A stretch of 64,000 bases of DNA. Origin: Modicisalibacter tunisiensis. Lineage in GTDB: Bacteria; Pseudomonadota; Gammaproteobacteria; Pseudomonadales; Halomonadaceae. The stretch spans positions 186,001 through 250,000 of the forward strand of contig NZ_JAGXFD010000002.1 of NCBI RefSeq assembly GCF_020148005.1. The letters run 5' to 3'. This document shows, in pieces, positions 1 to 64,000 of this stretch. A program made the position numbers and the translations under genes. The notes under the pieces were generated by a model that did no database searches, was not told the origin of the DNA, and saw nothing but the letters and a program-made list of their open reading frames with translations. The number at the start of each line of letters is the position of its first letter. The stretch's first letter is position 1.

Positions 1-53
1 ATCTGCTCGCACAGTGCCGGCACTGGCTGATCCCCTTCGCCACCCCGGCGTAG

Positions 54-77
54 GCCGGGGCGTCGTGACGCCCCGGC
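54..77. terminator. Hairpin just past the fdhA stop codon
   Basis: Two 11-base arms (GCCGGGGCGTC and its reverse complement) are separated by only GT. The element begins seven bases beyond the fdhA stop. No T-run follows on either strand, so it is a transcript-end hairpin or stabiliser rather than a classical intrinsic terminator. Bases 1-53 hold nothing I can assign. Confidence 0.35.
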
Positions 78-83
78 GCTGGA

Positions 84-1277
84 TCACGCCGCCAGACTGC
101 CGTGGGGGTCGATGACGAATTTCTTCGCCACGCCGCCATCGAAGTCGGCGTAGCCCTGGGGCGCCTCGTCGAGGGAAATGACCTGGACATTGACCGCCTT
201 GGCGATGTCGATGCGCTCGAAGAGGATGGCCTGCATCAACTGGCGATGATAGCGCATCACCGGGCACTGCCCCGTATGGAAGGAATGCGCCTTGGCCCAG
301 CCCAGTCCGAAGCGCATCGACAGGTTGCCGTGCTTGGCCTCCTGGCTCTCGGCACCGGGATCCTCGGTGACATACAGCCCCGGGATGCCTACCTGGCCGC
401 CGGCCCGGGTCACGTCCATCATCGCATTGAGCACGGTGGCCGGCTGCTCGTGACTGTGGTTGTGGCCATGGCAGCGCGCCTCGAAACCCACGGCATCCAC
501 CGCGCAATCGACCTCGCGCTCGCCGAGGATGGCTTCCAGCATGTCCGGCATCGGCGTGTCCTGACGCAGGTCGAGGGTCTCGCAACCGAAGCTGCGCGCC
601 TGGTCGAGCCGCTGCGGATTCATGTCGCCGACGATCACGCAGGCGGCGCCCAGCAGACGCGCCGAGGCGGCGGCGGCCAGCCCCACCGGGCCGGCGCCGG
701 CGATGTAGACCGTGCTGCCCGGCCCCACACCCGCGGTCACGCAGCCGTGATAGCCGGTGGGAAAGATATCCGACAGCAGCGTCAGGTCACGGATCTTGTC
801 CATCGCCCGGTCGCGGTCGGGGAAGCGCAGCAGGTTGAAGTCGGCGTACGGCACCATGACGTACTCGGTCTGGCCACCGACCCAGCCCCCCATGTCGACA
901 TAGCCGTAGGCGGCGCCCGGCCGCGCCGGGTTGACGTTGAGACAGATGTGGGTGTTGCCTTCCTTGCAGTTGCGGCAGCGGCCACAGGCGATGTTGAAAG
1001 GGACCGAAACCACATCGCCGACCTTGACGAACTCGACATCTCGACCGCATTCGACCACCTCGCCGGTGATCTCGTGGCCCAGCACCAGCCCCGGTGGCGC
1101 CGTGGTGCGACCCCGCACCATGTGCTGATCGCTGCCGCAGATGTTGGTGGTGAGCACCTTGAGGATCACGCCGTGCTGGCACTGACGATTACCCAGGGCA
1201 AGCTCGGGAAAGGGGAGAGACTGCACCTCGACATGACCGGGGCCCTGATAGACGACCCCGCGGTTGGCTTGACTCAT
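84..1277 (-). CDS. fdhA: Glutathione-independent formaldehyde dehydrogenase (zinc-dependent)
   Basis: The 397-residue protein is a zinc medium-chain dehydrogenase that oxidises formaldehyde to formate with NAD+, without glutathione, in the cytoplasm. Visible features are the catalytic zinc ligands C47 (NICGSD) and H68 (LGHE), the structural zinc cluster C98-C101-C104-C112, and a Rossmann fold around IAGAGPVGLAA. Length and sequence match the Pseudomonas putida enzyme of about 399 residues, including the long insert between the zinc lobe and the coenzyme domain. An AAAGGA ribosome site eight bases before the ATG supports the start. The usual partners of this gene (sarcosine oxidase, purU) would lie off the left edge if present. 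Other zinc alcohol dehydrogenases are less likely because of the extended inserts. Confidence 0.93.
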   Translation of the reverse strand: MSQANRGVVYQGPGHVEVQSLPFPELALGNRQCQHGVILKVLTTNICGSDQHMVRGRTTAPPGLVLGHEITGEVVECGRDVEFVKVGDVVSVPFNIACGRCRNCKEGNTHICLNVNPARPGAAYGYVDMGGWVGGQTEYVMVPYADFNLLRFPDRDRAMDKIRDLTLLSDIFPTGYHGCVTAGVGPGSTVYIAGAGPVGLAAAASARLLGAACVIVGDMNPQRLDQARSFGCETLDLRQDTPMPDMLEAILGEREVDCAVDAVGFEARCHGHNHSHEQPATVLNAMMDVTRAGGQVGIPGLYVTEDPGAESQEAKHGNLSMRFGLGWAKAHSFHTGQCPVMRYHRQLMQAILFERIDIAKAVNVQVISLDEAPQGYADFDGGVAKKFVIDPHGSLAA

Positions 1278-1423
1278 GGCTGGCGTCCTTTGTCGTTGTT
1301 CCTGTCACCGCACCCACGGTGACGACCTCGACCAGCCTAGCCCCGGCGCGAGGGAGGCCACTGTGCTCAGAAAGGCATCGGCATGCCTGAACGAGACAGC
1401 CGCACGACATCCCCCGTCTCGCC

Positions 1424-1726
1424 TCAGTGCCGAAGCAGGTCTTCGACGCTGGCCACCTTGTCATCCATGCTCTGCTCGCGATCGGTACGCGTGCCGACCT
1501 TGAGCGTGGTGTTGATGCGGGGTGCCCCCATGGCGTGCACGGCTTCATGGCAGCGCTTCACCACGGCGAAGACCTCGTCCCACGGCCCCTCGATATTGGT
1601 CCCGTAGGCATGCATGCGATGCACCAGGCCAGCCTCCTCGATGATCGTCTGGCACGCCGCGACATGCCGGGATACGGAAACGCCGACGCCCATCGGCACC
1701 AGGCAGAAATCGACAATGACCTGCAT
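1424..1726 (-). CDS. MTH1187/UPF0045-type thiamine-binding protein
   Basis: This is a 100-residue protein of the MTH1187 (UPF0045) family: small ferredoxin-like-fold oligomers that bind thiamine or related molecules in the cytoplasm. The family pattern is clear, with an N-terminal strand containing the VPMGVG-type motif, the middle YGTNIEGPWDEV and the closing TTLKVGTRTD. An AAGGAG site seven bases before the ATG fixes the start. It is transcribed in the same direction as fdhA, about 150 bases upstream of it, but nothing shows a functional link. Exact physiological role unknown. Confidence 0.8.
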   Translation of the reverse strand: MQVIVDFCLVPMGVGVSVSRHVAACQTIIEEAGLVHRMHAYGTNIEGPWDEVFAVVKRCHEAVHAMGAPRINTTLKVGTRTDREQSMDDKVASVEDLLRH

Positions 1727-1830
1727 GATTCACTCCTTTCGCGATCCGTATGACTGATTGCTCGTGGTCTATGCTGTTGAGCAAGGCTATTGCCACCATA
1801 GACTGAGCCTCTTGCAGGTCGCCAAGTCAA

Positions 1831-1842
1831 TTAGCAAACTAA
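1831..1842. promoter_or_regulatory. SlyA/MarR-type operator upstream of cfa
   Basis: TTAGCAAACTAA matches the known SlyA consensus TTAGCAAGCTAA at 11 of 12 positions and is nearly palindromic. It lies 81 bases before the cfa start codon. A sister site occurs in front of the MarR-family gene at 3980-3991, which suggests that regulator controls cfa. Confidence 0.6.
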
Positions 1843-1923
1843 ACGAGAGCTGTGTACAGCGGCAAGGATTGCCTTGCCCGAAAACCGTATCGCGCAACGG
1901 CGCCCCAGATAACGGAGTTCGGC

Positions 1924-3075
1924 ATGACCAGTGACACTCGCATCGCCCCCATCGCACTGCCCGACACCCGCGCCCGACGCGTCATCGAGAGCCTGCTCGA
2001 CGGCTCGGGTGTCGCGCTGAACGGCACCTCGCCCTGGGACATTCAGGTACACCATCCCGACTTCTTCTCGCGAGTTCTTCACCAGGGCACGCTTGGCCTC
2101 GGCGAGTCCTACATGGAAGGCTGGTGGGAATGCGAGCGCATCGACGAGATGACCCATCGCCTGCTGCGTCACGGTCTCGGCGAGCATGCGCACACCCCCT
2201 CCGAGCGCCTGATGTACAAGCTCCAGGCCGGCTTCTTCAACCTGCAGAGCAAGGCGCGGGCCTACATTGTCGGCGAGGCGCACTACGACCTGGGCAATGA
2301 CCTGTTCGAACGCATGCTCGATCCGACCATGTGCTACTCCTGCGGCTACTGGAAGGACGCCGAGACACTGCACGAGGCCCAGGTGGCGAAACTCGATCTC
2401 GCCGCCCGCAAGCTGGGCATCGAGCCGGGCATGAAAGTGCTCGATATCGGCTGCGGCTGGGGCAGCTTCGCCGAGCATGCCGCACGCCATTACGGGGCCC
2501 ACGTCACCGGCATCACCATCTCTCGGGAGCAGGCCGAACTGGCCCGCAAGCGCTGCGAAGGCCTGCCGGTCGAGATCATCCTCGAGGACTATCGCGATCT
2601 GGAAGGCCGCTTCGACCGCATCGTCTCGATCGGCATGTTCGAGCATGTCGGCCACCGCAACTACCGGACCTATTTCGACACCGTGGACCGGCTGCTGGCC
2701 GACGACGGCCTGTTCGTGCTGCACACCATCGGCTCCAACAACTCCGAGATCAGCGCCGACCCGTGGATTCACAAGTACATCTTCCCCAACGGCATTCTGC
2801 CGTCGATCAAGCATATCGCCCAGGCGACCGAGGGGCGGCTGCTGATGGAGGACTGGCAGAATTTCGGCGCCGACTACGATCGCACGCTGATGGCCTGGCA
2901 GGACAATTTCGACGCTCACTGGCACGAGATCGCCGACAACTACAACGAGAAGACCCGCCGCATGTTCCGCTACTATCTGGGAGCCTGTGCCGGCGCCTTT
3001 CGCGCCCGGGACATCCAGCTCTGGCAGGTGGTCTTCTCCAAGGGGCGGCCGGGTCGCTACGACAGCCCGCGCTGA
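1924..3075 (+). CDS. cfa: Cyclopropane-fatty-acyl-phospholipid synthase
   Basis: The 383-residue SAM-dependent enzyme methylenates cis double bonds of membrane phospholipid acyl chains, a membrane adaptation to stress. The N-terminal lipid-recognition region includes LGESYMEGWWE. The methyltransferase core carries the SAM-binding VLDIGCGWG (about residues 172-180) and ISREQAELA, and FEHVGHRNY is the bicarbonate/active-site segment typical of the family. The open frame extends 24 codons further upstream, but GGAG six bases before the ATG at 1924 and homolog length favour the shorter start. A SlyA-like box lies in the leader and a MarR regulator gene sits downstream, convergent. Confidence 0.95.
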   Translation: MTSDTRIAPIALPDTRARRVIESLLDGSGVALNGTSPWDIQVHHPDFFSRVLHQGTLGLGESYMEGWWECERIDEMTHRLLRHGLGEHAHTPSERLMYKLQAGFFNLQSKARAYIVGEAHYDLGNDLFERMLDPTMCYSCGYWKDAETLHEAQVAKLDLAARKLGIEPGMKVLDIGCGWGSFAEHAARHYGAHVTGITISREQAELARKRCEGLPVEIILEDYRDLEGRFDRIVSIGMFEHVGHRNYRTYFDTVDRLLADDGLFVLHTIGSNNSEISADPWIHKYIFPNGILPSIKHIAQATEGRLLMEDWQNFGADYDRTLMAWQDNFDAHWHEIADNYNEKTRRMFRYYLGACAGAFRARDIQLWQVVFSKGRPGRYDSPR

Positions 3076-3324
3076 ACGGTCGCGGCTGCAGGAAACTGCT
3101 GACTCGTCTTCGGGGTCGAGGCTGACGCGATCTGTGACATGACGCGCGCTTCATTTCGGGCGTATAGCGTGACGCTTTGTGCGGATCCTGTTGCCGATCG
3201 GCGGCAGGCTTCTGCTCCTGGACCAGCGCATGGCGTCACCCGATGCCCCCGATCTCACGCGGGCCGATGCCGCGGAGAGTCCCGACCTTCTGATCTGGCA
3301 TGCCCCGTGCCCGGGGAGAACCGG

Positions 3325-3507
3325 GGCATCACCGAGTACCGGGACGACATCGCCGAATCACTGCTCGAACGTGCCGATCGGCGCGTCTACACCGCCAGGC
3401 GCAACGGTCGCCACCGGGTCTTCAGCCGACCTGAAACTCCGCCGGGCGTACGGGTGGGGACGCAAGAGAAAGTCATGACGGGAGGAGTCGGGAAGCAGGC
3501 TCAATAG
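3325..3507 (+). pseudogene. C-terminal remnant of a GGDEF diguanylate cyclase
   Basis: About 34 codons read like the end of a GGDEF domain: GITEYRDDIAESLLERAD, then RRVYTARRNGRHRVFS, the stretch that normally follows the active site as G-(I/V)-x(n)-LLxRAD-xx(L/V)Yx(A)(K/R)xxGRxRV. No GGDEF motif or any earlier part of the domain exists upstream in any frame between cfa and this point. The open frame ends at a TAG that overlaps the convergent MarR gene by seven bases. It is best read as the decayed tail of a lost diguanylate cyclase gene. The rest of the 425-base gap after cfa shows no gene. Confidence 0.6.
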
Positions 3508-3959
3508 CCTTTCAACCAATGCTCCGCATTCGACTCGATGTGGCACAGCACACGGTGGAACGCCTCGTGATCGGCCGGTGCCAGTCCCGACAGGATCAGG
3601 GTCCTGACCTCATCGGCACGCGCCTCGAGCGTGTTCAGCATCTCACGGCCCGCAGCGGTGAAGTAGATCTGGCGAACACGACGGTCGCCGTGCGGCGTAC
3701 GGCGCACGATCAATCCCTGCTGCTCGACCTGGGCCAGGGTCCGTGACAGCGACGGCAGCTCGACGCCCAGCGAGTCGGACAGCTGCTTCTGGGTGGTGCC
3801 ATCGCCCATGTGGTGCAGCATGAACAGCACCGTCCAGCGCGGCTGGGTCAGTCCAGAGGCGGCAACGGTGCGGTCCACCACCGCCCGCCACAGGCGATGG
3901 ACATGGCCCAGGCGCATTCCCAGCGAGGCATCGGCATCAGGCAGGTATTTAGTTTGCAT
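3501..3959 (-). CDS. MarR/SlyA-family transcriptional regulator
   Basis: This is a 152-residue winged-helix repressor or anti-repressor. The MarR fold is visible: an N-terminal dimerisation helix (LGHVHRLWRAVVDRTVA), the helix-turn-helix around TQKQLSDSLGVELPSLSRTLAQVEQQGLI, and the wing with the family signature DRRVRQIYFTAAG. The core WTVLFMLHHMGDG is SlyA-like. The box TTAGCCAACTAA lies 21 bases before its start codon and a near-identical one precedes cfa, so autoregulation and control of cfa are likely. The effector is unknown; phenolic compounds bind many family members. Confidence 0.87.
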   Translation of the reverse strand: MQTKYLPDADASLGMRLGHVHRLWRAVVDRTVAASGLTQPRWTVLFMLHHMGDGTTQKQLSDSLGVELPSLSRTLAQVEQQGLIVRRTPHGDRRVRQIYFTAAGREMLNTLEARADEVRTLILSGLAPADHEAFHRVLCHIESNAEHWLKGY

Positions 3960-3979
3960 GTCAAATAGACTATCACATG

Positions 3980-3991
3980 TTAGCCAACTAA
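3980..3991. promoter_or_regulatory. SlyA/MarR-type operator upstream of the marR gene
   Basis: TTAGCCAACTAA (reverse TTAGTTGGCTAA) matches the SlyA consensus at 10 of 12 positions and lies in an AT-rich stretch directly before the regulator's start. It pairs with the box at 1831-1842 in front of cfa. Confidence 0.55.
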
Positions 3992-4094
3992 TAAATTATA
4001 CCTAAAACAACTGCCTGCGAAAACGCCTTCTCCTGGCGCTCGCCCAAGCCACCGGCAGCAAACGATAGGAAATGACCCCGGCCAGGCCAGACGC

Positions 4095-4487
4095 TCAGTG
4101 GCTCCGACAGAGCTCCGCCGGGTGAGACAAGCGCTCCAGCAGGTAGCCACGCAGTTCCGGCGCCACGCCCATCTCGTCCAGCGCCGTGGCCATGCAGGCC
4201 AGCCAGGCGTCGCGTTCCGCCGGCCCGATCGGCAGATGGCGATGGGCGCGAGGGATGGCGATCGGCCCGAAGCGCTCCCGATAGCGGCTGGGACCCCCCA
4301 TCCAGCCGATCAGGAAGGTCGCCAGCTTGTCCCGGGATTGGGCGAGGTCGTCAGGGTGCCAGGCACGAATCGTTCGCGCCTCGGGCAGCCGCTCCATCGC
4401 CGCATAGAAGCGCTCGACCAGTTCGACCACCGCGGCCTCGCCCCCCAGGGCGCGCAGTGTGCTGTCACCCACGCCATACACCGTCAT
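4095..4487 (-). CDS. Group II truncated haemoglobin
   Basis: The 130-residue globin has a two-over-two helical fold and probably handles oxygen, nitric oxide or peroxide in the cytoplasm. Support comes from the N-terminal GGEAAVVELVERFYAAM (helices A-B), the central LATFLIGWMGGPSRYRERFG typical of group II (trHbO/YjbI-like) proteins, and the RAHRHLPIGPAERDAWLACM segment that carries the proximal histidine and the conserved helix-G tryptophan. The frame is open 19 codons further upstream, but a GAGGAAAG site just before the ATG at 4487 sets the start. A convergent or operonic partner is not evident; a hydrolase gene follows upstream on the same strand. Confidence 0.88.
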   Translation of the reverse strand: MTVYGVGDSTLRALGGEAAVVELVERFYAAMERLPEARTIRAWHPDDLAQSRDKLATFLIGWMGGPSRYRERFGPIAIPRAHRHLPIGPAERDAWLACMATALDEMGVAPELRGYLLERLSHPAELCRSH

Positions 4488-4559
4488 CGTTTCTTTCCTC
4501 CTCGGCTCGTCGCGCACCAACGGCGAAAAGGGACATTGTGCCAATGCGCCCGCCCCGGG

Positions 4560-5228
4560 TCATGGCGTCGAGCGCTGCGGGGCGAGATGCTCGAGGAACC
4601 ACTGGGCGGCAAGACGCTGCACCTCCTCGAGCTTGCCCGGCTCCTCGAACAGGTGAGTGGCACCGTGCACGGTAACCAGCTCGCAGGGCGCGGTCATCCG
4701 CTCTCGTGCCTGTTCGTTGAGGTCGATGACCTGATGATCACGCCCGCCGACCAGCAGCAGCGTGGGCGCCGCGACCCGCGCCAGGGCCGTGTCGGCAAGA
4801 TCCACCCGCCCCCCGCGCGAGACCACGGCGTACACCGCCTGCGGCCGTTCGGCGGCAGCAATCAGTGCCGCCGCCGCGCCGGTACTGGCACCGAACAGGC
4901 CGATGGCGAGTTCACGGGTCGCCTCGGCCTGGGCCACCCAGTCCACCGCGCCGGTCATGCGTCGCCCGATCAGCGGAATATCGAAACGCAGCTCGCGGGT
5001 ACGCTCGTCGATGACGTTCTCGTCCGGCGTAAGCAGATCGAAGAGCAACGTGGCCAGCCCCAGCGAGGCGAGGTATTCGGCGACCTGGCGATTGCGGGTA
5101 CTGAAGCGGCTGCTGCCGCTGCCATGGGCGAACACCACGATGCCGGTGGCGCCCTCGGGCAGGATCAGGTCACCTTCCAGCCCGACGCCGGCGGCCTCGA
5201 GCGTGACGGTCCGGGGCGAAAGCATCAT
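4560..5228 (-). CDS. Alpha/beta hydrolase (dienelactone-hydrolase-like)
   Basis: This is a 222-residue single-domain alpha/beta hydrolase. The nucleophile elbow GASTG, an oxyanion region FAHGSGSSR, the acid region LLLVGGRDHQV and the terminal ATHLFEEPG with the catalytic histidine are all present. It resembles the hydrolase half that is often fused to phosphoribosyltransferases in actinobacteria and proteobacteria; here it stands alone. The substrate cannot be read from sequence. AGGAGG six bases before the first of two adjacent ATGs sets the start at 5228. It lies between the truncated haemoglobin and a DUF99 gene, all on the minus strand. Confidence 0.82.
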   Translation of the reverse strand: MMLSPRTVTLEAAGVGLEGDLILPEGATGIVVFAHGSGSSRFSTRNRQVAEYLASLGLATLLFDLLTPDENVIDERTRELRFDIPLIGRRMTGAVDWVAQAEATRELAIGLFGASTGAAAALIAAAERPQAVYAVVSRGGRVDLADTALARVAAPTLLLVGGRDHQVIDLNEQARERMTAPCELVTVHGATHLFEEPGKLEEVQRLAAQWFLEHLAPQRSTP

Positions 5229-5352
5229 GGTCGGCCTCCTTGCCGCAGACGGCGGCAGAAGCGGAATTGGTGGGATCACGCGGCCTTGCTTGAGTGTAGG
5301 AACGCCCCGACGCTTCGCTCCAGTGACTCGACTCGACAGCCACCCGCGAGGC

Positions 5353-5931
5353 TCAGGTGCGCCCCCGGCTCTCGCCGCGGGCGATCCCACCGGCGATCAG
5401 GTGGGCGGTGCGCAACGGCTCGGGAATCCGCCCCTCGAGCGCGGTGGCACGGATCGCCCGCTCGGCCTCGCCTCGGCTGAGCCCCTGGCGCTGGACGTAC
5501 ACGCCGGCCAGCGGCTCCATCGGCCCCAGCCGGGCGATGCGCGCCCATTTTTGCGAACCGCCGGGAATGTGCGCGAGCAGGGCCTCGCGAAGCGCCTCGG
5601 GGCGCGGCGCATGGCGGGCGACCACCAGCACCGGAAGCCCCGAGAGACGATGCAGGCGCACCGCATCGACGACATTGAACCCGGCCAGCGCCACGCCCTG
5701 CAGCAGGATCAGCTGCAGCTGCGCGGCAAAGCGCGTCTCGCTCGTCAGGCGCAGCAGCTCGCGGGTGGCATCGAGTCCGTCGCGCTCGACGCGTCCCGAC
5801 ACCACGCCGGCCAGTCGGCGGCCCGAGTACATGGCGCCGATCACGGTCACCGGCCCGCAATGGTCGCGCGCGAAGGGGCAATCGTCGAAGCCGACGATGT
5901 GCGAGAATGTACGCGGCTGGCGAGCGGTCAT
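5353..5931 (-). CDS. DUF99 (endonuclease-V-like) family protein
   Basis: The 192-residue protein matches DUF99, a family with an endonuclease V-like fold known mostly from archaea. Diagnostic pieces are IVGFDDCPF near the N-terminus (position of the first acidic residues), the VTVIGAMYSG strand, ERDGLDATRELL, and ILLQGVALAGFNVVDAVRLHRLSGLPVLVVAR. The catalytic role is unproven for the family; DNA or RNA repair has been suggested from the fold. GAGGGG before the ATG at 5931 defines the start rather than the longer open frame. It is divergent from recQ with about 70 bases between, so a shared promoter region is possible. Confidence 0.75.
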   Translation of the reverse strand: MTARQPRTFSHIVGFDDCPFARDHCGPVTVIGAMYSGRRLAGVVSGRVERDGLDATRELLRLTSETRFAAQLQLILLQGVALAGFNVVDAVRLHRLSGLPVLVVARHAPRPEALREALLAHIPGGSQKWARIARLGPMEPLAGVYVQRQGLSRGEAERAIRATALEGRIPEPLRTAHLIAGGIARGESRGRT

Positions 5932-5999
5932 CGGCGCCCCTCGAGTGACGAATGCCGTTCCCAGCATAGCCCCCGCCGCCTTCACCGCCAGGAGTGGTC

Positions 6000-7973
<1,974 letters not shown>

Positions 7974-8003
7974 AGCGGCCCGAGCACCCCATCGCCCGGC
8001 GGG

Positions 8004-8345
8004 TTATACCTTCTTGACGAACTCCGACTTGAGCTTCATCGCGCCGATGCCGTCGATCTTGCAGTCGATGTTGTGGTCGCCGTCCACCAGGCGGATATTC
8101 TTGACCTTGGTGCCCACCTTCACCACCGACGACGACCCCTTGATCTTGAGGTCCTTGACCACGGTGATGGTGTCACCGTCCTGCAGGAGATTGCCGTGGG
8201 CGTCGCTGACCACCGGCGTGTCGTCGTCAGTCTCGACCGCCCCATCGGCGACCCACTCGTGGGCGCATTCCGGGCAGATCAGCAGGTCCTGATCCTGGTA
8301 GGTGAATTCCGATCCGCACTGCGGGCAGGGAGGCAACTGGCTCAT
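8004..8345 (-). CDS. yjdM: YjdM/PhnA zinc-ribbon protein
   Basis: The 113-residue protein belongs to the family once called alkylphosphonate utilisation protein PhnA. It has an N-terminal zinc ribbon (CPQCGSEF ... CPECAHEW) and a C-terminal beta-barrel-like domain with [15 protein letters not shown] and the ending [10 protein letters not shown]. Its biochemical role is not established; it is not the phosphonoacetate hydrolase. It is convergent with recQ, with about 30 bases between. The chosen ATG at 8345 aligns with homologs (MSxLPPCPxCGSE); the upstream ribosome site is weak. Confidence 0.9.
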
Positions 8346-8460
8346 GAACGATGTCCGATAACAGAAATGAGCGCGCAGTGTAATCGGTCGCGACGCATTG
8401 CCCAACCTGGCTTCCGTCCACCGTGCCGACCGACGCGCATTTGCCGGGTACCCCGACCGA

Positions 8461-9378
8461 TCATCCGTGCCCCGGCCCGACTTCGTCGCCCCACAGCGCC
8501 AGCAGCGTCTCGATGAACAGCTCGGCGGTACTCGAGAGATGGTGATCGTTGCGCTGAATCAGGCCGATGGTGCGCTCGATTCGCGGTTCGGGCAGGGGAC
8601 GCGAGCACAGCGTGTCATGGTCGGCACCCGGCATGGTCAACCGGGGCAGGATGGCGACCCCCAGCCCGGACTCCACCAGCCCGAGCGACGTGGAAAGATG
8701 CTGGACCTCGTAGAAACCGTTGAGGCGAATGCCCTCCGACGACAGCACGTTGTCCAGCAGGGTGCGATTGCCGCTGTCGCGGCTGACGGTGATCATCTTC
8801 ACCGCCTCCAGGTCGGCCCAGGTGATCGTCTCCTTGGCAGTCAGCGGGTGATCGGAGCGCAGCGCCAGCACGAACGGGTCACGCAACAGCGGCGTGAAGG
8901 AGACCTCGGGCAGCTGCGGGCTGATCATGTTGATGCCGAAATCCGCCTCGCCGTTGACCACCCGTTCCAGGCCCTCGTTGGCACTGACATCGAGAATCCG
9001 GATGCGGATCCCCGGCCACGCCTCGTTGAACCGGCGGATCACGCTGGGCAGGAAATAGAATGCCGCCGTGGGCAGGCAGGCGATGGTCAGGGTGCCCTTC
9101 TGGTGCGTCGCCAGTTCGCGGATGCCGAGGATCGACGATTCGTAGTCGTCGATCATCCGGCGGGCCCGCGGCAGGAAGTCGGTGCCGATCGCCGTCAGCC
9201 AGGTACGCCGGGTGGTACGCTCGAGCAACGTCACTTCGAGCGCCTCCTCGAGCTTCTGGATGCGCCGCGACAGCGCGGGTTGTGACAGGTGGAGCCGCTG
9301 TGCCGCCTCGTGAAAGCTGCCCAGCTCGGCGACCTGGACAAAGGCCTGCAGGTCGAGAAACTCGATGCGATGTAACAT
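8461..9378 (-). CDS. LysR-family regulator of the adjacent carboxylate operon
   Basis: The 305-residue LysR-type regulator has an N-terminal winged helix ([36 protein letters not shown]) and a periplasmic-binding-like effector domain. It is divergent from the PrpF-like/tripartite transporter operon, and LysR-type operators lie between, so it most likely activates that operon in response to its substrate. Start codons at 9378, 9393 and 9414 are all in frame without a convincing ribosome site; 9378 ([10 protein letters not shown]) fits family length. The effector is probably an aromatic or tricarboxylic acid intermediate, inferred from context only. Confidence 0.88.
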
Positions 9379-9419
9379 GGACGATTCTTGCATTGGAATT
9401 GAGCCATTGAACAACTTAT

Positions 9420-9443
9420 CACATTAATGTGCTTTACACATTA
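9420..9443. promoter_or_regulatory. LysR-type operator in the divergent promoter region
   Basis: The perfect inverted repeat AATGTG-CTTTA-CACATT (9426-9442) contains the T-N11-A core of LysR boxes. It overlaps a second palindrome, CACATTAATGTG (9420-9431), so the half-site CACATTA occurs twice, 17 bases apart. It lies between the divergent lysR and prpF-like genes in an AT-rich stretch. Confidence 0.6.
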
Positions 9444-9528
9444 GCAGTTATATTTATTTGCATTTTAGGCATCAAAACAGCGGTGACATGCTCGTTTCAT
9501 GAGTTCTGGCACGGAAAGTGAAACGGCA

Positions 9529-10662
9529 ATGATCCACAGCATCCCTTGCATCATCATGCGCGGCGGCACCTCCAAGGGGCCGTTCCTGCGCATGAGCGAC
9601 CTGCCCGAATCGACGGAGGCGCGCACGGAGACACTGCTCAATCTGATGGGTGCCGGTCATGCCCTGCAGATCGACGGCATCGGCGGCAGCGATCCGTTGA
9701 CCAGCAAGGTGGCGATCGTCGAACGTTCCGACCATCCCGACGCCGACGTCGACTACCTGTTCGCCCAGGTCGACGGCCCCGGGCGCCGCGTCGACTTCAA
9801 CCCCAACTGTGGCAACATGCTCTCGGCGGTCGGCCCCTATGCCATCGAGACCGGGCTGGTCGAACCGCAAGACGGCATCACCGTGGTGCGGGTTTGCAAC
9901 CTCAACACGCAACGCCTCATCGAATGCCACGTCCCCACGCCGGGACGCCAGGTGGATTACGAAGGCGACACCCGCATCAGCGGCGTGCCGGGGAGCGCCG
10001 CGGGTATCCAGCTCAGCTTTCTCGATGTGGTGGGCACCAAGACCGGCGCCCTGCTGCCCACCGGCCAGGCGCGGGAGATCATCGACGGCATCGAGGTGAC
10101 CTGCCTCGACGCCGCGACCCCGACCCTGCTGATCGCCGCCGAGGCCTTCGGCCTGACAGGCGACGAAACGCCCGCCGAACTCGACGCCAACGGCCCCATG
10201 CTCGCCCGCCTCGAGGCCATCCGCCGCGAAGCCGGGCGGCGCATGGGGCTCGGCGACGTCAGCCACTGCGTGCTGCCCAAGCCGGTTCTGCTGTCGGCCC
10301 CCGGCACCACCGAGGCGACGCTGCGCGCCCGCTACTTCGTGCCGCACCGCTGCCACAAGGCGCTCGCCGTGACCGGTGCCATCGCCCTGGCAACGGCGAT
10401 CAGCGTTCCGGGGACCGTCGCCAACCGTATTGCCACCGCGGCGGGCCGGCTGACCGACGGCGAGTCACTGGCGCACGTGCGTCTCGAGCACCCCTCGGGC
10501 TACATCGATCTCGATGTCGAGCACCGCGGGCAGGACCCGCATGACGTCGCCCGGGTCTCGCTGGTCCGCACCGCCCGCAAGATCATGGCCGGCACGCTGT
10601 ATTATCCCGGCACCACGCCCGATCACCGGCCGGCCGCTGCCATGACGGCCAGGACCGGCTAG
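9529..10662 (+). CDS. PrpF/GalD-family isomerase (4-oxalomesaconate tautomerase-like)
   Basis: The 377-residue protein is of the PrpF superfamily (diaminopimelate epimerase-like fold), cofactor-free isomerases of unsaturated di- and tricarboxylates. RGGTSKG near the N-terminus, QIDGIGGSDPLTSKVAIV, and NCGNM (active-site cysteine) are family signatures. The wording of DVDYLFAQVD and GALLPTGQAREIIDGIEVTCLDA resembles 4-oxalomesaconate tautomerase (GalD) of gallate degradation more than methylaconitate isomerase PrpF, and no prpBCD genes are nearby. It heads an operon with a tripartite tricarboxylate transporter, consistent with uptake and isomerisation of a tricarboxylate. An in-frame ATG at 9499 is an alternative start. 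Confidence 0.8.
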   Translation: MIHSIPCIIMRGGTSKGPFLRMSDLPESTEARTETLLNLMGAGHALQIDGIGGSDPLTSKVAIVERSDHPDADVDYLFAQVDGPGRRVDFNPNCGNMLSAVGPYAIETGLVEPQDGITVVRVCNLNTQRLIECHVPTPGRQVDYEGDTRISGVPGSAAGIQLSFLDVVGTKTGALLPTGQAREIIDGIEVTCLDAATPTLLIAAEAFGLTGDETPAELDANGPMLARLEAIRREAGRRMGLGDVSHCVLPKPVLLSAPGTTEATLRARYFVPHRCHKALAVTGAIALATAISVPGTVANRIATAAGRLTDGESLAHVRLEHPSGYIDLDVEHRGQDPHDVARVSLVRTARKIMAGTLYYPGTTPDHRPAAAMTARTG

Positions 10663-10717
10663 ATCGTAGTCCATCCGACGAACCCCAAAGAGCGACACAA
10701 CAACAAGGAGTCACGCC

Positions 10718-11848
10718 ATGCGCCCCTTGAAATCCCGACAGACTCTCGCCACCCGTCTGAAGCGCGCCGCCGGCCTCGGCCTGCTGTGCGCCGGCCTGAG
10801 CCCGCTGGTCCTTCCCGCGACGGCGAACGCCGCGGACCCCGACGTCCCCGATACCATCAAGTGGACCATTCCCTTCGGGGTGGGTGGCGGCACCGATGTC
10901 TGGGCACGCTTCTTCGCGCCCTGGTTCAGCGACTACCTGCCCGGCAAGCCGACCGTCATGATCGACAACGCGCCCGGTGGCGGCTCGATCAACGGTGCCA
11001 ACCTGTTCGCGGTCCGCGCCAGGTCCGACGGCAGCCAGTGGCTGGGCACGTCGGCCTCGACCCAGTACCCGGCCATGCTCGGCGACCCGCGGGTGCGCTA
11101 CGACTACGCCGACTGGAAGCCGATCCTCGCCTCCCCGACCGGCGGGGTGGTCTACGCCTCGCCCGAGATGGGCAAGGACGCCGACAGCGCCCTTAAGGCC
11201 CTGTTGAAGCAGCCGGTCAAGCTGGCCGCGCAGTCCCCCACCGGGGTCGAGCTGCCGGTGCTGATCGCCCTCGAGATGCTGGGCGTCGACATCAATCCGG
11301 TATTCGGCATGCGCAGCCGCGGTGAAGGTCGCCTGGCCTTCGAGCGTGGCGAGGCGAACATCGACTTCCAGACCACCTCGGCCTACCTGAGCAACGTCCA
11401 GCCGCTGGTCGACGACGGCAAGGCGATCCCGCTGTTCAGCCTCGGCGTGCTCGACGACGACGGCAACATCGTTCGCGACCCGACCTTCCCGGATCTGCCG
11501 ACCTTCAACGAGGTCTACCGTCAGACCCGGGGCGAGGCACCGTCGGGCAACGCCTACGAGGCCTACCGCAAGTTCTTCGCCTCCGGCTACGCCCTGCAGA
11601 AGCTGGTGATGGTCCCGGTCGACACCCCCGAGCCCCTCGTCGAGACCTACCGGCAGGCGGCTCGCGAGTTCATCAAGACCGACCAGTTCAAGGAGGAAGC
11701 GGCCGCCCAGCTCGGTCCCTACACGCCGATCGTCGGCGAGACGGTCTCCAGGCACCTCCGGGATGCCATGGCGATCAAGGACGAGACGCGCCAGTGGCTG
11801 ATCACCTGGCTGGCGGACAAGTTCGACGTCCACCTGGCCACGCGCTGA
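10718..11848 (+). CDS. Tripartite tricarboxylate transporter periplasmic binding protein (TctC/Bug)
   Basis: This is a 376-residue extracytoplasmic solute receptor with a signal peptide ending near ATANA. The mature part has the Bug-family layout: WTIPFGVGGGTDVWARFF near the N-terminus, DNAPGGGSINGANLF, and alternating strands of two Rossmann-like lobes. It would capture a carboxylate and hand it to the TctA/TctB permease encoded next. The usual length is about 320 residues, so this one is longer than average, a form known in some transporters of this type. AAGGAG precedes the ATG by eight bases. Confidence 0.88.
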   Translation: MRPLKSRQTLATRLKRAAGLGLLCAGLSPLVLPATANAADPDVPDTIKWTIPFGVGGGTDVWARFFAPWFSDYLPGKPTVMIDNAPGGGSINGANLFAVRARSDGSQWLGTSASTQYPAMLGDPRVRYDYADWKPILASPTGGVVYASPEMGKDADSALKALLKQPVKLAAQSPTGVELPVLIALEMLGVDINPVFGMRSRGEGRLAFERGEANIDFQTTSAYLSNVQPLVDDGKAIPLFSLGVLDDDGNIVRDPTFPDLPTFNEVYRQTRGEAPSGNAYEAYRKFFASGYALQKLVMVPVDTPEPLVETYRQAAREFIKTDQFKEEAAAQLGPYTPIVGETVSRHLRDAMAIKDETRQWLITWLADKFDVHLATR

Positions 11849-11917
11849 TCTCTCCGGCCCCGTCGCAACGCGCCGGGGCCGGCCCGATTCCGACACGACA
11901 ACGCGAAGAACCACGCC

Positions 11918-13885
11918 ATGCTCGACATCCTTCTCTCCAGTCTGGGACAGGTCTTCACCCTCTCCCATCTTCTCTACATGATGCTCGGGGTCATCGTCGG
12001 TCTGGTGGTCGGCATCATTCCCGGCCTCGGCGGTATCGCCGGCATGTCGCTGCTGCTGCCCTTCCTGTACGGCATGGAACCCTCGGTGGCACTGGGCATG
12101 CTGATGGGGCTGGTGGCGGTGATCCCCACCGGTGATACCTTCGCCTCGGTGCTGCTGGGCATCCCCGGCTCCAGTGCCTCGCAGGCCACGGTGATCGACG
12201 GCTTCTCGCTGGCCAAGCGCGGTCAGGCGGCCCGGGCGCTGTCCAGCGCCTTCCTGTCGTCGATGATCGGCGGCCTGATCGGTGCCGTGGTACTCACCGG
12301 CTTCATCCTCATAGCCCGGCCCCTGGTGCTGGCATTCTCCTCGTCGGAACTGTTCATGCTGACGCTGCTGGGCCTGTCGATGGTCGCCGTGCTCTCGGGG
12401 CGCGACCTGTTCAAGGGGCTGGCCGCCTGCGGGCTGGGCCTGCTGGTCGGCGGCATGGGCATGGCCCCGGCCACCGGCGAGTTTCGCCTGAACTTCGGCC
12501 TCGACTACCTCTACGACGGCCTGCCGCTGGTCGTGGTGGGCCTGGGCATCTTCGCCCTGCCCGAGATCATCGACCTGCTGGTCCAGCGCGGCGCCATCGC
12601 CGACGAACCCTGCCGCCTCGGCGAGGGCTGGCGCCAGGGCTTTCGCGATGTTCGCCGGGAGCGCGGCCTGGTGGCCCGCTGCGCGGGATTCGGCAGCCTG
12701 ATCGGCACCATCCCGGGGCTGGCCGGCTCGGTCGTCGACTGGATGACCTACGGCCACGCCGTGCAGAGCGCCAAGGACAAGAGCGAGTTCGGCCGCGGCG
12801 ACATCCGTGGCGTGATCGCCCCCGAGTCGGCCAATAACGCCTGCGCCTGCGGCGCGATGGTGCCCACGCTGCTGTTCGGCGTCCCCGGGTCCGGCAGCGC
12901 GGCGGTGTTCCTCGGCGGCCTGCTGCTGCTCGGGCTACAGCCGGGCATCGGCATGATCGAGACCCACCTCGATCTGACCTACACCATCATCTGGTCGCTG
13001 GCGCTGGCCAACATCCTCGGTGCCGGCCTCTGTCTGGGGCTCGCCGGCCCGGTCGCCAGCCTCACCCGGGTCCGCTTCACCATTCTCGCCCCCCTGATCA
13101 CCGTCCTCATCCTGTTCGCCGCCTACCAGGCGACCCGTGCCGCCGGCGACCTGGTCGCGCTGGCCGCCGTCGGCGCCATCGGCGTGCTGTTCAAGAAGGC
13201 CAACTGGTCCCGCCCGGCCTTCCTGATCGGCTTCGTGCTCGCGCCCGGTGCCGAGACCTACTTCTATCAGGCAGTCCAGTTCCAGGGCAGCGCCGCGTTC
13301 GCCCGCCCCGGCGTGATGATCATCGGCGCGCTGATCCTGGCGGTGCTGTTCATCCCCGCCCTCAAGGCGCTGTGGCTGAAACGCCGCCAGGCAAGGGTGA
13401 ATGGCGACACCGCGGACACCGAAGCGGCGATCCCGGCCGAGCGAGCACGGCCCACCTTCGGTGCGGTGGACGTTCTGCTGCTGGCGGGGCTGCTGGGCCT
13501 GGCCGCGTTCGCCTGGAGCGATGTCGCCGGACTCTCGCTGCTGGGCAGCGTGTTTCCCAAGCTGGCCATCGCCATCATGGCGGTGGGCTGTCTCGCCGAG
13601 ACGACGCGCTACCTCCTGCGCCGACCGCAACGGCAACACCAGTCATGCCGGGAGGAACTGATCTGGCTGGCGGGCTTCTGCGCGCTGATTGCAGCGATCA
13701 TCGGGCTGGGCTTCATCAGCACGGCAGCGATCTTCTGTCTGGCCTTCCTGGTGGGCATCGCCCGACTCAAGCCGTGGACGGCGGCGGGAATGGCCGTCGG
13801 CGTGGTCGCCTTCCTGGTCGGCATGGCTCACTTCCTGACGCTGACCTATCCCAGCGGATTCCTCGATCCCTGGCTGTTCAGCTGA
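11918..13885 (+). CDS. TctA-TctB fusion permease of a tripartite tricarboxylate transporter
   Basis: A 655-residue inner-membrane protein. Residues 1 to about 490 are a TctA large permease with the signature GIIPGLGGIAGMSLLLPF and the repeated GVPGSGSAAVFLGGLLLLGLQ. From about 515 onwards a hydrophobic four-helix segment (VDVLLLAGLLGLAAFAW ... FLVGMAHFLTL) corresponds to the small subunit TctB, which is usually a separate gene. The fusion explains the absence of a tctB gene between tctC and tctA. It uses an ion gradient to import the substrate delivered by the preceding binding protein. The linker at about residues 485-515 is polar and charged. Confidence 0.87.
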   Translation: MLDILLSSLGQVFTLSHLLYMMLGVIVGLVVGIIPGLGGIAGMSLLLPFLYGMEPSVALGMLMGLVAVIPTGDTFASVLLGIPGSSASQATVIDGFSLAKRGQAARALSSAFLSSMIGGLIGAVVLTGFILIARPLVLAFSSSELFMLTLLGLSMVAVLSGRDLFKGLAACGLGLLVGGMGMAPATGEFRLNFGLDYLYDGLPLVVVGLGIFALPEIIDLLVQRGAIADEPCRLGEGWRQGFRDVRRERGLVARCAGFGSLIGTIPGLAGSVVDWMTYGHAVQSAKDKSEFGRGDIRGVIAPESANNACACGAMVPTLLFGVPGSGSAAVFLGGLLLLGLQPGIGMIETHLDLTYTIIWSLALANILGAGLCLGLAGPVASLTRVRFTILAPLITVLILFAAYQATRAAGDLVALAAVGAIGVLFKKANWSRPAFLIGFVLAPGAETYFYQAVQFQGSAAFARPGVMIIGALILAVLFIPALKALWLKRRQARVNGDTADTEAAIPAERARPTFGAVDVLLLAGLLGLAAFAWSDVAGLSLLGSVFPKLAIAIMAVGCLAETTRYLLRRPQRQHQSCREELIWLAGFCALIAAIIGLGFISTAAIFCLAFLVGIARLKPWTAAGMAVGVVAFLVGMAHFLTLTYPSGFLDPWLFS

Positions 13886-14033
13886 GCTCACCTGACAGGC
13901 CGCCGCCCGCCATCGCGTGCGGCGGCCGCACTCGCTCTCCCCTCTACCAAGCCAACCATTACCCTGCAAATGGCTTACACTACTGGCTTACATTACGCCA
14001 AGCTGTCTCCATTCCCATCAGCCAGGGTGTTCC

Positions 14034-14159
14034 ATGCGCGAACTCGTTCCCCGTACCACGCCCCTCATCCTCGTCGACCTGCAGCGCGGCATCGTCGGCC
14101 TGCCGCTGGAACCACGCAGTGGCGAGGTCGTGGTCGGCACCGACCTGGCGCTGGCCTGA
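14034..14159 (+). pseudogene. N-terminal fragment of an isochorismatase-family hydrolase
   Basis: The 41-codon reading frame begins MRELVPRTTPLILVDLQRG and continues IVGLPLEPRSGEVV, the first strand and catalytic aspartate (LVDLQ) of isochorismatase/nicotinamidase-like cysteine hydrolases. It stops at TGA directly after the first helix begins. The rest of the enzyme, including the catalytic cysteine, is not found downstream. Its stop overlaps the start of the AbrB-family gene (TGATG), so if translated it would couple to that gene. A fragment left by deletion or gene fusion is the simplest reading. Confidence 0.6.
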
Positions 14160-15265
14160 TGCCCGACGAGGCCCGGCAAGCCGCGCCATTCGATCTGGCC
14201 ACTCGCGACCTCGCCGTACAGTGGCTGATCCTGGTGTTGCTTTCGGTTCTGTTCGGTGCCGCGCTGGTGGGCCTTCAGGTTCCCGCCGGGCTGCTGCTGG
14301 GGCCGATGGCGGCCGCGGTGCTGGTCGCCGTGGGGCGGGGACGGGTGCGCGTGCCTCGGCGGCCGTTTCTGCTCGCCCAGGCGAGCATCGGCTGCCTGAT
14401 CGCCCAGAGCATCACCCTGCCGATCCTTCACGAGATCGGCCGGCACTGGCCCACCTTCGGCCTGGCGGTGGTCGCGGTGATCGCCGCCAGCAGCCTGCTC
14501 GGCTGGCTGCTGGCACGCGGGCAGATACTGCCGGGCACCACCGCGATCTGGGGCTCGGCACCGGGCGCGGCCACCGCCATGGTGCTGATGGCCGAGTCGT
14601 TCGGCGCCGACGTGCGGCTGGTCGCCTTCATGCAGTACCTGCGGGTGGTGATCGTGACCCTGGTGGCCTCGCTGGTGGCCTCGTTCTTCATGCCGGAAGG
14701 CGCCGGCGGTGATACCCCCGGACGTGAATGGTTCGCCGCGGCGGACCCTGCCGCCCTGGCGGTGACGCTGGGCGTGATCGCTCTCGGCGCCGTCATCGGC
14801 CAGCTTTCGCGCTTGCCGGCCGGCCCGCTGCTGGTAACCCTGCTCGGTGCCACCCTGCTGCAGGATCTCGGCGGCGTGACCCTTGAGCTGCCCGCGCCCC
14901 TGCTCGCCGTCAGCTACGCCTTCGTCGGCTGGAACATCGGCCTGCGCTTCGACCGCACCATCCTCGTCCATGTCGCCCGCTCGCTGCCCGGTGTGCTCGT
15001 CTCGATCTTCTGCCTGGTGGGGATCTGCGGCGGCTTCGCCGCCTTGCTGGTGGTGTTCGCCGGGCTCGACCCGCTTACCGCCTATCTCGCCACCAGCCCC
15101 GGCGGCGCCGACTCGGTGGCGATCATCGCCGCCTCCACCCATGTCGACATGGCCTACGTGATGGCGATGCAGCTCGCCCGCTTCGTGCTGGTGCTGCTGT
15201 TCGGACCGCACCTCGCGCGACTGATCGCCGGGCAGGCCAGGCGCCGCCGGCCCGAGGCGCCCTGA
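14159..15265 (+). CDS. AbrB-family (ammonia monooxygenase-like) membrane protein
   Basis: The 368-residue integral membrane protein has the duplicated five-helix AbrB domain, often misnamed ammonia monooxygenase. Each half carries a glycine-rich loop: GLQVPAGLLLGPMAAAVL and RLPAGPLLVTLLGATLL. The family includes regulators of aidB and putative carboxylate or metal transporters; substrate unknown. It may be the last gene of the tripartite transporter operon, since members of this family often accompany TctABC systems. The start at 14159 overlaps the stop of a truncated isochorismatase fragment; no separate ribosome site is clear, so coupling is likely. Confidence 0.78.
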   Translation: MPDEARQAAPFDLATRDLAVQWLILVLLSVLFGAALVGLQVPAGLLLGPMAAAVLVAVGRGRVRVPRRPFLLAQASIGCLIAQSITLPILHEIGRHWPTFGLAVVAVIAASSLLGWLLARGQILPGTTAIWGSAPGAATAMVLMAESFGADVRLVAFMQYLRVVIVTLVASLVASFFMPEGAGGDTPGREWFAAADPAALAVTLGVIALGAVIGQLSRLPAGPLLVTLLGATLLQDLGGVTLELPAPLLAVSYAFVGWNIGLRFDRTILVHVARSLPGVLVSIFCLVGICGGFAALLVVFAGLDPLTAYLATSPGGADSVAIIAASTHVDMAYVMAMQLARFVLVLLFGPHLARLIAGQARRRRPEAP

Positions 15266-15269
15266 CGCG

Positions 15270-16946
15270 TCAGCGCGGCGTGCCGGGGCCGCGAGCGCCG
15301 ATCACGCGATTGCGGCCGGCCTGCTTGGCCCGGTACAGGTTCTGGTCGGCCAGGTTGATCAGGGCGTCGCTGCCGGCGACGCCGGGCGCCATGACCGCGA
15401 TGCCGGCGCTCAGGGTGCACTGGAAGTCCCGATCGTCGCCATGGAACGTCAGCGCGGCGAAGGACTCGCGCAACTCGTCGAGCACCCTGAAGGCCTGGGC
15501 GCTTTCGCAGTCATTGAGCACCAGCAGGAATTCCTCGCCGCCGTAACGGCCGATCAGATCACTCTCGCGAAGCCGGCGGCGCAGCAGGTTGGCCAGCGCG
15601 CGAATCACCTCGTCGCCGGCCAGGTGACCGTGGGTGTCGTTGACCGACTTGAAGTGATCGATGTCGAGCATGGCCAGGCACAAGCTGGCATCACGCCGTC
15701 GGGCCTGGGCGATGGCAGCCTGCAGCCGCGCCTTGATGTCGGCGTGCTTGAGCAGGCCGGTCAGGCCGTCTCGGGACAGCGCGGCGGCCAGCTCCCGGGA
15801 GCGCCGGGCCCGGGCCGTGACGGCGGCGACCAGCGCCTCGGGGGCGATCGGCTTGGTGAGGAAGTCGTCGCCGGCCTTGGTCATCGCCTCGAGCTGCGCG
15901 CCGGCATCGAGGGCGGCCGACAGGTAGATGATCGGCACCTGCAGCCAGCGGGGATGATAGCGCACGATCTGGGCCAGTTCAGGGCCACTGCACTGCGGCA
16001 GGTGCACGTCCAGCACCAGCACGTCGGGCGCGAACCCCTCCATGGCCTCGAGTATCTCCTCGGGGCGACTCAGGGTCATCACCGTGAAGCCGACCTCTTC
16101 CAGCAACAGGCGATGATAGGTGTGCATCATCTCGTCATCGTCGACCAGCAGGACCCGTGCCGGCGGCAGGCGATGCCGGCGCAGGTGCGTCTCGAGCATG
16201 TCGGCCAGCCGAATCGGATCCAGCGGATGGGAGATGATCCCCACGACGCCGGCACGCACGGCCCGCAGCTGGTCCTCGAAGGCCTGGGCCCGGCTGGTGA
16301 CGAACAGCGGCAGTGGCTCGTCGAACAGGTGCTGCACCGCCTCGCCGATGGCCAGGCCATCCTCGACCTCCAGGTGCAGGTCGAGAATCAGCGCATCGGG
16401 GCGCTGCTCGCGGCAGGCTCGCTCGAGCGCGTCCCCCGTGCTGAACCGGCATGTCCGGTAGTGAAAGCTCTCGAGCATGCGGCACAGTGGCTGCCCCGTG
16501 GTGGCGTCGTCGTCGAGCACGAAGATCAGCGGCTGGCGAGATTCCCGGACTTCCGGCGACCGAGCCACGACCGGCGAGTGCAGCAGGTCGTCGGCGATGG
16601 AGAGCCGCTCGGGGGTCAGCGACTTCACCAGCGCCGGCAGGGAGTCGAGTTCGCGCAGGAAGACCCCGGCGTCGCCGGAGGCACCGGTCTGCAGGATTCG
16701 CTCCAGGCGATGCTCCAGCAGCCGACAGATTTCACTGGCCTCCTGGAAGCCGAAGGTACCCGCCGAACCGGCGATGCGATGCAGCCGTTCGCGAACCGGC
16801 TCCCAGGGGGCGCCGTTCAGGATGGGATTGCCCAGCTCCTGTGCCTGAGCCGACAGGTCGGCGCACTCGCGACCGAGCCAGAGCCCATAGTCATGGCGCA
16901 TGCGCTCGAGCCTGCCCCGAATATCGGCGTTAGCCATGGGAGTCAT
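15270..16946 (-). CDS. Hpt-REC-REC-GGDEF diguanylate cyclase
   Basis: The 558-residue signalling protein makes c-di-GMP. Domains in order: an Hpt-like helical domain (H56 in LHRIAGSAGTFG), a first receiver (about 138-257; D189 present but the conserved lysine replaced by histidine in SHPLDP), a second receiver (264-380; D313 and K365 intact) and a C-terminal GGDEF domain with active GGEEF at 469-473 and an inhibitory-site RESD at 460-463. The layout resembles phosphorelay-controlled cyclases of marine gammaproteobacteria. It is convergent with the AbrB gene with four bases between the stops. GGGAGG eight bases before the ATG supports the start. Confidence 0.9.
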   Translation of the reverse strand: MTPMANADIRGRLERMRHDYGLWLGRECADLSAQAQELGNPILNGAPWEPVRERLHRIAGSAGTFGFQEASEICRLLEHRLERILQTGASGDAGVFLRELDSLPALVKSLTPERLSIADDLLHSPVVARSPEVRESRQPLIFVLDDDATTGQPLCRMLESFHYRTCRFSTGDALERACREQRPDALILDLHLEVEDGLAIGEAVQHLFDEPLPLFVTSRAQAFEDQLRAVRAGVVGIISHPLDPIRLADMLETHLRRHRLPPARVLLVDDDEMMHTYHRLLLEEVGFTVMTLSRPEEILEAMEGFAPDVLVLDVHLPQCSGPELAQIVRYHPRWLQVPIIYLSAALDAGAQLEAMTKAGDDFLTKPIAPEALVAAVTARARRSRELAAALSRDGLTGLLKHADIKARLQAAIAQARRRDASLCLAMLDIDHFKSVNDTHGHLAGDEVIRALANLLRRRLRESDLIGRYGGEEFLLVLNDCESAQAFRVLDELRESFAALTFHGDDRDFQCTLSAGIAVMAPGVAGSDALINLADQNLYRAKQAGRNRVIGARGPGTPR

Positions 16947-17222
16947 GCAGCGCCCCTCCCGACTGTCCCGTGCTGTGCGGCCGGCCCACCCGGCCCACCG
17001 CTTCTTGTGTCGCCCGTGTCATGGCGACCCTCGACTCGCTGTCCTCGACATGCAGAACACGACGCCACTCCGGCATGAACCATCCCTGCCCCTGATCCGA
17101 CTGTTTACTTGACCCTGTTTCCCCAGCGTGTCGCTCGTCCCACCGACGCCGGCGCGCTTGCCACACCCGGGCTTCTCCCTCCTACACTGAAGCCCATCAT
17201 GACATGGTAACGGAGGCGTCGA

Positions 17223-17405
17223 ATGGACGAGAAACGTATTTGCGAGTGCCCTTATTGCCAGTGCGTCGTGCCCGACACGGCGCTGCCGGTCAACGGCCAC
17301 TACTACTGCTGCTCGGCCTGTGCCAGCGCCCATCCCGATCGTCAGCCCTGCCAGGATGCGAACTGCGACTGCCACCGGCACGGCTGGGGCGGCATCAAGA
17401 CGTGA
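17223..17405 (+). CDS. Bacterial metallothionein
   Basis: A 60-residue protein with ten cysteines (7, 9, 12, 14, 29, 30, 33, 43, 48, 50) and histidines near the C-terminus. The arrangement CxCxxCxC, then YCCxxC, then CxxxxCxC is that of SmtA/BmtA-type metallothioneins of cyanobacteria and pseudomonads, which bind zinc, cadmium or copper in the cytoplasm. GGAGG lies six bases before the ATG. It is a single gene followed by a strong hairpin. I see no ArsR-family repressor gene beside it, so its control is not apparent. Confidence 0.88.
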   Translation: MDEKRICECPYCQCVVPDTALPVNGHYYCCSACASAHPDRQPCQDANCDCHRHGWGGIKT

Positions 17406-17421
17406 TGCGACATCCGCCGTT

Positions 17422-17451
17422 GCGTGAAACGCCATGACTGGCGTTTCACGC
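17422..17451 (+). terminator. 13-bp perfect hairpin after the metallothionein gene
   Basis: GCGTGAAACGCCA, loop TGAC, then the exact complement. It starts 17 bases after the metallothionein stop. No T-run follows, so termination would be atypical; transcript stabilisation or a protein-binding palindrome are alternatives. Confidence 0.45.
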
Positions 17452-17621
17452 CAACTCGACCCATCTTGACGGAAAGGCTCCCGCCCGCCCCCGACCCGAG
17501 GAGAACCATCGACACGCGACTCCCGCCACCCCGTTCAGGGCTCACGCCCGTGGTTGTCATCGTTCCGCCATGCTCGGCTGTCAGCGTCGAGCGGGCCATC
17601 AACCAAGGAGTGCTCACGCCG

Positions 17622-19031
17622 ATGGTACGTATCGACAAGAAGGCCACCCGCCTGTACGTGCTCGACACCAACGTCCTGATCCACGACCCTGCCGCCCTGT
17701 ATCACTTCGAGGAGCACGACGTGGTCATCCCCATGACCGTGCTCGAGGAACTCGACAAGCACAAGAACGGCCTGCGCGATATCGCCCGCACCGCACGCCA
17801 GGTCAGCCGCACCCTCTCCGAACTCACCGCCAGCGCCACCTTCGACGAGATCCGCGCCGGCATTCCACTCCCCGGCACCGGCCAGACCGGACGCCTGCGC
17901 TTTCTCTGCTACAGCGACCTCAAGCCGCTCGACCCGCTCGAGGACAGCCCCGACAACCGCCTGCTGGCCGAAACCTGCCGGCTGCGCGACGAACGCCCGG
18001 ATGCCTCCGTGATCCTGGTGACCAAGGACATCAACCTGCGCGTCAAGGCGGCGGCGCTCAATGTGCCGGTGGAGGATTATCGCAACGACCGCGCGTTCAG
18101 CGACAACGACGCCATGATCGAGGGGGCCCGGGTCTACGCCCAGGCCGGGCCGGACGGCGCCGGTTTGTGGGAGTCCCTCGATGTCGAGGTCAGCGTCGAG
18201 CGCATCGACCAGCAGACCTGCTATGCACTGACCGGCGCACTGCCCGATGACTGGCATGCGGGCATGCTGGTGGCCGACAGCGACAACGGGGCCGACTTCG
18301 AGGCCATCGTGCGCGAGTGCGGGGGCGGTGGTGCCCGGCTCGAGCTGCTGACCAACTACCGTCATCACGCCGGGGTCTGGGGCGTGCACGCCCATGACAG
18401 CCGGCAGAACTTCACGCTCAACCTGCTGATGGACCCCGAGATCGACCTGGTGACCATCGCCGGCACCGCCGGTACCGGCAAGACCTACATGACCCTGGCC
18501 GCCGCCTTCGAGCAGACCTTCGACCAGAAGCGGTTCGAGCGCATCGTCTTCACCCGCGCGCCGATCCCCATGGGCGAGGATATCGGCTTCCTGCCGGGCA
18601 CCGAGGAGGAGAAGATGTCGCCGTGGATGGGCGCCTTCCACGACAACATGGACAACCTGCTGCGCGACGAGCGCGATGGCACCACGAACTGGAGCGAGGG
18701 CGCCACCCGGCAGCTCATCGGCTCACGGGTGCAGATCCGCTCGCCGACCTTCATGCGCGGGCGCACGCTCAACGACACCTTCCTGATCATCGACGAGGCC
18801 CAGAACTTCACGCCCAAGCAGCTCAAGGGGCTGATCTCGCGGGCCGGGCGCAACACCAAGATCATCTGTCTGGGCAACGTCGGCCAGATCGACACGCCCT
18901 ACCTCACCGCCAATACCTGCGGCATGGCCGCGGTGGTCGAACGCTTCCGCGACTGGCCGCATGCCGGCCACATCACCCTGAAGAGCGTCGAGCGCTCGCG
19001 GCTGGCCATGGCCGCGGAGGACCTGCTGTAG
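17622..19031 (+). CDS. PhoH-family protein with N-terminal PIN domain
   Basis: The 469-residue protein joins a PIN nuclease domain (LDTNVLIHDP at the start, acidic residues in VILVTKDINLRVKA) to a PhoH ATPase with Walker A GTAGTGKT (about 281-288) and Walker B FLIIDEAQNF. This PhoH2-like architecture is linked to RNA unwinding and cleavage; the physiological target is unknown. The frame is open 66 codons further upstream, but homologs start at the MVRIDKK-like position and AAGGAG lies 11 bases before ATG 17622. The 170 bases between the metallothionein hairpin and this start may hold its promoter. Confidence 0.9.
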   Translation: MVRIDKKATRLYVLDTNVLIHDPAALYHFEEHDVVIPMTVLEELDKHKNGLRDIARTARQVSRTLSELTASATFDEIRAGIPLPGTGQTGRLRFLCYSDLKPLDPLEDSPDNRLLAETCRLRDERPDASVILVTKDINLRVKAAALNVPVEDYRNDRAFSDNDAMIEGARVYAQAGPDGAGLWESLDVEVSVERIDQQTCYALTGALPDDWHAGMLVADSDNGADFEAIVRECGGGGARLELLTNYRHHAGVWGVHAHDSRQNFTLNLLMDPEIDLVTIAGTAGTGKTYMTLAAAFEQTFDQKRFERIVFTRAPIPMGEDIGFLPGTEEEKMSPWMGAFHDNMDNLLRDERDGTTNWSEGATRQLIGSRVQIRSPTFMRGRTLNDTFLIIDEAQNFTPKQLKGLISRAGRNTKIICLGNVGQIDTPYLTANTCGMAAVVERFRDWPHAGHITLKSVERSRLAMAAEDLL

Positions 19032-19055
19032 CTGCAGAAGGTACCCACACGACAG

Positions 19056-19096
19056 CGCCGGCCGGGCGGCCAGTACCACGGGCCGCCAGGCCGGCG
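19056..19096. terminator. Large GC hairpin between convergent genes
   Basis: CGCCGGCC, a mismatch, GGCGGCC, a nine-base loop, then the complementary arms (GGCCGCC, mismatch, GGCCGGCG). It lies between the phoH stop and the stop of the convergent 75-residue protein gene, so it could serve both. No T-run is seen. Confidence 0.35.
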
Positions 19097-19116
19097 TCAC
19101 CGGGCCGGGAAACGAG

Positions 19117-19344
19117 TCAGTGCCGTGCGTTCACGGCCTTCTCGAGCAGCGCCTCGCTCTCGCTGCCGGGCCCCTTGCGCAGGATCTCCTGCGCCTCGTG
19201 ATAGAGGCACACGTAGGCGTTGCAGGAAGCACAGAACACCTTGTCGTCGGGATTGTGGACCTCGGACACCCGCATCAGATGGCTGCCGCACGCGGGGCAC
19301 CCCACCGGCAGACGAAAATCCTCGGACAGGTCATGATCGGTCAT
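19117..19344 (-). CDS. Small zinc-ribbon-like protein of unknown function
   Basis: The 75-residue protein has two CxxC pairs (C16-C19 in GCPACGS and C39-C42 in FCASCNA) that could hold one zinc ion, followed by a charged helix. I do not recognise the family with confidence. GGGAG nine bases before the ATG at 19344 supports translation; a GTG two codons upstream is an alternative. It is convergent with phoH and separated from the next minus-strand gene by about 90 bases. Confidence 0.6.
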   Translation of the reverse strand: MTDHDLSEDFRLPVGCPACGSHLMRVSEVHNPDDKVFCASCNAYVCLYHEAQEILRKGPGSESEALLEKAVNARH

Positions 19345-19437
19345 TGGCACTCACTCCCTTGATGGTGAAGGCAGGGCCGCCACCGGCCCTGCCTTCAGTG
19401 TTTGGGGCATCGGCCCGATTATCAAGCACCCGGCCCC

Positions 19438-20073
19438 TCAAGTCCCCTGCCGGCGCAGCACCACGCCCACATTGTTGGCCGGCATCTCCACGACCTGCTC
19501 GAGGTGCAGGCCGCGGGCGCGTGCCAGGGTCGACACCGCCGCCAGCGAGCGCAGGCCCCAGCGCGGATCGCGGCGGCGCAGCTCGGCATCGAAGGCCTCG
19601 TTGCTGGGCGCCGTCGGCACCCCGTCGCGCAGGAAGGGACCGTAGAGGAACAGCGGGGCCCCGGCCGGCAGGCGTTCGCCGGCCTCGCCCAGCAGGGCCT
19701 CGGTCACCGACCAGGGGGCGATGTGCAGCAGATTGATGGCCACCAGGGCGTCGAAGCCATCGACCGCCCAGGGGCGCCGCTCCACATCCAGGGCCAGCGG
19801 CTCGGCCAGGTTGTCGAGGCCGCTCTCCGCTCGCCAGGCCGCGATCGAGGCCCGGGCCGACTCGCCGGGGTCACTGGGCTGCCAGCGCACGTCCGGCAGC
19901 GCCGCGGCAAAATGCACGGCATGCTCGCCGGTGCCGCTGGCCAGCTCCAGCACCGTTCGAGCCTCGCTCAGCAGCGGCGCGAGCGTGGCCAGAATCGGCT
20001 CGCGGTTGCGCCGGGCCGCCGGGCTGGACAGGCGTTGGTCCGAATGGCCCGCCCTCGGGTCCATGCTCTGCAT
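19438..20073 (-). CDS. DUF938 SAM-dependent methyltransferase
   Basis: This is a 211-residue class I methyltransferase-fold protein. The SAM-binding glycine motif is VLELASGTGEHAVHFA, followed by LPDVRWQPSDP and the family marker AINLLHIAPW. The DUF938 family is widespread in proteobacteria without a known substrate. The frame is open 57 codons further upstream, but GAGGAGAG seven bases before the ATG at 20073 and homolog length favour this start. It is divergent from the histidine kinase gene. Confidence 0.85.
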   Translation of the reverse strand: MQSMDPRAGHSDQRLSSPAARRNREPILATLAPLLSEARTVLELASGTGEHAVHFAAALPDVRWQPSDPGESARASIAAWRAESGLDNLAEPLALDVERRPWAVDGFDALVAINLLHIAPWSVTEALLGEAGERLPAGAPLFLYGPFLRDGVPTAPSNEAFDAELRRRDPRWGLRSLAAVSTLARARGLHLEQVVEMPANNVGVVLRRQGT

Positions 20074-20281
20074 CGTGACACTCTCCTCGGTACCTTGCTC
20101 GGTACTCGCCTGGGTATCGGCGGTGACGCTCCGATCCGTCCTCGCTCGGGCGCCACCCCGTTCAAGTTTCGTCGGCCACGGGCCGATAAGACAGCAAATG
20201 CGGTCCGCCATGCCGGGGTCAGGGCGCGGCGCCGCTTTCGCCACCGCGGGTCATCAAGCGTCAGGAACGATCACTCTTGCC

Positions 20282-22150
20282 ATGCAGCCTCCACGCCTTC
20301 CCGACACCGAAGCACAACGCTTGCGGACCCTGCACCGTCTCGAGCTCCTCGACAGCCTCCCGGAGATCGAGTTCGACCAGCTGACCGAGCTGGCCGCGCG
20401 CCTGTTCGACGTGCCCACGGCCCTGATCTCCCTGGTCGACAGCCATCGCCAGTGGTTCAAGTCGGCACGCGGCCTGGACTGCCGGGAAACCCCTCGGGAG
20501 ATCTCCTTCTGCGGCCATGTCGTCGCCGACGACCAGCCGCTGGTGATCGAGGACGCCCGGCGGGATGCGCGTTTCCATGACAACCCCCTGGTGGCTCAGG
20601 CCGAGGGCATCCGCTTCTATGCCGGCCATCCGCTGCGCCCCCTCGACGGCCATGTCGTCGGCACCCTGTGCCTGATCGACACCCGTCCGCGCCGGCTCGA
20701 CGCCCGGCAGCGGGAGAGCCTGGCGCTGCTCGCCGCCCAGGCGGAGGAGTTGATCCGCCTGCACCTGGCCCGCCGCGAGTCGCGCAGGCGCGAGCACCGG
20801 AATCATCGCCAGCAGGCCCTGCTGCGCATCCTGCATCAGGGCATCACCGACTATCGCGCCCTGATGTCGGAACGGCGGCTCTGGGACTTCCTGATGGAAG
20901 CCCTGCGCGAGCTGACCGGCAGCGACTACGCCCTGATCGGCGAGGTCCTGCACGAGGGCGAGGGGCCGGCCCTGAAGATCCACGCCATCACCGATCTCGC
21001 GTGGAACACGCAGTCCCGCCGGCTCATGGCGCAGTTGAGCTCGGGGAACATGCGCCTGACCAATCCCGGCTCGCTGCTGGGACGCGTGTTCGCCCATGGC
21101 GACACCGTCATCACCGACGACCTGGCCAGCCATCCCCTGCGCGGCGGCTTTCCCCCCGGCCACCCGCCGATCCACAACTACCTGGGCGTTCCCATCGTTC
21201 ACGACGGCCGGGTGATCGGCATGTACGCCACCGCCAACAGCGCGGAAGGCTATTCCCCCGAGACCGTGGCCTGGCTGGCGCCATTCAACGCCACCTGCGC
21301 GCTGCTGATCAATCTCTATCGGCAGTTTTCCGAACGCGACCGCATCCAGCAGGCCATCACCCGGGCCCGCGACGAGGCCGAGCAGGCCAGTCGCGCCAAG
21401 AGCGAGTTTCTCTCGGCGATGAGCCATGAGCTGCGCACCCCGCTCAACGCCATCCTCGGCTTCGCCCAGCTGCTCGCCAACGGCCGCCGCGACCCGCTGT
21501 CCGCCCGCCAGCAGCGGCAGGTCGCCCAGATCCGCAGCAGCGGCGATCACCTGCTGGCGCTGATCAACGACATTCTCGACCTGTCGCGGATCGAGGCCGG
21601 TCGCCTGACCCTGTGCCTCGAGGCGATTCCGCTGGAGGCGGTCTGCCGCGAGGTCCTGGAGACGCTGGCCCCGCTCGCCAGGGAGGCCGACATCGCCCTG
21701 CACGGCCCTGCAGGCGACGTTCAGCCGCTCGTGCTGGCCGACCACACCCGCCTCAAGCAGGTCCTGCTCAACCTGCTGTCCAACGCCATCAAGTACAACC
21801 GCCCGACGGGGCGCGTCGAGATGGCCGTCAGCGAACAGGCTCACACCGCCCGGGTCAGCATCGAGGACACCGGCCACGGCATCGCCCCGGAGCGACTCGG
21901 CGAGCTGTTCGAACCCTTCAACCGCCTGGAGGCCGAAGGCAGCACCATTGAAGGCACCGGCATCGGCCTGGCGCTGACCCGCCAGCTGGTCGAGAGCATG
22001 CAGGGTCGCATCGGTGTCACCAGCGAACGCGGGGCCGGCAGTCGGTTCTGGATCGACCTGCCCCTCGCCGACAGCCTCCCCGGCGGCAAGGACGATGCGT
22101 CGCTCGCCGCCCCGCCCCTTTGCTGCAACAAGGAAGACAGCGATGCCTGA
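20282..22150 (+). CDS. Soluble hybrid-free GAF-GAF histidine kinase
   Basis: A 622-residue sensor kinase without membrane segments. The first GAF domain (about 20-165) includes LISLVDSHRQWFKS and ISFCGHVV, typical of GAF domains preceding GGDEF or kinase modules. A second GAF-like domain spans about 190-350. After a coiled coil come the HisKA box SHELRTPLNAILGF with H382, and a HATPase domain with N-box NLLSNAIKYN and G-boxes DTGHGIAP and GTGIGLAL. It overlaps the following REC-GGDEF-EAL gene by eight bases, so the two form a cognate pair. The shorter start fits homologs; the frame is open far upstream without support. Confidence 0.9.
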   Translation: MQPPRLPDTEAQRLRTLHRLELLDSLPEIEFDQLTELAARLFDVPTALISLVDSHRQWFKSARGLDCRETPREISFCGHVVADDQPLVIEDARRDARFHDNPLVAQAEGIRFYAGHPLRPLDGHVVGTLCLIDTRPRRLDARQRESLALLAAQAEELIRLHLARRESRRREHRNHRQQALLRILHQGITDYRALMSERRLWDFLMEALRELTGSDYALIGEVLHEGEGPALKIHAITDLAWNTQSRRLMAQLSSGNMRLTNPGSLLGRVFAHGDTVITDDLASHPLRGGFPPGHPPIHNYLGVPIVHDGRVIGMYATANSAEGYSPETVAWLAPFNATCALLINLYRQFSERDRIQQAITRARDEAEQASRAKSEFLSAMSHELRTPLNAILGFAQLLANGRRDPLSARQQRQVAQIRSSGDHLLALINDILDLSRIEAGRLTLCLEAIPLEAVCREVLETLAPLAREADIALHGPAGDVQPLVLADHTRLKQVLLNLLSNAIKYNRPTGRVEMAVSEQAHTARVSIEDTGHGIAPERLGELFEPFNRLEAEGSTIEGTGIGLALTRQLVESMQGRIGVTSERGAGSRFWIDLPLADSLPGGKDDASLAAPPLCCNKEDSDA

Positions 22151-23912
22151 CAGGGACGCCCTGCTCGCCAGTCACATACTGGTGGTCGACGACAACCCCG
22201 CCAATCTGGTCCTGCTCGAGGACCTGCTCGAGGACGCGGGCTTTACCCGGGTCGTCACCCTCGACGACGCCCGCCGGGTGATCGACTACTGTCGCGACAC
22301 CCCGCCCGACCTGCTGCTGCTCGACGTGCGTATGCCGCATGTCGACGGCCTGACCCTGCTCGGCCAGCTGCAGCCGCTATGGAACGGCGAGGGGCCGCCG
22401 GTGATCGTGCTGACCGCCCAGACCGATCGCGCCACCCGCTCGCGGGCACTGGCGCTGGGCGCCCGCGACTTCCTGAACAAGCCCTTCGACCATCAGGAGG
22501 CGCTGCAGCGCATCCACAATGCCCTCCAGGCCGGTCATCTGTATCGGGAACGCAGGGACCAGAACGCGCGCCTCGAGCAGCTCGTGGCCCAGCGGACCGC
22601 CGAGCTGGAGCGCCTGGCCTTTCAGGAGCCGATTACCGGCCGGCCCAATCGCGGTGCCCTGGTCAAGTGGCTGGAGCGGCACCTGGCGGCGGATCACGGG
22701 GTCTGCCTGCTGTTCATCGCCCTCGACGGCCTCGACGACATCGCCCGCCTGCATGGCTACCCGGCCTCGGATGCCCTGCTCAAGCATGCCTGCCGCCTGC
22801 TGGCCAGCGAAGCCCATTCACTCGACGTGATGGGCTGCTGGGGCGGTGCCGAGCTGCTGCTGATCTGTCACGCTTCCCTGGCGGAAACCACCCTGCAGAC
22901 CCGCGCCCGGCGCATCCTGACCCTGCTGACCCGCGACCACCAGATCGACGACGCCCTGATGTCGCTGACGGCCCGCATCGGCATCAGCCGGGCGGGCATC
23001 GATGCCGACACCCCCGAGCAGCTGATTCGCCAGGCCACCCTGGCCCTGCCGTCGCCGGGCGAGCCACCGGTGGGCCTCTACTCGGCCGACCTCGAGCGAC
23101 GCCACCAGCAGCGGGCCCGCATCCATCAGCTGCTGCGCGACGCCACCAGCCGGGGCGAACTGCAGCTGGTCTATCAGCCCAAGGTATCGCTGCGCAGTGG
23201 CCGGCTGATCGGCGCCGAGGCCCTGCTGCGCTGGAACAGCGCCGAGCTGGGGCCTGTCTCGCCGGGCGACTTCATTCCGCTGGCCGAGACCAGCGGCGAG
23301 ATCCTGGCCATCGGTGACTGGGTGGTCGACGAGGCCCTGCGCCAGGCCCGGGAATGGCGCGGGCGCGGCGAGGTGGACGACGATTTCAGCATCGCCATCA
23401 ACGTCGCCGCCCGCCAGCTGATGACGGCGGGGTTCGCCGAGCGTGTCCTGACCCGCCTGCGCTATGCCGGGCTGCCCGCGCACGCGCTGGAGGTCGAGGT
23501 CACCGAGTCGGGACTGATGGAGGACATCAGCCTCGCGCGCCAGACGCTGCGCACGCTGGCCGACCAGGGCATCAAGATCGCCATCGACGACTTCGGCACG
23601 GGCTACTCCTCGCTGGCCTACCTGAAGACGCTGCCGGTCAACACGCTGAAGATCGATCGGGCCTTCATCGACGACATGCTGCACAGCAGCCACGATCGCA
23701 ACCTGGCCAACACCGTGATCCAGCTGGCCCACAGCTTCGGCTGCGACGTGGTCGCCGAAGGCATCGAGAACCCGGAGCAGGCTCGGCTGCTGGCGTCGCT
23801 GGACTGCGAACACGCCCAGGGGTACTGGTTCTCGGCCCCGCTGCCGGCCGAGCGCTTCCTGGCATGGAAGGCACGCTACCACGCCGAGCACTATCACGAG
23901 CCCTCTCGCTAG
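22143..23912 (+). CDS. REC-GGDEF(degenerate)-EAL response regulator, c-di-GMP phosphodiesterase
   Basis: A 589-residue response regulator. The receiver domain (about 10-130) has D61 in LLLLDVRMPHVDG and the lysine in NKPFD. A coiled linker leads to a GGDEF-like domain whose signature is GGAEL, so cyclase activity is unlikely. The C-terminal EAL domain keeps EALLRW, the catalytic DDFGTGYSSLAYL and the VVAEGIEN loop, so it should hydrolyse c-di-GMP. Its start lies inside the end of the kinase gene (ATGCCTGA), which implies translational coupling. The probable flow is kinase H382 to D61, then altered phosphodiesterase activity. Confidence 0.92.
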   Translation: MPDRDALLASHILVVDDNPANLVLLEDLLEDAGFTRVVTLDDARRVIDYCRDTPPDLLLLDVRMPHVDGLTLLGQLQPLWNGEGPPVIVLTAQTDRATRSRALALGARDFLNKPFDHQEALQRIHNALQAGHLYRERRDQNARLEQLVAQRTAELERLAFQEPITGRPNRGALVKWLERHLAADHGVCLLFIALDGLDDIARLHGYPASDALLKHACRLLASEAHSLDVMGCWGGAELLLICHASLAETTLQTRARRILTLLTRDHQIDDALMSLTARIGISRAGIDADTPEQLIRQATLALPSPGEPPVGLYSADLERRHQQRARIHQLLRDATSRGELQLVYQPKVSLRSGRLIGAEALLRWNSAELGPVSPGDFIPLAETSGEILAIGDWVVDEALRQAREWRGRGEVDDDFSIAINVAARQLMTAGFAERVLTRLRYAGLPAHALEVEVTESGLMEDISLARQTLRTLADQGIKIAIDDFGTGYSSLAYLKTLPVNTLKIDRAFIDDMLHSSHDRNLANTVIQLAHSFGCDVVAEGIENPEQARLLASLDCEHAQGYWFSAPLPAERFLAWKARYHAEHYHEPSR

Positions 23913-23963
23913 CCGGGCGCGTCCACGACGCGCCGCCACTTCCGCCCCCCGGCAACGGCCGGA

Positions 23964-23992
23964 CAAAAAGAGACCCGCCTGGCAGGCGGGTC
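23964..23992 (-). terminator. Rho-independent terminator of the zwf-pgl-eda operon
   Basis: Read on the minus strand, GACCCGCC, loop TGCCA, GGCGGGTC is followed by TCTCTTTTTGT. The stem lies about 60 bases beyond the eda stop, and the T-run is on the minus-strand side, so it ends the zwf operon rather than the plus-strand signalling pair. Confidence 0.8.
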
Positions 23993-24050
23993 AAGCAACA
24001 GCTACGGCTGTCGAGAGAGAACTGTCGGCCGTCCCGCGGGCGGGATCGGC

Positions 24051-24713
<663 letters not shown>

Positions 24714-24733
24714 GTCATGCTCCAGGAATCGGT

Positions 24734-25408
24734 TCAGGGTGCCCAGTAGACGGCCAGCGGACAGGCCAGGAAGGCACGGATGGGCAGCTCGCGAGCATCG
24801 TCACCGGCCAGGGCCCGGGCCAGGACCGAGCGCTTGTTGTCGCCGACGATGTGCAGGATGTGGCGGCGCGCACGATGCAGATAGGCGGCGCTCAGGGTGA
24901 TGCGCGGCTGGGGAACGCTCAGGGCACGCACGGCCACCACCGCCTCGTCGGTGGTCAGGGCCAGCCCCAGTTCACCGCTGTCGGGGAACAGCGAGGCGGT
25001 ATGGCCGTCCCCGCCCATGCCCAGAATCACCGCGCTGGCCGGCCAGGGCAGCGTGGCGATGCGCTCGGCCACGGCGGCCGCCCCCTGTTCGGGCGTGCCC
25101 TCGTCGCTGGTCAGCGGATGGAATTTCGCCGCCGCCGCCGGACCGACGAGCAGCTGCTCGCGGACCAGCCGGGCGTTGCTGTCGGCGTTGTCCTCGCCCA
25201 CCCAGCGCTCGTCGGCCAGGGTCACGTCGATGCGCTCCCAGGGCAGCGCCATGGCCGCCAGCCGGGCGAAGAACGTCACCGGCGTGGAGCCGCCGGACAC
25301 CACCAGCAGCGCCCGGGGCTGCTGTTCCAGGTCGGCGCTCAACGCCCCGGCCACCGCCTCGGCCAGTTGCGCGGCAAGCCGCTCCCGCGGAGAAATCTCG
25401 GTCGTCAT
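24734..25408 (-). CDS. pgl: 6-Phosphogluconolactonase
   Basis: The 224-residue DevB-type enzyme hydrolyses 6-phosphogluconolactone in the oxidative hexose phosphate route. Typical segments are VVSGGSTPVTFFARL, DERWVGEDNADSNARLVREQLL, and ILGMGGDGHTASLFP. It sits between zwf (15 bases upstream) and eda, forming a complete feed into the Entner-Doudoroff pathway; edd is not in this window. Confidence 0.95.
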   Translation of the reverse strand: MTTEISPRERLAAQLAEAVAGALSADLEQQPRALLVVSGGSTPVTFFARLAAMALPWERIDVTLADERWVGEDNADSNARLVREQLLVGPAAAAKFHPLTSDEGTPEQGAAAVAERIATLPWPASAVILGMGGDGHTASLFPDSGELGLALTTDEAVVAVRALSVPQPRITLSAAYLHRARRHILHIVGDNKRSVLARALAGDDARELPIRAFLACPLAVYWAP

Positions 25409-25423
25409 GGAGTCACGCCTCGC

Positions 25424-26899
25424 TCAATAGTCCTCGTACCAGCTACGGCCGTCCTGGGTGATCATGGCGATCGACGCCACCGGCCCCCAGGACCCCGCCG
25501 GATAGCGCCGCGGCGGCATGTCGCGGGCCTTCCATCCCTCGATCAGCTGGTCGCACCAGCGCCAGGCGTACTCCACCTCGTCGCGGCGCACGAACAGGTA
25601 CTGCTGGCCCTTCATCACCTCGAGCAGCAGCCGCTCGTAGGCATCCGGAATCCGCGACTTGGGGAAGGCGCTGTTGAAGTCCAGGTGCAGCGGCCCCGGG
25701 CGCAGGCGCATGCCCTTGTCGAGCCCGCCGTCCTTGGTCAGCACCTGCAGGGCGATGCCCTCTTCCGGCTGCAGGCGGATGATCAGCTTGTTGGCGGCCA
25801 GGTCGCGCTGGTCGGGATCGAAGATGTAGTGCGGCTGCTGGCGGAAGTGGATGACGATCTGCGAGAGCTTCTCGGGCATCCGCTTGCCGGTGCGCAGATA
25901 GAATGGCACCCCGGCCCAGCGCCAGTTGGAGACCTCGGTCTTCATGGCGACGAAGGTCTCGGTGCGGCTCTCGGTGTTGGCGCCTTCTTCTTCCAGATAG
26001 CCCGGCACGCTCTCGCCGTTGATCGACCCGGCGATGTACTGCCCGCGTACCACGTCGCGACCGATGGTCTCCTGGGTGAAGGGCTTGAGGGCCTTGAGCA
26101 CCTTGACCTTCTCGTCACGGATGGCATCGGCATCCAGATTCGACGGCGGGTCCATGGCGATCAGGCAGAGCAGCTGGAGCAGGTGGTTCTGCACCATGTC
26201 GCGCAGCTGACCGGCCTTGTCGAAGTAGCCCCAGCGCCCCTCGATGCCCACCTGCTCGGCCACGGTGATCTCGACGTGCGAGATCTGGTTCTGATTCCAC
26301 TGGTTGCCGAACAGCGGGTTGGCGAAGCGCAGGGCGATCAGGTTCTGGACGGTTTCCTTGCCCAGGTAATGATCGATGCGATAGATGCGCGACTCGGGGA
26401 AGGCCTCGCCGATCGCGTCGTTGATCTGCCGCGAGGATTCCAGATCGTAGCCGATGGGCTTTTCCACCACCACGCGCGTCTGCTCGTCCAGGCTGCCGCT
26501 GGCGCTCAGGTTGCGGCAGATATCGCCGTAGATGCTCGCCGGCACGGCCAGATAGACGGTCATCGGCCGCTCGACGTCCTTGCGCCACCGGGCGATGGCG
26601 TCGTAGCCCTCGACGGTGGCGAAATCGAGCTGGAGGTAGTCGAGGCGCGCGATGAAGCGCTCCAGACAGGTCTTTTCCAGCAGCGCCGTCTTGACGTGCT
26701 TCTTCAGCGCCTGCTGGACGCGCTGGCGGAAGGCCTCGGCGTCGATGTCCTGGCGCGCCAGGCCGAGGATGCGCGTCGACGCGCCCAGCAGGCCGTCGCG
26801 ATCGAGATGGTAAAGCGCCGTGTAGAGCTTGCGCAGGGCCAGGTCACCGAGGGCGCCGAACAGCGCCAGATCGATGTCGGGCGTGGTGTCTTGGGTCAT
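25424..26899 (-). CDS. zwf: Glucose-6-phosphate 1-dehydrogenase
   Basis: A 491-residue NAD(P)-linked dehydrogenase. The coenzyme loop is GALGDLA (15-21; GASGDLA in most relatives), the substrate signature RIDHYLGKE is at 174-182, and EKPIGYD lies just before it. It is the first gene of the zwf-pgl-eda operon. The 200-base region separating it from divergent hexR holds HexR-like operators. The glycine-alanine-leucine variant of the coenzyme loop may affect NADP/NAD preference, which cannot be judged here. Confidence 0.96.
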
Positions 26900-26972
26900 G
26901 CCTCGAACCCCTTCAATCTGGTAATCTTACGTATAAAATATGCCATTGATGCGTTTCACGGCAAGATTAATC

Positions 26973-26987
26973 GGTAATTTTACTACC
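26973..26987. promoter_or_regulatory. HexR-like operator, zwf-proximal
   Basis: GGTAATTTTACTACC is an inverted repeat (GGTAAT/ACTACC around TTT) close to the published HexR pattern TGTAAT-N3-ATTACA. It lies 74 bases upstream of the zwf start. Confidence 0.55.
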
Positions 26988-27056
26988 AAACATGCCATCC
27001 TGTCGTGGCCCGCGCTTGGCGTTATCCCGAGCGTCACGCTAGGATGTGGCTACCAA

Positions 27057-27074
27057 TGTAGTTAAATCACTACA
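27057..27074. promoter_or_regulatory. HexR-like palindrome, hexR-proximal
   Basis: TGTAGT-TAAATC-ACTACA is a perfect six-base inverted repeat just 26 bases before the hexR start. Half-sites fit HexR (TGTARTnnnAYTACA) but the spacing is six instead of three, so autoregulation is plausible, not certain. Confidence 0.5.
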
Positions 27075-27099
27075 TATTGCATCAGGAGCCGTTATTCGC

Positions 27100-27966
27100 A
27101 TGGCCAGCCATGACCTTCTCGAGCGCATTCGCGCCCGCCTCGACGAGCTCAACCGCTCGGAACGCAAGGTGGCCGATGTCATTCTCCAGGACCCGGCGAC
27201 CGCCACCGGACTGAGCATCGCCACCCTGGCGCAGGCGGCCTCGGTCAGCGAACCCACCGTCAACCGCTTCTGCCGCAATTTCGACGCCAAGGGCTACCCG
27301 GACTTCAAGATCAAGCTGGCACAAAGTCTGGCCGGCGGCACGCCCTATGTCAGCCGCAGCGTCGAACGCGGGGACGACGCCGCCCGCTACGGCGACAAGA
27401 TCTTCGGCGCCACCATCGCCGCCCTCGACGACGCTCGCCGCGCACTCGACGCCAAGCGCGTGGAACGCGCCGTCGACTACCTGATCCAGGCCAAGCAGAT
27501 CAGCTTCTTCGGCCTCGGCGCCTCGGGCCCGGTCGCCCAGGACGCCCAGCACAAGTTCTTCCGCTTCAACCTGCCGGTGATGGTCTACGAGGACGTGCTC
27601 ATGCAGCGCATGGTCGCCGCCGCCAGCCACACCGGCGATGCCATCGTGATCATCTCCTACACCGGACGCACCCGCGAACTGGTGGAGATCGCCCGCCTCG
27701 CCCGCAGCAACGGCGCCGTGGTGCTGGGAATCACTGCCCCCAACTCGCCGCTGGCCCGGGAGTGCACCGAGACGCTCGAGGTGATCGCTCCCGAGGACAC
27801 CGACGTCTACATGCCGATGACCTCGCGGATGATCCACCTGGCGCTGATCGACGTGCTCGCCACCGGCGTGACGCTGCGCCGCGGCGAGGACTTCCAGACC
27901 CACCTCAAGAAGATCAAGGACAGCCTGCAGGCCACGCGCTTTCCCGCCCCGGACACCGAATCCTAG
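27100..27966 (+). CDS. hexR: HexR, RpiR-family regulator of glucose metabolism
   Basis: The 288-residue regulator has an N-terminal RpiR helix-turn-helix ([27 protein letters not shown]) and a C-terminal SIS sugar-phosphate-binding domain (about 125-250; [35 protein letters not shown]). In Pseudomonas and Shewanella HexR binds zwf and related promoters and is released by KDPG. The divergent position next to zwf-pgl-eda matches that role. The ATG at 27100, preceded by CAGGAG, is preferred over a GTG 18 codons upstream that would overlap the operator. Confidence 0.94.
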
Positions 27967-28044
27967 TCGGGCAGGTTTAGCGGACTTGCCCCCTCCGCCG
28001 CCAGGCTCAACAATAGCGCCCCCATTCTCGACAGGAGCCCCTCG

Positions 28045-28911
28045 ATGCGACGGCTGATCGCCACCACCCTGATGCTGCTGGGCCTGGCCCCCGTGGCCCA
28101 GACCCAGGCCCAGGACACCTTCCGCTTCACCGCCATTCCCGACGAGGACCAGACACGCCTGGTCGAGCGTTTCCAGAAGGTCGCCGACTACCTGGCCGAC
28201 ACCCTGGATGTCGACGTCGAATACGTGCCGGTGAAGTCCTACAGCGCCGCGGTGAGCGCCTTCCGCAACGACCAGGTGCAGCTGGCCTGGTTCGGCGGCC
28301 TGTCCGGCGTGCAGGCACGCCGCCTGGTACCGGGCTCGCAGGCACTGGCCCAGGGCGTCGAGGACGCCGCCTTCCACAGCTATTTCATCGCCAATGCCGA
28401 CACCGGCATCGCCGCCGACCAGGACCAGCTGCCCGAGTCGTTCGAGGGCCACTCCTTCACCTTCGGCGCCAAGACCTCGACCTCCGGCCGGCTGATGCCC
28501 GAGTACTACCTGCGCGAGCGCTTCGGCGAGGCCCCCGAGGCACTGTTCTCGCGGGTCGGCTTCTCCGGCGATCACACCCGCACCATCGCCCTGGTCGAGT
28601 CCGGCACCTATGACGTCGGCGCGGTCAACTACTCGGTGTGGAACGCCGCCGTGGAAGCCGGCCGCGTCGACACCGACAAGGTTCACGTGGTCTGGGAGAC
28701 CCCCGCCTACCCCGACTACCAGTGGACGATCCGCGGCGATGTCGACGCGCGCTTCGGCGACGGCTTCACCGACCGCGTCCGTCAGGCCCTGCTGGGCATG
28801 ACCGACCCGGACCTGCTCGAGAGCTTCCCGCGCCAGGGCTTCATCCCGGTCTCCAACGATGCCTATGCACCGATCGAGACCGTCGGCGAAGACCTCGGCC
28901 TGCTGCGCTGA
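28045..28911 (+). CDS. Phosphonate/selenate-type ABC transporter substrate-binding protein
   Basis: The 288-residue PhnD-like periplasmic protein has a signal peptide ending near TQAQ. FTAIPDEDQTRLVERFQKVADYL, VPVKSYSAAVSAFRNDQVQLAWFGG and FGAKTSTSGRLMPEYYLRE are typical of the group annotated as putative selenate-binding proteins as well as of phosphonate binders. No C-P lyase or phosphonatase genes are nearby, so phosphonate catabolism is not supported. It heads a three-gene importer operon. CAGGAG precedes the ATG. The ligand remains an inference. Confidence 0.82.
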   Translation: MRRLIATTLMLLGLAPVAQTQAQDTFRFTAIPDEDQTRLVERFQKVADYLADTLDVDVEYVPVKSYSAAVSAFRNDQVQLAWFGGLSGVQARRLVPGSQALAQGVEDAAFHSYFIANADTGIAADQDQLPESFEGHSFTFGAKTSTSGRLMPEYYLRERFGEAPEALFSRVGFSGDHTRTIALVESGTYDVGAVNYSVWNAAVEAGRVDTDKVHVVWETPAYPDYQWTIRGDVDARFGDGFTDRVRQALLGMTDPDLLESFPRQGFIPVSNDAYAPIETVGEDLGLLR

Positions 28912-28913
28912 GC

Positions 28914-29624
28914 ATGAGCGTCACCGAACTGCTGTCGCTGGCCGACGAGGATGTCGGCCACGCCAGCCAGGTCGTTCTCCCCCGGCTGTCGCTGACCCTG
29001 CGCGTCGGCGAACGCATCGCCCTGCTCGGCCAGAGCGGGGCCGGGAAGTCGACGCTGCTGGCCACCCTGCGCCGGCGCCTCGCCGCCGACGCCGCCTGGT
29101 GCCCGCAGAGCCACGGCCTGGTGCCGCAGCTGGCGGTCTACCACAACGTCTACATGGGCCGCCTCGAGCGCCACTCGGCGCTGGCCAACCTGTGGAACCT
29201 GATCCGGCCCGACCGCCGGGCCTGGACCGAGATCGAGACCCTGTGCGGCGAGCTGGGCCTGGCCGGCCTGCTCAGACGCCCGGTCGCCCGGCTGTCGGGT
29301 GGCCAGCGCCAGCGCGTGGCGATCGCCCGCGCACTCTACCAGCGGCGGCGCCTCTTCCTTGGTGACGAGCCGGTGGCCAGCGTCGACCCCCACCAGGCCC
29401 TGCGCCTGCTGGCGCTGATCGATGCCCGTCACGACACCAGCGTCGTCGCCCTGCACCAGCGGGAGCTGGCGCTGTCCCACTTCGATCGTGTCTGGGGGCT
29501 GCGCGACGGCCGGCTGGTGCTCGACGCCGCGACCGATACGCTGACGCTCGACGACCTCGACCGTCTCTACCCCGACGCCGACGCCGCCTCCAGCGCCCCG
29601 GCCGACGAGGCCGCGCATGGCTGA
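28914..29624 (+). CDS. ABC transporter ATP-binding protein (PhnC-like)
   Basis: This is a 236-residue ABC ATPase with Walker A GQSGAGKS, signature LSGGQRQR, Walker B RLFLGDEP and a switch histidine region ALHQRELAL. The Q-loop-containing segment (AWCPQSHGLVPQLAVYHNVYMGRL) is like PhnC. It starts three bases after the binding-protein stop and overlaps the permease gene by eight bases, so the three are one unit. The region between Walker A and the Q-loop is shorter than in most PhnC proteins. Confidence 0.88.
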   Translation: MSVTELLSLADEDVGHASQVVLPRLSLTLRVGERIALLGQSGAGKSTLLATLRRRLAADAAWCPQSHGLVPQLAVYHNVYMGRLERHSALANLWNLIRPDRRAWTEIETLCGELGLAGLLRRPVARLSGGQRQRVAIARALYQRRRLFLGDEPVASVDPHQALRLLALIDARHDTSVVALHQRELALSHFDRVWGLRDGRLVLDAATDTLTLDDLDRLYPDADAASSAPADEAAHG

Positions 29625-31119
29625 ACCCACCGCGCCGGGCATGCTGCGCGGCGACTCGCCCGGGCTGCGACTGGCCCGACGCTCGCTGGTGCTGGTCGCG
29701 CTGTGCGCCGTGCTGCTGCCCTTCGCCGACCTGTCGGTGGTCGCTCACGACCCCTGGGCGGAGCTGGGTCGCATGGCGACGGGTCTGGCGCTGCCGCACT
29801 GGGGCGAGCTGAGCTCGCCGCTCCAGGCCATCGGCCTGACGGTCAGCGTGGCGTTGTGGGGCACCCTGCTCGGCGTGCTGCTGGGCTTCCCGCTGGCGCT
29901 GGTGTTCTTCCGCTCGCGGCTGGTGCGCACCGGCTGCGCCTTCGTGCGGGCCATCCACGAGCTGTTCTGGGCGCTGCTGTTCCTGCAGGTCTTCGGCTTC
30001 TCGGCGGTGACCGCCCTGGCGGCGCTCGCCGTGCCCTATGCCGGCATCTTCGCCAAGGTCTACGCCGAGATTCTCGAGCAGACCCCGCGTGACGCCGCCG
30101 ACAGCCTGCCCCCCGGCGTCGGCCGCCTGTCGCGCTTCGTCTACGCGGAGCTGCCGCTGGCCTGGGAGCGACTGGCCGCCTACACCCGCTACCGCTTCGA
30201 ATGCTCGCTGCGTGCCAGTGTGCTGCTGGGCTTCGTCGGCCTGCCGACCCTGGGCTTCCACCTGGAAAGCGCCTTCCGCGAGGGCCACTACCATCAGGCC
30301 GGGGCGTTGCTCTGGCTGTTCTACCTGCTGATCGGCACGATCGGTGTCTGGGGGCACCGCCGTTTGCTGCCGCTGCTGGCATTCGCCAGCCTGTTCCTGC
30401 TCGGCCCCTGGCCGCACGTCGATGGCGACCTGCTGTGGCGCTTTCTCAGCCACGACCTGTGGCCGGCGCCGCTGCTGAATGGCGACTGGGCGGGGCTCAT
30501 CGCCTGGCTGGGCGACATCCCCGATCTCGGCCCGGCGATCGGCAACACCCTGCTGCTGGGGCTGATGGGCACCGTGGGTGCGCTGGTCATCGCGCTGCTG
30601 CTGTGGCCGCTGGCCAGCCGCCACTTCGGCAACCCGGCCACGCGGCTGGGCGGACGCGCCCTGCTGGTCGGACTGCGCTCGACGCCGGAGCTGATGCTGG
30701 CGTTCATCTTCCTGCTGCTGCTGGGCCCGTCGATGCTGCCCGCCTGGCTGGCGCTCGCGCTGCACAACGGCGCGCTGATCGCCTTTCTCGCCGCCCGCCA
30801 CGCCGACAGCCTCGAACCCGGCATGCCGGGACTCTCCGCCAGCGGCCGCTACGCCTACGAACTGCTGCCGCGTCTCTATCCCGGCCTGCTCGCCCTGGTC
30901 TTCTACCGCGCCGAAGTGATCATTCGCGAAACCGCCCTGCTCGGCATGCTGGGGGTCGCGACCCTGGGCTTTCACATCGATTCGAGCTTCCAGTATCTGA
31001 TGTTCGATCAGGCGTTCTTCCTGCTGCTGGTCACCGCCGGGCTGAACATCGCCGTCGACGCCCTGGCACGGCGTTACCGGCCCCGCGAGGTAGTGATGGA
31101 TGACCCGTGCAGCCGCTGA
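29617..31119 (+). CDS. Double-length PhnE-like ABC permease
   Basis: A 500-residue inner-membrane permease with two homologous halves. Each has the binding-protein-dependent transport fold, with coupling loops near RYRFECSLRASVLLGFVGLPTLGFHLES and FYRAEVIIRETALLGMLGVATLGFHIDS. The two repeats of LLGxxGxxTLGFHxxS make the internal duplication visible. A single polypeptide would thus replace the usual permease homodimer. Its start lies within the end of the ATPase gene (ATGGCTGA). Confidence 0.87.
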   Translation: MAEPTAPGMLRGDSPGLRLARRSLVLVALCAVLLPFADLSVVAHDPWAELGRMATGLALPHWGELSSPLQAIGLTVSVALWGTLLGVLLGFPLALVFFRSRLVRTGCAFVRAIHELFWALLFLQVFGFSAVTALAALAVPYAGIFAKVYAEILEQTPRDAADSLPPGVGRLSRFVYAELPLAWERLAAYTRYRFECSLRASVLLGFVGLPTLGFHLESAFREGHYHQAGALLWLFYLLIGTIGVWGHRRLLPLLAFASLFLLGPWPHVDGDLLWRFLSHDLWPAPLLNGDWAGLIAWLGDIPDLGPAIGNTLLLGLMGTVGALVIALLLWPLASRHFGNPATRLGGRALLVGLRSTPELMLAFIFLLLLGPSMLPAWLALALHNGALIAFLAARHADSLEPGMPGLSASGRYAYELLPRLYPGLLALVFYRAEVIIRETALLGMLGVATLGFHIDSSFQYLMFDQAFFLLLVTAGLNIAVDALARRYRPREVVMDDPCSR

Positions 31120-31211
31120 CTCCCTCGACAGGGCCATGCGGCCAAACGCCGCGCTTCGAACGCACCCGACCCGCTTGCCTGCCGGCCGCGATCGGCATAG
31201 GCTTTCGCTTC

Positions 31212-31553
31212 ATGATGTACTCACGCCCCTTCATTCTGCTGCTGGCGACGCCGGTGCTCATCATGCTGGCACTGGCCGCCGTCATCTTCGGTGGTCAAGT
31301 CATCGCCGACTCTCGCCGGGACCAGCAGATTCAGCAGACCATTGCTGCCAGCCTGAAGACCTCGGGCCAGGTCGAGCTTCTCAACCTGCAGGACGTGCAA
31401 TACGGCTATGGGGTCTGCGGACTGTACCGCACCAGCGACTCCGACAAGGGCTATGCCTCCTTCTTCTACGACACCGTCAACGATCGCCTCTCGCTGGATG
31501 TCAAGTCACGCGCCTTCCAGTCGAACTGCAACCTGTCGGACCTCTGCTCCTGA
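31212..31553 (+). CDS. Hypothetical membrane-anchored protein
   Basis: If started at the ATG pair at 31212 the protein has 113 residues: a hydrophobic N-terminal segment (FILLLATPVLIMLALAAVIF) then a periplasmic-looking domain with three cysteines (CGLY, NCNLSDLC) that could form a disulphide. I do not recognise a family. No strong ribosome site is seen and the frame is open for 35 more codons upstream. The 280 bases that follow it hold no visible gene. Confidence 0.5.
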   Translation: MMYSRPFILLLATPVLIMLALAAVIFGGQVIADSRRDQQIQQTIAASLKTSGQVELLNLQDVQYGYGVCGLYRTSDSDKGYASFFYDTVNDRLSLDVKSRAFQSNCNLSDLCS

Positions 31554-31835
31554 CGGCCGGATAGCGATGCATGCCGCGCCAATTCGTGCCGGTACCCTGC
31601 TGACCGGTGCTGCCGGATCTTTCGCGGCATCGACAGGGCGTGACGCCTCCCGGCAGCGCGATTTCCCGCCGAATACCGGCCCTTGACATAATGTCGCAGC
31701 GCCTTGAAGAAAGCCGGGCAATCGCTAAGGTAATGCGGATACCGCCAGGCATGCCGCGATCCCTTTCGCGGGCGACCAACCGGTTTTCCCTGACCGGTCC
31801 GGACCCTCGATGGCACCGAATGGAGACAAGACAGG

Positions 31836-32303
31836 ATGGCAACAGACAGACGTGAAACTCGATGGCAAGCCTCTCCCCATCGGCTGATCCCGGGTCTGCT
31901 GGCCCTCCTGCTGATGACCGGCACCGCCCATGCCGAAGGCCTGACGGTGACCGATGCCCGCCTGAGCCTGATGCCCGGCGACACCCCCGGAGCCGGTTAC
32001 TTTCATCTGCATAATGGCGGCGACGCCCCCGTCACCCTGGTGGGCGCCGACAGCGATGCCTTTGCCCGGGTCGAGATGCACATGAGCATGAACAAGGACG
32101 GAATGGCCAGCATGAAGCCGATTTCCGAACTGACGATCGACCCCGGCGAGACCCTCGATTTCGCTCCCAAGGGCTATCATCTCATGTTCATGAAACGTCA
32201 AGGGCCCCTGGGCATGGGCGACAAGGTTGATGTCACGCTCGATTTCGCCGACGACACGCGGCTTCCCGTGGTATTTGACGTGGTTTCGCCGGCCTCGCTG
32301 TAG
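31836..32303 (+). CDS. PCu(A)C-type copper chaperone
   Basis: The 155-residue periplasmic copper(I) chaperone has a signal peptide ending near TAHA. The copper site pattern H(M)x10Mx21HxM is visible in EMHMSMNKDGMASM followed by the later GYHLMFM. Such proteins deliver copper to the CuA or CuB centre of cytochrome oxidase, together with SCO proteins, one of which is encoded 20 bases downstream. Confidence 0.93.
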   Translation: MATDRRETRWQASPHRLIPGLLALLLMTGTAHAEGLTVTDARLSLMPGDTPGAGYFHLHNGGDAPVTLVGADSDAFARVEMHMSMNKDGMASMKPISELTIDPGETLDFAPKGYHLMFMKRQGPLGMGDKVDVTLDFADDTRLPVVFDVVSPASL

Positions 32304-32324
32304 CCGACGCCTGCAGGAATGGTG

Positions 32325-32906
32325 ATGATGCATAAATGGCTACTCCCGCTGCTCGGCTCGCTGTGGCTGGCCGGATGCAGCGACAATAATTGGCGCACGA
32401 CCGATGTCTCCGAGTTCATGCCGGACCTGGACTTCGAACTGGTGGATGAAAACGGCCGAGATGTGAGTGCCGAGGACTACCTGGGCAAGAACACGATCCT
32501 GTATTTCGGCTATACCCACTGCCCCGACGTCTGCCCGATCACGCTGGCCGGGCTCGCGACCGCCATCCGGAAGGTCGATGCCGAGGTTCGCGACGACATT
32601 CAGGTGCTTTTCGTATCGGTGGATCCCGGCCGGGATACGCCCGATGTCATGAAGCGCTACACGAACTACTTCGGCCCTCAGTTTATCGGCCTGACGGGCA
32701 GTACCGCGCAGATAGACGAGCTGACCAATCGGTATCGCATTACCTACGAATACGGCGACAAGGACGAGGAAGGCAACTACGACGTGAGCCACTCGAGTGC
32801 CGCCTTCGCCTTCAATAAACAGGGCGAGGCGGAGTTCATGATTCGCGACAGCGACCCCACCGCGAATGTGGTTGCCGATCTTTCCCGACTGGCGAAAAGG
32901 GGCTAG
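32325..32906 (+). CDS. SCO1/SenC-family copper-binding lipoprotein
   Basis: The 193-residue thioredoxin-fold protein has a lipobox LAGC (C18 lipidated) and the copper-binding CPDVC (C66, C70) in FGYTHCPDVCPITLAGL, with a conserved late histidine in VSHSSAAFAF. It acts in assembly of the CuA site of cytochrome c oxidase with the preceding PCu(A)C chaperone. AGGA six bases before the double ATG at 32325 favours that start over the ATG at 32319. Confidence 0.93.
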   Translation: MMHKWLLPLLGSLWLAGCSDNNWRTTDVSEFMPDLDFELVDENGRDVSAEDYLGKNTILYFGYTHCPDVCPITLAGLATAIRKVDAEVRDDIQVLFVSVDPGRDTPDVMKRYTNYFGPQFIGLTGSTAQIDELTNRYRITYEYGDKDEEGNYDVSHSSAAFAFNKQGEAEFMIRDSDPTANVVADLSRLAKRG

Positions 32907-33147
32907 TCCGCACTCCCGCTCGATCCAGGGCCACGCTGCCGTGGCCGCTGGCCACGCCGCTCACCGTGCCGAGGGTATCGAAGCCCGCACACCTGACTCC
33001 CCCCCGCCGCCGCGGCTTGCGGCCCGCTCGCCCGGGCTGCGTGCCCCGTCGGCGTGATCCTTCGCGCGACTATCCTGCTCGGTCCGCGGGGTGTGACCAC
33101 TCCGCCTGCTCGCCTCCCCCAACTAAAGTTAGACATCGCGCCGAATA

Positions 33148-33161
33148 TTGATCGTCATCAA
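33148..33161. promoter_or_regulatory. Anr/Fnr box upstream of anr
   Basis: TTGATCGTCATCAA is an exact match to the FNR consensus TTGAT-N4-ATCAA, 73 bases before the anr start. A possible -10 TATACT lies at 33194-33199, and a further inverted repeat ACTGGT-AAG-ACCAGT at 33205-33219. The rest of the 330-base gap between the SCO gene and anr shows no gene. Confidence 0.75.
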
Positions 33162-33234
33162 GGCTGCTAGGCTGGAAAGTTGAGACGTCTCACTATACTT
33201 TCGGACTGGTAAGACCAGTTCAGGGAGGGACTCG

Positions 33235-34076
33235 ATGGCGGACCACAACGATCGGCCCCAACGTCGCGGCGACGCCGACGACGTCCATTGCCGGCATTGC
33301 AGCCTGAGATCGCTATGCCTGCCGCAGTCGCTCGACGACCGGGATCTGGAGCGTTTCAACGCCATCGTGCGACGGCCGGGCCACTTCAAGAAGGGCAGCC
33401 TGCTGGCACGGGAAGGCGCGCCCCTGCACAGCCTGCTCGTCGTGCGCTCGGGCAGCCTCAAGCAGGTCAGCCATACCGGCGGACGGGAACAGTTGACCCG
33501 CTTCTTCCTGCCCGGCGAACTGGTCGGCCTGGATGGCCTGGACACACTGCGCTACCCGGGGTCGGTGAGAGCGCTGGAAGCCGCCACCATCTGCGACATC
33601 CCCTATCCGAGCCTCGACACGCTGGCCACGCAGTTGCCCGACCTGCGCACCCAGCTGTTCCGCAGCATGAGCCGGACGCTGCGCGAGGATCGGCTGCTGA
33701 TGGGGCACTGTCGGCCGAGCAGCGCCTGGCCACCCTGCTCTGCGAGCTGTCGGAGCGCTTTCGCCGCCGCGGCTACTCCGCCCACTGCTTTCGTTTTTCC
33801 AAGTCCCGCGCCGAAATCGGCAGCTACCTGGGCATTGCCATGGAAACGGTCAGTCGCGTGCTCGGCCAGTTCCAGCAGCAGGGCCTGGTGACCACCCGGG
33901 GCCGTGAAGTGCGGATTCACGACCTGGCGGCACTCGAGACCCTCGCCCGCGGGGACCGTCTGATGGTGCTCTCGCCGGTCCCTGCCGTGCCCGAGTCGCC
34001 CGAGCCTCGCGTGCTGCCCCTGGCGGTGGCCCGAGGCCGAGACGGACGCGCCACCCATCGCCGTCTCGGCCGTTAA
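33235..34076 (+). pseudogene. anr: Anr/Fnr oxygen-responsive regulator, apparently frameshifted
   Basis: Codons from 33235 encode a clear Fnr/Anr protein: iron-sulphur cysteines C19, C22, C28 (CRHCSLRSLC) plus the later cysteine in ATICDIP, and the cyclic-nucleotide-binding-like barrel up to LREDRLLMGH. At about 33708 the match jumps to the +2 frame, which reads LSAEQRLATLLCELSERF and then the helix-turn-helix FSKSRAEIGSYLGIAMETVSRVLGQF. GGGCACTGTCGG would need one extra C (GGGCACCTGTCGG) to restore the frame. Unrepaired, the product ends at 33891 without a DNA-binding domain. A sequencing error is as likely as a real mutation. The restored protein has about 40 extra residues at its C-terminus. 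An Fnr box upstream suggests autoregulation. Confidence 0.85.
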
Positions 34077-34135
34077 CAGGCCGAGGCGGCCCCCTCTCCT
34101 GGCATTTTCCCGGCCGATGCCTTAGCATCGGCGCT

Positions 34136-34248
34136 CCTTTGGGGAGTAGCCGATCCTCGCTGCTGACGACGGCGAGGAGGCCTGCATCAACAAGCTCGAC
34201 GCCCACGTCGTGGTGCAGGCGACCGATTCCGGTTGGCGAGACCAAGGG
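34136..34248 (+). promoter_or_regulatory. yybP-ykoY manganese riboswitch upstream of mntP
   Basis: The leader contains both hallmark segments of the Mn2+-sensing yybP-ykoY aptamer: CTTTGGGGAGTAGCCGAT at the 5' side and GGTTGGCGAGACCAAGGG at the 3' side. Helix P1 forms between CCTTTGG (34136-34142) and CCAAGGG (34242-34248). It sits about 70 bases before mntP, where the same element controls mntP in Escherichia coli. A perfect eight-base hairpin (34113-34132) immediately precedes it. A promoter CTGGCA-N18-TAGCAT (34099-34128) is possible but weak. Confidence 0.88.
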
Positions 34249-34316
34249 CATACCGCGCGCTCGTGGTCGGGCGCGCGCGGCATGCCCCTGGCCAATCGCC
34301 CGACCCGGAGATGACC

Positions 34317-34889
34317 ATGACCCTGGCTTCCACCCTTCTGCTGGCCTTCGCCATGTCCACGGATGCCTTCGCCGCCGCCATCGGCAAGGGCGCCGCCCTC
34401 CAGCGCCCCCACTTCCGTGAAGCCCTGCGCACCGGCCTCATCTTCGGCAGCATCGAAGCCACCACGCCCGTCATCGGCTGGGCCATGGGCATGGCCGCCT
34501 CGCGCTACGTCGCCGAGTGGGACCACTGGATCGCCTTCACCCTGCTGCTGCTGCTCGGCGGGCACATGATCAAGGAAGGCTTCTCGCAGAGTGAGGACGA
34601 GGAAAACGAACGCCCCACCCGGCACTCCTTCCTGCGCCTGGCGCTGACCGGCTTCGCCACCAGCATCGACGCGATGGCGGTGGGCGTCGGGCTCGCCTTC
34701 GTCGATGTCAACATCGTCTCCACCGCCGCGTTCATCGGCCTGGCGACCCTGACCATGGTGACGCTGGGCGTCATGCTCGGCCGCGTGCTCGGTCAGGTGG
34801 TCGGTCAGCGCGCCGAGATCGTCGGCGGCGTGATCCTGATCGGCATCGGCTCGCTGCTGCTGATGGAGCACCTCGGCGTGCTGGCCTGA
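34317..34889 (+). CDS. mntP: Manganese efflux pump MntP
   Basis: The 190-residue, six-helix inner-membrane protein exports Mn2+. Two repeated motifs characterise it: [15 protein letters not shown] in helix 1 and [17 protein letters not shown] in helix 4, both with the metal-binding aspartate, plus [12 protein letters not shown] lies six bases before the second of two ATGs, giving the start at 34317. The upstream yybP-ykoY riboswitch ties its expression to manganese excess. Confidence 0.95.
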
Positions 34890-35020
34890 GTCGGGCCATG
34901 GGCGCCACGGTGGCTCGAACGCGGTGGCCCGCAGGCGGCGACTCGCGTAGGGTATAGCCAGCGCCGACGGCCGTCCCGGCACGACGCGCAGCGCCCCCGG
35001 CAGTGACAGGATCCGGCACC

Positions 35021-35698
35021 ATGACCTCGCCCTCTCTCCATCTCCAAGACTGGCGCGCCTGGCTCCCCGACGGCGACGCCGAGCGCGATGCCCGCATCGT
35101 CACCGACGCCCGCCCCGCCGGCCGCTCGCTGCCGGCGATGCTGCGCCGCCGCGTCAACCTGGCCGGGCGCGCGGTCGCCGACCTGCTCGCCGAGCTGGAC
35201 CCCGGCGCGGACAGCATCCTGCTGCACGCCTCGCGCCACGGGGATGGCGAGCGCACGCTCGAACTGCTCTACGCGCTCGCCGAATCGGCCCCGCTGTCAC
35301 CGGCCCGCTTCGGGCTCTCCGTGCACAACGCCGTGCTGGGCGTCTACTCCATCGCCAGCGGCAACCGTCGCTCGCTGCAGGCGATCGCCGCCGGCGGCGA
35401 CGAGCTGGCCGCCCTGTTCAGCGAGGCCCGCGGCTACCTGGCCGAGGGCGCGCCCCGGGTCATCGCCGTGTTCAGCGATGTGCCGGTACCGCCGCGCTTT
35501 GCCGCCCATGCACCGGCGTCCCGCGGGGCGGCGGCACTCGCCATGCGCCTGACGCTCGACAGCGGCCGGGCGATCCACGAATCCCCCTGGCAGGGTGGCG
35601 GCGAGCCCCCGCAGCCCGTCGATGTCATCGCCTGGCTGCGTACCGGCGGCGAGCTGGGCAGCCCGCTGCGCGGCCGCGCCTGGCGCCTGGCCCCCTGA
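35021..35698 (+). CDS. Ketosynthase-like chain length factor of the aryl polyene cluster
   Basis: The 225-residue protein is of the Ketoacyl-synt_2 family, found in aryl polyene clusters as the partner (CLF, ApeC-like) of the active ketosynthase. FGLSVHNAVLGVYSIASGNRRS is the family core; the ketosynthase active-site cysteine is missing, as expected for a chain length factor. It is the first gene of a 15-gene run. The ATG at 35021 is preferred over a GTG six codons upstream. The stop overlaps the next start (TGATG). Confidence 0.85.
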   Translation: MTSPSLHLQDWRAWLPDGDAERDARIVTDARPAGRSLPAMLRRRVNLAGRAVADLLAELDPGADSILLHASRHGDGERTLELLYALAESAPLSPARFGLSVHNAVLGVYSIASGNRRSLQAIAAGGDELAALFSEARGYLAEGAPRVIAVFSDVPVPPRFAAHAPASRGAAALAMRLTLDSGRAIHESPWQGGGEPPQPVDVIAWLRTGGELGSPLRGRAWRLAP

Positions 35699-36486
35699 TG
35701 GCGTTCGCCTCGATCCGGGCACCCCGCATGACCCGCCACCTCGACCCGCTATGGCGCCGGCTGATCACCCCGCTGGCCTTCGTTGGCTTCGCCGTCGCCG
35801 CCCTGACGGTGGGCGCGGTGCTCGCCCCCCTGACGCGCCTGGCCAGCCCCGACCGGGCCGCCGCCCAGCGACGCACCCGACACCTGGTGCGCCTGACCTG
35901 CCGGGGCTTTCTGGCCGCCCTGCGCCACGCCCGGCTGATCGACTACCGGGTATCCGGCGTCGAGCGGCTGGCCGCCGGGGGGCACCTGCTGCTGGCCAAC
36001 CATCCCACCCTGCTCGATGCCCTGTTCCTGCTCGCCTTCACGCCGAATGCCAACTGCATCGTCAAGGGGCCTCTCGCCCGTCACCCGGTCACGGCCGGGG
36101 TGATTCGCGCCGCCGGCTTCATCACCAACCGCCGGCCACGCGCCACGCTCAGGGCGGCATGCCGGGCGCTGGCCGACGGCCAGTCGCTGATCGTGTTCCC
36201 CGAGGGCACCCGCTCGACGCCCGGACGGCCGGTGCGGCTGCGCCGCGGCGGTGCCGCCATCGCCGTGACCAGCCATGCCGTCATCACCCCGGTGCGCATC
36301 GACTGCCGCCCCAGTACCCTGACCAAGGGCGAGCCGTGGTATCGTGTGCCGCCGCGCCGTCCCGCGTTTCGCATTGCGGTCGGCCCGCCGATCCCGCCCA
36401 CCGTGCCGTCGCAGGCCGCACCGCGGGCGATCGGTGATCTGACGCAGCATCTGGAAGCCTATTTCAACCGCCCCCACAAGGGATGA
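35698..36486 (+). CDS. Lysophospholipid acyltransferase (aryl polyene cluster)
   Basis: The 262-residue membrane-bound PlsC-type acyltransferase has an N-terminal hydrophobic helix, motif I NHPTLLD (H-x4-D), motif II region FITNRRPR and motif III FPEGTRS. In aryl polyene clusters such enzymes (ApeD-like) help attach the polyene to its glycerolipid or sugar-lipid anchor. It overlaps the CLF gene and lies seven bases before the acyl carrier gene. Confidence 0.88.
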   Translation: MAFASIRAPRMTRHLDPLWRRLITPLAFVGFAVAALTVGAVLAPLTRLASPDRAAAQRRTRHLVRLTCRGFLAALRHARLIDYRVSGVERLAAGGHLLLANHPTLLDALFLLAFTPNANCIVKGPLARHPVTAGVIRAAGFITNRRPRATLRAACRALADGQSLIVFPEGTRSTPGRPVRLRRGGAAIAVTSHAVITPVRIDCRPSTLTKGEPWYRVPPRRPAFRIAVGPPIPPTVPSQAAPRAIGDLTQHLEAYFNRPHKG

Positions 36487-36493
36487 GGGAGCC

Positions 36494-36757
36494 ATGACGA
36501 CAGACCTGGAACACGAGCTCAAGCAACTGATCATCGATACCCTGGAACTCGAGGATGTCACCCCCGAGGACGTCGACCCCGACGAACCGCTGTTCGTCGA
36601 GGGCCTGGGACTCGATTCCATCGACGCGCTCGAACTGGGCCTGGCACTGCAGAAGCGTTACGGCATCCAGCTGGAAGCCGACAGCGACGAAACCCGGCGC
36701 CATTTCGCCAACCTGCGCACCCTGGCGGCGCTGGTCGAGGCGCGCCGTACCCAGTAG
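36494..36757 (+). CDS. Acyl carrier protein (aryl polyene cluster)
   Basis: The 87-residue acidic helical protein carries the phosphopantetheine site S42 in GLGLDSIDALEL. It should carry the aryl starter and the growing polyene. APE clusters usually encode two ACPs in tandem; only this one is visible here, as the 23-base gap after it cannot hold another. Confidence 0.92.
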   Translation: MTTDLEHELKQLIIDTLELEDVTPEDVDPDEPLFVEGLGLDSIDALELGLALQKRYGIQLEADSDETRRHFANLRTLAALVEARRTQ

Positions 36758-36780
36758 CCCGCGCCGACGCACGCCACCGC

Positions 36781-37332
36781 ATGGTCCGGCCCTTCCCCTC
36801 GCGCCCACCCGCCGGCCTGCCGATCGCTGCGGCGACCCTGGCCTGGCCCTGGCTGGTCACCCGCTGGCCGGTGGCCGGCGGCTGGCCCTGGCTGGTGATG
36901 CTGGCCGGGCTCGTCGCCTGGCGCCTGCCGGCCGGCCACCGGCGCTGGGCCCTCTGGCTGGGCATCCCCGCCGTGCTGCTGGCGGCGGCGGGGGAAGCCA
37001 CCCTGGTCCTCCGGCTCTGGCCGGTGCTGGTCAACGCCGCCCTGCTGGGCCTGTTCGCCCATTCGCTGCGTCACCCGCCGAGCGTCATCGAGCGGCTCGC
37101 GCGGCGTCAGACGCCGGACCTGCCGCCCAGCGGCGTGCGCTATACCTACCGGGTCACCCAGCTGTGGTGCGGCTTCTTCGTCGTCAACGGCAGTCTGGCG
37201 CTGGCCACGGTGATCCATGGCGACCCCGCGCTGTGGTCGCTGTACAACGGCGGCCTGGCCTATATGGCCATGGCCCTGCTGTTCGCCGGCGAGTGGCTCG
37301 TGCGCCGGCGCGTCAAGAAGAGGGCTTCGTGA
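36781..37332 (+). CDS. COG4648-type membrane protein (aryl polyene cluster)
   Basis: A 183-residue inner-membrane protein with about five hydrophobic helices, beginning AAATLAWPWLVTRWPVAGGWPW. The conserved part SGVRYTYRVTQLWCGFFVVNGSLAL and the basic tail VRRRVKKRAS fit the COG4648 (ApeG-like) family regularly found in aryl polyene clusters. Function unknown. Its TGA overlaps the ATG of the ligase gene. Confidence 0.8.
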   Translation: MVRPFPSRPPAGLPIAAATLAWPWLVTRWPVAGGWPWLVMLAGLVAWRLPAGHRRWALWLGIPAVLLAAAGEATLVLRLWPVLVNAALLGLFAHSLRHPPSVIERLARRQTPDLPPSGVRYTYRVTQLWCGFFVVNGSLALATVIHGDPALWSLYNGGLAYMAMALLFAGEWLVRRRVKKRAS

Positions 37333-39044
37333 TGAGCGATTCCCCCCTGCGCCAGGCTCGCTGGCGCGACCCGGACCCGACCCGGTGCGTCGGCTGGCTG
37401 CCCACCGGCCGCGTCACCCTGGCCGACTTCCAGCGGCGCATCGGCGCCTGGCAGGCCTGTCTCGACACGCTCGCCGAGCCCGGTCGCTGCTATGCCCTGC
37501 ATGACCGTGACCCGCTGGTCTTCGCCAGTGCCCTGCTGGCCCTGTGGGAGCGCGGCGACAGCGCCCTGCTGCCCGCCGACGACCGCCCCGAGACCCTGGC
37601 CGGCGTGGATGCCCTGACCCGGGCCCGGCTGGGCGACGTGCCCGGCGGCCATCGCCCCAGCACCGGCGCCGCCCCGCGCTGGGGAACCCTGAGCGCCGAG
37701 CGCACGGCGCTCTGGCTGTACACCTCCGGCTCCACCGGCGCGGCGAAGCGCATTCCCAAGTCCTTCGCCCAGCTCGATGCCGAACTGGCCACGCACCGCG
37801 ACCTCTGGCCGCTCGAAGGGCGGCTGACGATCAGCCAGGTCAGCCACCAGCACATCTACGGCCTGCTGTTCGCCATCCTGCGCCCCCTGGTCGAGGCGGC
37901 GCCGATGGCCGGCGCCCTGTGCCGCTACCCGGAGACCCTGCACGCCTGGCTCGCCGCCCTGGATGAGACGAGCCAGACCGTGCTGATCAGCGCCCCGCCG
38001 CCGCTGGAACGGCTGCCCGAGACCCTCGACTGGCCCCGGGTGCGACAGCGCCTGGCCGCCGTCTACAGTTCCGGCGCCCCGCTGCCGGCCGCGGCGGGAC
38101 GGCGCACGCAGCGGCTGCTGGATGCGCCGGTCCGCGAGCTCTACGGCAGCTCGGATACCGGCGGCATCGCCTGGCGCGGCGTTCCCCGCCAGGACGACGC
38201 CTGGACGCCGCTTCCCGGGATCGCGGTGCGTGCCGACCGCGACGACGATCACCTGTGGCTGCGCTCGCCCTATCTCGACAGCCGCGACTGGCAACGCCAG
38301 GCCGATCGCATCCGCGAGGCCGGCGACGGCCGCTTTCAGCTGCTGGGTCGCGCCGATCGCATCGCCAAGGTCGGCGGCAAGCGCCTGTCGCTGACCGCCA
38401 TGGATCGTGCCCTGGAAGCGGCCGATGGCGTGCGCCGGGCCCGCACCGTGGTGCTGCCCGAGCCCAGCGGCCGGCTCGGGGCGATCGTCCAGCTCGACCC
38501 GGCCGGGATCCCCATCGAGCACGGCGCCCGCCGGCAACGCATCGCCGCCCTGCGCGAGCGGCTCGCCCGCGCCTTCGAGCCCACGGTGATCCCCCGCGCC
38601 TGGCGCTTCGTCGAGACCTGGCCCGTCAACGCCCAGGGCAAGCTCACCGTGGAACGTGTCGAGCGGCTGTTCCGCGACCGGCTGGACCACCGGCAGCCGC
38701 GCTGGCTGGGCGTCGAGGCATCCGCCGACGGGTGCTGCCACGTCACCCTCGAGGTGCCGGAACGCCTCGCCCATCTGGCCGGGCACTTCCCCGGCCGGCC
38801 GGTGGTGCCGGGGGTGGTGATGATCCAGTGGACGTGCGACCTGGCCCGGGAACACCTCGGCGTGACCGGGGCCTTCTCGCGCCTGGAGCGGGTCAAGTTC
38901 CCCCAGCTGCTGCCTCCCGGCGAACGCGTCACCCTGGCCCTCGAGTGGCACGGCGACATGCAGCGGCTGGATTTCCGCCTCAGCGGCCGTCACGGCTGCC
39001 ATGCCAGCGGCCGGATGCACTTCCGTGCAGGAGACCCGTCATGA
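37332..39044 (+). CDS. AMP-ligase fused to a hotdog dehydratase (aryl polyene cluster)
   Basis: The 570-residue two-domain protein. Residues 1 to about 450 form an acyl-adenylate ligase with the P-loop-like TSGSTGAAKRIPKSF, ELYGSSDTGG, and GRADRIAKVGGKRLS near its C-terminus. It should activate the aryl acid starter and load it on the ACP. Residues about 455-570 are a FabA/FabZ-like hotdog domain (LAGHFPGRPVVPGVVMIQW) matching the dehydratase ApeI, a separate gene in Escherichia coli. The fusion links starter loading with chain dehydration. Confidence 0.87.
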   Translation: MSDSPLRQARWRDPDPTRCVGWLPTGRVTLADFQRRIGAWQACLDTLAEPGRCYALHDRDPLVFASALLALWERGDSALLPADDRPETLAGVDALTRARLGDVPGGHRPSTGAAPRWGTLSAERTALWLYTSGSTGAAKRIPKSFAQLDAELATHRDLWPLEGRLTISQVSHQHIYGLLFAILRPLVEAAPMAGALCRYPETLHAWLAALDETSQTVLISAPPPLERLPETLDWPRVRQRLAAVYSSGAPLPAAAGRRTQRLLDAPVRELYGSSDTGGIAWRGVPRQDDAWTPLPGIAVRADRDDDHLWLRSPYLDSRDWQRQADRIREAGDGRFQLLGRADRIAKVGGKRLSLTAMDRALEAADGVRRARTVVLPEPSGRLGAIVQLDPAGIPIEHGARRQRIAALRERLARAFEPTVIPRAWRFVETWPVNAQGKLTVERVERLFRDRLDHRQPRWLGVEASADGCCHVTLEVPERLAHLAGHFPGRPVVPGVVMIQWTCDLAREHLGVTGAFSRLERVKFPQLLPPGERVTLALEWHGDMQRLDFRLSGRHGCHASGRMHFRAGDPS

Positions 39045-39805
39045 CCCCGGCTCGCCCCTGCGTCCTGATCCCGGTCTACAACCACGAACAGGCCATCGGC
39101 CGCACCTGCGCGGCGATCCGCGAGCGCCTCGGCCTGCCGCTGCTGCTGGTCGACGACGGCAGCGACCCGGCGTGCGCCGCGACGCTCGACGCCCTGGCGG
39201 CGGCCGATGATGTCCAGCTGATCCGCCTGCCGCGCAATCGTGGCAAGGGCGCGGCGGTCAAGGCCGGCCTCGCCGAGGCGCAACGCCGGGGCTACACCCA
39301 CGCCCTGCAGGTCGACGCCGACGGCCAGCACGACCCCGCCGACCTGCCCGCCTTCGTCGCCGACCTCGCCGCCGACGACGAACGCCTGCGCATCGGCTAT
39401 CCGCGCTTCGACGCCAGCGTACCGCGCCACCGCTTCTACGCCCGCTACCTGACCCACGGCATGGTCTGGCTCGACACCCTGTCGTTCGCCCTGCGGGACA
39501 CCATGTGCGGCGTCAAGCTGTTTCCCGTGGCCGCCACCCGCCGGCTCCTCGCTCGTCACGGCTGCGGCGAGCGCATGCAGCTCGACACCGAACTGCCGGT
39601 GCGCTGGGTCTGGGCGGGCGGTGAGGTGCTCAACCTCCCGGTTCGGGTACACTATCCGCTCGACGGGGTGTCGCACTTCGCCCTCGGCCGCGACAACGCG
39701 CTGCTGGTGGCGATGCATCTGCGGCTGTTCGCCGGCATGCTCTGCCGCCTGCCACGCCTGGTGTGGCGCCACGTCAAGCGAACCACCGGGAGGAACGACG
39801 CGTGA
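39041..39805 (+). CDS. Family 2 glycosyltransferase (aryl polyene cluster)
   Basis: The 254-residue GT-A-fold glycosyltransferase begins VLIPVYNHEQAI, with the metal-binding DADGQHDP and the acceptor region DTMCGVKLFPV. In APE clusters of enterobacteria this domain is joined to an acyltransferase (ApeJ); here the two are separate but overlapping genes. It may add a sugar or related group to the polyene lipid. ATGA overlap with the ligase gene. Confidence 0.87.
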   Translation: MTPARPCVLIPVYNHEQAIGRTCAAIRERLGLPLLLVDDGSDPACAATLDALAAADDVQLIRLPRNRGKGAAVKAGLAEAQRRGYTHALQVDADGQHDPADLPAFVADLAADDERLRIGYPRFDASVPRHRFYARYLTHGMVWLDTLSFALRDTMCGVKLFPVAATRRLLARHGCGERMQLDTELPVRWVWAGGEVLNLPVRVHYPLDGVSHFALGRDNALLVAMHLRLFAGMLCRLPRLVWRHVKRTTGRNDA

Positions 39806-40746
39806 ACGCCACGGAAAAGGCGCCGCGCCACTGGGCGCGCATCCAGGAATCGGGCAGCGTCGCCGGCATGCGGATCATGGTCTGGATCCGTCGCCGGCTG
39901 GGCCCCCTGCCATTTCGCTTCATGCTGGCATGGGTGATTCTCTACTACTATCTGCGCCGCCCGCTGGCCCGGCGTGCCTCGCGGCGCTATCTCAAGCGCA
40001 TCTGGCCGTACCATGCCGGCGGCGCGCCCGGCGGCATGGCGTTGCTGGTGATGCGCCACTTCTGGGCCTTCGGGCGCTCACTGATGGACAAGGTCGACGT
40101 CTGGAGCGGCCTGGCGCTGGATGTACGCATCCCCGATGCCGACCGCGCCCGGCTGGACGCCGCCATCCGCAGCGGCCGGGGCGGGCTGATGCTGGTCTCG
40201 CATCACGGCAACCTCGAGATCTGCAGCGCCATGAGCCACACCCGGGACGACTTCCACGTCACCCAGCTGATGCACACCCGCAACGCCGAGAAGTTCAACA
40301 CCCTGCTGGCCCAGGCGACCCACCGTCGCCCCCCCGAGATCGTCGAGGTCAGCGAGATCACGCCCGCCACCGCGATGCGCCTGGCCCGGCGCATCGATGC
40401 CGGCGGCTTCGTGGTGATCGCCGCCGATCGCGTGCCGGTGGGCGAGTCCGGGCGCACCCGGGACCTGGACTTCCTCGGCGACGCCGCGCCCTTTCCCGAA
40501 GGCCCGTTCCGGCTGGCCGCGCTGCTGCGCTGTCCGATCTACACGCTGGGCTGCGTGCGCGACGGCGATCATCACCGCATCACCTTCGAGCCGTTCGATG
40601 ACACATCCACCCTGAGGCGCCGTGATCGCGACGCCTGGTGCGATGCCGCCATGCCCCGCTACGTCGCCTGGCTGACCGAGCAGTGCCGGCGTCACCCGCT
40701 GCAATGGTTCAACTTCTTTCCCTTCTGGCACGCCGATGACCGCTGA
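39802..40746 (+). CDS. LpxL/HtrB-like acyltransferase (aryl polyene cluster)
   Basis: The 314-residue membrane-associated acyltransferase is related to lipid A late acyltransferases. An N-terminal hydrophobic segment (FMLAWVILYYYL) precedes the active-site SHHGNLEIC, and ADRVPVGESGR lies later. It starts at GTG 39802, with GGGAGG eight bases before it and a GTGA overlap with the glycosyltransferase stop. It probably acylates the polyene lipid anchor together with the PlsC-like enzyme. Confidence 0.85.
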   Translation: MNATEKAPRHWARIQESGSVAGMRIMVWIRRRLGPLPFRFMLAWVILYYYLRRPLARRASRRYLKRIWPYHAGGAPGGMALLVMRHFWAFGRSLMDKVDVWSGLALDVRIPDADRARLDAAIRSGRGGLMLVSHHGNLEICSAMSHTRDDFHVTQLMHTRNAEKFNTLLAQATHRRPPEIVEVSEITPATAMRLARRIDAGGFVVIAADRVPVGESGRTRDLDFLGDAAPFPEGPFRLAALLRCPIYTLGCVRDGDHHRITFEPFDDTSTLRRRDRDAWCDAAMPRYVAWLTEQCRRHPLQWFNFFPFWHADDR

Positions 40747-42310
40747 CAACACTCGCCCCTGGCTGACGCTGGACGGCACCCCCGTCCCGCTCGAGAGCGT
40801 CGCGCGGGTCGCGCGGCGCGACTGCCGCGTGCGCCTCACCGACGCCCCTGCCTTCCGCCGCCGCATCGAGGCCGGCCCGGCCTTTCTCGAGCGCCTGCTC
40901 GACGAGGACGGCGTCATCTACGGCGTGACCACCGGCTTCGGCGACGCCTGTACCCGCGCGGTACCCGCCGACCAGCTCGAGGCCCTGCCCCGACAGCTGT
41001 ATACCTTCCATGGCTGCGGCCTGGGCGAGGTGCTGGACGTCGAGACCGCCCGCGCCGTGGTCGTCGTGCGGCTGATCTCGCTGTGCCGCGGCCTGTCCGG
41101 GGCGTCGTGGACCCTGCTCGAACGCCTCGTCTGGCTGCTCGAGGAGGACGTGATACCGGTCATCCCCACCGAAGGCTCGGTGGGCGCCAGCGGCGACCTC
41201 ACCCCGCTGTCGTACCTGGCCGCGGTGCTCTGCGGCGAACGCGAGGTCTACGACCGCGGCCACCGCCGCGCCACCGCCGAGGCCTTCGCCGAGCGCGGCC
41301 TCGCCCCCTACCGGCTGCGCCCCAAGGAAGGCCTGGCGCTGATGAACGGTACCGCGGTGATGACCGCCCTGGCCTGCCTGGCCTGGGAGCGCGCCGAACA
41401 TCTCTCGCGGCTCGCCACTCGGGCCACGGCGATGAACGTCTGGGCGCTGGACGGCAACCCCTACCACTTCGACGCCACCCTGTTCGCCGCCAAGCCGCAT
41501 CCCGGCCAGCAGCGCATCGCCGCCCGCCTGCGCGCCGATCTTGCCGTCGACGCCGAGGCCCGCACCCCACGCAACTCGCCGCGCCTGCAGGACCGCTACT
41601 CGACCCGCTGCGCGCCGCACGTGATCGGCGTGCTCGAGGACAGCCTCGGCTGGCTGCGCCGCTTCATCGAGGACGAGCTCAACAGTGCCAACGACAACCC
41701 GCTGATCGACCCCGACGGCGAGACGGTGCTGCACGGCGGCCATTTCTATGGCGGTCACATCGCCTTCGCCATGGACGCGCTGAAGCCCCTGGCCGCCAAC
41801 CTCGCCGACCTGCTCGACCGCCAGCTGGCCCTGCTGGTCGACCCCCGCTACAACCACGGCCTGCCGGCCAACCTGAGCGGCGCCGAGCCCGAGCGCGCGG
41901 CGCTCAACCACGGCTACAAGGCGGTGCAGATCGGTGTCTCGGCGTGGACGGCCGAGGCGCTCCAGCACAGCCTGCCGGCCAGCGTCTTCTCGCGCTCCAC
42001 CGAGTGCCACAATCAGGACAAGGTGAGCCTGGGCACCATCGCCGCCCGCGATGCCCTGCGCGTGCTCACGCTCGTCGAGCAGGTCGTCGCCGGCGTGCTC
42101 CACGCCGCCTGCCAGGCACTCGAGCTGCGCCGGAGCCTGAGCGACGAGCCGCCGGCGGTGCTGGCCGCCTGGCTCGCCGCCTGCCGCACGCACATCGCGC
42201 CGCTGGCCGAGGACCGCCCCCTCGAGGACGAGCTGCGACGGCTGTGTCGGGTCCTGCCCGAACTCGCCGCCACGCTGTACCCCGACACCCCGGCCCACAC
42301 CGCCGACTGA
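40736..42310 (+). CDS. Aromatic amino acid ammonia-lyase (aryl polyene cluster)
   Basis: The 524-residue homotetrameric-family enzyme removes ammonia from an aromatic amino acid to give an aryl acrylate. The MIO cofactor triad A151-S152-G153 lies in VGASGDLTPLSYL, and the catalytic tyrosine in YGVTTGFGD is residue 62. At the substrate-selectivity position, where tyrosine lyases have HL, phenylalanine lyases FL and histidine lyases SH, this protein has F91-H92. Its place in the polyene cluster implies it makes cinnamate or p-coumarate as starter rather than urocanate. It overlaps the acyltransferase gene by 11 bases. Confidence 0.88.
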   Translation: MTADNTRPWLTLDGTPVPLESVARVARRDCRVRLTDAPAFRRRIEAGPAFLERLLDEDGVIYGVTTGFGDACTRAVPADQLEALPRQLYTFHGCGLGEVLDVETARAVVVVRLISLCRGLSGASWTLLERLVWLLEEDVIPVIPTEGSVGASGDLTPLSYLAAVLCGEREVYDRGHRRATAEAFAERGLAPYRLRPKEGLALMNGTAVMTALACLAWERAEHLSRLATRATAMNVWALDGNPYHFDATLFAAKPHPGQQRIAARLRADLAVDAEARTPRNSPRLQDRYSTRCAPHVIGVLEDSLGWLRRFIEDELNSANDNPLIDPDGETVLHGGHFYGGHIAFAMDALKPLAANLADLLDRQLALLVDPRYNHGLPANLSGAEPERAALNHGYKAVQIGVSAWTAEALQHSLPASVFSRSTECHNQDKVSLGTIAARDALRVLTLVEQVVAGVLHAACQALELRRSLSDEPPAVLAAWLAACRTHIAPLAEDRPLEDELRRLCRVLPELAATLYPDTPAHTAD

Positions 42311-42330
42311 CCCATCGACCGGAGATTGTC

Positions 42331-42894
42331 ATGCGCCTGTTCGTACTGCTCATGCTGGGACTGCTGTCGAGTCCGGCCCTGGCCTTCGACCTCGCCGACC
42401 TCCAGCACCGGCTCGGCGACACCCAGGGGTTGAGCGGTCGCTTCGTGCAGACCCGCCACCTCGCCGACCTGGATACCGATCTGGAGAGCCGCGGGCACTT
42501 CACCTATCAGCGCGGTAAGCGGGTCGTCTGGGCGCTGGAGCAACCGGTCGAGGACCGCCAGGTCTTCACGCCCGCCGACGCCCGCGCGGCGGACGACGCG
42601 CCGGGCGATACCGGCGATGACCGACGCCGTCGCCAGATCGCCGCACTGCTGCTGAACCTGCTCGACGGCGACTGGCAGGCGCTCGAACGGCGCTTCTCGC
42701 TGACCCTGAGCGGCGACGCCACGGCCTGGCAGGTGGCGCTCGCGCCCCGCCAGGCCGCCCTGCGCGAGCGTCTCGCCGAGGTGACGCTCGCCGGCGGCCG
42801 CTACGTCGAGCGCCTGCGGCTCGAGACCGCCGACGGCGACACCCTCACGGTACGCTTCAGCGACCTGCAGCCCCTGGCCGGAAGCGACCCGTGA
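42331..42894 (+). CDS. LolA-like outer-membrane lipoprotein carrier (aryl polyene cluster)
   Basis: The 187-residue periplasmic protein has a signal peptide ending near SPALA. FVQTRHLADLDTDLESRGHFTYQRGKRVVW is the LolA-like core. It is expected to chaperone the polyene lipid across the periplasm. GGAG six bases before the ATG supports this start; the frame is open much further upstream only as antisense-like shadow of the lyase gene. Confidence 0.85.
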   Translation: MRLFVLLMLGLLSSPALAFDLADLQHRLGDTQGLSGRFVQTRHLADLDTDLESRGHFTYQRGKRVVWALEQPVEDRQVFTPADARAADDAPGDTGDDRRRRQIAALLLNLLDGDWQALERRFSLTLSGDATAWQVALAPRQAALRERLAEVTLAGGRYVERLRLETADGDTLTVRFSDLQPLAGSDP

Positions 42895-45239
42895 CGCGCC
42901 CGGCGGCCCTCGGCAAGCACCTCGCCCGGCTATGGGGGCTGGTGCTGTTGGCCGGCGTGGTGAGCCTGGCCTGGCAGCTGCGCGACGGGCTGCCCAGCGA
43001 CACGCGACTGACCGCGCTGCTGCCCCAGGACCGCCAGAATCCGCTGCTCGAACGCGCCGACGCCCGGCTCGGCCGCGCCTTCGAGGATCGCTTCGTGCTG
43101 CTGCTTGACGCGCCGGCCCTGCCCCGGGCCACCGCCGATCTCGCCGAGCGGCTCTCCGCCGCCGACGGCGGCCGGCTGCTGACCCGCCTCGACTGGCGGG
43201 ACGTGGACTTCGCCGACAGCGATCCCGCCGCCGTTTTAGGCCCTTACCGCTACCGGCTGCTCACTCCGTCGCTGCGGCAGGCGATCGAGCAGGACGGCGG
43301 CACCTCGCTGGTTCAGCCGGCCCTGGCGCGGCTGTTCTCGCCGGGTGGCGACCCCGAGCCGGTGGCCGACCCCTTCGGGCTGCTCGACCGCTGGCTGGCC
43401 CAGCAGGACGACAGCCCCGTCTCGAGCTGGCAGGGCCTGCTCACGGTGCGTGACCGGGATGGCACGCGCCGCTCGCTGCTGATCGGCCGGCTGGCCGACA
43501 CCCCCTATGCCCCGTCGGCCCAGCAGGCACTCACTCGGGCGCTGCGTGCCTTCGAAGCCGCGCATCCCGATGCCCGGCTGCTGCATTCGGGGCTGATCTT
43601 CCACGCCGCCGGCGGCGCGCGTCAGGCCCGCCACGAGATCACCACCATCGGGCTGGGGGCCTTTCTGGCGCTGATCGTCATCCTGCTGGCGGTGTTTCGC
43701 TCGCCACGCACCCTGCTCGCCCTGCTGCTGCCGCTGGCCGGCGGCCTGCTGGTCGCCACGCCGCTGACGCTGGCGCTGTTCGGCCGGCTGCACCTGCTCA
43801 CCCTGGCCTTCGGTGCCAGCCTGATCGGCGTGGCCATCGACTATGCCCTGCACCTGCAGTGCGAACGCGCCGTCCAGGGCCGGCGCTTTCACCTGCGGCC
43901 GCTGCTACCCGGCCTGGCCCTGGGGCTGGTTTCCAGCCTCGCCGCCTATCTGGCCCTGGCCCTCGCACCGATGCCGGGGCTGCGCCAGATGGCCCTGTTC
44001 GCCGCCGCCGGGCTCGCCGGTGCCTGGCTGACCGGCGTGCTGTGGCTGCCCCGCCTGGCGCTGCCGGTGCACCCCGCCACCGCCCGGATCGCCGCACGCT
44101 GGTGGTCGCTCACCACGCCGCGCCGCACGCTGGCGCCCGGCTGGCTGGCCGTGGCGGCGCTGATCCTGCTGGGCGTGACCGCCGGGCGGCTGACCGCCGA
44201 CGACAGCCTGCGCCTGCTCAACCCCTCGTCGTCCGCACGGCTGGCCGAGGAGCGCCGGGTCCAGAGCCTGCTGGGCCGCGACACCGGCAGCCGCTACTTC
44301 CTGGTGACCGCCGATGACGAGCCCGCCCTGCTCGAGCGGCTGGCCGAACTCGGTCAGCGACTGGACACGGCCAGCGCCGACGGCCTGACGATCGGCTACC
44401 GCAACCTGGCCGACCATGTGCCGCCGCCCCGCATTCAGGACGCCAATCTCGCCGCGGTGCGCCGCCTCTACGGCGAGCCGCTGGCGACGCTGGTCGAACG
44501 CGCCGGCCTGCCGGGCTCGGTGATCGCCAAGGCCCGCGCCACCCTCGACAGCGTGCCGCGGCTGGATGTCGCCACCTGGCTCGACGCCCCCGCCGGCACG
44601 GCCGACCGCCGGCTGTGGCTGGGGCCGGTCACGGCCGACGACGGCACCACGCGCCTGGCCGCCACCCTGGTGCTCAACGGCGTCGACAGCGCGGCGGAAG
44701 GCCGGCGCCTGGCGGCCCTCGCCGACGCCCGGCCCGATGTCTGCTACGTCGATCGCGTGGCGCGCCTGTCGCGACTGCTCGGCGAGCTGCGCCGGCACGT
44801 CAGCCTGTGGGTCGGCCTGGCCCTGGCCCTGCTGACCGCCGGGCTCGTGCTGCGCTACCGTCGGCAGGCCTGGCGCGTGGTCACGCCCGCGCTGGGCGCC
44901 CTGCTCGGCACCCTGGCGGTGTACGCCGTCGCGGGGGTGCCGTTGAACGTGTTCAGCCAGCTGGGCATGCTGCTGGTGCTGGGGATCGGCCTGGACGCCG
45001 GCATCTTCAGCGCCGAGCATGCGCGGCGCCCGGCGACCTGGCTGGCGGTCAGCCTGTCCACGCTGACCAGCGTGCTGGCCTTCGGCCTGCTCGCGTTCAG
45101 CGCCACGCCGGCGCTGCACTACCTGGGGCTGACCTGCCTCATCGGCCTGACGCTGGTCGGGCTGCTGGTGCCCTGGGTGCGTCCCGCCCCGCCTCGCATC
45201 AAGGAGAGACCACATGGCGAACCTTGCCCCGCGCGCTGA
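42891..45239 (+). CDS. MMPL-family lipid exporter (aryl polyene cluster)
   Basis: The 782-residue RND-superfamily exporter: one N-terminal helix, a large periplasmic domain, six helices including LALIVILLAVFRSPRTLLALLLPL, then a second periplasmic domain and six more helices. It resembles the hopanoid/mycolipid and APE exporters. It would move the finished polyene lipid from inner to outer leaflet for LolA. GTG start at 42891 overlaps the LolA stop. The final residues overlap the oxidoreductase gene by 26 bases. Confidence 0.88.
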   Translation: MTRPAALGKHLARLWGLVLLAGVVSLAWQLRDGLPSDTRLTALLPQDRQNPLLERADARLGRAFEDRFVLLLDAPALPRATADLAERLSAADGGRLLTRLDWRDVDFADSDPAAVLGPYRYRLLTPSLRQAIEQDGGTSLVQPALARLFSPGGDPEPVADPFGLLDRWLAQQDDSPVSSWQGLLTVRDRDGTRRSLLIGRLADTPYAPSAQQALTRALRAFEAAHPDARLLHSGLIFHAAGGARQARHEITTIGLGAFLALIVILLAVFRSPRTLLALLLPLAGGLLVATPLTLALFGRLHLLTLAFGASLIGVAIDYALHLQCERAVQGRRFHLRPLLPGLALGLVSSLAAYLALALAPMPGLRQMALFAAAGLAGAWLTGVLWLPRLALPVHPATARIAARWWSLTTPRRTLAPGWLAVAALILLGVTAGRLTADDSLRLLNPSSSARLAEERRVQSLLGRDTGSRYFLVTADDEPALLERLAELGQRLDTASADGLTIGYRNLADHVPPPRIQDANLAAVRRLYGEPLATLVERAGLPGSVIAKARATLDSVPRLDVATWLDAPAGTADRRLWLGPVTADDGTTRLAATLVLNGVDSAAEGRRLAALADARPDVCYVDRVARLSRLLGELRRHVSLWVGLALALLTAGLVLRYRRQAWRVVTPALGALLGTLAVYAVAGVPLNVFSQLGMLLVLGIGLDAGIFSAEHARRPATWLAVSLSTLTSVLAFGLLAFSATPALHYLGLTCLIGLTLVGLLVPWVRPAPPRIKERPHGEPCPAR

Positions 45240-46473
45240 CGCCAGCGACGTGGTCGTGATCGGCGCCGGCCCCGCCGGTGCCCTGGCCGCCGCCCGACTC
45301 GCCGACAGCGGCCATCGGGTCCAGGTCGTCGAGCGCACGCGCTTCCCGCGCTTCTCGATCGGCGAGAGCCTGCTGCCCCAGTGCATGGCGCCGCTCGAGC
45401 GCGCCGGGCTGCTCGACGCCGTCCTGGCCGGCGACTACCAGCCCAAGAACGGCGCCGCCTTCACCCGCCGCGGCGTATCGACCGTCATCGACTTCCACGA
45501 CAAGACCACGCCGGGCTGGGCCACCACCTTCCAGGTGGAACGGGCCGACTTCGACCAGCGCCTGATCGAGGCCGCCCGGGCACGCGGCGCCCGGGTCGAC
45601 TTCGCCACCACGGTGGATGCCGTCGAGCCCGACGCCCGGCACCCCCGGCTCACGGTGCGCGATGACACCGGCCACACTCGACGGCTCGAGACGCGCTTCA
45701 TCCTCGATGCCAGCGGCTACGGCCGCGTGCTGGCCCGCCGGCTGGGGCTGGCCCGCGACCCGCGGCTCGAGTCCCGCACGGCCCTGTTCACCCATGTCGA
45801 CACCGGCCTCGACGACGACTTCGACCGCGAGAAGATCCTGATCGGCGTGCATCCCGACGATGCACAGCTGTGGTACTGGCTGATCCCGTTCCGCGACGGC
45901 CGTGCCTCGGTGGGCGTGGTCGGCGACACCGCGACCCTCGAGGCCGCCGGTGACGATGCCGAAAGCCGCTGGCGGACGCTGGTCGACGCCGAGCCGCGCT
46001 TCGCCGAGCTGCTCGCCGGGGCCCGACCGATACGCCCGGTGGACGCACTGGCCGGCTATTCCGCCGACGTCGAGCGCCTGCACGGCCCGGGCTTTGCGCT
46101 GCTGGGCAACGCCGGCGAATTCCTCGACCCGGTGTTTTCCTCGGGGGTGACCATCGCGCTGCGCTCGGCGGACATGGCCGTGCCGCTGGTCGAACGCACG
46201 CTGGCCGGCGAGTCGCCCGACTGGGCGGGCGAGTTCGAACGCCCGCTGCGCGCCGGGACCGCCACCTTTCGCGCCTTCGTCGAGGCCTGGTACGACGGCC
46301 GCCTGCAGCGCATCATCTTTCACCCCGACCCGCCCGCCGAACTGCGCCGCCGGATCAGCGCGGTACTCGCCGGCTACGCCTGGGACCGCGACAACCCGCT
46401 GGTCACCGCCAGCCGGCGGCGGCTCGACCTGCTGGCCGAGCTGTGCGGGCCTCTTCCGGAGGCCCGCCCATGA
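45214..46473 (+). CDS. FAD-dependent halogenase-like oxidoreductase (aryl polyene cluster)
   Basis: The 419-residue flavoprotein has the dinucleotide motif VVIGAGPAGALAAARL (17-22 core). Two hallmarks of flavin-dependent halogenases are visible: W220-Y-W-L-I-P225 (WxWxIP) and a lysine, K78 (QPKNGAAF), at the position of the essential halogenase lysine. It could therefore halogenate the aryl head group, as xanthomonadins are brominated. Equally it may be an oxidoreductase of the geranylgeranyl-reductase-like group, which shares parts of the pattern. AAGGAGAG five bases before the ATG supports the start. Confidence 0.82.
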   Translation: MANLAPRADASDVVVIGAGPAGALAAARLADSGHRVQVVERTRFPRFSIGESLLPQCMAPLERAGLLDAVLAGDYQPKNGAAFTRRGVSTVIDFHDKTTPGWATTFQVERADFDQRLIEAARARGARVDFATTVDAVEPDARHPRLTVRDDTGHTRRLETRFILDASGYGRVLARRLGLARDPRLESRTALFTHVDTGLDDDFDREKILIGVHPDDAQLWYWLIPFRDGRASVGVVGDTATLEAAGDDAESRWRTLVDAEPRFAELLAGARPIRPVDALAGYSADVERLHGPGFALLGNAGEFLDPVFSSGVTIALRSADMAVPLVERTLAGESPDWAGEFERPLRAGTATFRAFVEAWYDGRLQRIIFHPDPPAELRRRISAVLAGYAWDRDNPLVTASRRRLDLLAELCGPLPEARP

Positions 46474-47048
46474 AACGCCGTCCGGTCTGGCCGGCCGCCT
46501 GCCTGACATTGCTGCTCGGCGGTTGCTCGCTGGCCCCGCCGCTGCCGCCCGCGCCGCGCCAGTCTCTGGCCGCGACGGCGACCACCGTCCAGCGGCGCAT
46601 CAGCCTGATCCCGGACGACACGCGGCGCGCACCCCGGACCCTGCTGGCGGTGCTGCGCGTCCGGGGCGCCGGCTGGCGGGCGGCCTTCCTCACGCCCTAC
46701 GGTCAGCGGCTGGTGACCCTGATCCACGAGGACGGCGACAGCCGCTATCGCGAGGGCGACGTGCCGCTGGCGACGCTCGGCGACACGCTGCCGCCGGCCG
46801 ACTGGCTCGCCGCCCGGCTCGACTGGTGCCTGTGGCCGACGGCCGCGCTGCGGGCCGCCTTCGACGGCACGTCGTGGACGGTGGACGTCGCCGATGGAGC
46901 CCGTATCATTCGCCATCATGGACGCGCGGTAGCCCGGATCACCCCGGCCGACACCGAGTTCGCCCGCGCCGAGACGGTGCGGCTCGACGATCGTCGGGGT
47001 GGCTACCGCCTGCGCATTTCCCCGCTGCCGGAGACCTCCCATGAGTGA
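46470..47048 (+). CDS. DUF3261 lipoprotein (aryl polyene cluster)
   Basis: The 192-residue protein has a lipoprotein signal LTLLLGGCS (lipidated cysteine 19). The mature part (TTVQRRISLIPDD, FLTPYGQRLVTLIHEDG) fits DUF3261, outer-membrane lipoproteins regularly found in aryl polyene clusters. It may receive or anchor the polyene at the outer membrane, by analogy with LolB. ATGA overlap with the upstream gene and an eight-base overlap with the ketosynthase gene. Confidence 0.8.
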   Translation: MKRRPVWPAACLTLLLGGCSLAPPLPPAPRQSLAATATTVQRRISLIPDDTRRAPRTLLAVLRVRGAGWRAAFLTPYGQRLVTLIHEDGDSRYREGDVPLATLGDTLPPADWLAARLDWCLWPTAALRAAFDGTSWTVDVADGARIIRHHGRAVARITPADTEFARAETVRLDDRRGGYRLRISPLPETSHE

Positions 47049-48243
47049 TGCCACTGTTCGATCGCCGTGCCGTCTCTCCGCCCCCGGCGTGGTCTGCAGC
47101 CTGGGCGACGACCCGCGGCACCTGATCGCGGCCCTGCGCGAAGGCCGCCGAGGGCTGACGACGAGCGATACCTTCACCCCCGGCCGACGCCTGCCGCTGG
47201 GCCGGGTGACCGTGCCATTGCCCGCCGACGAGGCCTGGCCGGCGGCGCACCGCAGCCGCAACAACCGGCTGCTGGCCCGGGCCCTCGAGCGCCTGGGGCC
47301 AAGCCTCGAGGCCGTGCTGGCACGCCACCCCCGCGAGCGCATCGGCGTGGTGCTGGGCAGCAGCACCTCGGGGATCGGCGAGACCGAGCAGGCGCTGGCC
47401 GTCGCCGGGCGCGACGGCCCGCTGCCGGAGGACTTCCACTACGCCCGCCAGGAGCTGGGCGCCCCGGCACGCTTCATCGCCGAGCGGCTGGGCCTGGCTG
47501 GGCCGGTGCATATCCTGTCCACGGCGTGCAGCTCCAGCGCCCAGGCCCTGGCCAGCGCGCGACGCCTGCTGCTGGCCGGGGAGTGCGACGCGGTGATCGC
47601 CGGCGGCGCCGACAGCCTCTGCCGGCTGACGGTCAACGGCTTCGCCAGTCTCGAGGCGGTCAGCGACGCGCCCAGCCTGCCGTTTTCCGCCAACCGCGCC
47701 GGCATCAACCTCGGCGAGGCCGCCGCGCTGTTCTTGGTGACCCGCGAGCCCGGCGGCATTCAGCTGCTCGGCGCCGGCGAGAGCAGCGATGCCTACCATG
47801 TCAGTGCCCCGCGCCCCGACGGCAGCGGCGCCCGCGCGGCGATGGCCGCCGCCCTGGACCAGGCCGGTTGCGCGCCCGAGGCGGTGGACTACCTCAACCT
47901 GCACGGCACCGGCACCGGCACCGGCCACAACGATGCCATGGAGGCCCGGGCGGTCAGCGAGCTGTTCGCCACACCCCCGGCCTGCAGCTCCACCAAGGCA
48001 TTGACCGGGCATACGCTGGGTGCGGCCGGCGCGCTGGAGGCCGCGTTCTGCTGGCTGGCCCTGCACCACGGCTTCCTGCCGCGCCATGTGCATGACGGCG
48101 TCGACGACCCCGAGCTGCCGCGACTGCCGCTGGTCAACACTCCCGAAGGGGCGCCCCGCGTCGCGCTGTCCAATTCCTTCGCCTTCGGCGGCAACAACGT
48201 CAGCCTGCTGCTGGCCCGCGACGCGCCGGAGGACGGTCCATGA
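47041..48243 (+). CDS. Beta-ketoacyl-ACP synthase, polyene extending (aryl polyene cluster)
   Basis: The 400-residue ketosynthase has the complete triad C163 (TACSSSA), H288 (HGTGTGTGHND) and H324 (KALTGHTLGAAGA). It would pair with the chain length factor encoded first in the cluster (ApeO-like) and add malonyl units to the aryl starter. Most APE clusters carry a second ketosynthase after the ketoreductase gene; none is present here. Confidence 0.92.
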   Translation: MSDATVRSPCRLSAPGVVCSLGDDPRHLIAALREGRRGLTTSDTFTPGRRLPLGRVTVPLPADEAWPAAHRSRNNRLLARALERLGPSLEAVLARHPRERIGVVLGSSTSGIGETEQALAVAGRDGPLPEDFHYARQELGAPARFIAERLGLAGPVHILSTACSSSAQALASARRLLLAGECDAVIAGGADSLCRLTVNGFASLEAVSDAPSLPFSANRAGINLGEAAALFLVTREPGGIQLLGAGESSDAYHVSAPRPDGSGARAAMAAALDQAGCAPEAVDYLNLHGTGTGTGHNDAMEARAVSELFATPPACSSTKALTGHTLGAAGALEAAFCWLALHHGFLPRHVHDGVDDPELPRLPLVNTPEGAPRVALSNSFAFGGNNVSLLLARDAPEDGP

Positions 48244-48692
48244 CGCCCCTGCCCTGCGCGATCGCGCCCTACGTCCCCCAGCAGGGGGCCATGTGTCTGC
48301 TCGATCGCCTGCTGGCGGTGGACGAGACCTCGCTGAGTGCCAGCGTCGACCCCGCCACCAATCGCCTGTTCCATAGCGACGGCGCGGTGCCGGGCTGGGT
48401 CGCCCTCGAGTGGCTGGCGCAGGGCGTCGCCGCCTGGGCCGGCTGGCACGCCGCCCGGCACGGTGCGACCCCGGCGGTGGGGTTTCTCGTCGGCACGCGA
48501 CGCTTCACCAGCCACCGCCCCGCCTTCCCGGTGGACCGGGCGCTGCGCGTGCAGGTCACGCGTGATTTCGTCGCCGACAACGGCCTGGCCCACTTCGCGG
48601 GCCGGGTGCTTGCGGCCGACGACGACACCCTGCTGGCCGAGGGCCGGCTGACCATCTTCCAGCCCGCCGACGAGGAGGCCACGCATGCCTGA
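48240..48692 (+). CDS. Hotdog-fold dehydratase (aryl polyene cluster)
   Basis: The 150-residue protein resembles ApeP-type 3-hydroxyacyl-ACP dehydratases: MCLLDRLLAVDE, then the family ending with VGFLVGTRRFTSHRPAFPV. It would dehydrate the 3-hydroxy intermediate, either with or alternative to the dehydratase domain fused to the ligase. ATGA overlap with the ketosynthase and an eight-base overlap with the reductase gene. Confidence 0.83.
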   Translation: MTPLPCAIAPYVPQQGAMCLLDRLLAVDETSLSASVDPATNRLFHSDGAVPGWVALEWLAQGVAAWAGWHAARHGATPAVGFLVGTRRFTSHRPAFPVDRALRVQVTRDFVADNGLAHFAGRVLAADDDTLLAEGRLTIFQPADEEATHA

Positions 48693-49422
48693 CTCCCGCC
48701 CCGACACCGTCCTCGTCACCGGCTCGAGCCGCGGCATCGGCCGCGCCGTGGCCCTGCGCCTGGCCCGCGACGGCTTCGATGTGGTGCTGCACTGCCGTCG
48801 CCAGCAGGCGCAGGCCGAGAGGGTCGCGGAGGAGATTCGCGCCCTGGGGCGCGCGGCGCGGGTGCTGTGCTTCGACGTGACCGATCGCGCGGCGGCCCGC
48901 GTCGCCCTGGAAGCCGACATCGAGGCCCACGGCGCCTATTACGGGGTGGTCTGCAACGCCGGCATCACGGCCGACGGCGCCTTCCCGGCGCTGACCGACA
49001 CGGCCTGGGACAGCGTGCTGTCGACCAGCCTCGACGGCTTCTACAACGTGGTGCACCCGCTGGTCATGCCGATGATTCGTCGGCGGCGGCCGGGCCGCAT
49101 CGTGGTGATGTCCTCGGTGTCCGGGCTGATCGGCAACCGCGGCCAGGTCAACTACAGCGCCGCCAAGGCCGGGCTGATCGGCGCGGTCAAGGCGCTGGCG
49201 GTGGAGCTGGCCAAGCGGCGCATTACCGTCAACGCCGTGGCGCCGGGGTTGATCGAAACCGACATGGTCGACGCCGAGGCCACCGAGGCGGCCCGGCGCG
49301 CCATTCCCATGCAGCGCCCGGGCACTGCCGACGAGGTTGCCGGCGCAGTGAGCTTCCTGTGCGGCCCGGATGCCGGCTACATCACCCGGCAGGTACTCTC
49401 GGTCAACGGCGGGCTGTGCTAG
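48685..49422 (+). CDS. 3-Ketoacyl-ACP reductase, FabG-like (aryl polyene cluster)
   Basis: This is a 245-residue short-chain dehydrogenase. TGSSRGIGRAVAL binds NADPH, and the catalytic residues lie in SSVSGLIGNRGQVNYSAAKAG. It would reduce the 3-keto group of the growing polyene (ApeQ-like). It closes the 15-gene run; 114 bases then separate it from an unrelated membrane protein gene. Confidence 0.92.
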   Translation: MPDSRPDTVLVTGSSRGIGRAVALRLARDGFDVVLHCRRQQAQAERVAEEIRALGRAARVLCFDVTDRAAARVALEADIEAHGAYYGVVCNAGITADGAFPALTDTAWDSVLSTSLDGFYNVVHPLVMPMIRRRRPGRIVVMSSVSGLIGNRGQVNYSAAKAGLIGAVKALAVELAKRRITVNAVAPGLIETDMVDAEATEAARRAIPMQRPGTADEVAGAVSFLCGPDAGYITRQVLSVNGGLC

Positions 49423-49535
49423 GCAGGCCTCGACAGGCCGTTGCCACAGGCTTGCTAAGTTTTTGCGCCCGTCGGCCGATAACACCGGGGAATACCGGAT
49501 TTCTGCTCCGGCTCACGGATCGAGGGAGACGTGGT

Positions 49536-50144
49536 GTGATTGCAGTCGTTGTCATTATCGTGCTGGCCACGCTGGCGCTGGGCGGCCTGGGCGTCATGGC
49601 CAGCGCCCCGAGCTGGCCCCTGCCGGCCGATACGCTGGCCGCCTACGGCGGCTATGCCCTGGCCCTGGTTGCGGCCATGGGCGTGCTCATCCTGCTGGTG
49701 ATGCTGGCCCACCAGCAGCGCCTTCAACAGCGCGCCCTGACCCGGAGCCTGGAACTCCAGCAGGCCCAGCAGCGCGGCCTGGAAACCACGCAGCTCATGG
49801 AGCGCTTCGTGCATCAGGCGGAACTGCTGCTGGAGCGGGAAAGCCTCGACCCCAACAAGCGCAGCGTACTGCGCTGCCTGTCCATCGATGCACTGCGCGG
49901 CAATACCGGCCGCGGCGATCCCAACTACCATCGCCTGGCGCGGCTGTTCGAGTGGCTGGCGCAGGAGGCCGAGGCGGCCGGTCAGGACCCGGTCCGGCAA
50001 CGCCTGATGGAGCCCGTGCTGCGCCAGTATGCGGAAATCGCCGATCAGCTTTGCCACGTGGGCGAGGCCGACCCGACGCGGCTGGAGCCTTTCCTGCGCT
50101 TCCAGCCGCAGGCCCGGCCCGAGGCCGAGCGCACCGAGGCCTAA
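49536..50144 (+). CDS. Membrane protein with coiled coil, unknown function
   Basis: The 202-residue protein starts at GTG 49536 with GAGGGAG just before it. Two hydrophobic helices (IAVVVIIVLATLALGGLGVM, YALALVAAMGVLILLVML) are followed by a glutamine-rich coiled coil (LELQQAQQRGLETTQ) and an acidic helical tail. I do not recognise the family. It may be cotranscribed with the aryl polyene genes, but nothing in the sequence connects it to pigment synthesis. Confidence 0.6.
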   Translation: MIAVVVIIVLATLALGGLGVMASAPSWPLPADTLAAYGGYALALVAAMGVLILLVMLAHQQRLQQRALTRSLELQQAQQRGLETTQLMERFVHQAELLLERESLDPNKRSVLRCLSIDALRGNTGRGDPNYHRLARLFEWLAQEAEAAGQDPVRQRLMEPVLRQYAEIADQLCHVGEADPTRLEPFLRFQPQARPEAERTEA

Positions 50145-50169
50145 TCCCTACCAGCCCCTAGGTTTGTCG

Positions 50170-50306
50170 GAAAAGTCGGCGAGCGACGATCAGGCAAGGC
50201 AAAAATCAGCGAAAAAGCGGAGTTTACAGGGTGTAAATGAGCATTTTGATCGGACTCGCGCCCGAGCTGATTTTTAACGCCGCATGATCGAGCGCAGCCA
50301 GTTTTC
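50170..50306. repeat. Long palindromic intergenic repeat element
   Basis: The element can fold on itself. Arms GAAAA/TTTTC close it, similar GCGA-CGATCA/GATCGAGCG segments follow, a perfect ten-base pair AAAAATCAGC (50201-50210) with GCTGATTTTT (50266-50275) lies inside, and a central hairpin TTTACA-GGG-TGTAAA (50223-50237) is at the core. No protein-coding signal was found. It looks like a miniature dispersed element (REP/MITE type); I believe similar text recurs in Halomonas genomes, but that cannot be checked here. It separates the coiled-coil protein gene from ridA. Confidence 0.55.
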
Positions 50307-50315
50307 AGGCAAAGC

Positions 50316-50696
50316 CTAGTAAAGGCGGTTGCCGGTATCCCCCTGCTTGACCGCCGCCGTCACCGTGACTTCGACACGCAGCTCGTCGGCCGGCATCGGG
50401 GCGGTAATGCAGGTCCGTGCCGGGGCATGCCCTTCGGGGACCCAGGCATCCCAGACGGCGTTCATCGCCGCGAAGTCGGCACCGTCCTTCAGATAGATCG
50501 TCGCCGCGAGCAGGTGCTCGCGATCCGAGCCGATCTCGGCCAGCAGCGCATCGACGCGCGCCAGCATGCTTTCGGTCTGTTCGGTGATGTCGCCGTGGCG
50601 TGCCTCGGGGCCGGCCACCTGGCCGCACAGGTAGGCCACACCGTTGTGAATCACCGCCCGGCTCATGCGGGCCTTGGTATCGTGACGCTGGATCAT
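50316..50696 (-). CDS. ridA: RidA-family enamine/imine deaminase
   Basis: The 126-residue trimer-forming protein resembles YjgF/Rid[56 protein letters not shown], and the arginine in PARTCI that binds the substrate carboxylate. It hydrolyses reactive enamines or imines from amino acid metabolism. The C-terminal motif is less typical of the RidA core subgroup (more like the Rid2/Rid7 side), so the exact subgroup is open. GAGGAAAG precedes the ATG. Confidence 0.9.
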
Positions 50697-50723
50697 CCGG
50701 TCTTTCCTCGTGGTTTCAGGGGG

Positions 50724-51578
50724 TCAGCGCAGCAGGAGCAGCGGCACATCGGCGCTGCGCAGCATAGCCGTGGTGGTGCTGCCGACCAGCAGGTGGCGAA
50801 TGCGCGAATGGCCGTAGGCGCCCATGATCAGCAGGTCGATGGCCTGTTCGCGCTGATAGTCACGCAGGGTGGCTTCCACGTCGCCGGCACGGATCGCCTT
50901 GTGGGCCTTGATGCCGGCATCGTTGAGGGTGTCGATCGCCCAGTCGAGCTGCGCCTGAATATCGGCGATATCCGCCCCGACCGTCACCACATGACAGGTC
51001 AGGCCGGCGAACAGCGGACTGGCGGCGATCATCTCGATGCCCTTGCGGGTGGTACGGCTGCCGTCGAAGGCGACCATGACCCGCTGGGGTGCGCGGAAGG
51101 TCTCGGGCACCATCAGGATCGGCCGATGCACGGCGCGCACCACCCGCTCCAGGTTGGAACCCAGGTGCTCGGACGCCCGGTGGGCGGACTCGCCGCGCTT
51201 GCCCATCACCAGCAGCCGTGTCTCGCCTTCCAGGTCATGCAGCGTCTCGACCAGCTCGCCGTTGCGCTGGCGACTGTGGGGTTCGTCAACGCCGTCGTCG
51301 ACGGCCCGCTGGCAGGCCGCCTCGAGCATCACCCGGCCCTGCTCCCGGGACAGCTTGGCGCGGCGTTCATCCAGCGAGGCCAGTTCCTCGAGCAGGTGCT
51401 CGCGGCTGCCCAGGCCGATGTTGCCCGACAGGTTGCCGGCCTCGGGCGGCGCGTGATTGTCGATCACGTGCAGGAAGGTCAGCGGTGCCTCGAGGCGCTG
51501 GCTCGCCCAGGCAGCGTAGTCGCACACCGCCGTGGCATAGCCGGAGCCGTCGATGCAGGCCATGACGTGTTCTTTCAT
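50724..51578 (-). CDS. Tandem universal stress protein
   Basis: The 284-residue protein has two UspA domains. The first begins VMACIDGSGYATAVCDYAAW, the second MVAFDGSRTTRKGIEMIAASPL and ends with the nucleotide-binding signature MGAYGHSRIRHLLVGSTT. The same glycine motif appears as MGKRGESAHRASEHLGSNLERVVR in the first half. It lies just downstream of the SulP transporter gene on the same strand, so joint expression is likely. Confidence 0.9.
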   Translation of the reverse strand: MKEHVMACIDGSGYATAVCDYAAWASQRLEAPLTFLHVIDNHAPPEAGNLSGNIGLGSREHLLEELASLDERRAKLSREQGRVMLEAACQRAVDDGVDEPHSRQRNGELVETLHDLEGETRLLVMGKRGESAHRASEHLGSNLERVVRAVHRPILMVPETFRAPQRVMVAFDGSRTTRKGIEMIAASPLFAGLTCHVVTVGADIADIQAQLDWAIDTLNDAGIKAHKAIRAGDVEATLRDYQREQAIDLLIMGAYGHSRIRHLLVGSTTTAMLRSADVPLLLLR

Positions 51579-51636
51579 CGGGCACTCCCCAAGTTGTCCA
51601 TCGTTCGCTTCATCGTCGGCGCATCGCGGCGTCGAC

Positions 51637-53127
51637 TCAATGGCCGCTCATCAACTTCTCGACCGCATCGGGCTTGTCATGCACCGCGAAGCGGTCGACG
51701 AGCGTGGCGCTCGCCTCATTGAGACCCTCCACCTCGACCTCGGTGCCCTCGCGCCGGAAGCGAATCACCACCTTGTCGAGCGCGTCCACCGCCGTGATGT
51801 CCCAGAAGTGTGCCCGCGACAGGTCGATGCGCACCCGCTCCAGCGACTCCTTGAAGTCGAAGGCGTTGGTGAAGCGATCCGCCGAGGTGAAGAACACCTG
51901 ACCGATCACCCGATACTCGCGGGCCTGGCCGTCGTCGCTGGCCTGGCTGTCGATGTAGAGCACTCGGCCGACCTTGTTGGCGAAGAACAACGAGGCCAGC
52001 AGCACGCCGACGAACACGCCGATCGCCAGGTTATGGGTCGCCACCACCACGACCACGGTGGCCAGCATGACAATATTGGTGCTCATCGGATGCTTGCGCA
52101 GGTCGCGCAGCGACTCCCAGCTGAAGGTGCCGATGGAGACCATGATCATCACCGCCACCAGCGCGGCCATGGGAATCTGCGACACCCAGGGGCCGAGGAA
52201 CACCACCAGAATCAACAGGAACACCCCGGCGACCAGCGTGGACAGCCGCCCGCGCCCGCCGGATTTCACGTTGATCACCGACTGGCCGATCATCGCGCAA
52301 CCCGCCATGCCGCCGAGCAGGCCGGTGGCGATGTTGGCCATCCCCTGGCCGCGACACTCGCGGTTCTTGTCGCTGCCGGTATCGGTGAGCTCGTCGACGA
52401 TGGTCGATGTCATCAGCGACTCGAGCAGCCCCACCACGGCCAGGCCCAGCGAATAGGGCAGGACGATCAGCAGCGTCTCCAGGTTGAGCGGCACATCCGG
52501 CCACAGGAATACCGGCAGGCTGTCGGGCAGCTCGCCCATGTCGCCCACGGTACGGATATCCATGCCGGTGAGCATGTAGACGATCGTCAGGGTGACGATG
52601 CACACCAGCGGCGAAGGCACCGACTTGCCGATCTTCGGCAGCAGCGGAAACAGATAGATGATCGCCAGCCCCGCCGCCGTCATGGCATAGACGTGCCAGG
52701 TGACGTTGGTCAGCTCGGGCAGCTGGGCCATGAAGATCAGGATCGCCAGCGCATTGACGAAGCCGGTGACCACCGAGCGCGAGACGAAACGCATCAGCTC
52801 GCCGAGCCTCAGGTAACCGGCGATGATCTGGAACACACCGGTGAGCAGGGTCGCGACCAGCAGGTATTGCAGGCCGTGCTCCTTGACCAGAGTGACCATC
52901 AGCAGAGCCATGGCCCCGGTGGCCGCCGAGATCATGCCCGGCCGGCCGCCGGCGAAGGCGATCACCACGGCCATGGAAAACGAGGCGTAGAGCCCCACCT
53001 TGGGATCGACCCCGGCGATGATCGAGAAGGCGATGGCCTCGGGAATCAGCGCCATGGCGACCACCAGGCCGGCGAGGATGTCGTTCTTGGGGTTGAAGAA
53101 CCAGGTCTGTTTCAGGGATCGGATCAT
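51637..53127 (-). CDS. SulP-family anion transporter with STAS domain
   Basis: The 496-residue transporter carries sulphate, bicarbonate or related anions. The SulP signature begins [34 protein letters not shown], followed by about ten more hydrophobic helices and a C-terminal STAS domain (about 395-496: [11 protein letters not shown] ... [23 protein letters not shown]). Substrate cannot be assigned; marine relatives often move bicarbonate. The roughly 300 bases upstream, to the EamA gene, hold no visible gene. Confidence 0.9.
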
Positions 53128-53426
53128 GCAGTTGTCCAGGTATCGTCAGGGGCGACGTACCCTCGCCGCGCTCTCCGGGAGCGTCCCACAACAAGGGTAC
53201 GTGCGGTATTCGGTCTTCGAAAACGGGAGCCGTTCGGGCGAACGGAATCGCAACGCTCACCGGCGGTCGAGACGCCGGGCGTCGCCGGGCGCGTGTCGGG
53301 CACGCAAGGCGGGGGCGGTACTAGGGCGGACTGGCGATGATCGCGCGCGACCTCATGGCGAGTTCATCCTTTCGTCGAAGCGGTACATGGCGAAGCGGCG
53401 CATTCTAGCAGGCCGGGAGCGTGATA

Positions 53427-54356
53427 TCACCCCGAACCGGCCTGCACCGACCGCGCCCGGCAGCGTTCCAGATGCCGCGCCAGCAGCGCCTTGCCGAGCA
53501 GCGTGCCCAGCACCAGCGCCCCGCCGGCAAAGGCCAGCCTGGACGGGCGCTCGCCGAGTATCCACCACACCCACAGGGTGCCGACGACGGTTTCCAGCAG
53601 CATCAGCAGGCTGACCTCGGCGGCCGGCAGGTAGAGCGGGCCACGCTGGATCAGCGTGAAGCCCAGCGGCAGCAGCACCAGGCAGAGCAGCGCCAGATAG
53701 CCCGCCCGGGCCGGCGCGGGCAGCATCGGCGCCACCCCCTGCACCACCCCGGCCATGCCGGCGGCCACCGCCACCAGCACGCCCGACAGCACCAGTATGG
53801 GGCTCATGTCGATCCCGGGCCGCGTCCGGCACAGGGTGAAGTTGGCGGCCATGCACAGTGCCGACATCAAGGCGCAGGCATTGCCCTGCCATGCCCCCGG
53901 CCCGGCATCGTCCAGGACGATCAGCGAGGTACCGGTCAGGCACAGCCCGATCGCCAGCCAGGTGCGCCGCGGCTGCCGCTCATGGAGAAAAAGCCGTGAC
54001 AGCAGCGCGGCGATCAGCGGCGTCCCGGCGAGAATCATCAGCACGTTGCCGCCGCGGGTGTAGTGATTGCCGAGCACGAAACCGATGTTCGACGCGCCGA
54101 ACAGCAGCGCCACCCCGAGCCCCGTCAGGCCGCAACGCCGAAAGGCCGGGACGATCGCCCCGCGCAGACGCAGCGCCAGCACCGCCAGAAAGCCCAGCGC
54201 GGTCAGCAGCCCGCGCCACAACAGTGCCTGGCTGTCGGGCATGCCGATCAGCTTTACCAGCAGGGCATCGGGGGAAATGATCAACGGCCCCGCGGCGGTC
54301 ATCAGCAGGCCTTGCTGGCGCAGGGACAATGACGCGAGTGGCGAGGTGTTCGGCAA
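53427..54356 (-). CDS. EamA-family (DMT) exporter
   Basis: The 309-residue integral membrane protein has two EamA repeats of five helices each (first [19 protein letters not shown]; second [20 protein letters not shown] and [29 protein letters not shown]). The family exports amino acids or metabolites. GGAG seven bases before TTG 54356 suggests that start; ATG 54302 is an alternative with no ribosome site. It lies next to csiR but is not known to belong to glutarate metabolism. Confidence 0.82.
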
Positions 54357-54430
54357 GACATCGCTCCGAGATGTTGTCCGGTCGGACCGACAGGCTGGCC
54401 GACTGGCCGAGCGCCGGCAAGCCGGTACGC

Positions 54431-55120
54431 CTACACGAGGCCGCGTGCGACAAGGGCCTCGCGAATGATGGGCACCGGCGTCATCAGGTGCTCGCGCATG
54501 CGTTCGCAGGCCCGCTCGCTGTCGCGGGCCAGGATGGCGTCGACCAGGGCGGCGTGTTCGCGGCGCTTGGCTTCCAGCGCCGCCTCGGAAAAGACCGTCT
54601 CGCACAGCCACAGGTGCCGATAGCGCTCCGCCTGGTCGAACAGCGACTCGCGCACACGCAGCAGGAGCGGCGACTGGCAGCCGGCGACGATGGCGTAGTG
54701 AAACGCCTTGTGGCGGGCGTCCCAGACATCCAGCATCTCGTCGGCATTATGCACTTCCACCACCTTCGCCAGGGTATGCAGCTTGGCGAGGATGTCGGCC
54801 TCCCACTCGTCCCCGCCCCTGGCGATCGCCAGCTCGAGCATCAGCCCCTCGAGATGGGCCCGCGCATCGTAGATGTCGTTGAGTTCCTGCTCGGACATGC
54901 CGGCGACCCGATAGCCGCGCTGGCTGACCGCCGTCACCAGATGCTCGCCGACCAGTTGCGACAGCGCTTCGCGCACCGGCCCCACGCCCAGGTCATAGCG
55001 CGCCTTGAGCCGGCTCATCAGCAGCTTTTCACCGGGGGCGTAGACGCCGCGGATGATGTCGCGCTTGAGCTGGCGGTAGGCACTGATGGCCAGGTTGGGA
55101 CGCGGGGCGGGCTGGGTCAT
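54431..55120 (-). CDS. csiR: CsiR-like GntR repressor
   Basis: The 229-residue FadR-subfamily regulator has an N-terminal winged helix (AYRQLKRDIIRGVYAPGEKL, VGPVREALSQLVGEHLV) and a helical FCD ligand domain with metal-binding histidines (HKAFHYAIVAG, EHAALVDAI, MREHL). It is divergent from csiD, as in Escherichia coli and Pseudomonas, where the repressor is released by glutarate. AAGGA lies seven bases before the ATG at 55120; a longer frame upstream runs through the promoter and is rejected. Confidence 0.9.
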   Translation of the reverse strand: MTQPAPRPNLAISAYRQLKRDIIRGVYAPGEKLLMSRLKARYDLGVGPVREALSQLVGEHLVTAVSQRGYRVAGMSEQELNDIYDARAHLEGLMLELAIARGGDEWEADILAKLHTLAKVVEVHNADEMLDVWDARHKAFHYAIVAGCQSPLLLRVRESLFDQAERYRHLWLCETVFSEAALEAKRREHAALVDAILARDSERACERMREHLMTPVPIIREALVARGLV

Positions 55121-55207
55121 GAAGCATTCCTTGCGGCAGAGGGACCCATCATACCCAACTCCGGCGGGACCGGAAAAACGATGAAATTTCTCCAAAAACT
55201 TATAATT

Positions 55208-55236
55208 TTGACATATGAATAAAATGTAGATATTTT
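55208..55236 (+). promoter_or_regulatory. Sigma-70 promoter for csiD
   Basis: TTGACA, 17 bases, then TATTTT, in the AT-rich stretch between csiR and csiD. It places the transcription start about 45 bases before the csiD ATG. Repeats of ACAT and ATGT within it could be part of a CsiR operator. Confidence 0.6.
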
Positions 55237-55286
55237 TCCTCTCGTTGACCCACGATGCACGCCCTTGAACACCCAGGAGGTTCGCC

Positions 55287-56249
55287 ATGACAGCCCTGCC
55301 ATCACTCGCCGAGATCGATACCCATGGATTCCGGCTCGCCCCGCTGCCCCAGTCCCCCCGCCTGCTTCGGCTGACCCTCGAGGCACAGACGGTGACGGCC
55401 TTTCTCGATGCGGTCGACGACCTGCCCGTCCAGGCACTCGAGTACAAGTCCATGCTGCGCTTTCGCGTCGCCAGGGTGCTCGATGACCTGTGCCGCAACA
55501 CGCTGCAGCCGCTGCTGGTGGATACGCTGGTGGACCGCGCTCACGGGGCACTGCTGATCGATGCCGAGGGGGTGAATCAGGTCGAGCAGGTCGACGCGAT
55601 GATCAAGCTGTCGACCGCCGTGGCGCACTGCTTCGGGCGCTCCAACTTCGACGCCATGAGCGGCCAGTACTATGCGCGTTTCGTGGTGAGGAATGTCGAC
55701 GAGTCGGACAGCTACCTGCGCCAGCCGCACCGCGTGATGGAACTGCACAACGACGGCACCTTCGTCGAGCAGGACACCGACTACGTGCTGATGATGAAGA
55801 TCGACGAGCGGAACATGGAGGGCGGCAACTCGCTGCTGCTGCACCTGGATGACTGGGAGGATCTGGAGCGCTTCTACCACCATCCGCTGGCGCGCCGCGA
55901 GATGCGCTGGTCGGCGCCGCCCAGCAAGAAGGTCGCCCGCGACATCCATCACAGCGTGTTCGACGTCGATGCCGAGGGACGACCGGTGATGGCCTACATC
56001 GACCAGTTCGTGCAGCCCCGGGACTTCGAGGAGGGCAACTGGCTCACCGACCTCTCGGAATCCCTGGAGAGCAGCGACGCGCGCCTGTCACTGCCCGTCC
56101 CGGTCGGCAGCTTCCTGCTGATCAACAACCATTTCTGGCTGCACGGCCGCGACCGTTTCACTGCACATCCGGAGCTGCGCCGGGAACTGATGCGCCAGCG
56201 GGGCTACTTCACCCACAAGAAGACGCTGGCCACCTCACGGACCGAGTGA
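55287..56249 (+). CDS. csiD: Glutarate 2-hydroxylase CsiD (GlaH)
   Basis: The 320-residue Fe(II)/2-oxoglutarate-dependent dioxygenase turns glutarate into L-2-hydroxyglutarate and succinate. The iron ligands H154 and D156 (ELHNDGTF) and H286 (WLHGRDRF) match the Escherichia coli H160, D162 and H292. AGGAGG precedes the ATG. It is followed by lhgO, the enzyme that returns L-2-hydroxyglutarate to 2-oxoglutarate, so the pair burns glutarate made from lysine. Confidence 0.95.
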
Positions 56250-56336
56250 GCCATCCGCCAGGCCACCCCACCCCCACAATAGAGCAATCGTCGTTGGCTC
56301 CGGCAAGGGGCGCCGGGGACAGGTCATAGAGGGGGT

Positions 56337-56409
56337 CCGACGCCATGGCCGGAAAGTGTTCCCTTCCCTTCCGGCATTTCCGCCATCCATGGCGGTCAGA
56401 TGGCGTCGG
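56337..56409 (+). other. Folded intergenic element between csiD and lhgO
   Basis: A perfect ten-base closing stem (CCGACGCCAT at 56337-56346 with ATGGCGTCGG at 56400-56409) encloses two inner hairpins: GCCGGAA/TTCCGGC (56348-56375) and CCGCC/GGCGG (56380-56395). Together they form a three-way junction in the 272-base gap between csiD and lhgO. No known riboswitch class is recognised. It could be a processing or stability signal, or a DNA palindrome for a protein. Confidence 0.5.
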
Positions 56410-56521
56410 TAGCGCCCAGGGACGGGTTCACAGCACCCCCTTGAAGACCTGTCGACGGATCCGCCCCTGGCGACAACACCTAACGGCGATACCCCTGACT
56501 CCCTCAACCTGCGAGATTCCG

Positions 56522-57718
56522 GTGTACGATTTCATCATCATCGGCGGCGGCATTCTGGGCATGTCGACCGCCATGCAGCTCATCGAAGCCTACCCCGACC
56601 GGCGCATGCTGGTCCTCGAGAAGGAAGGCGGGCCGGCGCATCACCAGACCGGCCACAACAGCGGCGTCATCCATGCCGGCGTCTACTACGCGCCGGGCAG
56701 CCTCAAGGCGCGCTTCTGCCTGGCCGGCAACCGCGCCACCAAGGCCTTCTGCGATACCCACGACGTCGCCTACGAAACCTGCGGCAAGCTGCTGGTCGCC
56801 ACCAACGACGTGGAAATGACCCGCATGCAGTCGATCTGGGAGCGTACCGGCGCCAACGGACTGGAGCGCGAGTGGCTGAGCGCCGAGGCACTGCGCGAGA
56901 GAGAACCCGATATCACCGGTGTCGGCGGCATCTTCGTGCCCTCGAGCGGCATCGTCGACTACGCCGAGGTCACCGCCCGGATGGCCGACGTCTTTCGCCA
57001 CGCCGGCGGCGAGATCCGCTACGACGCGGAAGTGACCGCCCTGGAGGAACGCCGCGACGAGGTGGTGGTGACCAGCTCGCAGGGCACCTTCACCACCCGC
57101 CATCTGGTCTCCTGCTCCGGCCTGATGGCCGACCGCACGGTGCGCATGCTGGGCCTGACGCCCGCCTTCACCATCTGCCCCTTCCGCGGCGAGTACTACC
57201 TTCTGCCCCCGCAGCACAACACCATCGTCAATCACCTCATCTACCCCATCCCCGATCCCGGGATGCCGTTTCTCGGCGTGCACCTGACCCGCATGATCGA
57301 CGGCACGGTGACCGTGGGCCCCAACGCCGTGCTGGCCTTCAAGCGCGAGGGCTATCGCAAGCGCGACATCTCGCTGCGCGACCTGCTCGCCATGGGCACC
57401 AACCCCGGCATTCGCCGGGTGCTGCGCAGCCACTGGCGCGCCGGGCTCCACGAGATGAAGAACTCGCTCTTCAAGGGCGGCTATCTTGAGGAGGTGCGCA
57501 AGTACTGCCCGAGCCTGACGGCCGACGACCTGACGCCCTACCCGGCCGGCGTCCGTGCCCAGGCGGTGTCCCGCGACGGGGAGCTGATCGACGACTTCCT
57601 GTTCGTCAACACGGCCCGCACCGTCAACGTCTGCAACGCCCCCTCTCCCGCCGCGACCTCGGCCATCCCGATCGGCGCGCACATCGTCGAGAAGGTCAGG
57701 GCCCAGGTGGACGCCTGA
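56522..57718 (+). CDS. lhgO: L-2-hydroxyglutarate oxidase/dehydrogenase
   Basis: The 398-residue FAD-dependent enzyme oxidises L-2-hydroxyglutarate to 2-oxoglutarate and passes electrons to the quinone pool. The dinucleotide motif is IIIGGGILGMSTAMQL, with HNSGVIHAGVYYAPGSLKARFC the typical flavin-region signature. The start is GTG 56522 (VYDFIIIGGG), where homologs begin MYDF; the frame is open further upstream only through the structured gap. Confidence 0.94.
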   Translation: MYDFIIIGGGILGMSTAMQLIEAYPDRRMLVLEKEGGPAHHQTGHNSGVIHAGVYYAPGSLKARFCLAGNRATKAFCDTHDVAYETCGKLLVATNDVEMTRMQSIWERTGANGLEREWLSAEALREREPDITGVGGIFVPSSGIVDYAEVTARMADVFRHAGGEIRYDAEVTALEERRDEVVVTSSQGTFTTRHLVSCSGLMADRTVRMLGLTPAFTICPFRGEYYLLPPQHNTIVNHLIYPIPDPGMPFLGVHLTRMIDGTVTVGPNAVLAFKREGYRKRDISLRDLLAMGTNPGIRRVLRSHWRAGLHEMKNSLFKGGYLEEVRKYCPSLTADDLTPYPAGVRAQAVSRDGELIDDFLFVNTARTVNVCNAPSPAATSAIPIGAHIVEKVRAQVDA

Positions 57719-57740
57719 GCGTCGCCAGCCGTGCAGGCGA

Positions 57741-59225
57741 TCATCGCGGTGCCGCGTGCCGGGCACCGCGACGGCGCGACGCCTTCAGATGACGCTTCAG
57801 GGCACGGCGCAGCCGATCGGCCTCGTGGCGCAACCCGTCGCCGGAGACCATGCCGATGCCCATCACCAGCCCGCGGCGAGGGTCGTCCCGCCCGCAGGCC
57901 AGGCTCAACGGGCGCACCACCAGCTGCGCCTCGAGCAGCCGCTGGGTCAGCGCCACATCATCGATCTCGGGATCGAGCTCGAGACACAGGCTGATGGTGC
58001 CGCTGGGCGCGGATAGCCGCCTGACGCCGGGCAGGTCGTAGAGCCGGTCGTGGAGGACCTGCTGACGGGCGAGGTAGTCCCGACGAATGCGCCGGTTCCA
58101 GGCATCCAGGTCCCCGTCGTCGATGAACTGCGCCAGCACCGCCTGGTCCATCATCCGCCCCTCGCGGAAGACCTCGCTGCGCAGCCGGTTGAGCGGGTCC
58201 GCCAGCCCGCGCGGCACCACCAGGTAGCCCAGCCGCAGCCCGGGAAACAGCAGCTTGGAAAACGTGCCCACCAGCACGCCGGCGCTGCCCTGCGGATCGA
58301 AGAGCAGGTCACTGCCGCCGTCGTCGGCGAACTCGTAATCGTCCTCGATGACGAACGACGCCCCCACCTCGCGACACAGCGCCCGCTTGTCCGCGGTCCG
58401 CGTCGGCACGCCCAGCGGGTAGTGATGGCTGCCGGTGAAATAGGCCAGGTGCACCGGCTGCGAGGCGGTGCGCGGCACATACCCCGACTCGGGATGCCAG
58501 GCCAGGGTCTCGACCTCGAGCCCCGCCGCCATGAAGACGTTGCGCGCCCCCCAGTAGCAGGGGGAGTCGAGCAGTACCCGCTGGCCGGCATCGGCCAGCG
58601 CCAGCGTGCACAGCTCGATGCCGTGATGCGCGCCTTCGGTGATGATGATCTGGTCGGTGTCGCAGCGGATGCCGCGCCAGCGCTGCAGGAAGTCGCGAAT
58701 CGCGCGCTTGAGCGGGCCGTACCCGCCGGTGGAATAGGACAGCAGCAGGGTGTTCTGCGGCACGGTGACGCTGGCATAGAGCGAGCGCCACTTGCGCATC
58801 GGGAAGTGCGCGATGTCGGGGATACCGGGCATGAAGGCGCCGCTCTGGATCGAACTGGCCCCGGGGCTGGCCAGTACCGCCCGCGCTCGTGCCGACAGCG
58901 CCGCCTCGCCGGAAGGCGACAGCGCGGCCTCCGCCAGCGGGGTCACCGGTGCCTGACAGGGCCGGCACACCCAGGTCCCGCTGCCCTGCCCGGTCACCAG
59001 CAGGCCCTCGTCGATGAGCCGCTGCAGGGCCTTGACCAGGGTGCCGCGCGCCAGCCCCAGTCGGGCGCAGATGCGCCGCTGGGAGGGCAGGCGCACCCCG
59101 CCGGGCCAGTGCGAATGAATCACGCCGCGCAGGGCCTGCTCGACACGCACCTGCTTGCCGAGACTCTCGGGCTGTCGCTGATAGGCGGCCCACAACGCGC
59201 TCAGTCGGGCCTCTTGCGTTGCCAT
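57741..59225 (-). CDS. MocR/GabR-type PLP-binding regulator
   Basis: The 494-residue regulator joins an N-terminal GntR winged helix (about 10-80; GGVRLPSQRRICARLGLARGT) to an aminotransferase-like domain that binds PLP through the lysine in GTFSKLLFPGLRLGYLV. It is divergent from an APC permease-gabD-gabT unit and two direct repeats lie between, the arrangement known for GabR. The likely inducer is GABA or 5-aminovalerate, with PLP as cofactor. The ATG at 59225 follows GGAGG. Confidence 0.9.
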   Translation of the reverse strand: MATQEARLSALWAAYQRQPESLGKQVRVEQALRGVIHSHWPGGVRLPSQRRICARLGLARGTLVKALQRLIDEGLLVTGQGSGTWVCRPCQAPVTPLAEAALSPSGEAALSARARAVLASPGASSIQSGAFMPGIPDIAHFPMRKWRSLYASVTVPQNTLLLSYSTGGYGPLKRAIRDFLQRWRGIRCDTDQIIITEGAHHGIELCTLALADAGQRVLLDSPCYWGARNVFMAAGLEVETLAWHPESGYVPRTASQPVHLAYFTGSHHYPLGVPTRTADKRALCREVGASFVIEDDYEFADDGGSDLLFDPQGSAGVLVGTFSKLLFPGLRLGYLVVPRGLADPLNRLRSEVFREGRMMDQAVLAQFIDDGDLDAWNRRIRRDYLARQQVLHDRLYDLPGVRRLSAPSGTISLCLELDPEIDDVALTQRLLEAQLVVRPLSLACGRDDPRRGLVMGIGMVSGDGLRHEADRLRRALKRHLKASRRRGARHAAPR

Positions 59226-59273
59226 GGTGTCTTTTTCCTCCCCGCCAGACGCCCATTCTCGGCGCGCACCGGC

Positions 59274-59306
59274 AATTGGTCCAGTCGAACGCCGAATTGG
59301 TCTATT
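59274..59306. promoter_or_regulatory. Direct repeats for the MocR regulator
   Basis: AATTGGTC occurs at 59274-59281 and 59295-59302, extended as AATTGGTCnAnTC. The repeats are 21 bases apart, two turns of the helix. A hairpin GGCACGCT-GCT-AGCGTGCC (59318-59336) follows on the permease side. MocR/GabR proteins bind direct repeats in exactly this divergent setting. Confidence 0.6.
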
Positions 59307-59406
59307 CAATGCCGACCGGCACGCTGCTAGCGTGCCTTCAGGATCGGACCTGCAAGGTAAGTCGGTCCTCACCATGACAACATCAAGAAACCCGGATTGG
59401 ACAACA

Positions 59407-60834
59407 ATGATGCAAGACACTTCCCATCAGACGGACAAGCTCGTCCGCGTGCTGGCCCGAGGCGACGTGCTCGCCCTGGCCTTCGGCGCCATGATCGGCT
59501 GGGGCTGGATCGTGCTCACCGGTACCGCCATCCTGGATGCCGGCAGCCTCGGCGCGATTCTCGCCTTCATCGTCGGCGGCATCGCCGTGCTGCTGGTCGG
59601 CCTGACCTACGCCGAACTGGCCGCCGCCATGCCCAAGGTCGGCGGCGAGCACGTCTACAGCTATCGGGCGCTGGGCCATTTCGCCTCCTTCATCTGCACC
59701 TGGAGCATCGTGCTCGGCTACGTCGGTGTCGTCTCCTTCGAGGCGGTGGCCCTGCCGACGGTGGTCGAGCAGCTGCTTCCCGGCTATGCCGTCGGCCACC
59801 TGTGGACCGTCGCCGGCTGGGACGTCAAGGCCAGCTGGGTGGCGGTCGGCGTGATCGGCTCGCTGGTCATGATGACCATCAACTACCTCGGCATCTCGAC
59901 GGCGGCGCTGATCCAGAAGCTGGTCACCGGCCTGATCCTGGTGGTCGGCGTGCTGTTCATCACCGGCGCGCTGTTCACCGGCGACGGCATCAACATGACC
60001 CCGCTGTTCAACCACGGCGCCGACGGCGGCCTGGCCGGCGGCATCATGGCGGTCATGGTGATGGTGCCCTTCCTGTTCGTCGGCTTCGACGTGATTCCCC
60101 AGGCCGCCGAGGAGATCAACCTGCCGTTCCGCGACATCGGCAAGGTGCTGATCGTCTCGGTGATGATGGCGGTGGCCTGGTACGCGCTGATCATTCTCGG
60201 CACCAGCCTGATGCTCGGCCACGACACCCTGGTCGAGAGCTCGTTGAGCGTGCCCGATGCCATGGCCGTCGTCATGGGCAGCCCGTGGGGCAGCAAGCTC
60301 ATGGTGCTGGCCGGGATCGCGGGCATCATCACCAGCTGGAACGCCTTCTACATCGGCGGCTCCCGCGCCATCTACGCGCTGGCCCACTCGGGCATGCTGC
60401 CGGCCTTCCTCGCCAGGCTGCATCCCACCCACAAGACGCCCACCAACGCCATCCTGATGATCGGCCTGCTGTCGATGCTCGCCCCCCTGCTGGGTCGTCC
60501 GGCGATGGTCTGGCTGGTCGACGCCGGCGGCCTGGGCATCGTCATCGCCTACCTGTTCGTGGCGCTGTCCTTCATGGTCCTGCGGGTCCGCGAGCCGGAC
60601 ATGGAGCGTCCCTTCCGGGTCGGCAACGCCAAGCTGGTGGGCAGCCTGGCCGTGGCCTTCTCCTTCATCATGGCCTGCCTCTACCTGCCGGGCAGCCCCT
60701 CCGCCCTGACCGGTACCGAATGGCTGATCTTCGGCATCTGGATGGTAGCCGGGCTGGCGATGTACGGCTACGCGCTGAGCCGCTACGGACGGGACTACAG
60801 CAACCAAGTCATGCAAGACGTTTACGTACGCTGA
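59407..60834 (+). CDS. APC-superfamily amino acid permease
   Basis: The 475-residue inner-membrane transporter has about twelve helices. The first, VLALAFGAMIGWGWIVLTGTAI, carries the unwound substrate-binding glycine stretch of APC transporters; AAEEINLPFRDIG is the cytoplasmic loop typical of amine/amino-acid permeases. Being upstream of gabD- and gabT-like genes and divergent from a GabR-type regulator, it probably imports GABA, 5-aminovalerate or a diamine. Start at 59407 (MMQDTS) fits homologs; ATG 59374 is an alternative. Confidence 0.85.
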   Translation: MMQDTSHQTDKLVRVLARGDVLALAFGAMIGWGWIVLTGTAILDAGSLGAILAFIVGGIAVLLVGLTYAELAAAMPKVGGEHVYSYRALGHFASFICTWSIVLGYVGVVSFEAVALPTVVEQLLPGYAVGHLWTVAGWDVKASWVAVGVIGSLVMMTINYLGISTAALIQKLVTGLILVVGVLFITGALFTGDGINMTPLFNHGADGGLAGGIMAVMVMVPFLFVGFDVIPQAAEEINLPFRDIGKVLIVSVMMAVAWYALIILGTSLMLGHDTLVESSLSVPDAMAVVMGSPWGSKLMVLAGIAGIITSWNAFYIGGSRAIYALAHSGMLPAFLARLHPTHKTPTNAILMIGLLSMLAPLLGRPAMVWLVDAGGLGIVIAYLFVALSFMVLRVREPDMERPFRVGNAKLVGSLAVAFSFIMACLYLPGSPSALTGTEWLIFGIWMVAGLAMYGYALSRYGRDYSNQVMQDVYVR

Positions 60835-60847
60835 GGAAAGACGCTCC

Positions 60848-62296
60848 ATGATCGACCTGTTCACCCAAGGTCAGCCCGTCGATGCCTGCATCGACGGCGA
60901 GTGGCGCCCCGGGCGGCGCCGCTTCCCGGTCACCGATCCCGCCAGCGGCGAGACGCTGGCGCAGGTCGCCGATCTCGACGCCACCGATGCCCGCGATGCC
61001 GTGGCCGCCGCCCACCGGGCACTGCCGGCCTGGCGCGCTACCCCGGTGAAGGAACGCAGCCGGCGGCTGCGCGCCTGGTTCGACGCCATCGTCGAGGCCG
61101 GCGAGGCCCTCGCCGAGCTGATGACGCGCGAGCAGGGCAAGCCGCTCGCCGAGTCCCGGGGCGAGGTGACCTACGGCGCCTCGTTCGTCGAATTCTTCGC
61201 CGAACAGGCCAAGACCCTGAGCGGCGAGACGCTGCCCATGCAGAGTCCGGACAAGCGCATGCTGGTCACCCGCGAGCCGGTCGGCGTGGTCGCGGCCATC
61301 ACGCCGTGGAACTTCCCGCTGGCGATGATCACCCGCAAGTGCGCCCCGGCGATCGCCGCCGGCTGCACGGTGGTGATCAAGCCCGCCGAGGCGACCCCGC
61401 TGACCGCACTGGCGCTGGCCCGGCTGGCTGAACAGGCCGGCCTCCCGGCCGGCGTGCTCAATGTGGTCACCAGCGAGCGTCCCGGGGCGATCGGCGAGGT
61501 GCTGACCACCGATCCGCGGGTGCGCAAGGTGTCGTTCACCGGTTCCACCCCGGTCGGCAAGACCCTGCTGGCCCAGTGCGCAAGTACGGTCAAGAAGACC
61601 GCCATGGAGCTGGGCGGCAACGCGCCGTTCATCGTCTTCGACGATGCCGACCTGGACGCCGCCGTCGACGGCGCGATCGCCGCCAAGTTCCGCAACGCCG
61701 GGCAGACCTGCGTGTGCACCAATCGCTTCCTGGTGCAGTCGGGCGTCTACGAGGCCTTCCTCGACAAGCTGACCGCCCGCGTGACGGCCCTCAAGGTCGG
61801 CGACGGCCGCGAGCCGGGCGTGCAGATCGGCCCGCTCATCAACGCCGCCGCAGTGGACAAGGTCCGGCGGCATGTCGGCGACGCGCTGGCAAAGGGCGCC
61901 CGCCTGCTGTGCGGCGGCGAGCCCCACCCCACGGGCGCGCAGTTCTTCACGCCCACGGTGATCGCCGACGCCACCCGCGACATGGCCGTCGCCGAGGAAG
62001 AGACCTTCGGCCCGCTGGCCCCGGTGTTCCGCTTCGACAGCGACGAGGAGGCCATCACCCTGGCCAACGACACCCCCTTCGGCCTGGCCGCCTACTTCTA
62101 CAGCCGCGACTACCGGCGCATCTTCCACACCCTGGAAGCCCTGGAGTACGGCATGGTGGGCGTCAACGAAGGGCTCATCTCCACCGAGCTGGCCCCCTTC
62201 GGGGGCATCAAGGAATCGGGGCTGGGCCGCGAGGGCTCGCATCACGGCCTCGAGGAGTTTACCGAGTTGAAGTACGCCTGCCTCGGCGGCCTCTAG
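60848..62296 (+). CDS. gabD: Succinate/glutarate-semialdehyde dehydrogenase
   Basis: The 482-residue aldehyde dehydrogenase has the catalytic C288 in the GabD-type signature NAGQTCVCTNRF and general base E254 in MELGGNAPF. Residue numbers are the same as in Escherichia coli GabD. In pseudomonads the same family enzyme DavD oxidises glutarate semialdehyde from 5-aminovalerate. With csiD and lhgO only 3 kb away, DavD-like use is plausible. AGGAAAG precedes the ATG. Confidence 0.93.
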   Translation: MIDLFTQGQPVDACIDGEWRPGRRRFPVTDPASGETLAQVADLDATDARDAVAAAHRALPAWRATPVKERSRRLRAWFDAIVEAGEALAELMTREQGKPLAESRGEVTYGASFVEFFAEQAKTLSGETLPMQSPDKRMLVTREPVGVVAAITPWNFPLAMITRKCAPAIAAGCTVVIKPAEATPLTALALARLAEQAGLPAGVLNVVTSERPGAIGEVLTTDPRVRKVSFTGSTPVGKTLLAQCASTVKKTAMELGGNAPFIVFDDADLDAAVDGAIAAKFRNAGQTCVCTNRFLVQSGVYEAFLDKLTARVTALKVGDGREPGVQIGPLINAAAVDKVRRHVGDALAKGARLLCGGEPHPTGAQFFTPTVIADATRDMAVAEEETFGPLAPVFRFDSDEEAITLANDTPFGLAAYFYSRDYRRIFHTLEALEYGMVGVNEGLISTELAPFGGIKESGLGREGSHHGLEEFTELKYACLGGL

Positions 62297-62510
62297 GACA
62301 AAAACGGGCTGCGCTCGGCCAGGCGGTGTTGAGCCAGCGACGCGACATGCTCATGGACAGACGTCCACTGCGCTGTCACCTCGCTGTCTCGCCTACCCTG
62401 GCCGTCGCTCGCCACGCTTTTGTTGCGGTCGACGTCACTCAATCCAAACAAACCATCGCTTCCCTGCCGCCGAATGAGGGCGGCTACGCCCTGCCATGGA
62501 GCTTACCTGC

Positions 62511-63788
62511 ATGACCAATGCCGAACTCAACGCCCTGAAGGACCAGTACGTCGCCAGCGGCGCCGCCTCGCCCACCACCGTCTTCGCCGATCGCGCCGAG
62601 AACGCCGAGATCTGGGACGCCGACGGCCGCCGCTGGATCGACTTCGCCGGCGGCATCGGCGTGCTCAACCTGGGCCATCGCCATCCCCGGGTGGTCGAGG
62701 CCGTCAAGGCCCAGCTCGACCGCGTGATGCATACCTGCGCCACGGTAATGCCCTATGCGCCCTACGTGCAGCTGGCCCGGCGGCTGTGCGAACTGACCCC
62801 GACCCGCGACGCGGCGCGCAAGGCGCTGCTGGTCAACACCGGCGCCGAGGCGCTGGAGAACGCCGTCAAGATCGCCCGCGCCGCCACCGGCCGCAGCGGC
62901 GTGATCTGCTTCGACGGCAGCTTCCACGGGCGCACCTTCATGACGCTGGCCATGACCGGCAAGGTCATGCCCTACAAGAACGACTTCGGCCCCATGCCGG
63001 GTGACGTCTATCGCGCACCCTACCCCAACCCGCTGCACGGCATCAGCGACGACGAAGCCCTGGCCGGCCTGAAGAAGGTCTTCAAGACCGACATCGCCCC
63101 GCATCGCACCGCCGCGATCGTCATCGAGCCGGTGCAGGGCGAGGGCGGCTTCTACATCGCCTCGACCTACTTCCTCGAGCAGCTGCGCGCGCTGTGCGAC
63201 GAGCACGGCATCCTGCTGATCGTCGACGAGGTGCAGTCCGGCTTCGCGCGGACCGGCAAGCTGTTCGCCATCGAGCACAGCGGCGTCGCGCCGGACATCG
63301 TCACCATGGCCAAGAGCCTGGCCGACGGCATGCCGCTGTCGGCGGTGGTCGGCAACGCCGCGGTCATGGATGCCTCCGGCCCCAACTCGCTGGGCGGCAC
63401 CTACAGCGGCAACCCGCTGGCCTGCGCCGCGGCGCTGGCGGTCATCGAGGCCATCGAGGAGGAGGACATCCTCGCCAGGAGCGAGCGCCTGGGCCGGGCC
63501 CTGGCCGAGCGCTTCACGACCTGGGAAAGCCGCTTCGGCGCCGTCGCCCACGCTCGCCACCTGGGTGCCATGGCGGCCTTCGAGTTCGTCGACCCGGCCA
63601 GCGGCGCCCCGGACCCGGCACTGACCCAGGCGGTATGTGCCAAGGCCCGCGAGAAGGGGCTGATCCTGCTCTCCTGCGGCTTCTACGCCAACACCATCCG
63701 CATCCTGGTGCCGCTGACCGCCGAGGGCAGCCTGGTCGAGGAAGGCCTGGACATCGTCGAGTCGGCGATCGCCGAGCTGGCCGGCTGA
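62511..63788 (+). CDS. gabT: 4-Aminobutyrate/5-aminovalerate aminotransferase
   Basis: The 425-residue class III transaminase has the PLP lysine K268 in TMAKSLADGMPLS, the same number as in Escherichia coli GabT, with VNTGAEALENAVKIARAATGR and VIEPVQGEGGFY. It converts GABA or 5-aminovalerate and 2-oxoglutarate to the semialdehyde and glutamate. GGAG nine bases before ATG 62511 favours this start over one five codons upstream. The 214-base gap after gabD may contain a separate promoter. Confidence 0.94.
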   Translation: MTNAELNALKDQYVASGAASPTTVFADRAENAEIWDADGRRWIDFAGGIGVLNLGHRHPRVVEAVKAQLDRVMHTCATVMPYAPYVQLARRLCELTPTRDAARKALLVNTGAEALENAVKIARAATGRSGVICFDGSFHGRTFMTLAMTGKVMPYKNDFGPMPGDVYRAPYPNPLHGISDDEALAGLKKVFKTDIAPHRTAAIVIEPVQGEGGFYIASTYFLEQLRALCDEHGILLIVDEVQSGFARTGKLFAIEHSGVAPDIVTMAKSLADGMPLSAVVGNAAVMDASGPNSLGGTYSGNPLACAAALAVIEAIEEEDILARSERLGRALAERFTTWESRFGAVAHARHLGAMAAFEFVDPASGAPDPALTQAVCAKAREKGLILLSCGFYANTIRILVPLTAEGSLVEEGLDIVESAIAELAG

Positions 63789-63807
63789 TAGCGCCACCGC
63801 CTCGGCC

Positions 63808-63834
63808 CGACGCCACCCTCAGCGGGTGGCGTCG
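63808..63834. terminator. Hairpin between convergent gabT and slipin genes
   Basis: CGACGCCACCC, loop TCAGC, GGGTGGCGTCG (11 pairs), followed on the plus strand by TCGTTTC. It lies 20 bases past the gabT stop and includes the last codons of the convergent slipin gene, whose stop codon sits in the loop. Confidence 0.6.
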
Positions 63835-64000
63835 TCGTTTCGGGACGCCTCCCCGCCCTCGTTATTTGGGGACGGATTGGCACCGGTCCGGGGGGCACTT
63901 CCCGCCATGGCGGAGAAGCCCTTGAGCAGGTCCATGGGCATGGGAAAGATGACCGTCGAGGTATTCTTGCCGCTCATGTCGCTCATCGTCTGCAGGTAGC
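63819..64000 (-). CDS. Slipin (SPFH/band 7 family), C-terminal part only
   Basis: The last 59 codons of a gene that runs off the right edge. YLQTMSDMSGKNTSTVIFPM then PMDLLKGF is the closing segment of bacterial stomatin-like slipins (usual form TLxEIAxxxxSTIVFPLPxDL), followed by a low-complexity polar tail. Slipins are membrane-associated and usually paired with an NfeD protein, which would lie outside this window. The stop codon is in the loop of the gabT terminator hairpin. Confidence 0.75.
   Translation of the reverse strand, partial: YLQTMSDMSGKNTSTVIFPMPMDLLKGFSAMAGSAPRTGANPSPNNEGGEASRNDDATR

Follow-up and report, generated by a model that had tools for sequence, protein, structure and literature searches.

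Investigators studying the aryl polyene (APE) pathway of Escherichia coli reported that it at least partly withstands removal of any one of apeF, apeK and apeR (PMC8253772). Deletion of apeF or apeK left partial pigment, and deletion of apeR still allowed production of the main APE lipid, accompanied by an accumulation of late intermediates; the ape deletions described in the available sections of that study are single ones. In vitro work cited there indicated that ApeR is required for initiation, and a further in vitro study reported that ApeO-ApeC alone generates full-length polyene, with ApeR adding throughput (PMC8358021). In 2013, an APE-type pigment was shown for a Lysobacter cluster that contains one ketosynthase (KS) plus CLF and one ACP, and in which no thioesterase or methyltransferase was identified (PMC3691225). 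One antiSMASH arylpolyene cluster was recorded in each of three Chromohalobacter strains (PMC10093197). In the accessible text of the literature searched, nothing pointed to losses of ApeF, ApeR or ApeK in Halomonadaceae, and no report of a joint absence of ApeF and ApeR was found under the terms ApeR, ApeF and aryl polyene.

The locus described here lies in a window of 64,000 nucleotides (the whole stretch of DNA analysed) from Modicisalibacter tunisiensis, where fifteen plus-strand genes at positions 35021-49422 form an APE cluster (Table 1). Pfam and NCBIfam models assigned thirteen of the fifteen, and E. coli homologues alone named the ApeG-like and ApeM-like proteins. Most adjacent genes share a few bases at their ends, short gaps occur at 36487-36493, 36758-36780 and 42311-42330, and all fifteen reading frames are open. 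The content corresponds to the E. coli-like type: an ApeO-like KS with a half-size ApeC-like CLF; the ligase ApeH, the carrier protein ApeE, the dehydratases ApeI and ApeP and the reductase ApeQ; and an envelope transport set (ApeG/L/M/N) together with acyl- and glycosyltransferases. Judged from its sequence, the locus is likely to represent a functional APE cluster of reduced, lineage-specific type within the Halomonadaceae.

Table 1. Genes of the aryl polyene cluster, in order along the window, with the evidence for each assignment.
Product	Coordinates	Strand	Evidence
CLF, ApeC-like half ketosynthase, 225 aa	35021..35698	+	PF13723 (Ketoacyl-synt_2), E 5.8e-41; 29% to E. coli ApeC
Lysophospholipid acyltransferase, ApeD-like	35698..36486	+	PF01553 (Acyltransferase); 40% to ApeD
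Only ACP of the cluster, ApeE-like	36494..36757	+	PF00550 (PP-binding); 58% to ApeE, 34% to ApeF
COG4648 membrane protein, ApeG-like	36781..37332	+	No Pfam match; 52% over 108 aa to ApeG
Fused acyl-ACP ligase (ApeH) and dehydratase (ApeI)	37332..39044	+	PF00501 (AMP-binding) and PF22818 (ApeI-like) in a single ORF
GT2 glycosyltransferase, N half of ApeJ	39041..39805	+	PF00535 (Glycos_transf_2); 46% to ApeJ 7-254
Acyltransferase, C half of ApeJ	39802..40746	+	PF03279 (Lip_A_acyltrans); 34% to ApeJ 245-550
MIO aromatic ammonia-lyase, probably tyrosine ammonia-lyase	40736..42310	+	PF00221 (Lyase_aromatic), E 5e-159; ASG triad; motif 2 Gln; motif 1 Phe-His
LolA-like carrier, ApeL	42331..42894	+	PF03548 (LolA); 28% to ApeL
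MMPL/RND exporter, ApeM	42891..45239	+	No Pfam match; 31% over 679 aa to ApeM
FAD-dependent halogenase-like enzyme	45214..46473	+	PF04820 (Trp_halogenase/FAD); WxWxIP and FxDPxFSxG motifs; PDB 3nix, E 1.9e-92; CmlS, 1.8e-40
DUF3261 lipoprotein, ApeN-like	46470..47048	+	PF11659
Ketosynthase, ApeO-like	47041..48243	+	NCBIfam PRK09185, 470 bits (cut-off 407); 47% to ApeO; Cys/His/His/Lys kept
Dehydratase, ApeP-like	48240..48692	+	PF22817, E 1.3e-18
Ketoreductase, ApeQ/FabG2-like, last gene, no ApeR after it	48685..49422	+	TIGR01831 above cut-off; 58% to ApeQ

An earlier note on this DNA had described a fifteen-gene APE cluster, reduced relative to that of E. coli, with one KS plus CLF and no second KS past the ketoreductase, a single ACP in place of two, neither thioesterase nor methyltransferase, a ligase fused to a dehydratase, and a glycosyltransferase separated from its acyltransferase. 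The domain and homologue searches bore out each of these features; its count of fifteen genes was correct, and its inventory passed over the ammonia-lyase and the halogenase-like enzyme. No open reading frame within the cluster matched ApeR or ApeK, and the same queries detected both proteins in the 36 full-type loci of the family. ApeB was likewise without a match there and in all 98 family loci (0/98), and was present in some outgroup loci; ApeF was not found within the cluster, the sole ACP being closer to ApeE. A search of the genome (99.98% complete) for these genes elsewhere, set beforehand as the result that could refute the note, revealed no true homologue of ApeR, ApeF (as PF00550), ApeK or ApeB outside the cluster. 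Only two KSs outside it matched ApeR (36%), a single further ACP adjoined one of those two, and the best thioesterase match reached 24% identity and 23.6 bits.

Comparison with related genomes established that the slim gene set is a lineage trait, common to many related salt-loving bacteria. ApeF, ApeR and ApeK were all missing from 54 of 96 assessable family loci, ApeF and ApeR only from 6, and all three were present in 36; the 96 leave out L134 and L173, which run into contig ends, and the family counts also exclude seven named entries whose genomes are already in the family set (L007-L011, L013 and L021). The 60 loci without ApeF and ApeR, the present cluster included, span eight genus codes, and the family losses number one or two depending on the taxon set, the count of two coming with an AU test that rejects one clade (p 0.0002). 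Class-level loci were represented by the best 40 of 79 by score (the present cluster and G122 not being among the 79) and related loci by the best 80 of 546. Both the ligase-dehydratase fusion (96/97 family loci, 43/77 others, 0/9 Enterobacterales) and the glycosyltransferase/acyltransferase split (94/97, 50/83 and 0/9, respectively) are common outside Enterobacterales. Loci that apparently lacked the reductase proved to be an artefact of over-long ApeR queries, which were then trimmed.

The new element, and the cluster's most telling feature, is that the second ACP and the second KS are absent jointly. ApeF and ApeR agreed at every one of the 170 assessable loci, with both present in 100 and neither in 70; the remaining 42 of 212 loci were left out as not assessable. 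All three supported contrasts, of four in all, agreed, a comparison of low power (p = 0.25); the agreement for ApeK was about 1.4 of 3 supported contrasts. In 23 outgroup loci the ApeF call came from a match anywhere in the genome (E <= 2.2e-17, identity 47-61%), with no requirement that it lie beside the KS; this genome-wide search covered 25 of the 47 named loci that were still unassessed. L055 was scored by a record-wide search as lacking both genes (best ACP match 33%), because its ACP region falls outside the locus fetched, and L054, which has ApeR and an ACP match of only 31%, was left unassessed because its contig ends where ApeF would lie. Two loci that the automatic rule called discordant, L226 and L227, were rejected as exceptions: in each, ApeF sits just beyond the upstream edge of the cut locus, and both are therefore concordant.

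Because no assessable locus or supported contrast separates ApeF from ApeR, the pattern suggests that they constitute one dispensable module, and their co-absence points to a paired role. A more specific reading, tentative and given slightly less than an even chance, makes ApeF and ApeR one functional module, a second carrier and a second condensing enzyme dedicated to the first steps of chain extension, which APE clusters acquire and lose whole; part of the Halomonadaceae would then be natural knockouts whose pathway manages with one ACP and one KS-CLF. The assessable family clusters without the second pair, set against those with it, provide a natural comparison; if this reading is true, the unsettled role of two KSs and two ACPs becomes testable by comparing sister clusters.

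The gene set is probably functional, because its genes are under purifying selection and its KS catalytic residues are kept. Values of dN/dS ranged from 0.09 to 0.64 against two congeners (fourteen genes in L119, which has no lyase, and fifteen in L120), and the KS active-site residues were kept in all 210 rows counted, as judged by alignment columns; regular-expression motif counts gave false negatives. A scan for a compensating KS residue returned one position, occupied by Ala in 60/60 reduced family rows and by Cys (35/36) or Ser (1/36) in full ones, with mostly Ala or Ser in the ApeR-bearing outgroups; it was discarded as uninformative. The suggestion of a 'minimal functional APE system' in the earlier note is thus plausible, although not new in kind, because single losses are at least partly tolerated in E. 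coli and the Lysobacter cluster already has one KS plus CLF and one ACP; its implication of an unusual system was not supported, given the number of family loci that lack ApeF and ApeR.

An alternative of considerable weight, albeit one judged to fall below an even chance, is that primary metabolism fills the gaps, with FabF or FabB serving for ApeR, AcpP for ApeF and a housekeeping thioesterase for ApeK, so that the cluster leans on fatty acid synthase and is not truly minimal. The two other genomic KSs that match ApeR, one of which adjoins the sole additional ACP, are compatible with such assistance, and the E. coli study suggests that ApeE or AcpP could take over some of the work of ApeF (PMC8253772); the formation of full-length polyene by ApeO-ApeC alone in vitro, however, argues against a need for it.

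It is improbable that the cluster instead belongs with the xanthomonadin-type clusters. Its reduced content does resemble that of Lysobacter, and Xanthomonas clusters contain a halogenase gene (PMC3691225), but gene order and phylogeny both argue against that placement. Among 20 loci presumed to be xanthomonadin-type because KS and CLF adjoin as in Lysobacter (L239 and L243-L261), the CLF directly follows the KS in 16, whereas here, in the E. coli-like order, the CLF comes first and the KS lies 12 kb further on. In a 170-row KS tree, moreover, the family and all ApeR-bearing outgroups formed one clade containing 0/9 presumed xanthomonadin-type rows, and the fifteen genes included none recognisable as XanB2-type.

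It is very doubtful that the cluster is decaying, losing genes on its way to inactivation: further losses within the family (among ApeF-negative loci with L134 left out, ApeD was not seen in 49/60 and the lyase in 43/60) might be read in that manner, but the open frames, dN/dS values and intact KS residues, and the persistence of clusters lacking ApeF and ApeR across genera, indicate otherwise. The proposal that the ammonia-lyase made ApeR dispensable, its cinnamoyl-type starter skipping the first condensation proposed for ApeR, accords with the cited role of ApeR in initiation (PMC8253772) and with a cluster that has the lyase and lacks ApeR, but was rejected as highly improbable, being contradicted by the 60 lyase-bearing loci outside the family (ApeR in 57, absent in 2, not assessable in 1), by the family distribution of the lyase (33/37 ApeF-positive versus 17/60 ApeF-negative loci, the cut locus L134 left out) and by the contrasts, which show no agreement.

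The ammonia-lyase and the halogenase-like flavoenzyme are both genes that E. coli is without. Flavin-dependent halogenases are characterised by the motifs GxGPAG, WxWxIP and FxDPxFSxG. The present enzyme has all three, as do 140 of 143 halogenase-like copies (a set that includes seven duplicate loci), with two fragments among the three exceptions. The lyase gene is the only match to PF00221 in the whole genome, and lyase copies above 200 bits uniformly displayed the ASG triad and motif 2 Gln (109/109), with motif 1 reading FH in 74 and YH in 35. Tyrosine ammonia-lyases are expected to combine the MIO Ala-Ser-Gly triad and motif 2 Gln, both found here, with a His in the first position of motif 1 (PMC3992019, legend of Fig. 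S1), where this enzyme has Phe-His. FlxA, a tyrosine ammonia-lyase that likewise departs at motif 1, with a HAL-like motif 1 and a TAL/PAL-like motif 2, prefers tyrosine 1010-fold (PMC3992019), and the present enzyme is probably a tyrosine ammonia-lyase. The distinct product envisaged in the earlier note is conjectural; should the head group be unlike that of E. coli, the more probable cause would be the lyase together with the halogenase-like enzyme.

For the reduced APE cluster, we infer substrates, reactions, product and function, and loss rather than gain as the direction of change. The ammonia-lyase would convert tyrosine to p-coumarate, with which the ligase domain of the fusion would charge the single ACP. 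The single KS-CLF pair (ApeO-ApeC) would then run every round of extension, with this ACP or AcpP as the malonyl carrier, and the ketoreductase and two dehydratases, working with no enoyl reduction step, would leave the chain conjugated. Ring halogenation may be the task of the flavoenzyme. Attachment of the polyene to a lipid would involve the acyltransferases and the glycosyltransferase, and the ApeG/L/M/N-like set would convey the product to the outer membrane. In this scheme ApeF and ApeR would share a booster role in early elongation that the core system can dispense with, which fits their being missing as one unit, and the loss of ApeK would follow its own schedule.

Among described systems, the E. 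coli cluster APE_Ec (apeA-R, PMC8253772; strain GPEC548, L087) shares the gene order CLF-PlsC-ACP-G-ligase-DH-GT-AT-LolA-MMPL-DUF3261-KS-DH-KR. Homologues of ApeC, D, E, G, H, I, J, L, M, O, P and Q are recognised at 28-58% identity and a DUF3261 gene sits at the place of ApeN, whereas ApeA, B, F, K and R are missing, the ligase and dehydratase are fused, the glycosyltransferase and acyltransferase are split, and the ammonia-lyase and halogenase-like enzyme are additional. Clusters of the Lysobacter/Xanthomonas xanthomonadin type similarly have one KS with a half-size CLF, one ACP, two dehydratases and no identified thioesterase or methyltransferase, with a halogenase gene in Xanthomonas, but differ in their adjoining KS and CLF and in a likely 3-hydroxybenzoate starter from a XanB2-type enzyme (PMC3691225); the present cluster has its CLF and KS 12 kb apart and contains a lyase. 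Flexirubin clusters also draw their aryl starter from an aromatic ammonia-lyase (FlxA, PMC3992019), and the reductase described here also scores with FlxB (266 bits, below the cut-off of 340); however, the lyase falls below the FlxA cut-off (301 versus 700 bits), and no dialkylresorcinol genes were recognised among the fifteen. Full-type Halomonadaceae clusters (such as L163-L166) share the lyase, the halogenase-like enzyme and the fused ligase-dehydratase, and they and Stenotrophomonas clusters (such as L017) encode KSs 53-69% identical to the present one, but retain ApeK, ApeR and ApeF.

The aryl polyene (APE) cluster of the window, which spans C2:186001-250000 of a source genome of 3.55 Mb and 99.98% completeness, comprises the fifteen mostly overlapping genes on a single strand that the earlier note had described; thirteen were identified from family searches and the remaining two from their E. 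coli homologues. Relative to the E. coli APE cluster, it lacks ApeA, ApeB (methyltransferase), ApeF (second carrier protein, ACP), ApeK (thioesterase) and ApeR (second ketosynthase, KS), displays a fused ligase and ApeI and a split ApeJ, and carries an additional aromatic ammonia-lyase and halogenase-like flavoenzyme. Among the best 80 of 546 related loci, its KS matched 'Halomonadaceae bacterium T82-2' at 96% and M. coralii at 82%, and its relatives place it in the Halomonadaceae, near Modicisalibacter. The divided regulator gene listed below may reflect a frameshift or sequencing error.

Features of the window and their positions
Feature	Position	Strand	Remark
Crp/Fnr-type regulator gene	33235-34076	+	cNMP-binding domain and Crp helix-turn-helix in different frames
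MntP manganese-efflux gene	34233-34889	+	directly 5' of APE cluster
APE cluster	35021-49422		fifteen genes
Acyltransferase-lyase-LolA stretch	~39802-42894		almost identical silent sites to closest relative

The KS was present in 98 of 275 family genomes (E <= 1e-60), and 97 family cluster regions were retrieved and annotated, with 96 loci, including the window, fully assessable. ApeF, ApeR and ApeK were all present in 36 of these 96 and all absent from 54, while six had ApeK alone of the three; the distance from ACP match to ApeG match (median 119 bases without ApeF and 447 with it) agreed with the ApeF calls. Reduced clusters were found under eight genus codes, and in all 13 other KS-bearing genomes of the window's own. 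Among the 60 ApeF-negative family loci (excluding one cut at a contig end), ApeD was not seen in 49 and the lyase in 43, and no ApeB match was found in any of 98 family loci. The earlier note's observation was correct, but the reduced form turns out to be a variant, shared across the family, of a kind of cluster already known. Elsewhere in the survey, two family loci (L203, L204) carry a rearranged cluster with LolA, MMPL and DUF3261 export genes 5' of the ketosynthase partner, CLF; six genomes of one genus code (L208-L213) contain ApeO and ApeR with no CLF match in the retrieved region, where CLF may lie elsewhere or be too divergent; and a contig labelled Bacillus subtilis SK7B5 (L019), with an APE cluster like Stenotrophomonas loci, is probably mislabelled or contaminated.

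The possibility that a second locus completes a standard pathway was addressed by searching the whole genome for ApeR, ApeF (as PF00550), ApeK and ApeB, and the earlier claim of a compact cluster withstood that search. PF00109 matched at six sites, comprising the KS of the cluster, two further strong matches and three at 25-48 bits that the ApeR query did not recover. Besides the cluster KS, E. coli ApeR recovered only the two strong KSs, at 36% identity; across 116 non-Enterobacterales loci, the identity of ApeR to the E. coli protein is 54-76% (median 60). PF00550 identified two ACPs, one in the cluster and one adjoining one of the strong KSs. ApeK gave a single weak match (24%, 23.6 bits), and ApeB, searched without a positive control, none. 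As far as these searches reach, the pathway does not appear to be completed elsewhere in the genome.

Several observations bear on whether the slim set functions. Cluster genes compared with two related loci, L119 and L120, gave dN/dS of 0.09-0.64 (the lyase is missing from L119), and the catalytic residues of the KS (Cys, His, His, Lys) did not vary in any of the 210 alignment rows counted. An E. coli study reports that some pigment remains after deletion of apeF or apeK, that the main lipid is still formed, with late intermediates, after deletion of apeR, and that APE carboxylic acids are still produced after deletion of apeB (PMC8253772); single loss of each missing gene is, at least in part, tolerated there.

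The lead to be retained is that ApeF and ApeR are present or absent like one unit. The survey covered 212 loci: 98 from the family including the window, 73 of the best 80 of 546 related loci, one from E. coli and 40 class-level loci (the best-scoring of 79 places). Both genes could be scored in 170, with both in 100, neither in 70 and one alone in none; two automatic discordances were resolved by reading the sequence 5' of the locus, leaving no exceptions. On the KS tree, with three supported independent contrasts (four in all), ApeF tracked ApeR in 3/3, while ApeK agreed with ApeR in about 1.4 of three and the lyase in about 0.8; with so small a number of contrasts the sign test could not have reached significance (p = 0.25). 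Within the family, one or two ApeF/ApeR changes occurred, depending on the analysis. In the published binding data cited here, ApeO-ApeC bound ACP1 far more tightly than ACP2, and ApeR bound both about equally (PMC8358021), which fits a paired role of ApeF and ApeR.

For the additional lyase, all 109 copies scoring above 200 bits have the MIO triad, together with the Gln that is seen in TAL/PAL at motif 2, and read Phe-His or Tyr-His at motif 1. FlxA of Chitinophaga, reported to combine HAL-like motif 1 with TAL/PAL-like motif 2, is strongly tyrosine-specific (PMC3992019), and from these motifs and that precedent the cluster lyase is predicted to be a tyrosine ammonia-lyase; the motif-1 rule, in the published form cited, would not by itself give that assignment. 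Because PF00221 matches nothing in the genome but the cluster lyase, the enzyme is unlikely to serve in histidine utilisation. When mapped on the KS tree, the lyase switches between presence and absence about seven times in the family, and three congeners (L119, M. coralii-like; L121; L123) have the same cluster but lack this gene. Between the window and L118, its closest relative, dS was 0-0.008 across the acyltransferase-lyase-LolA stretch and 0.15-0.32 in the six genes 5' of it; the stretch is likely a recent recombination tract. The flavoenzyme retains WxWxIP and FxDPxFSxG motifs, and among solved structures it matches best to 3nix, which is annotated as a flavoprotein/dehydrogenase, followed by halogenases such as CmlS; halogenation is possible.

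A comparably slim system is described from Lysobacter, where an APE-type pigment is made by a cluster with one KS plus CLF and one ACP, in which no thioesterase or methyltransferase is reported to have been identified (PMC3691225). In a KS tree of 170 rows, a single clade united the family with every outgroup that carries ApeR and included none of the nine rows taken for xanthomonadin-type; the nearest non-family rows were ApeR-bearing. On this tree, the slim content of the window's cluster would most simply have been reached apart from the xanthomonadin type.
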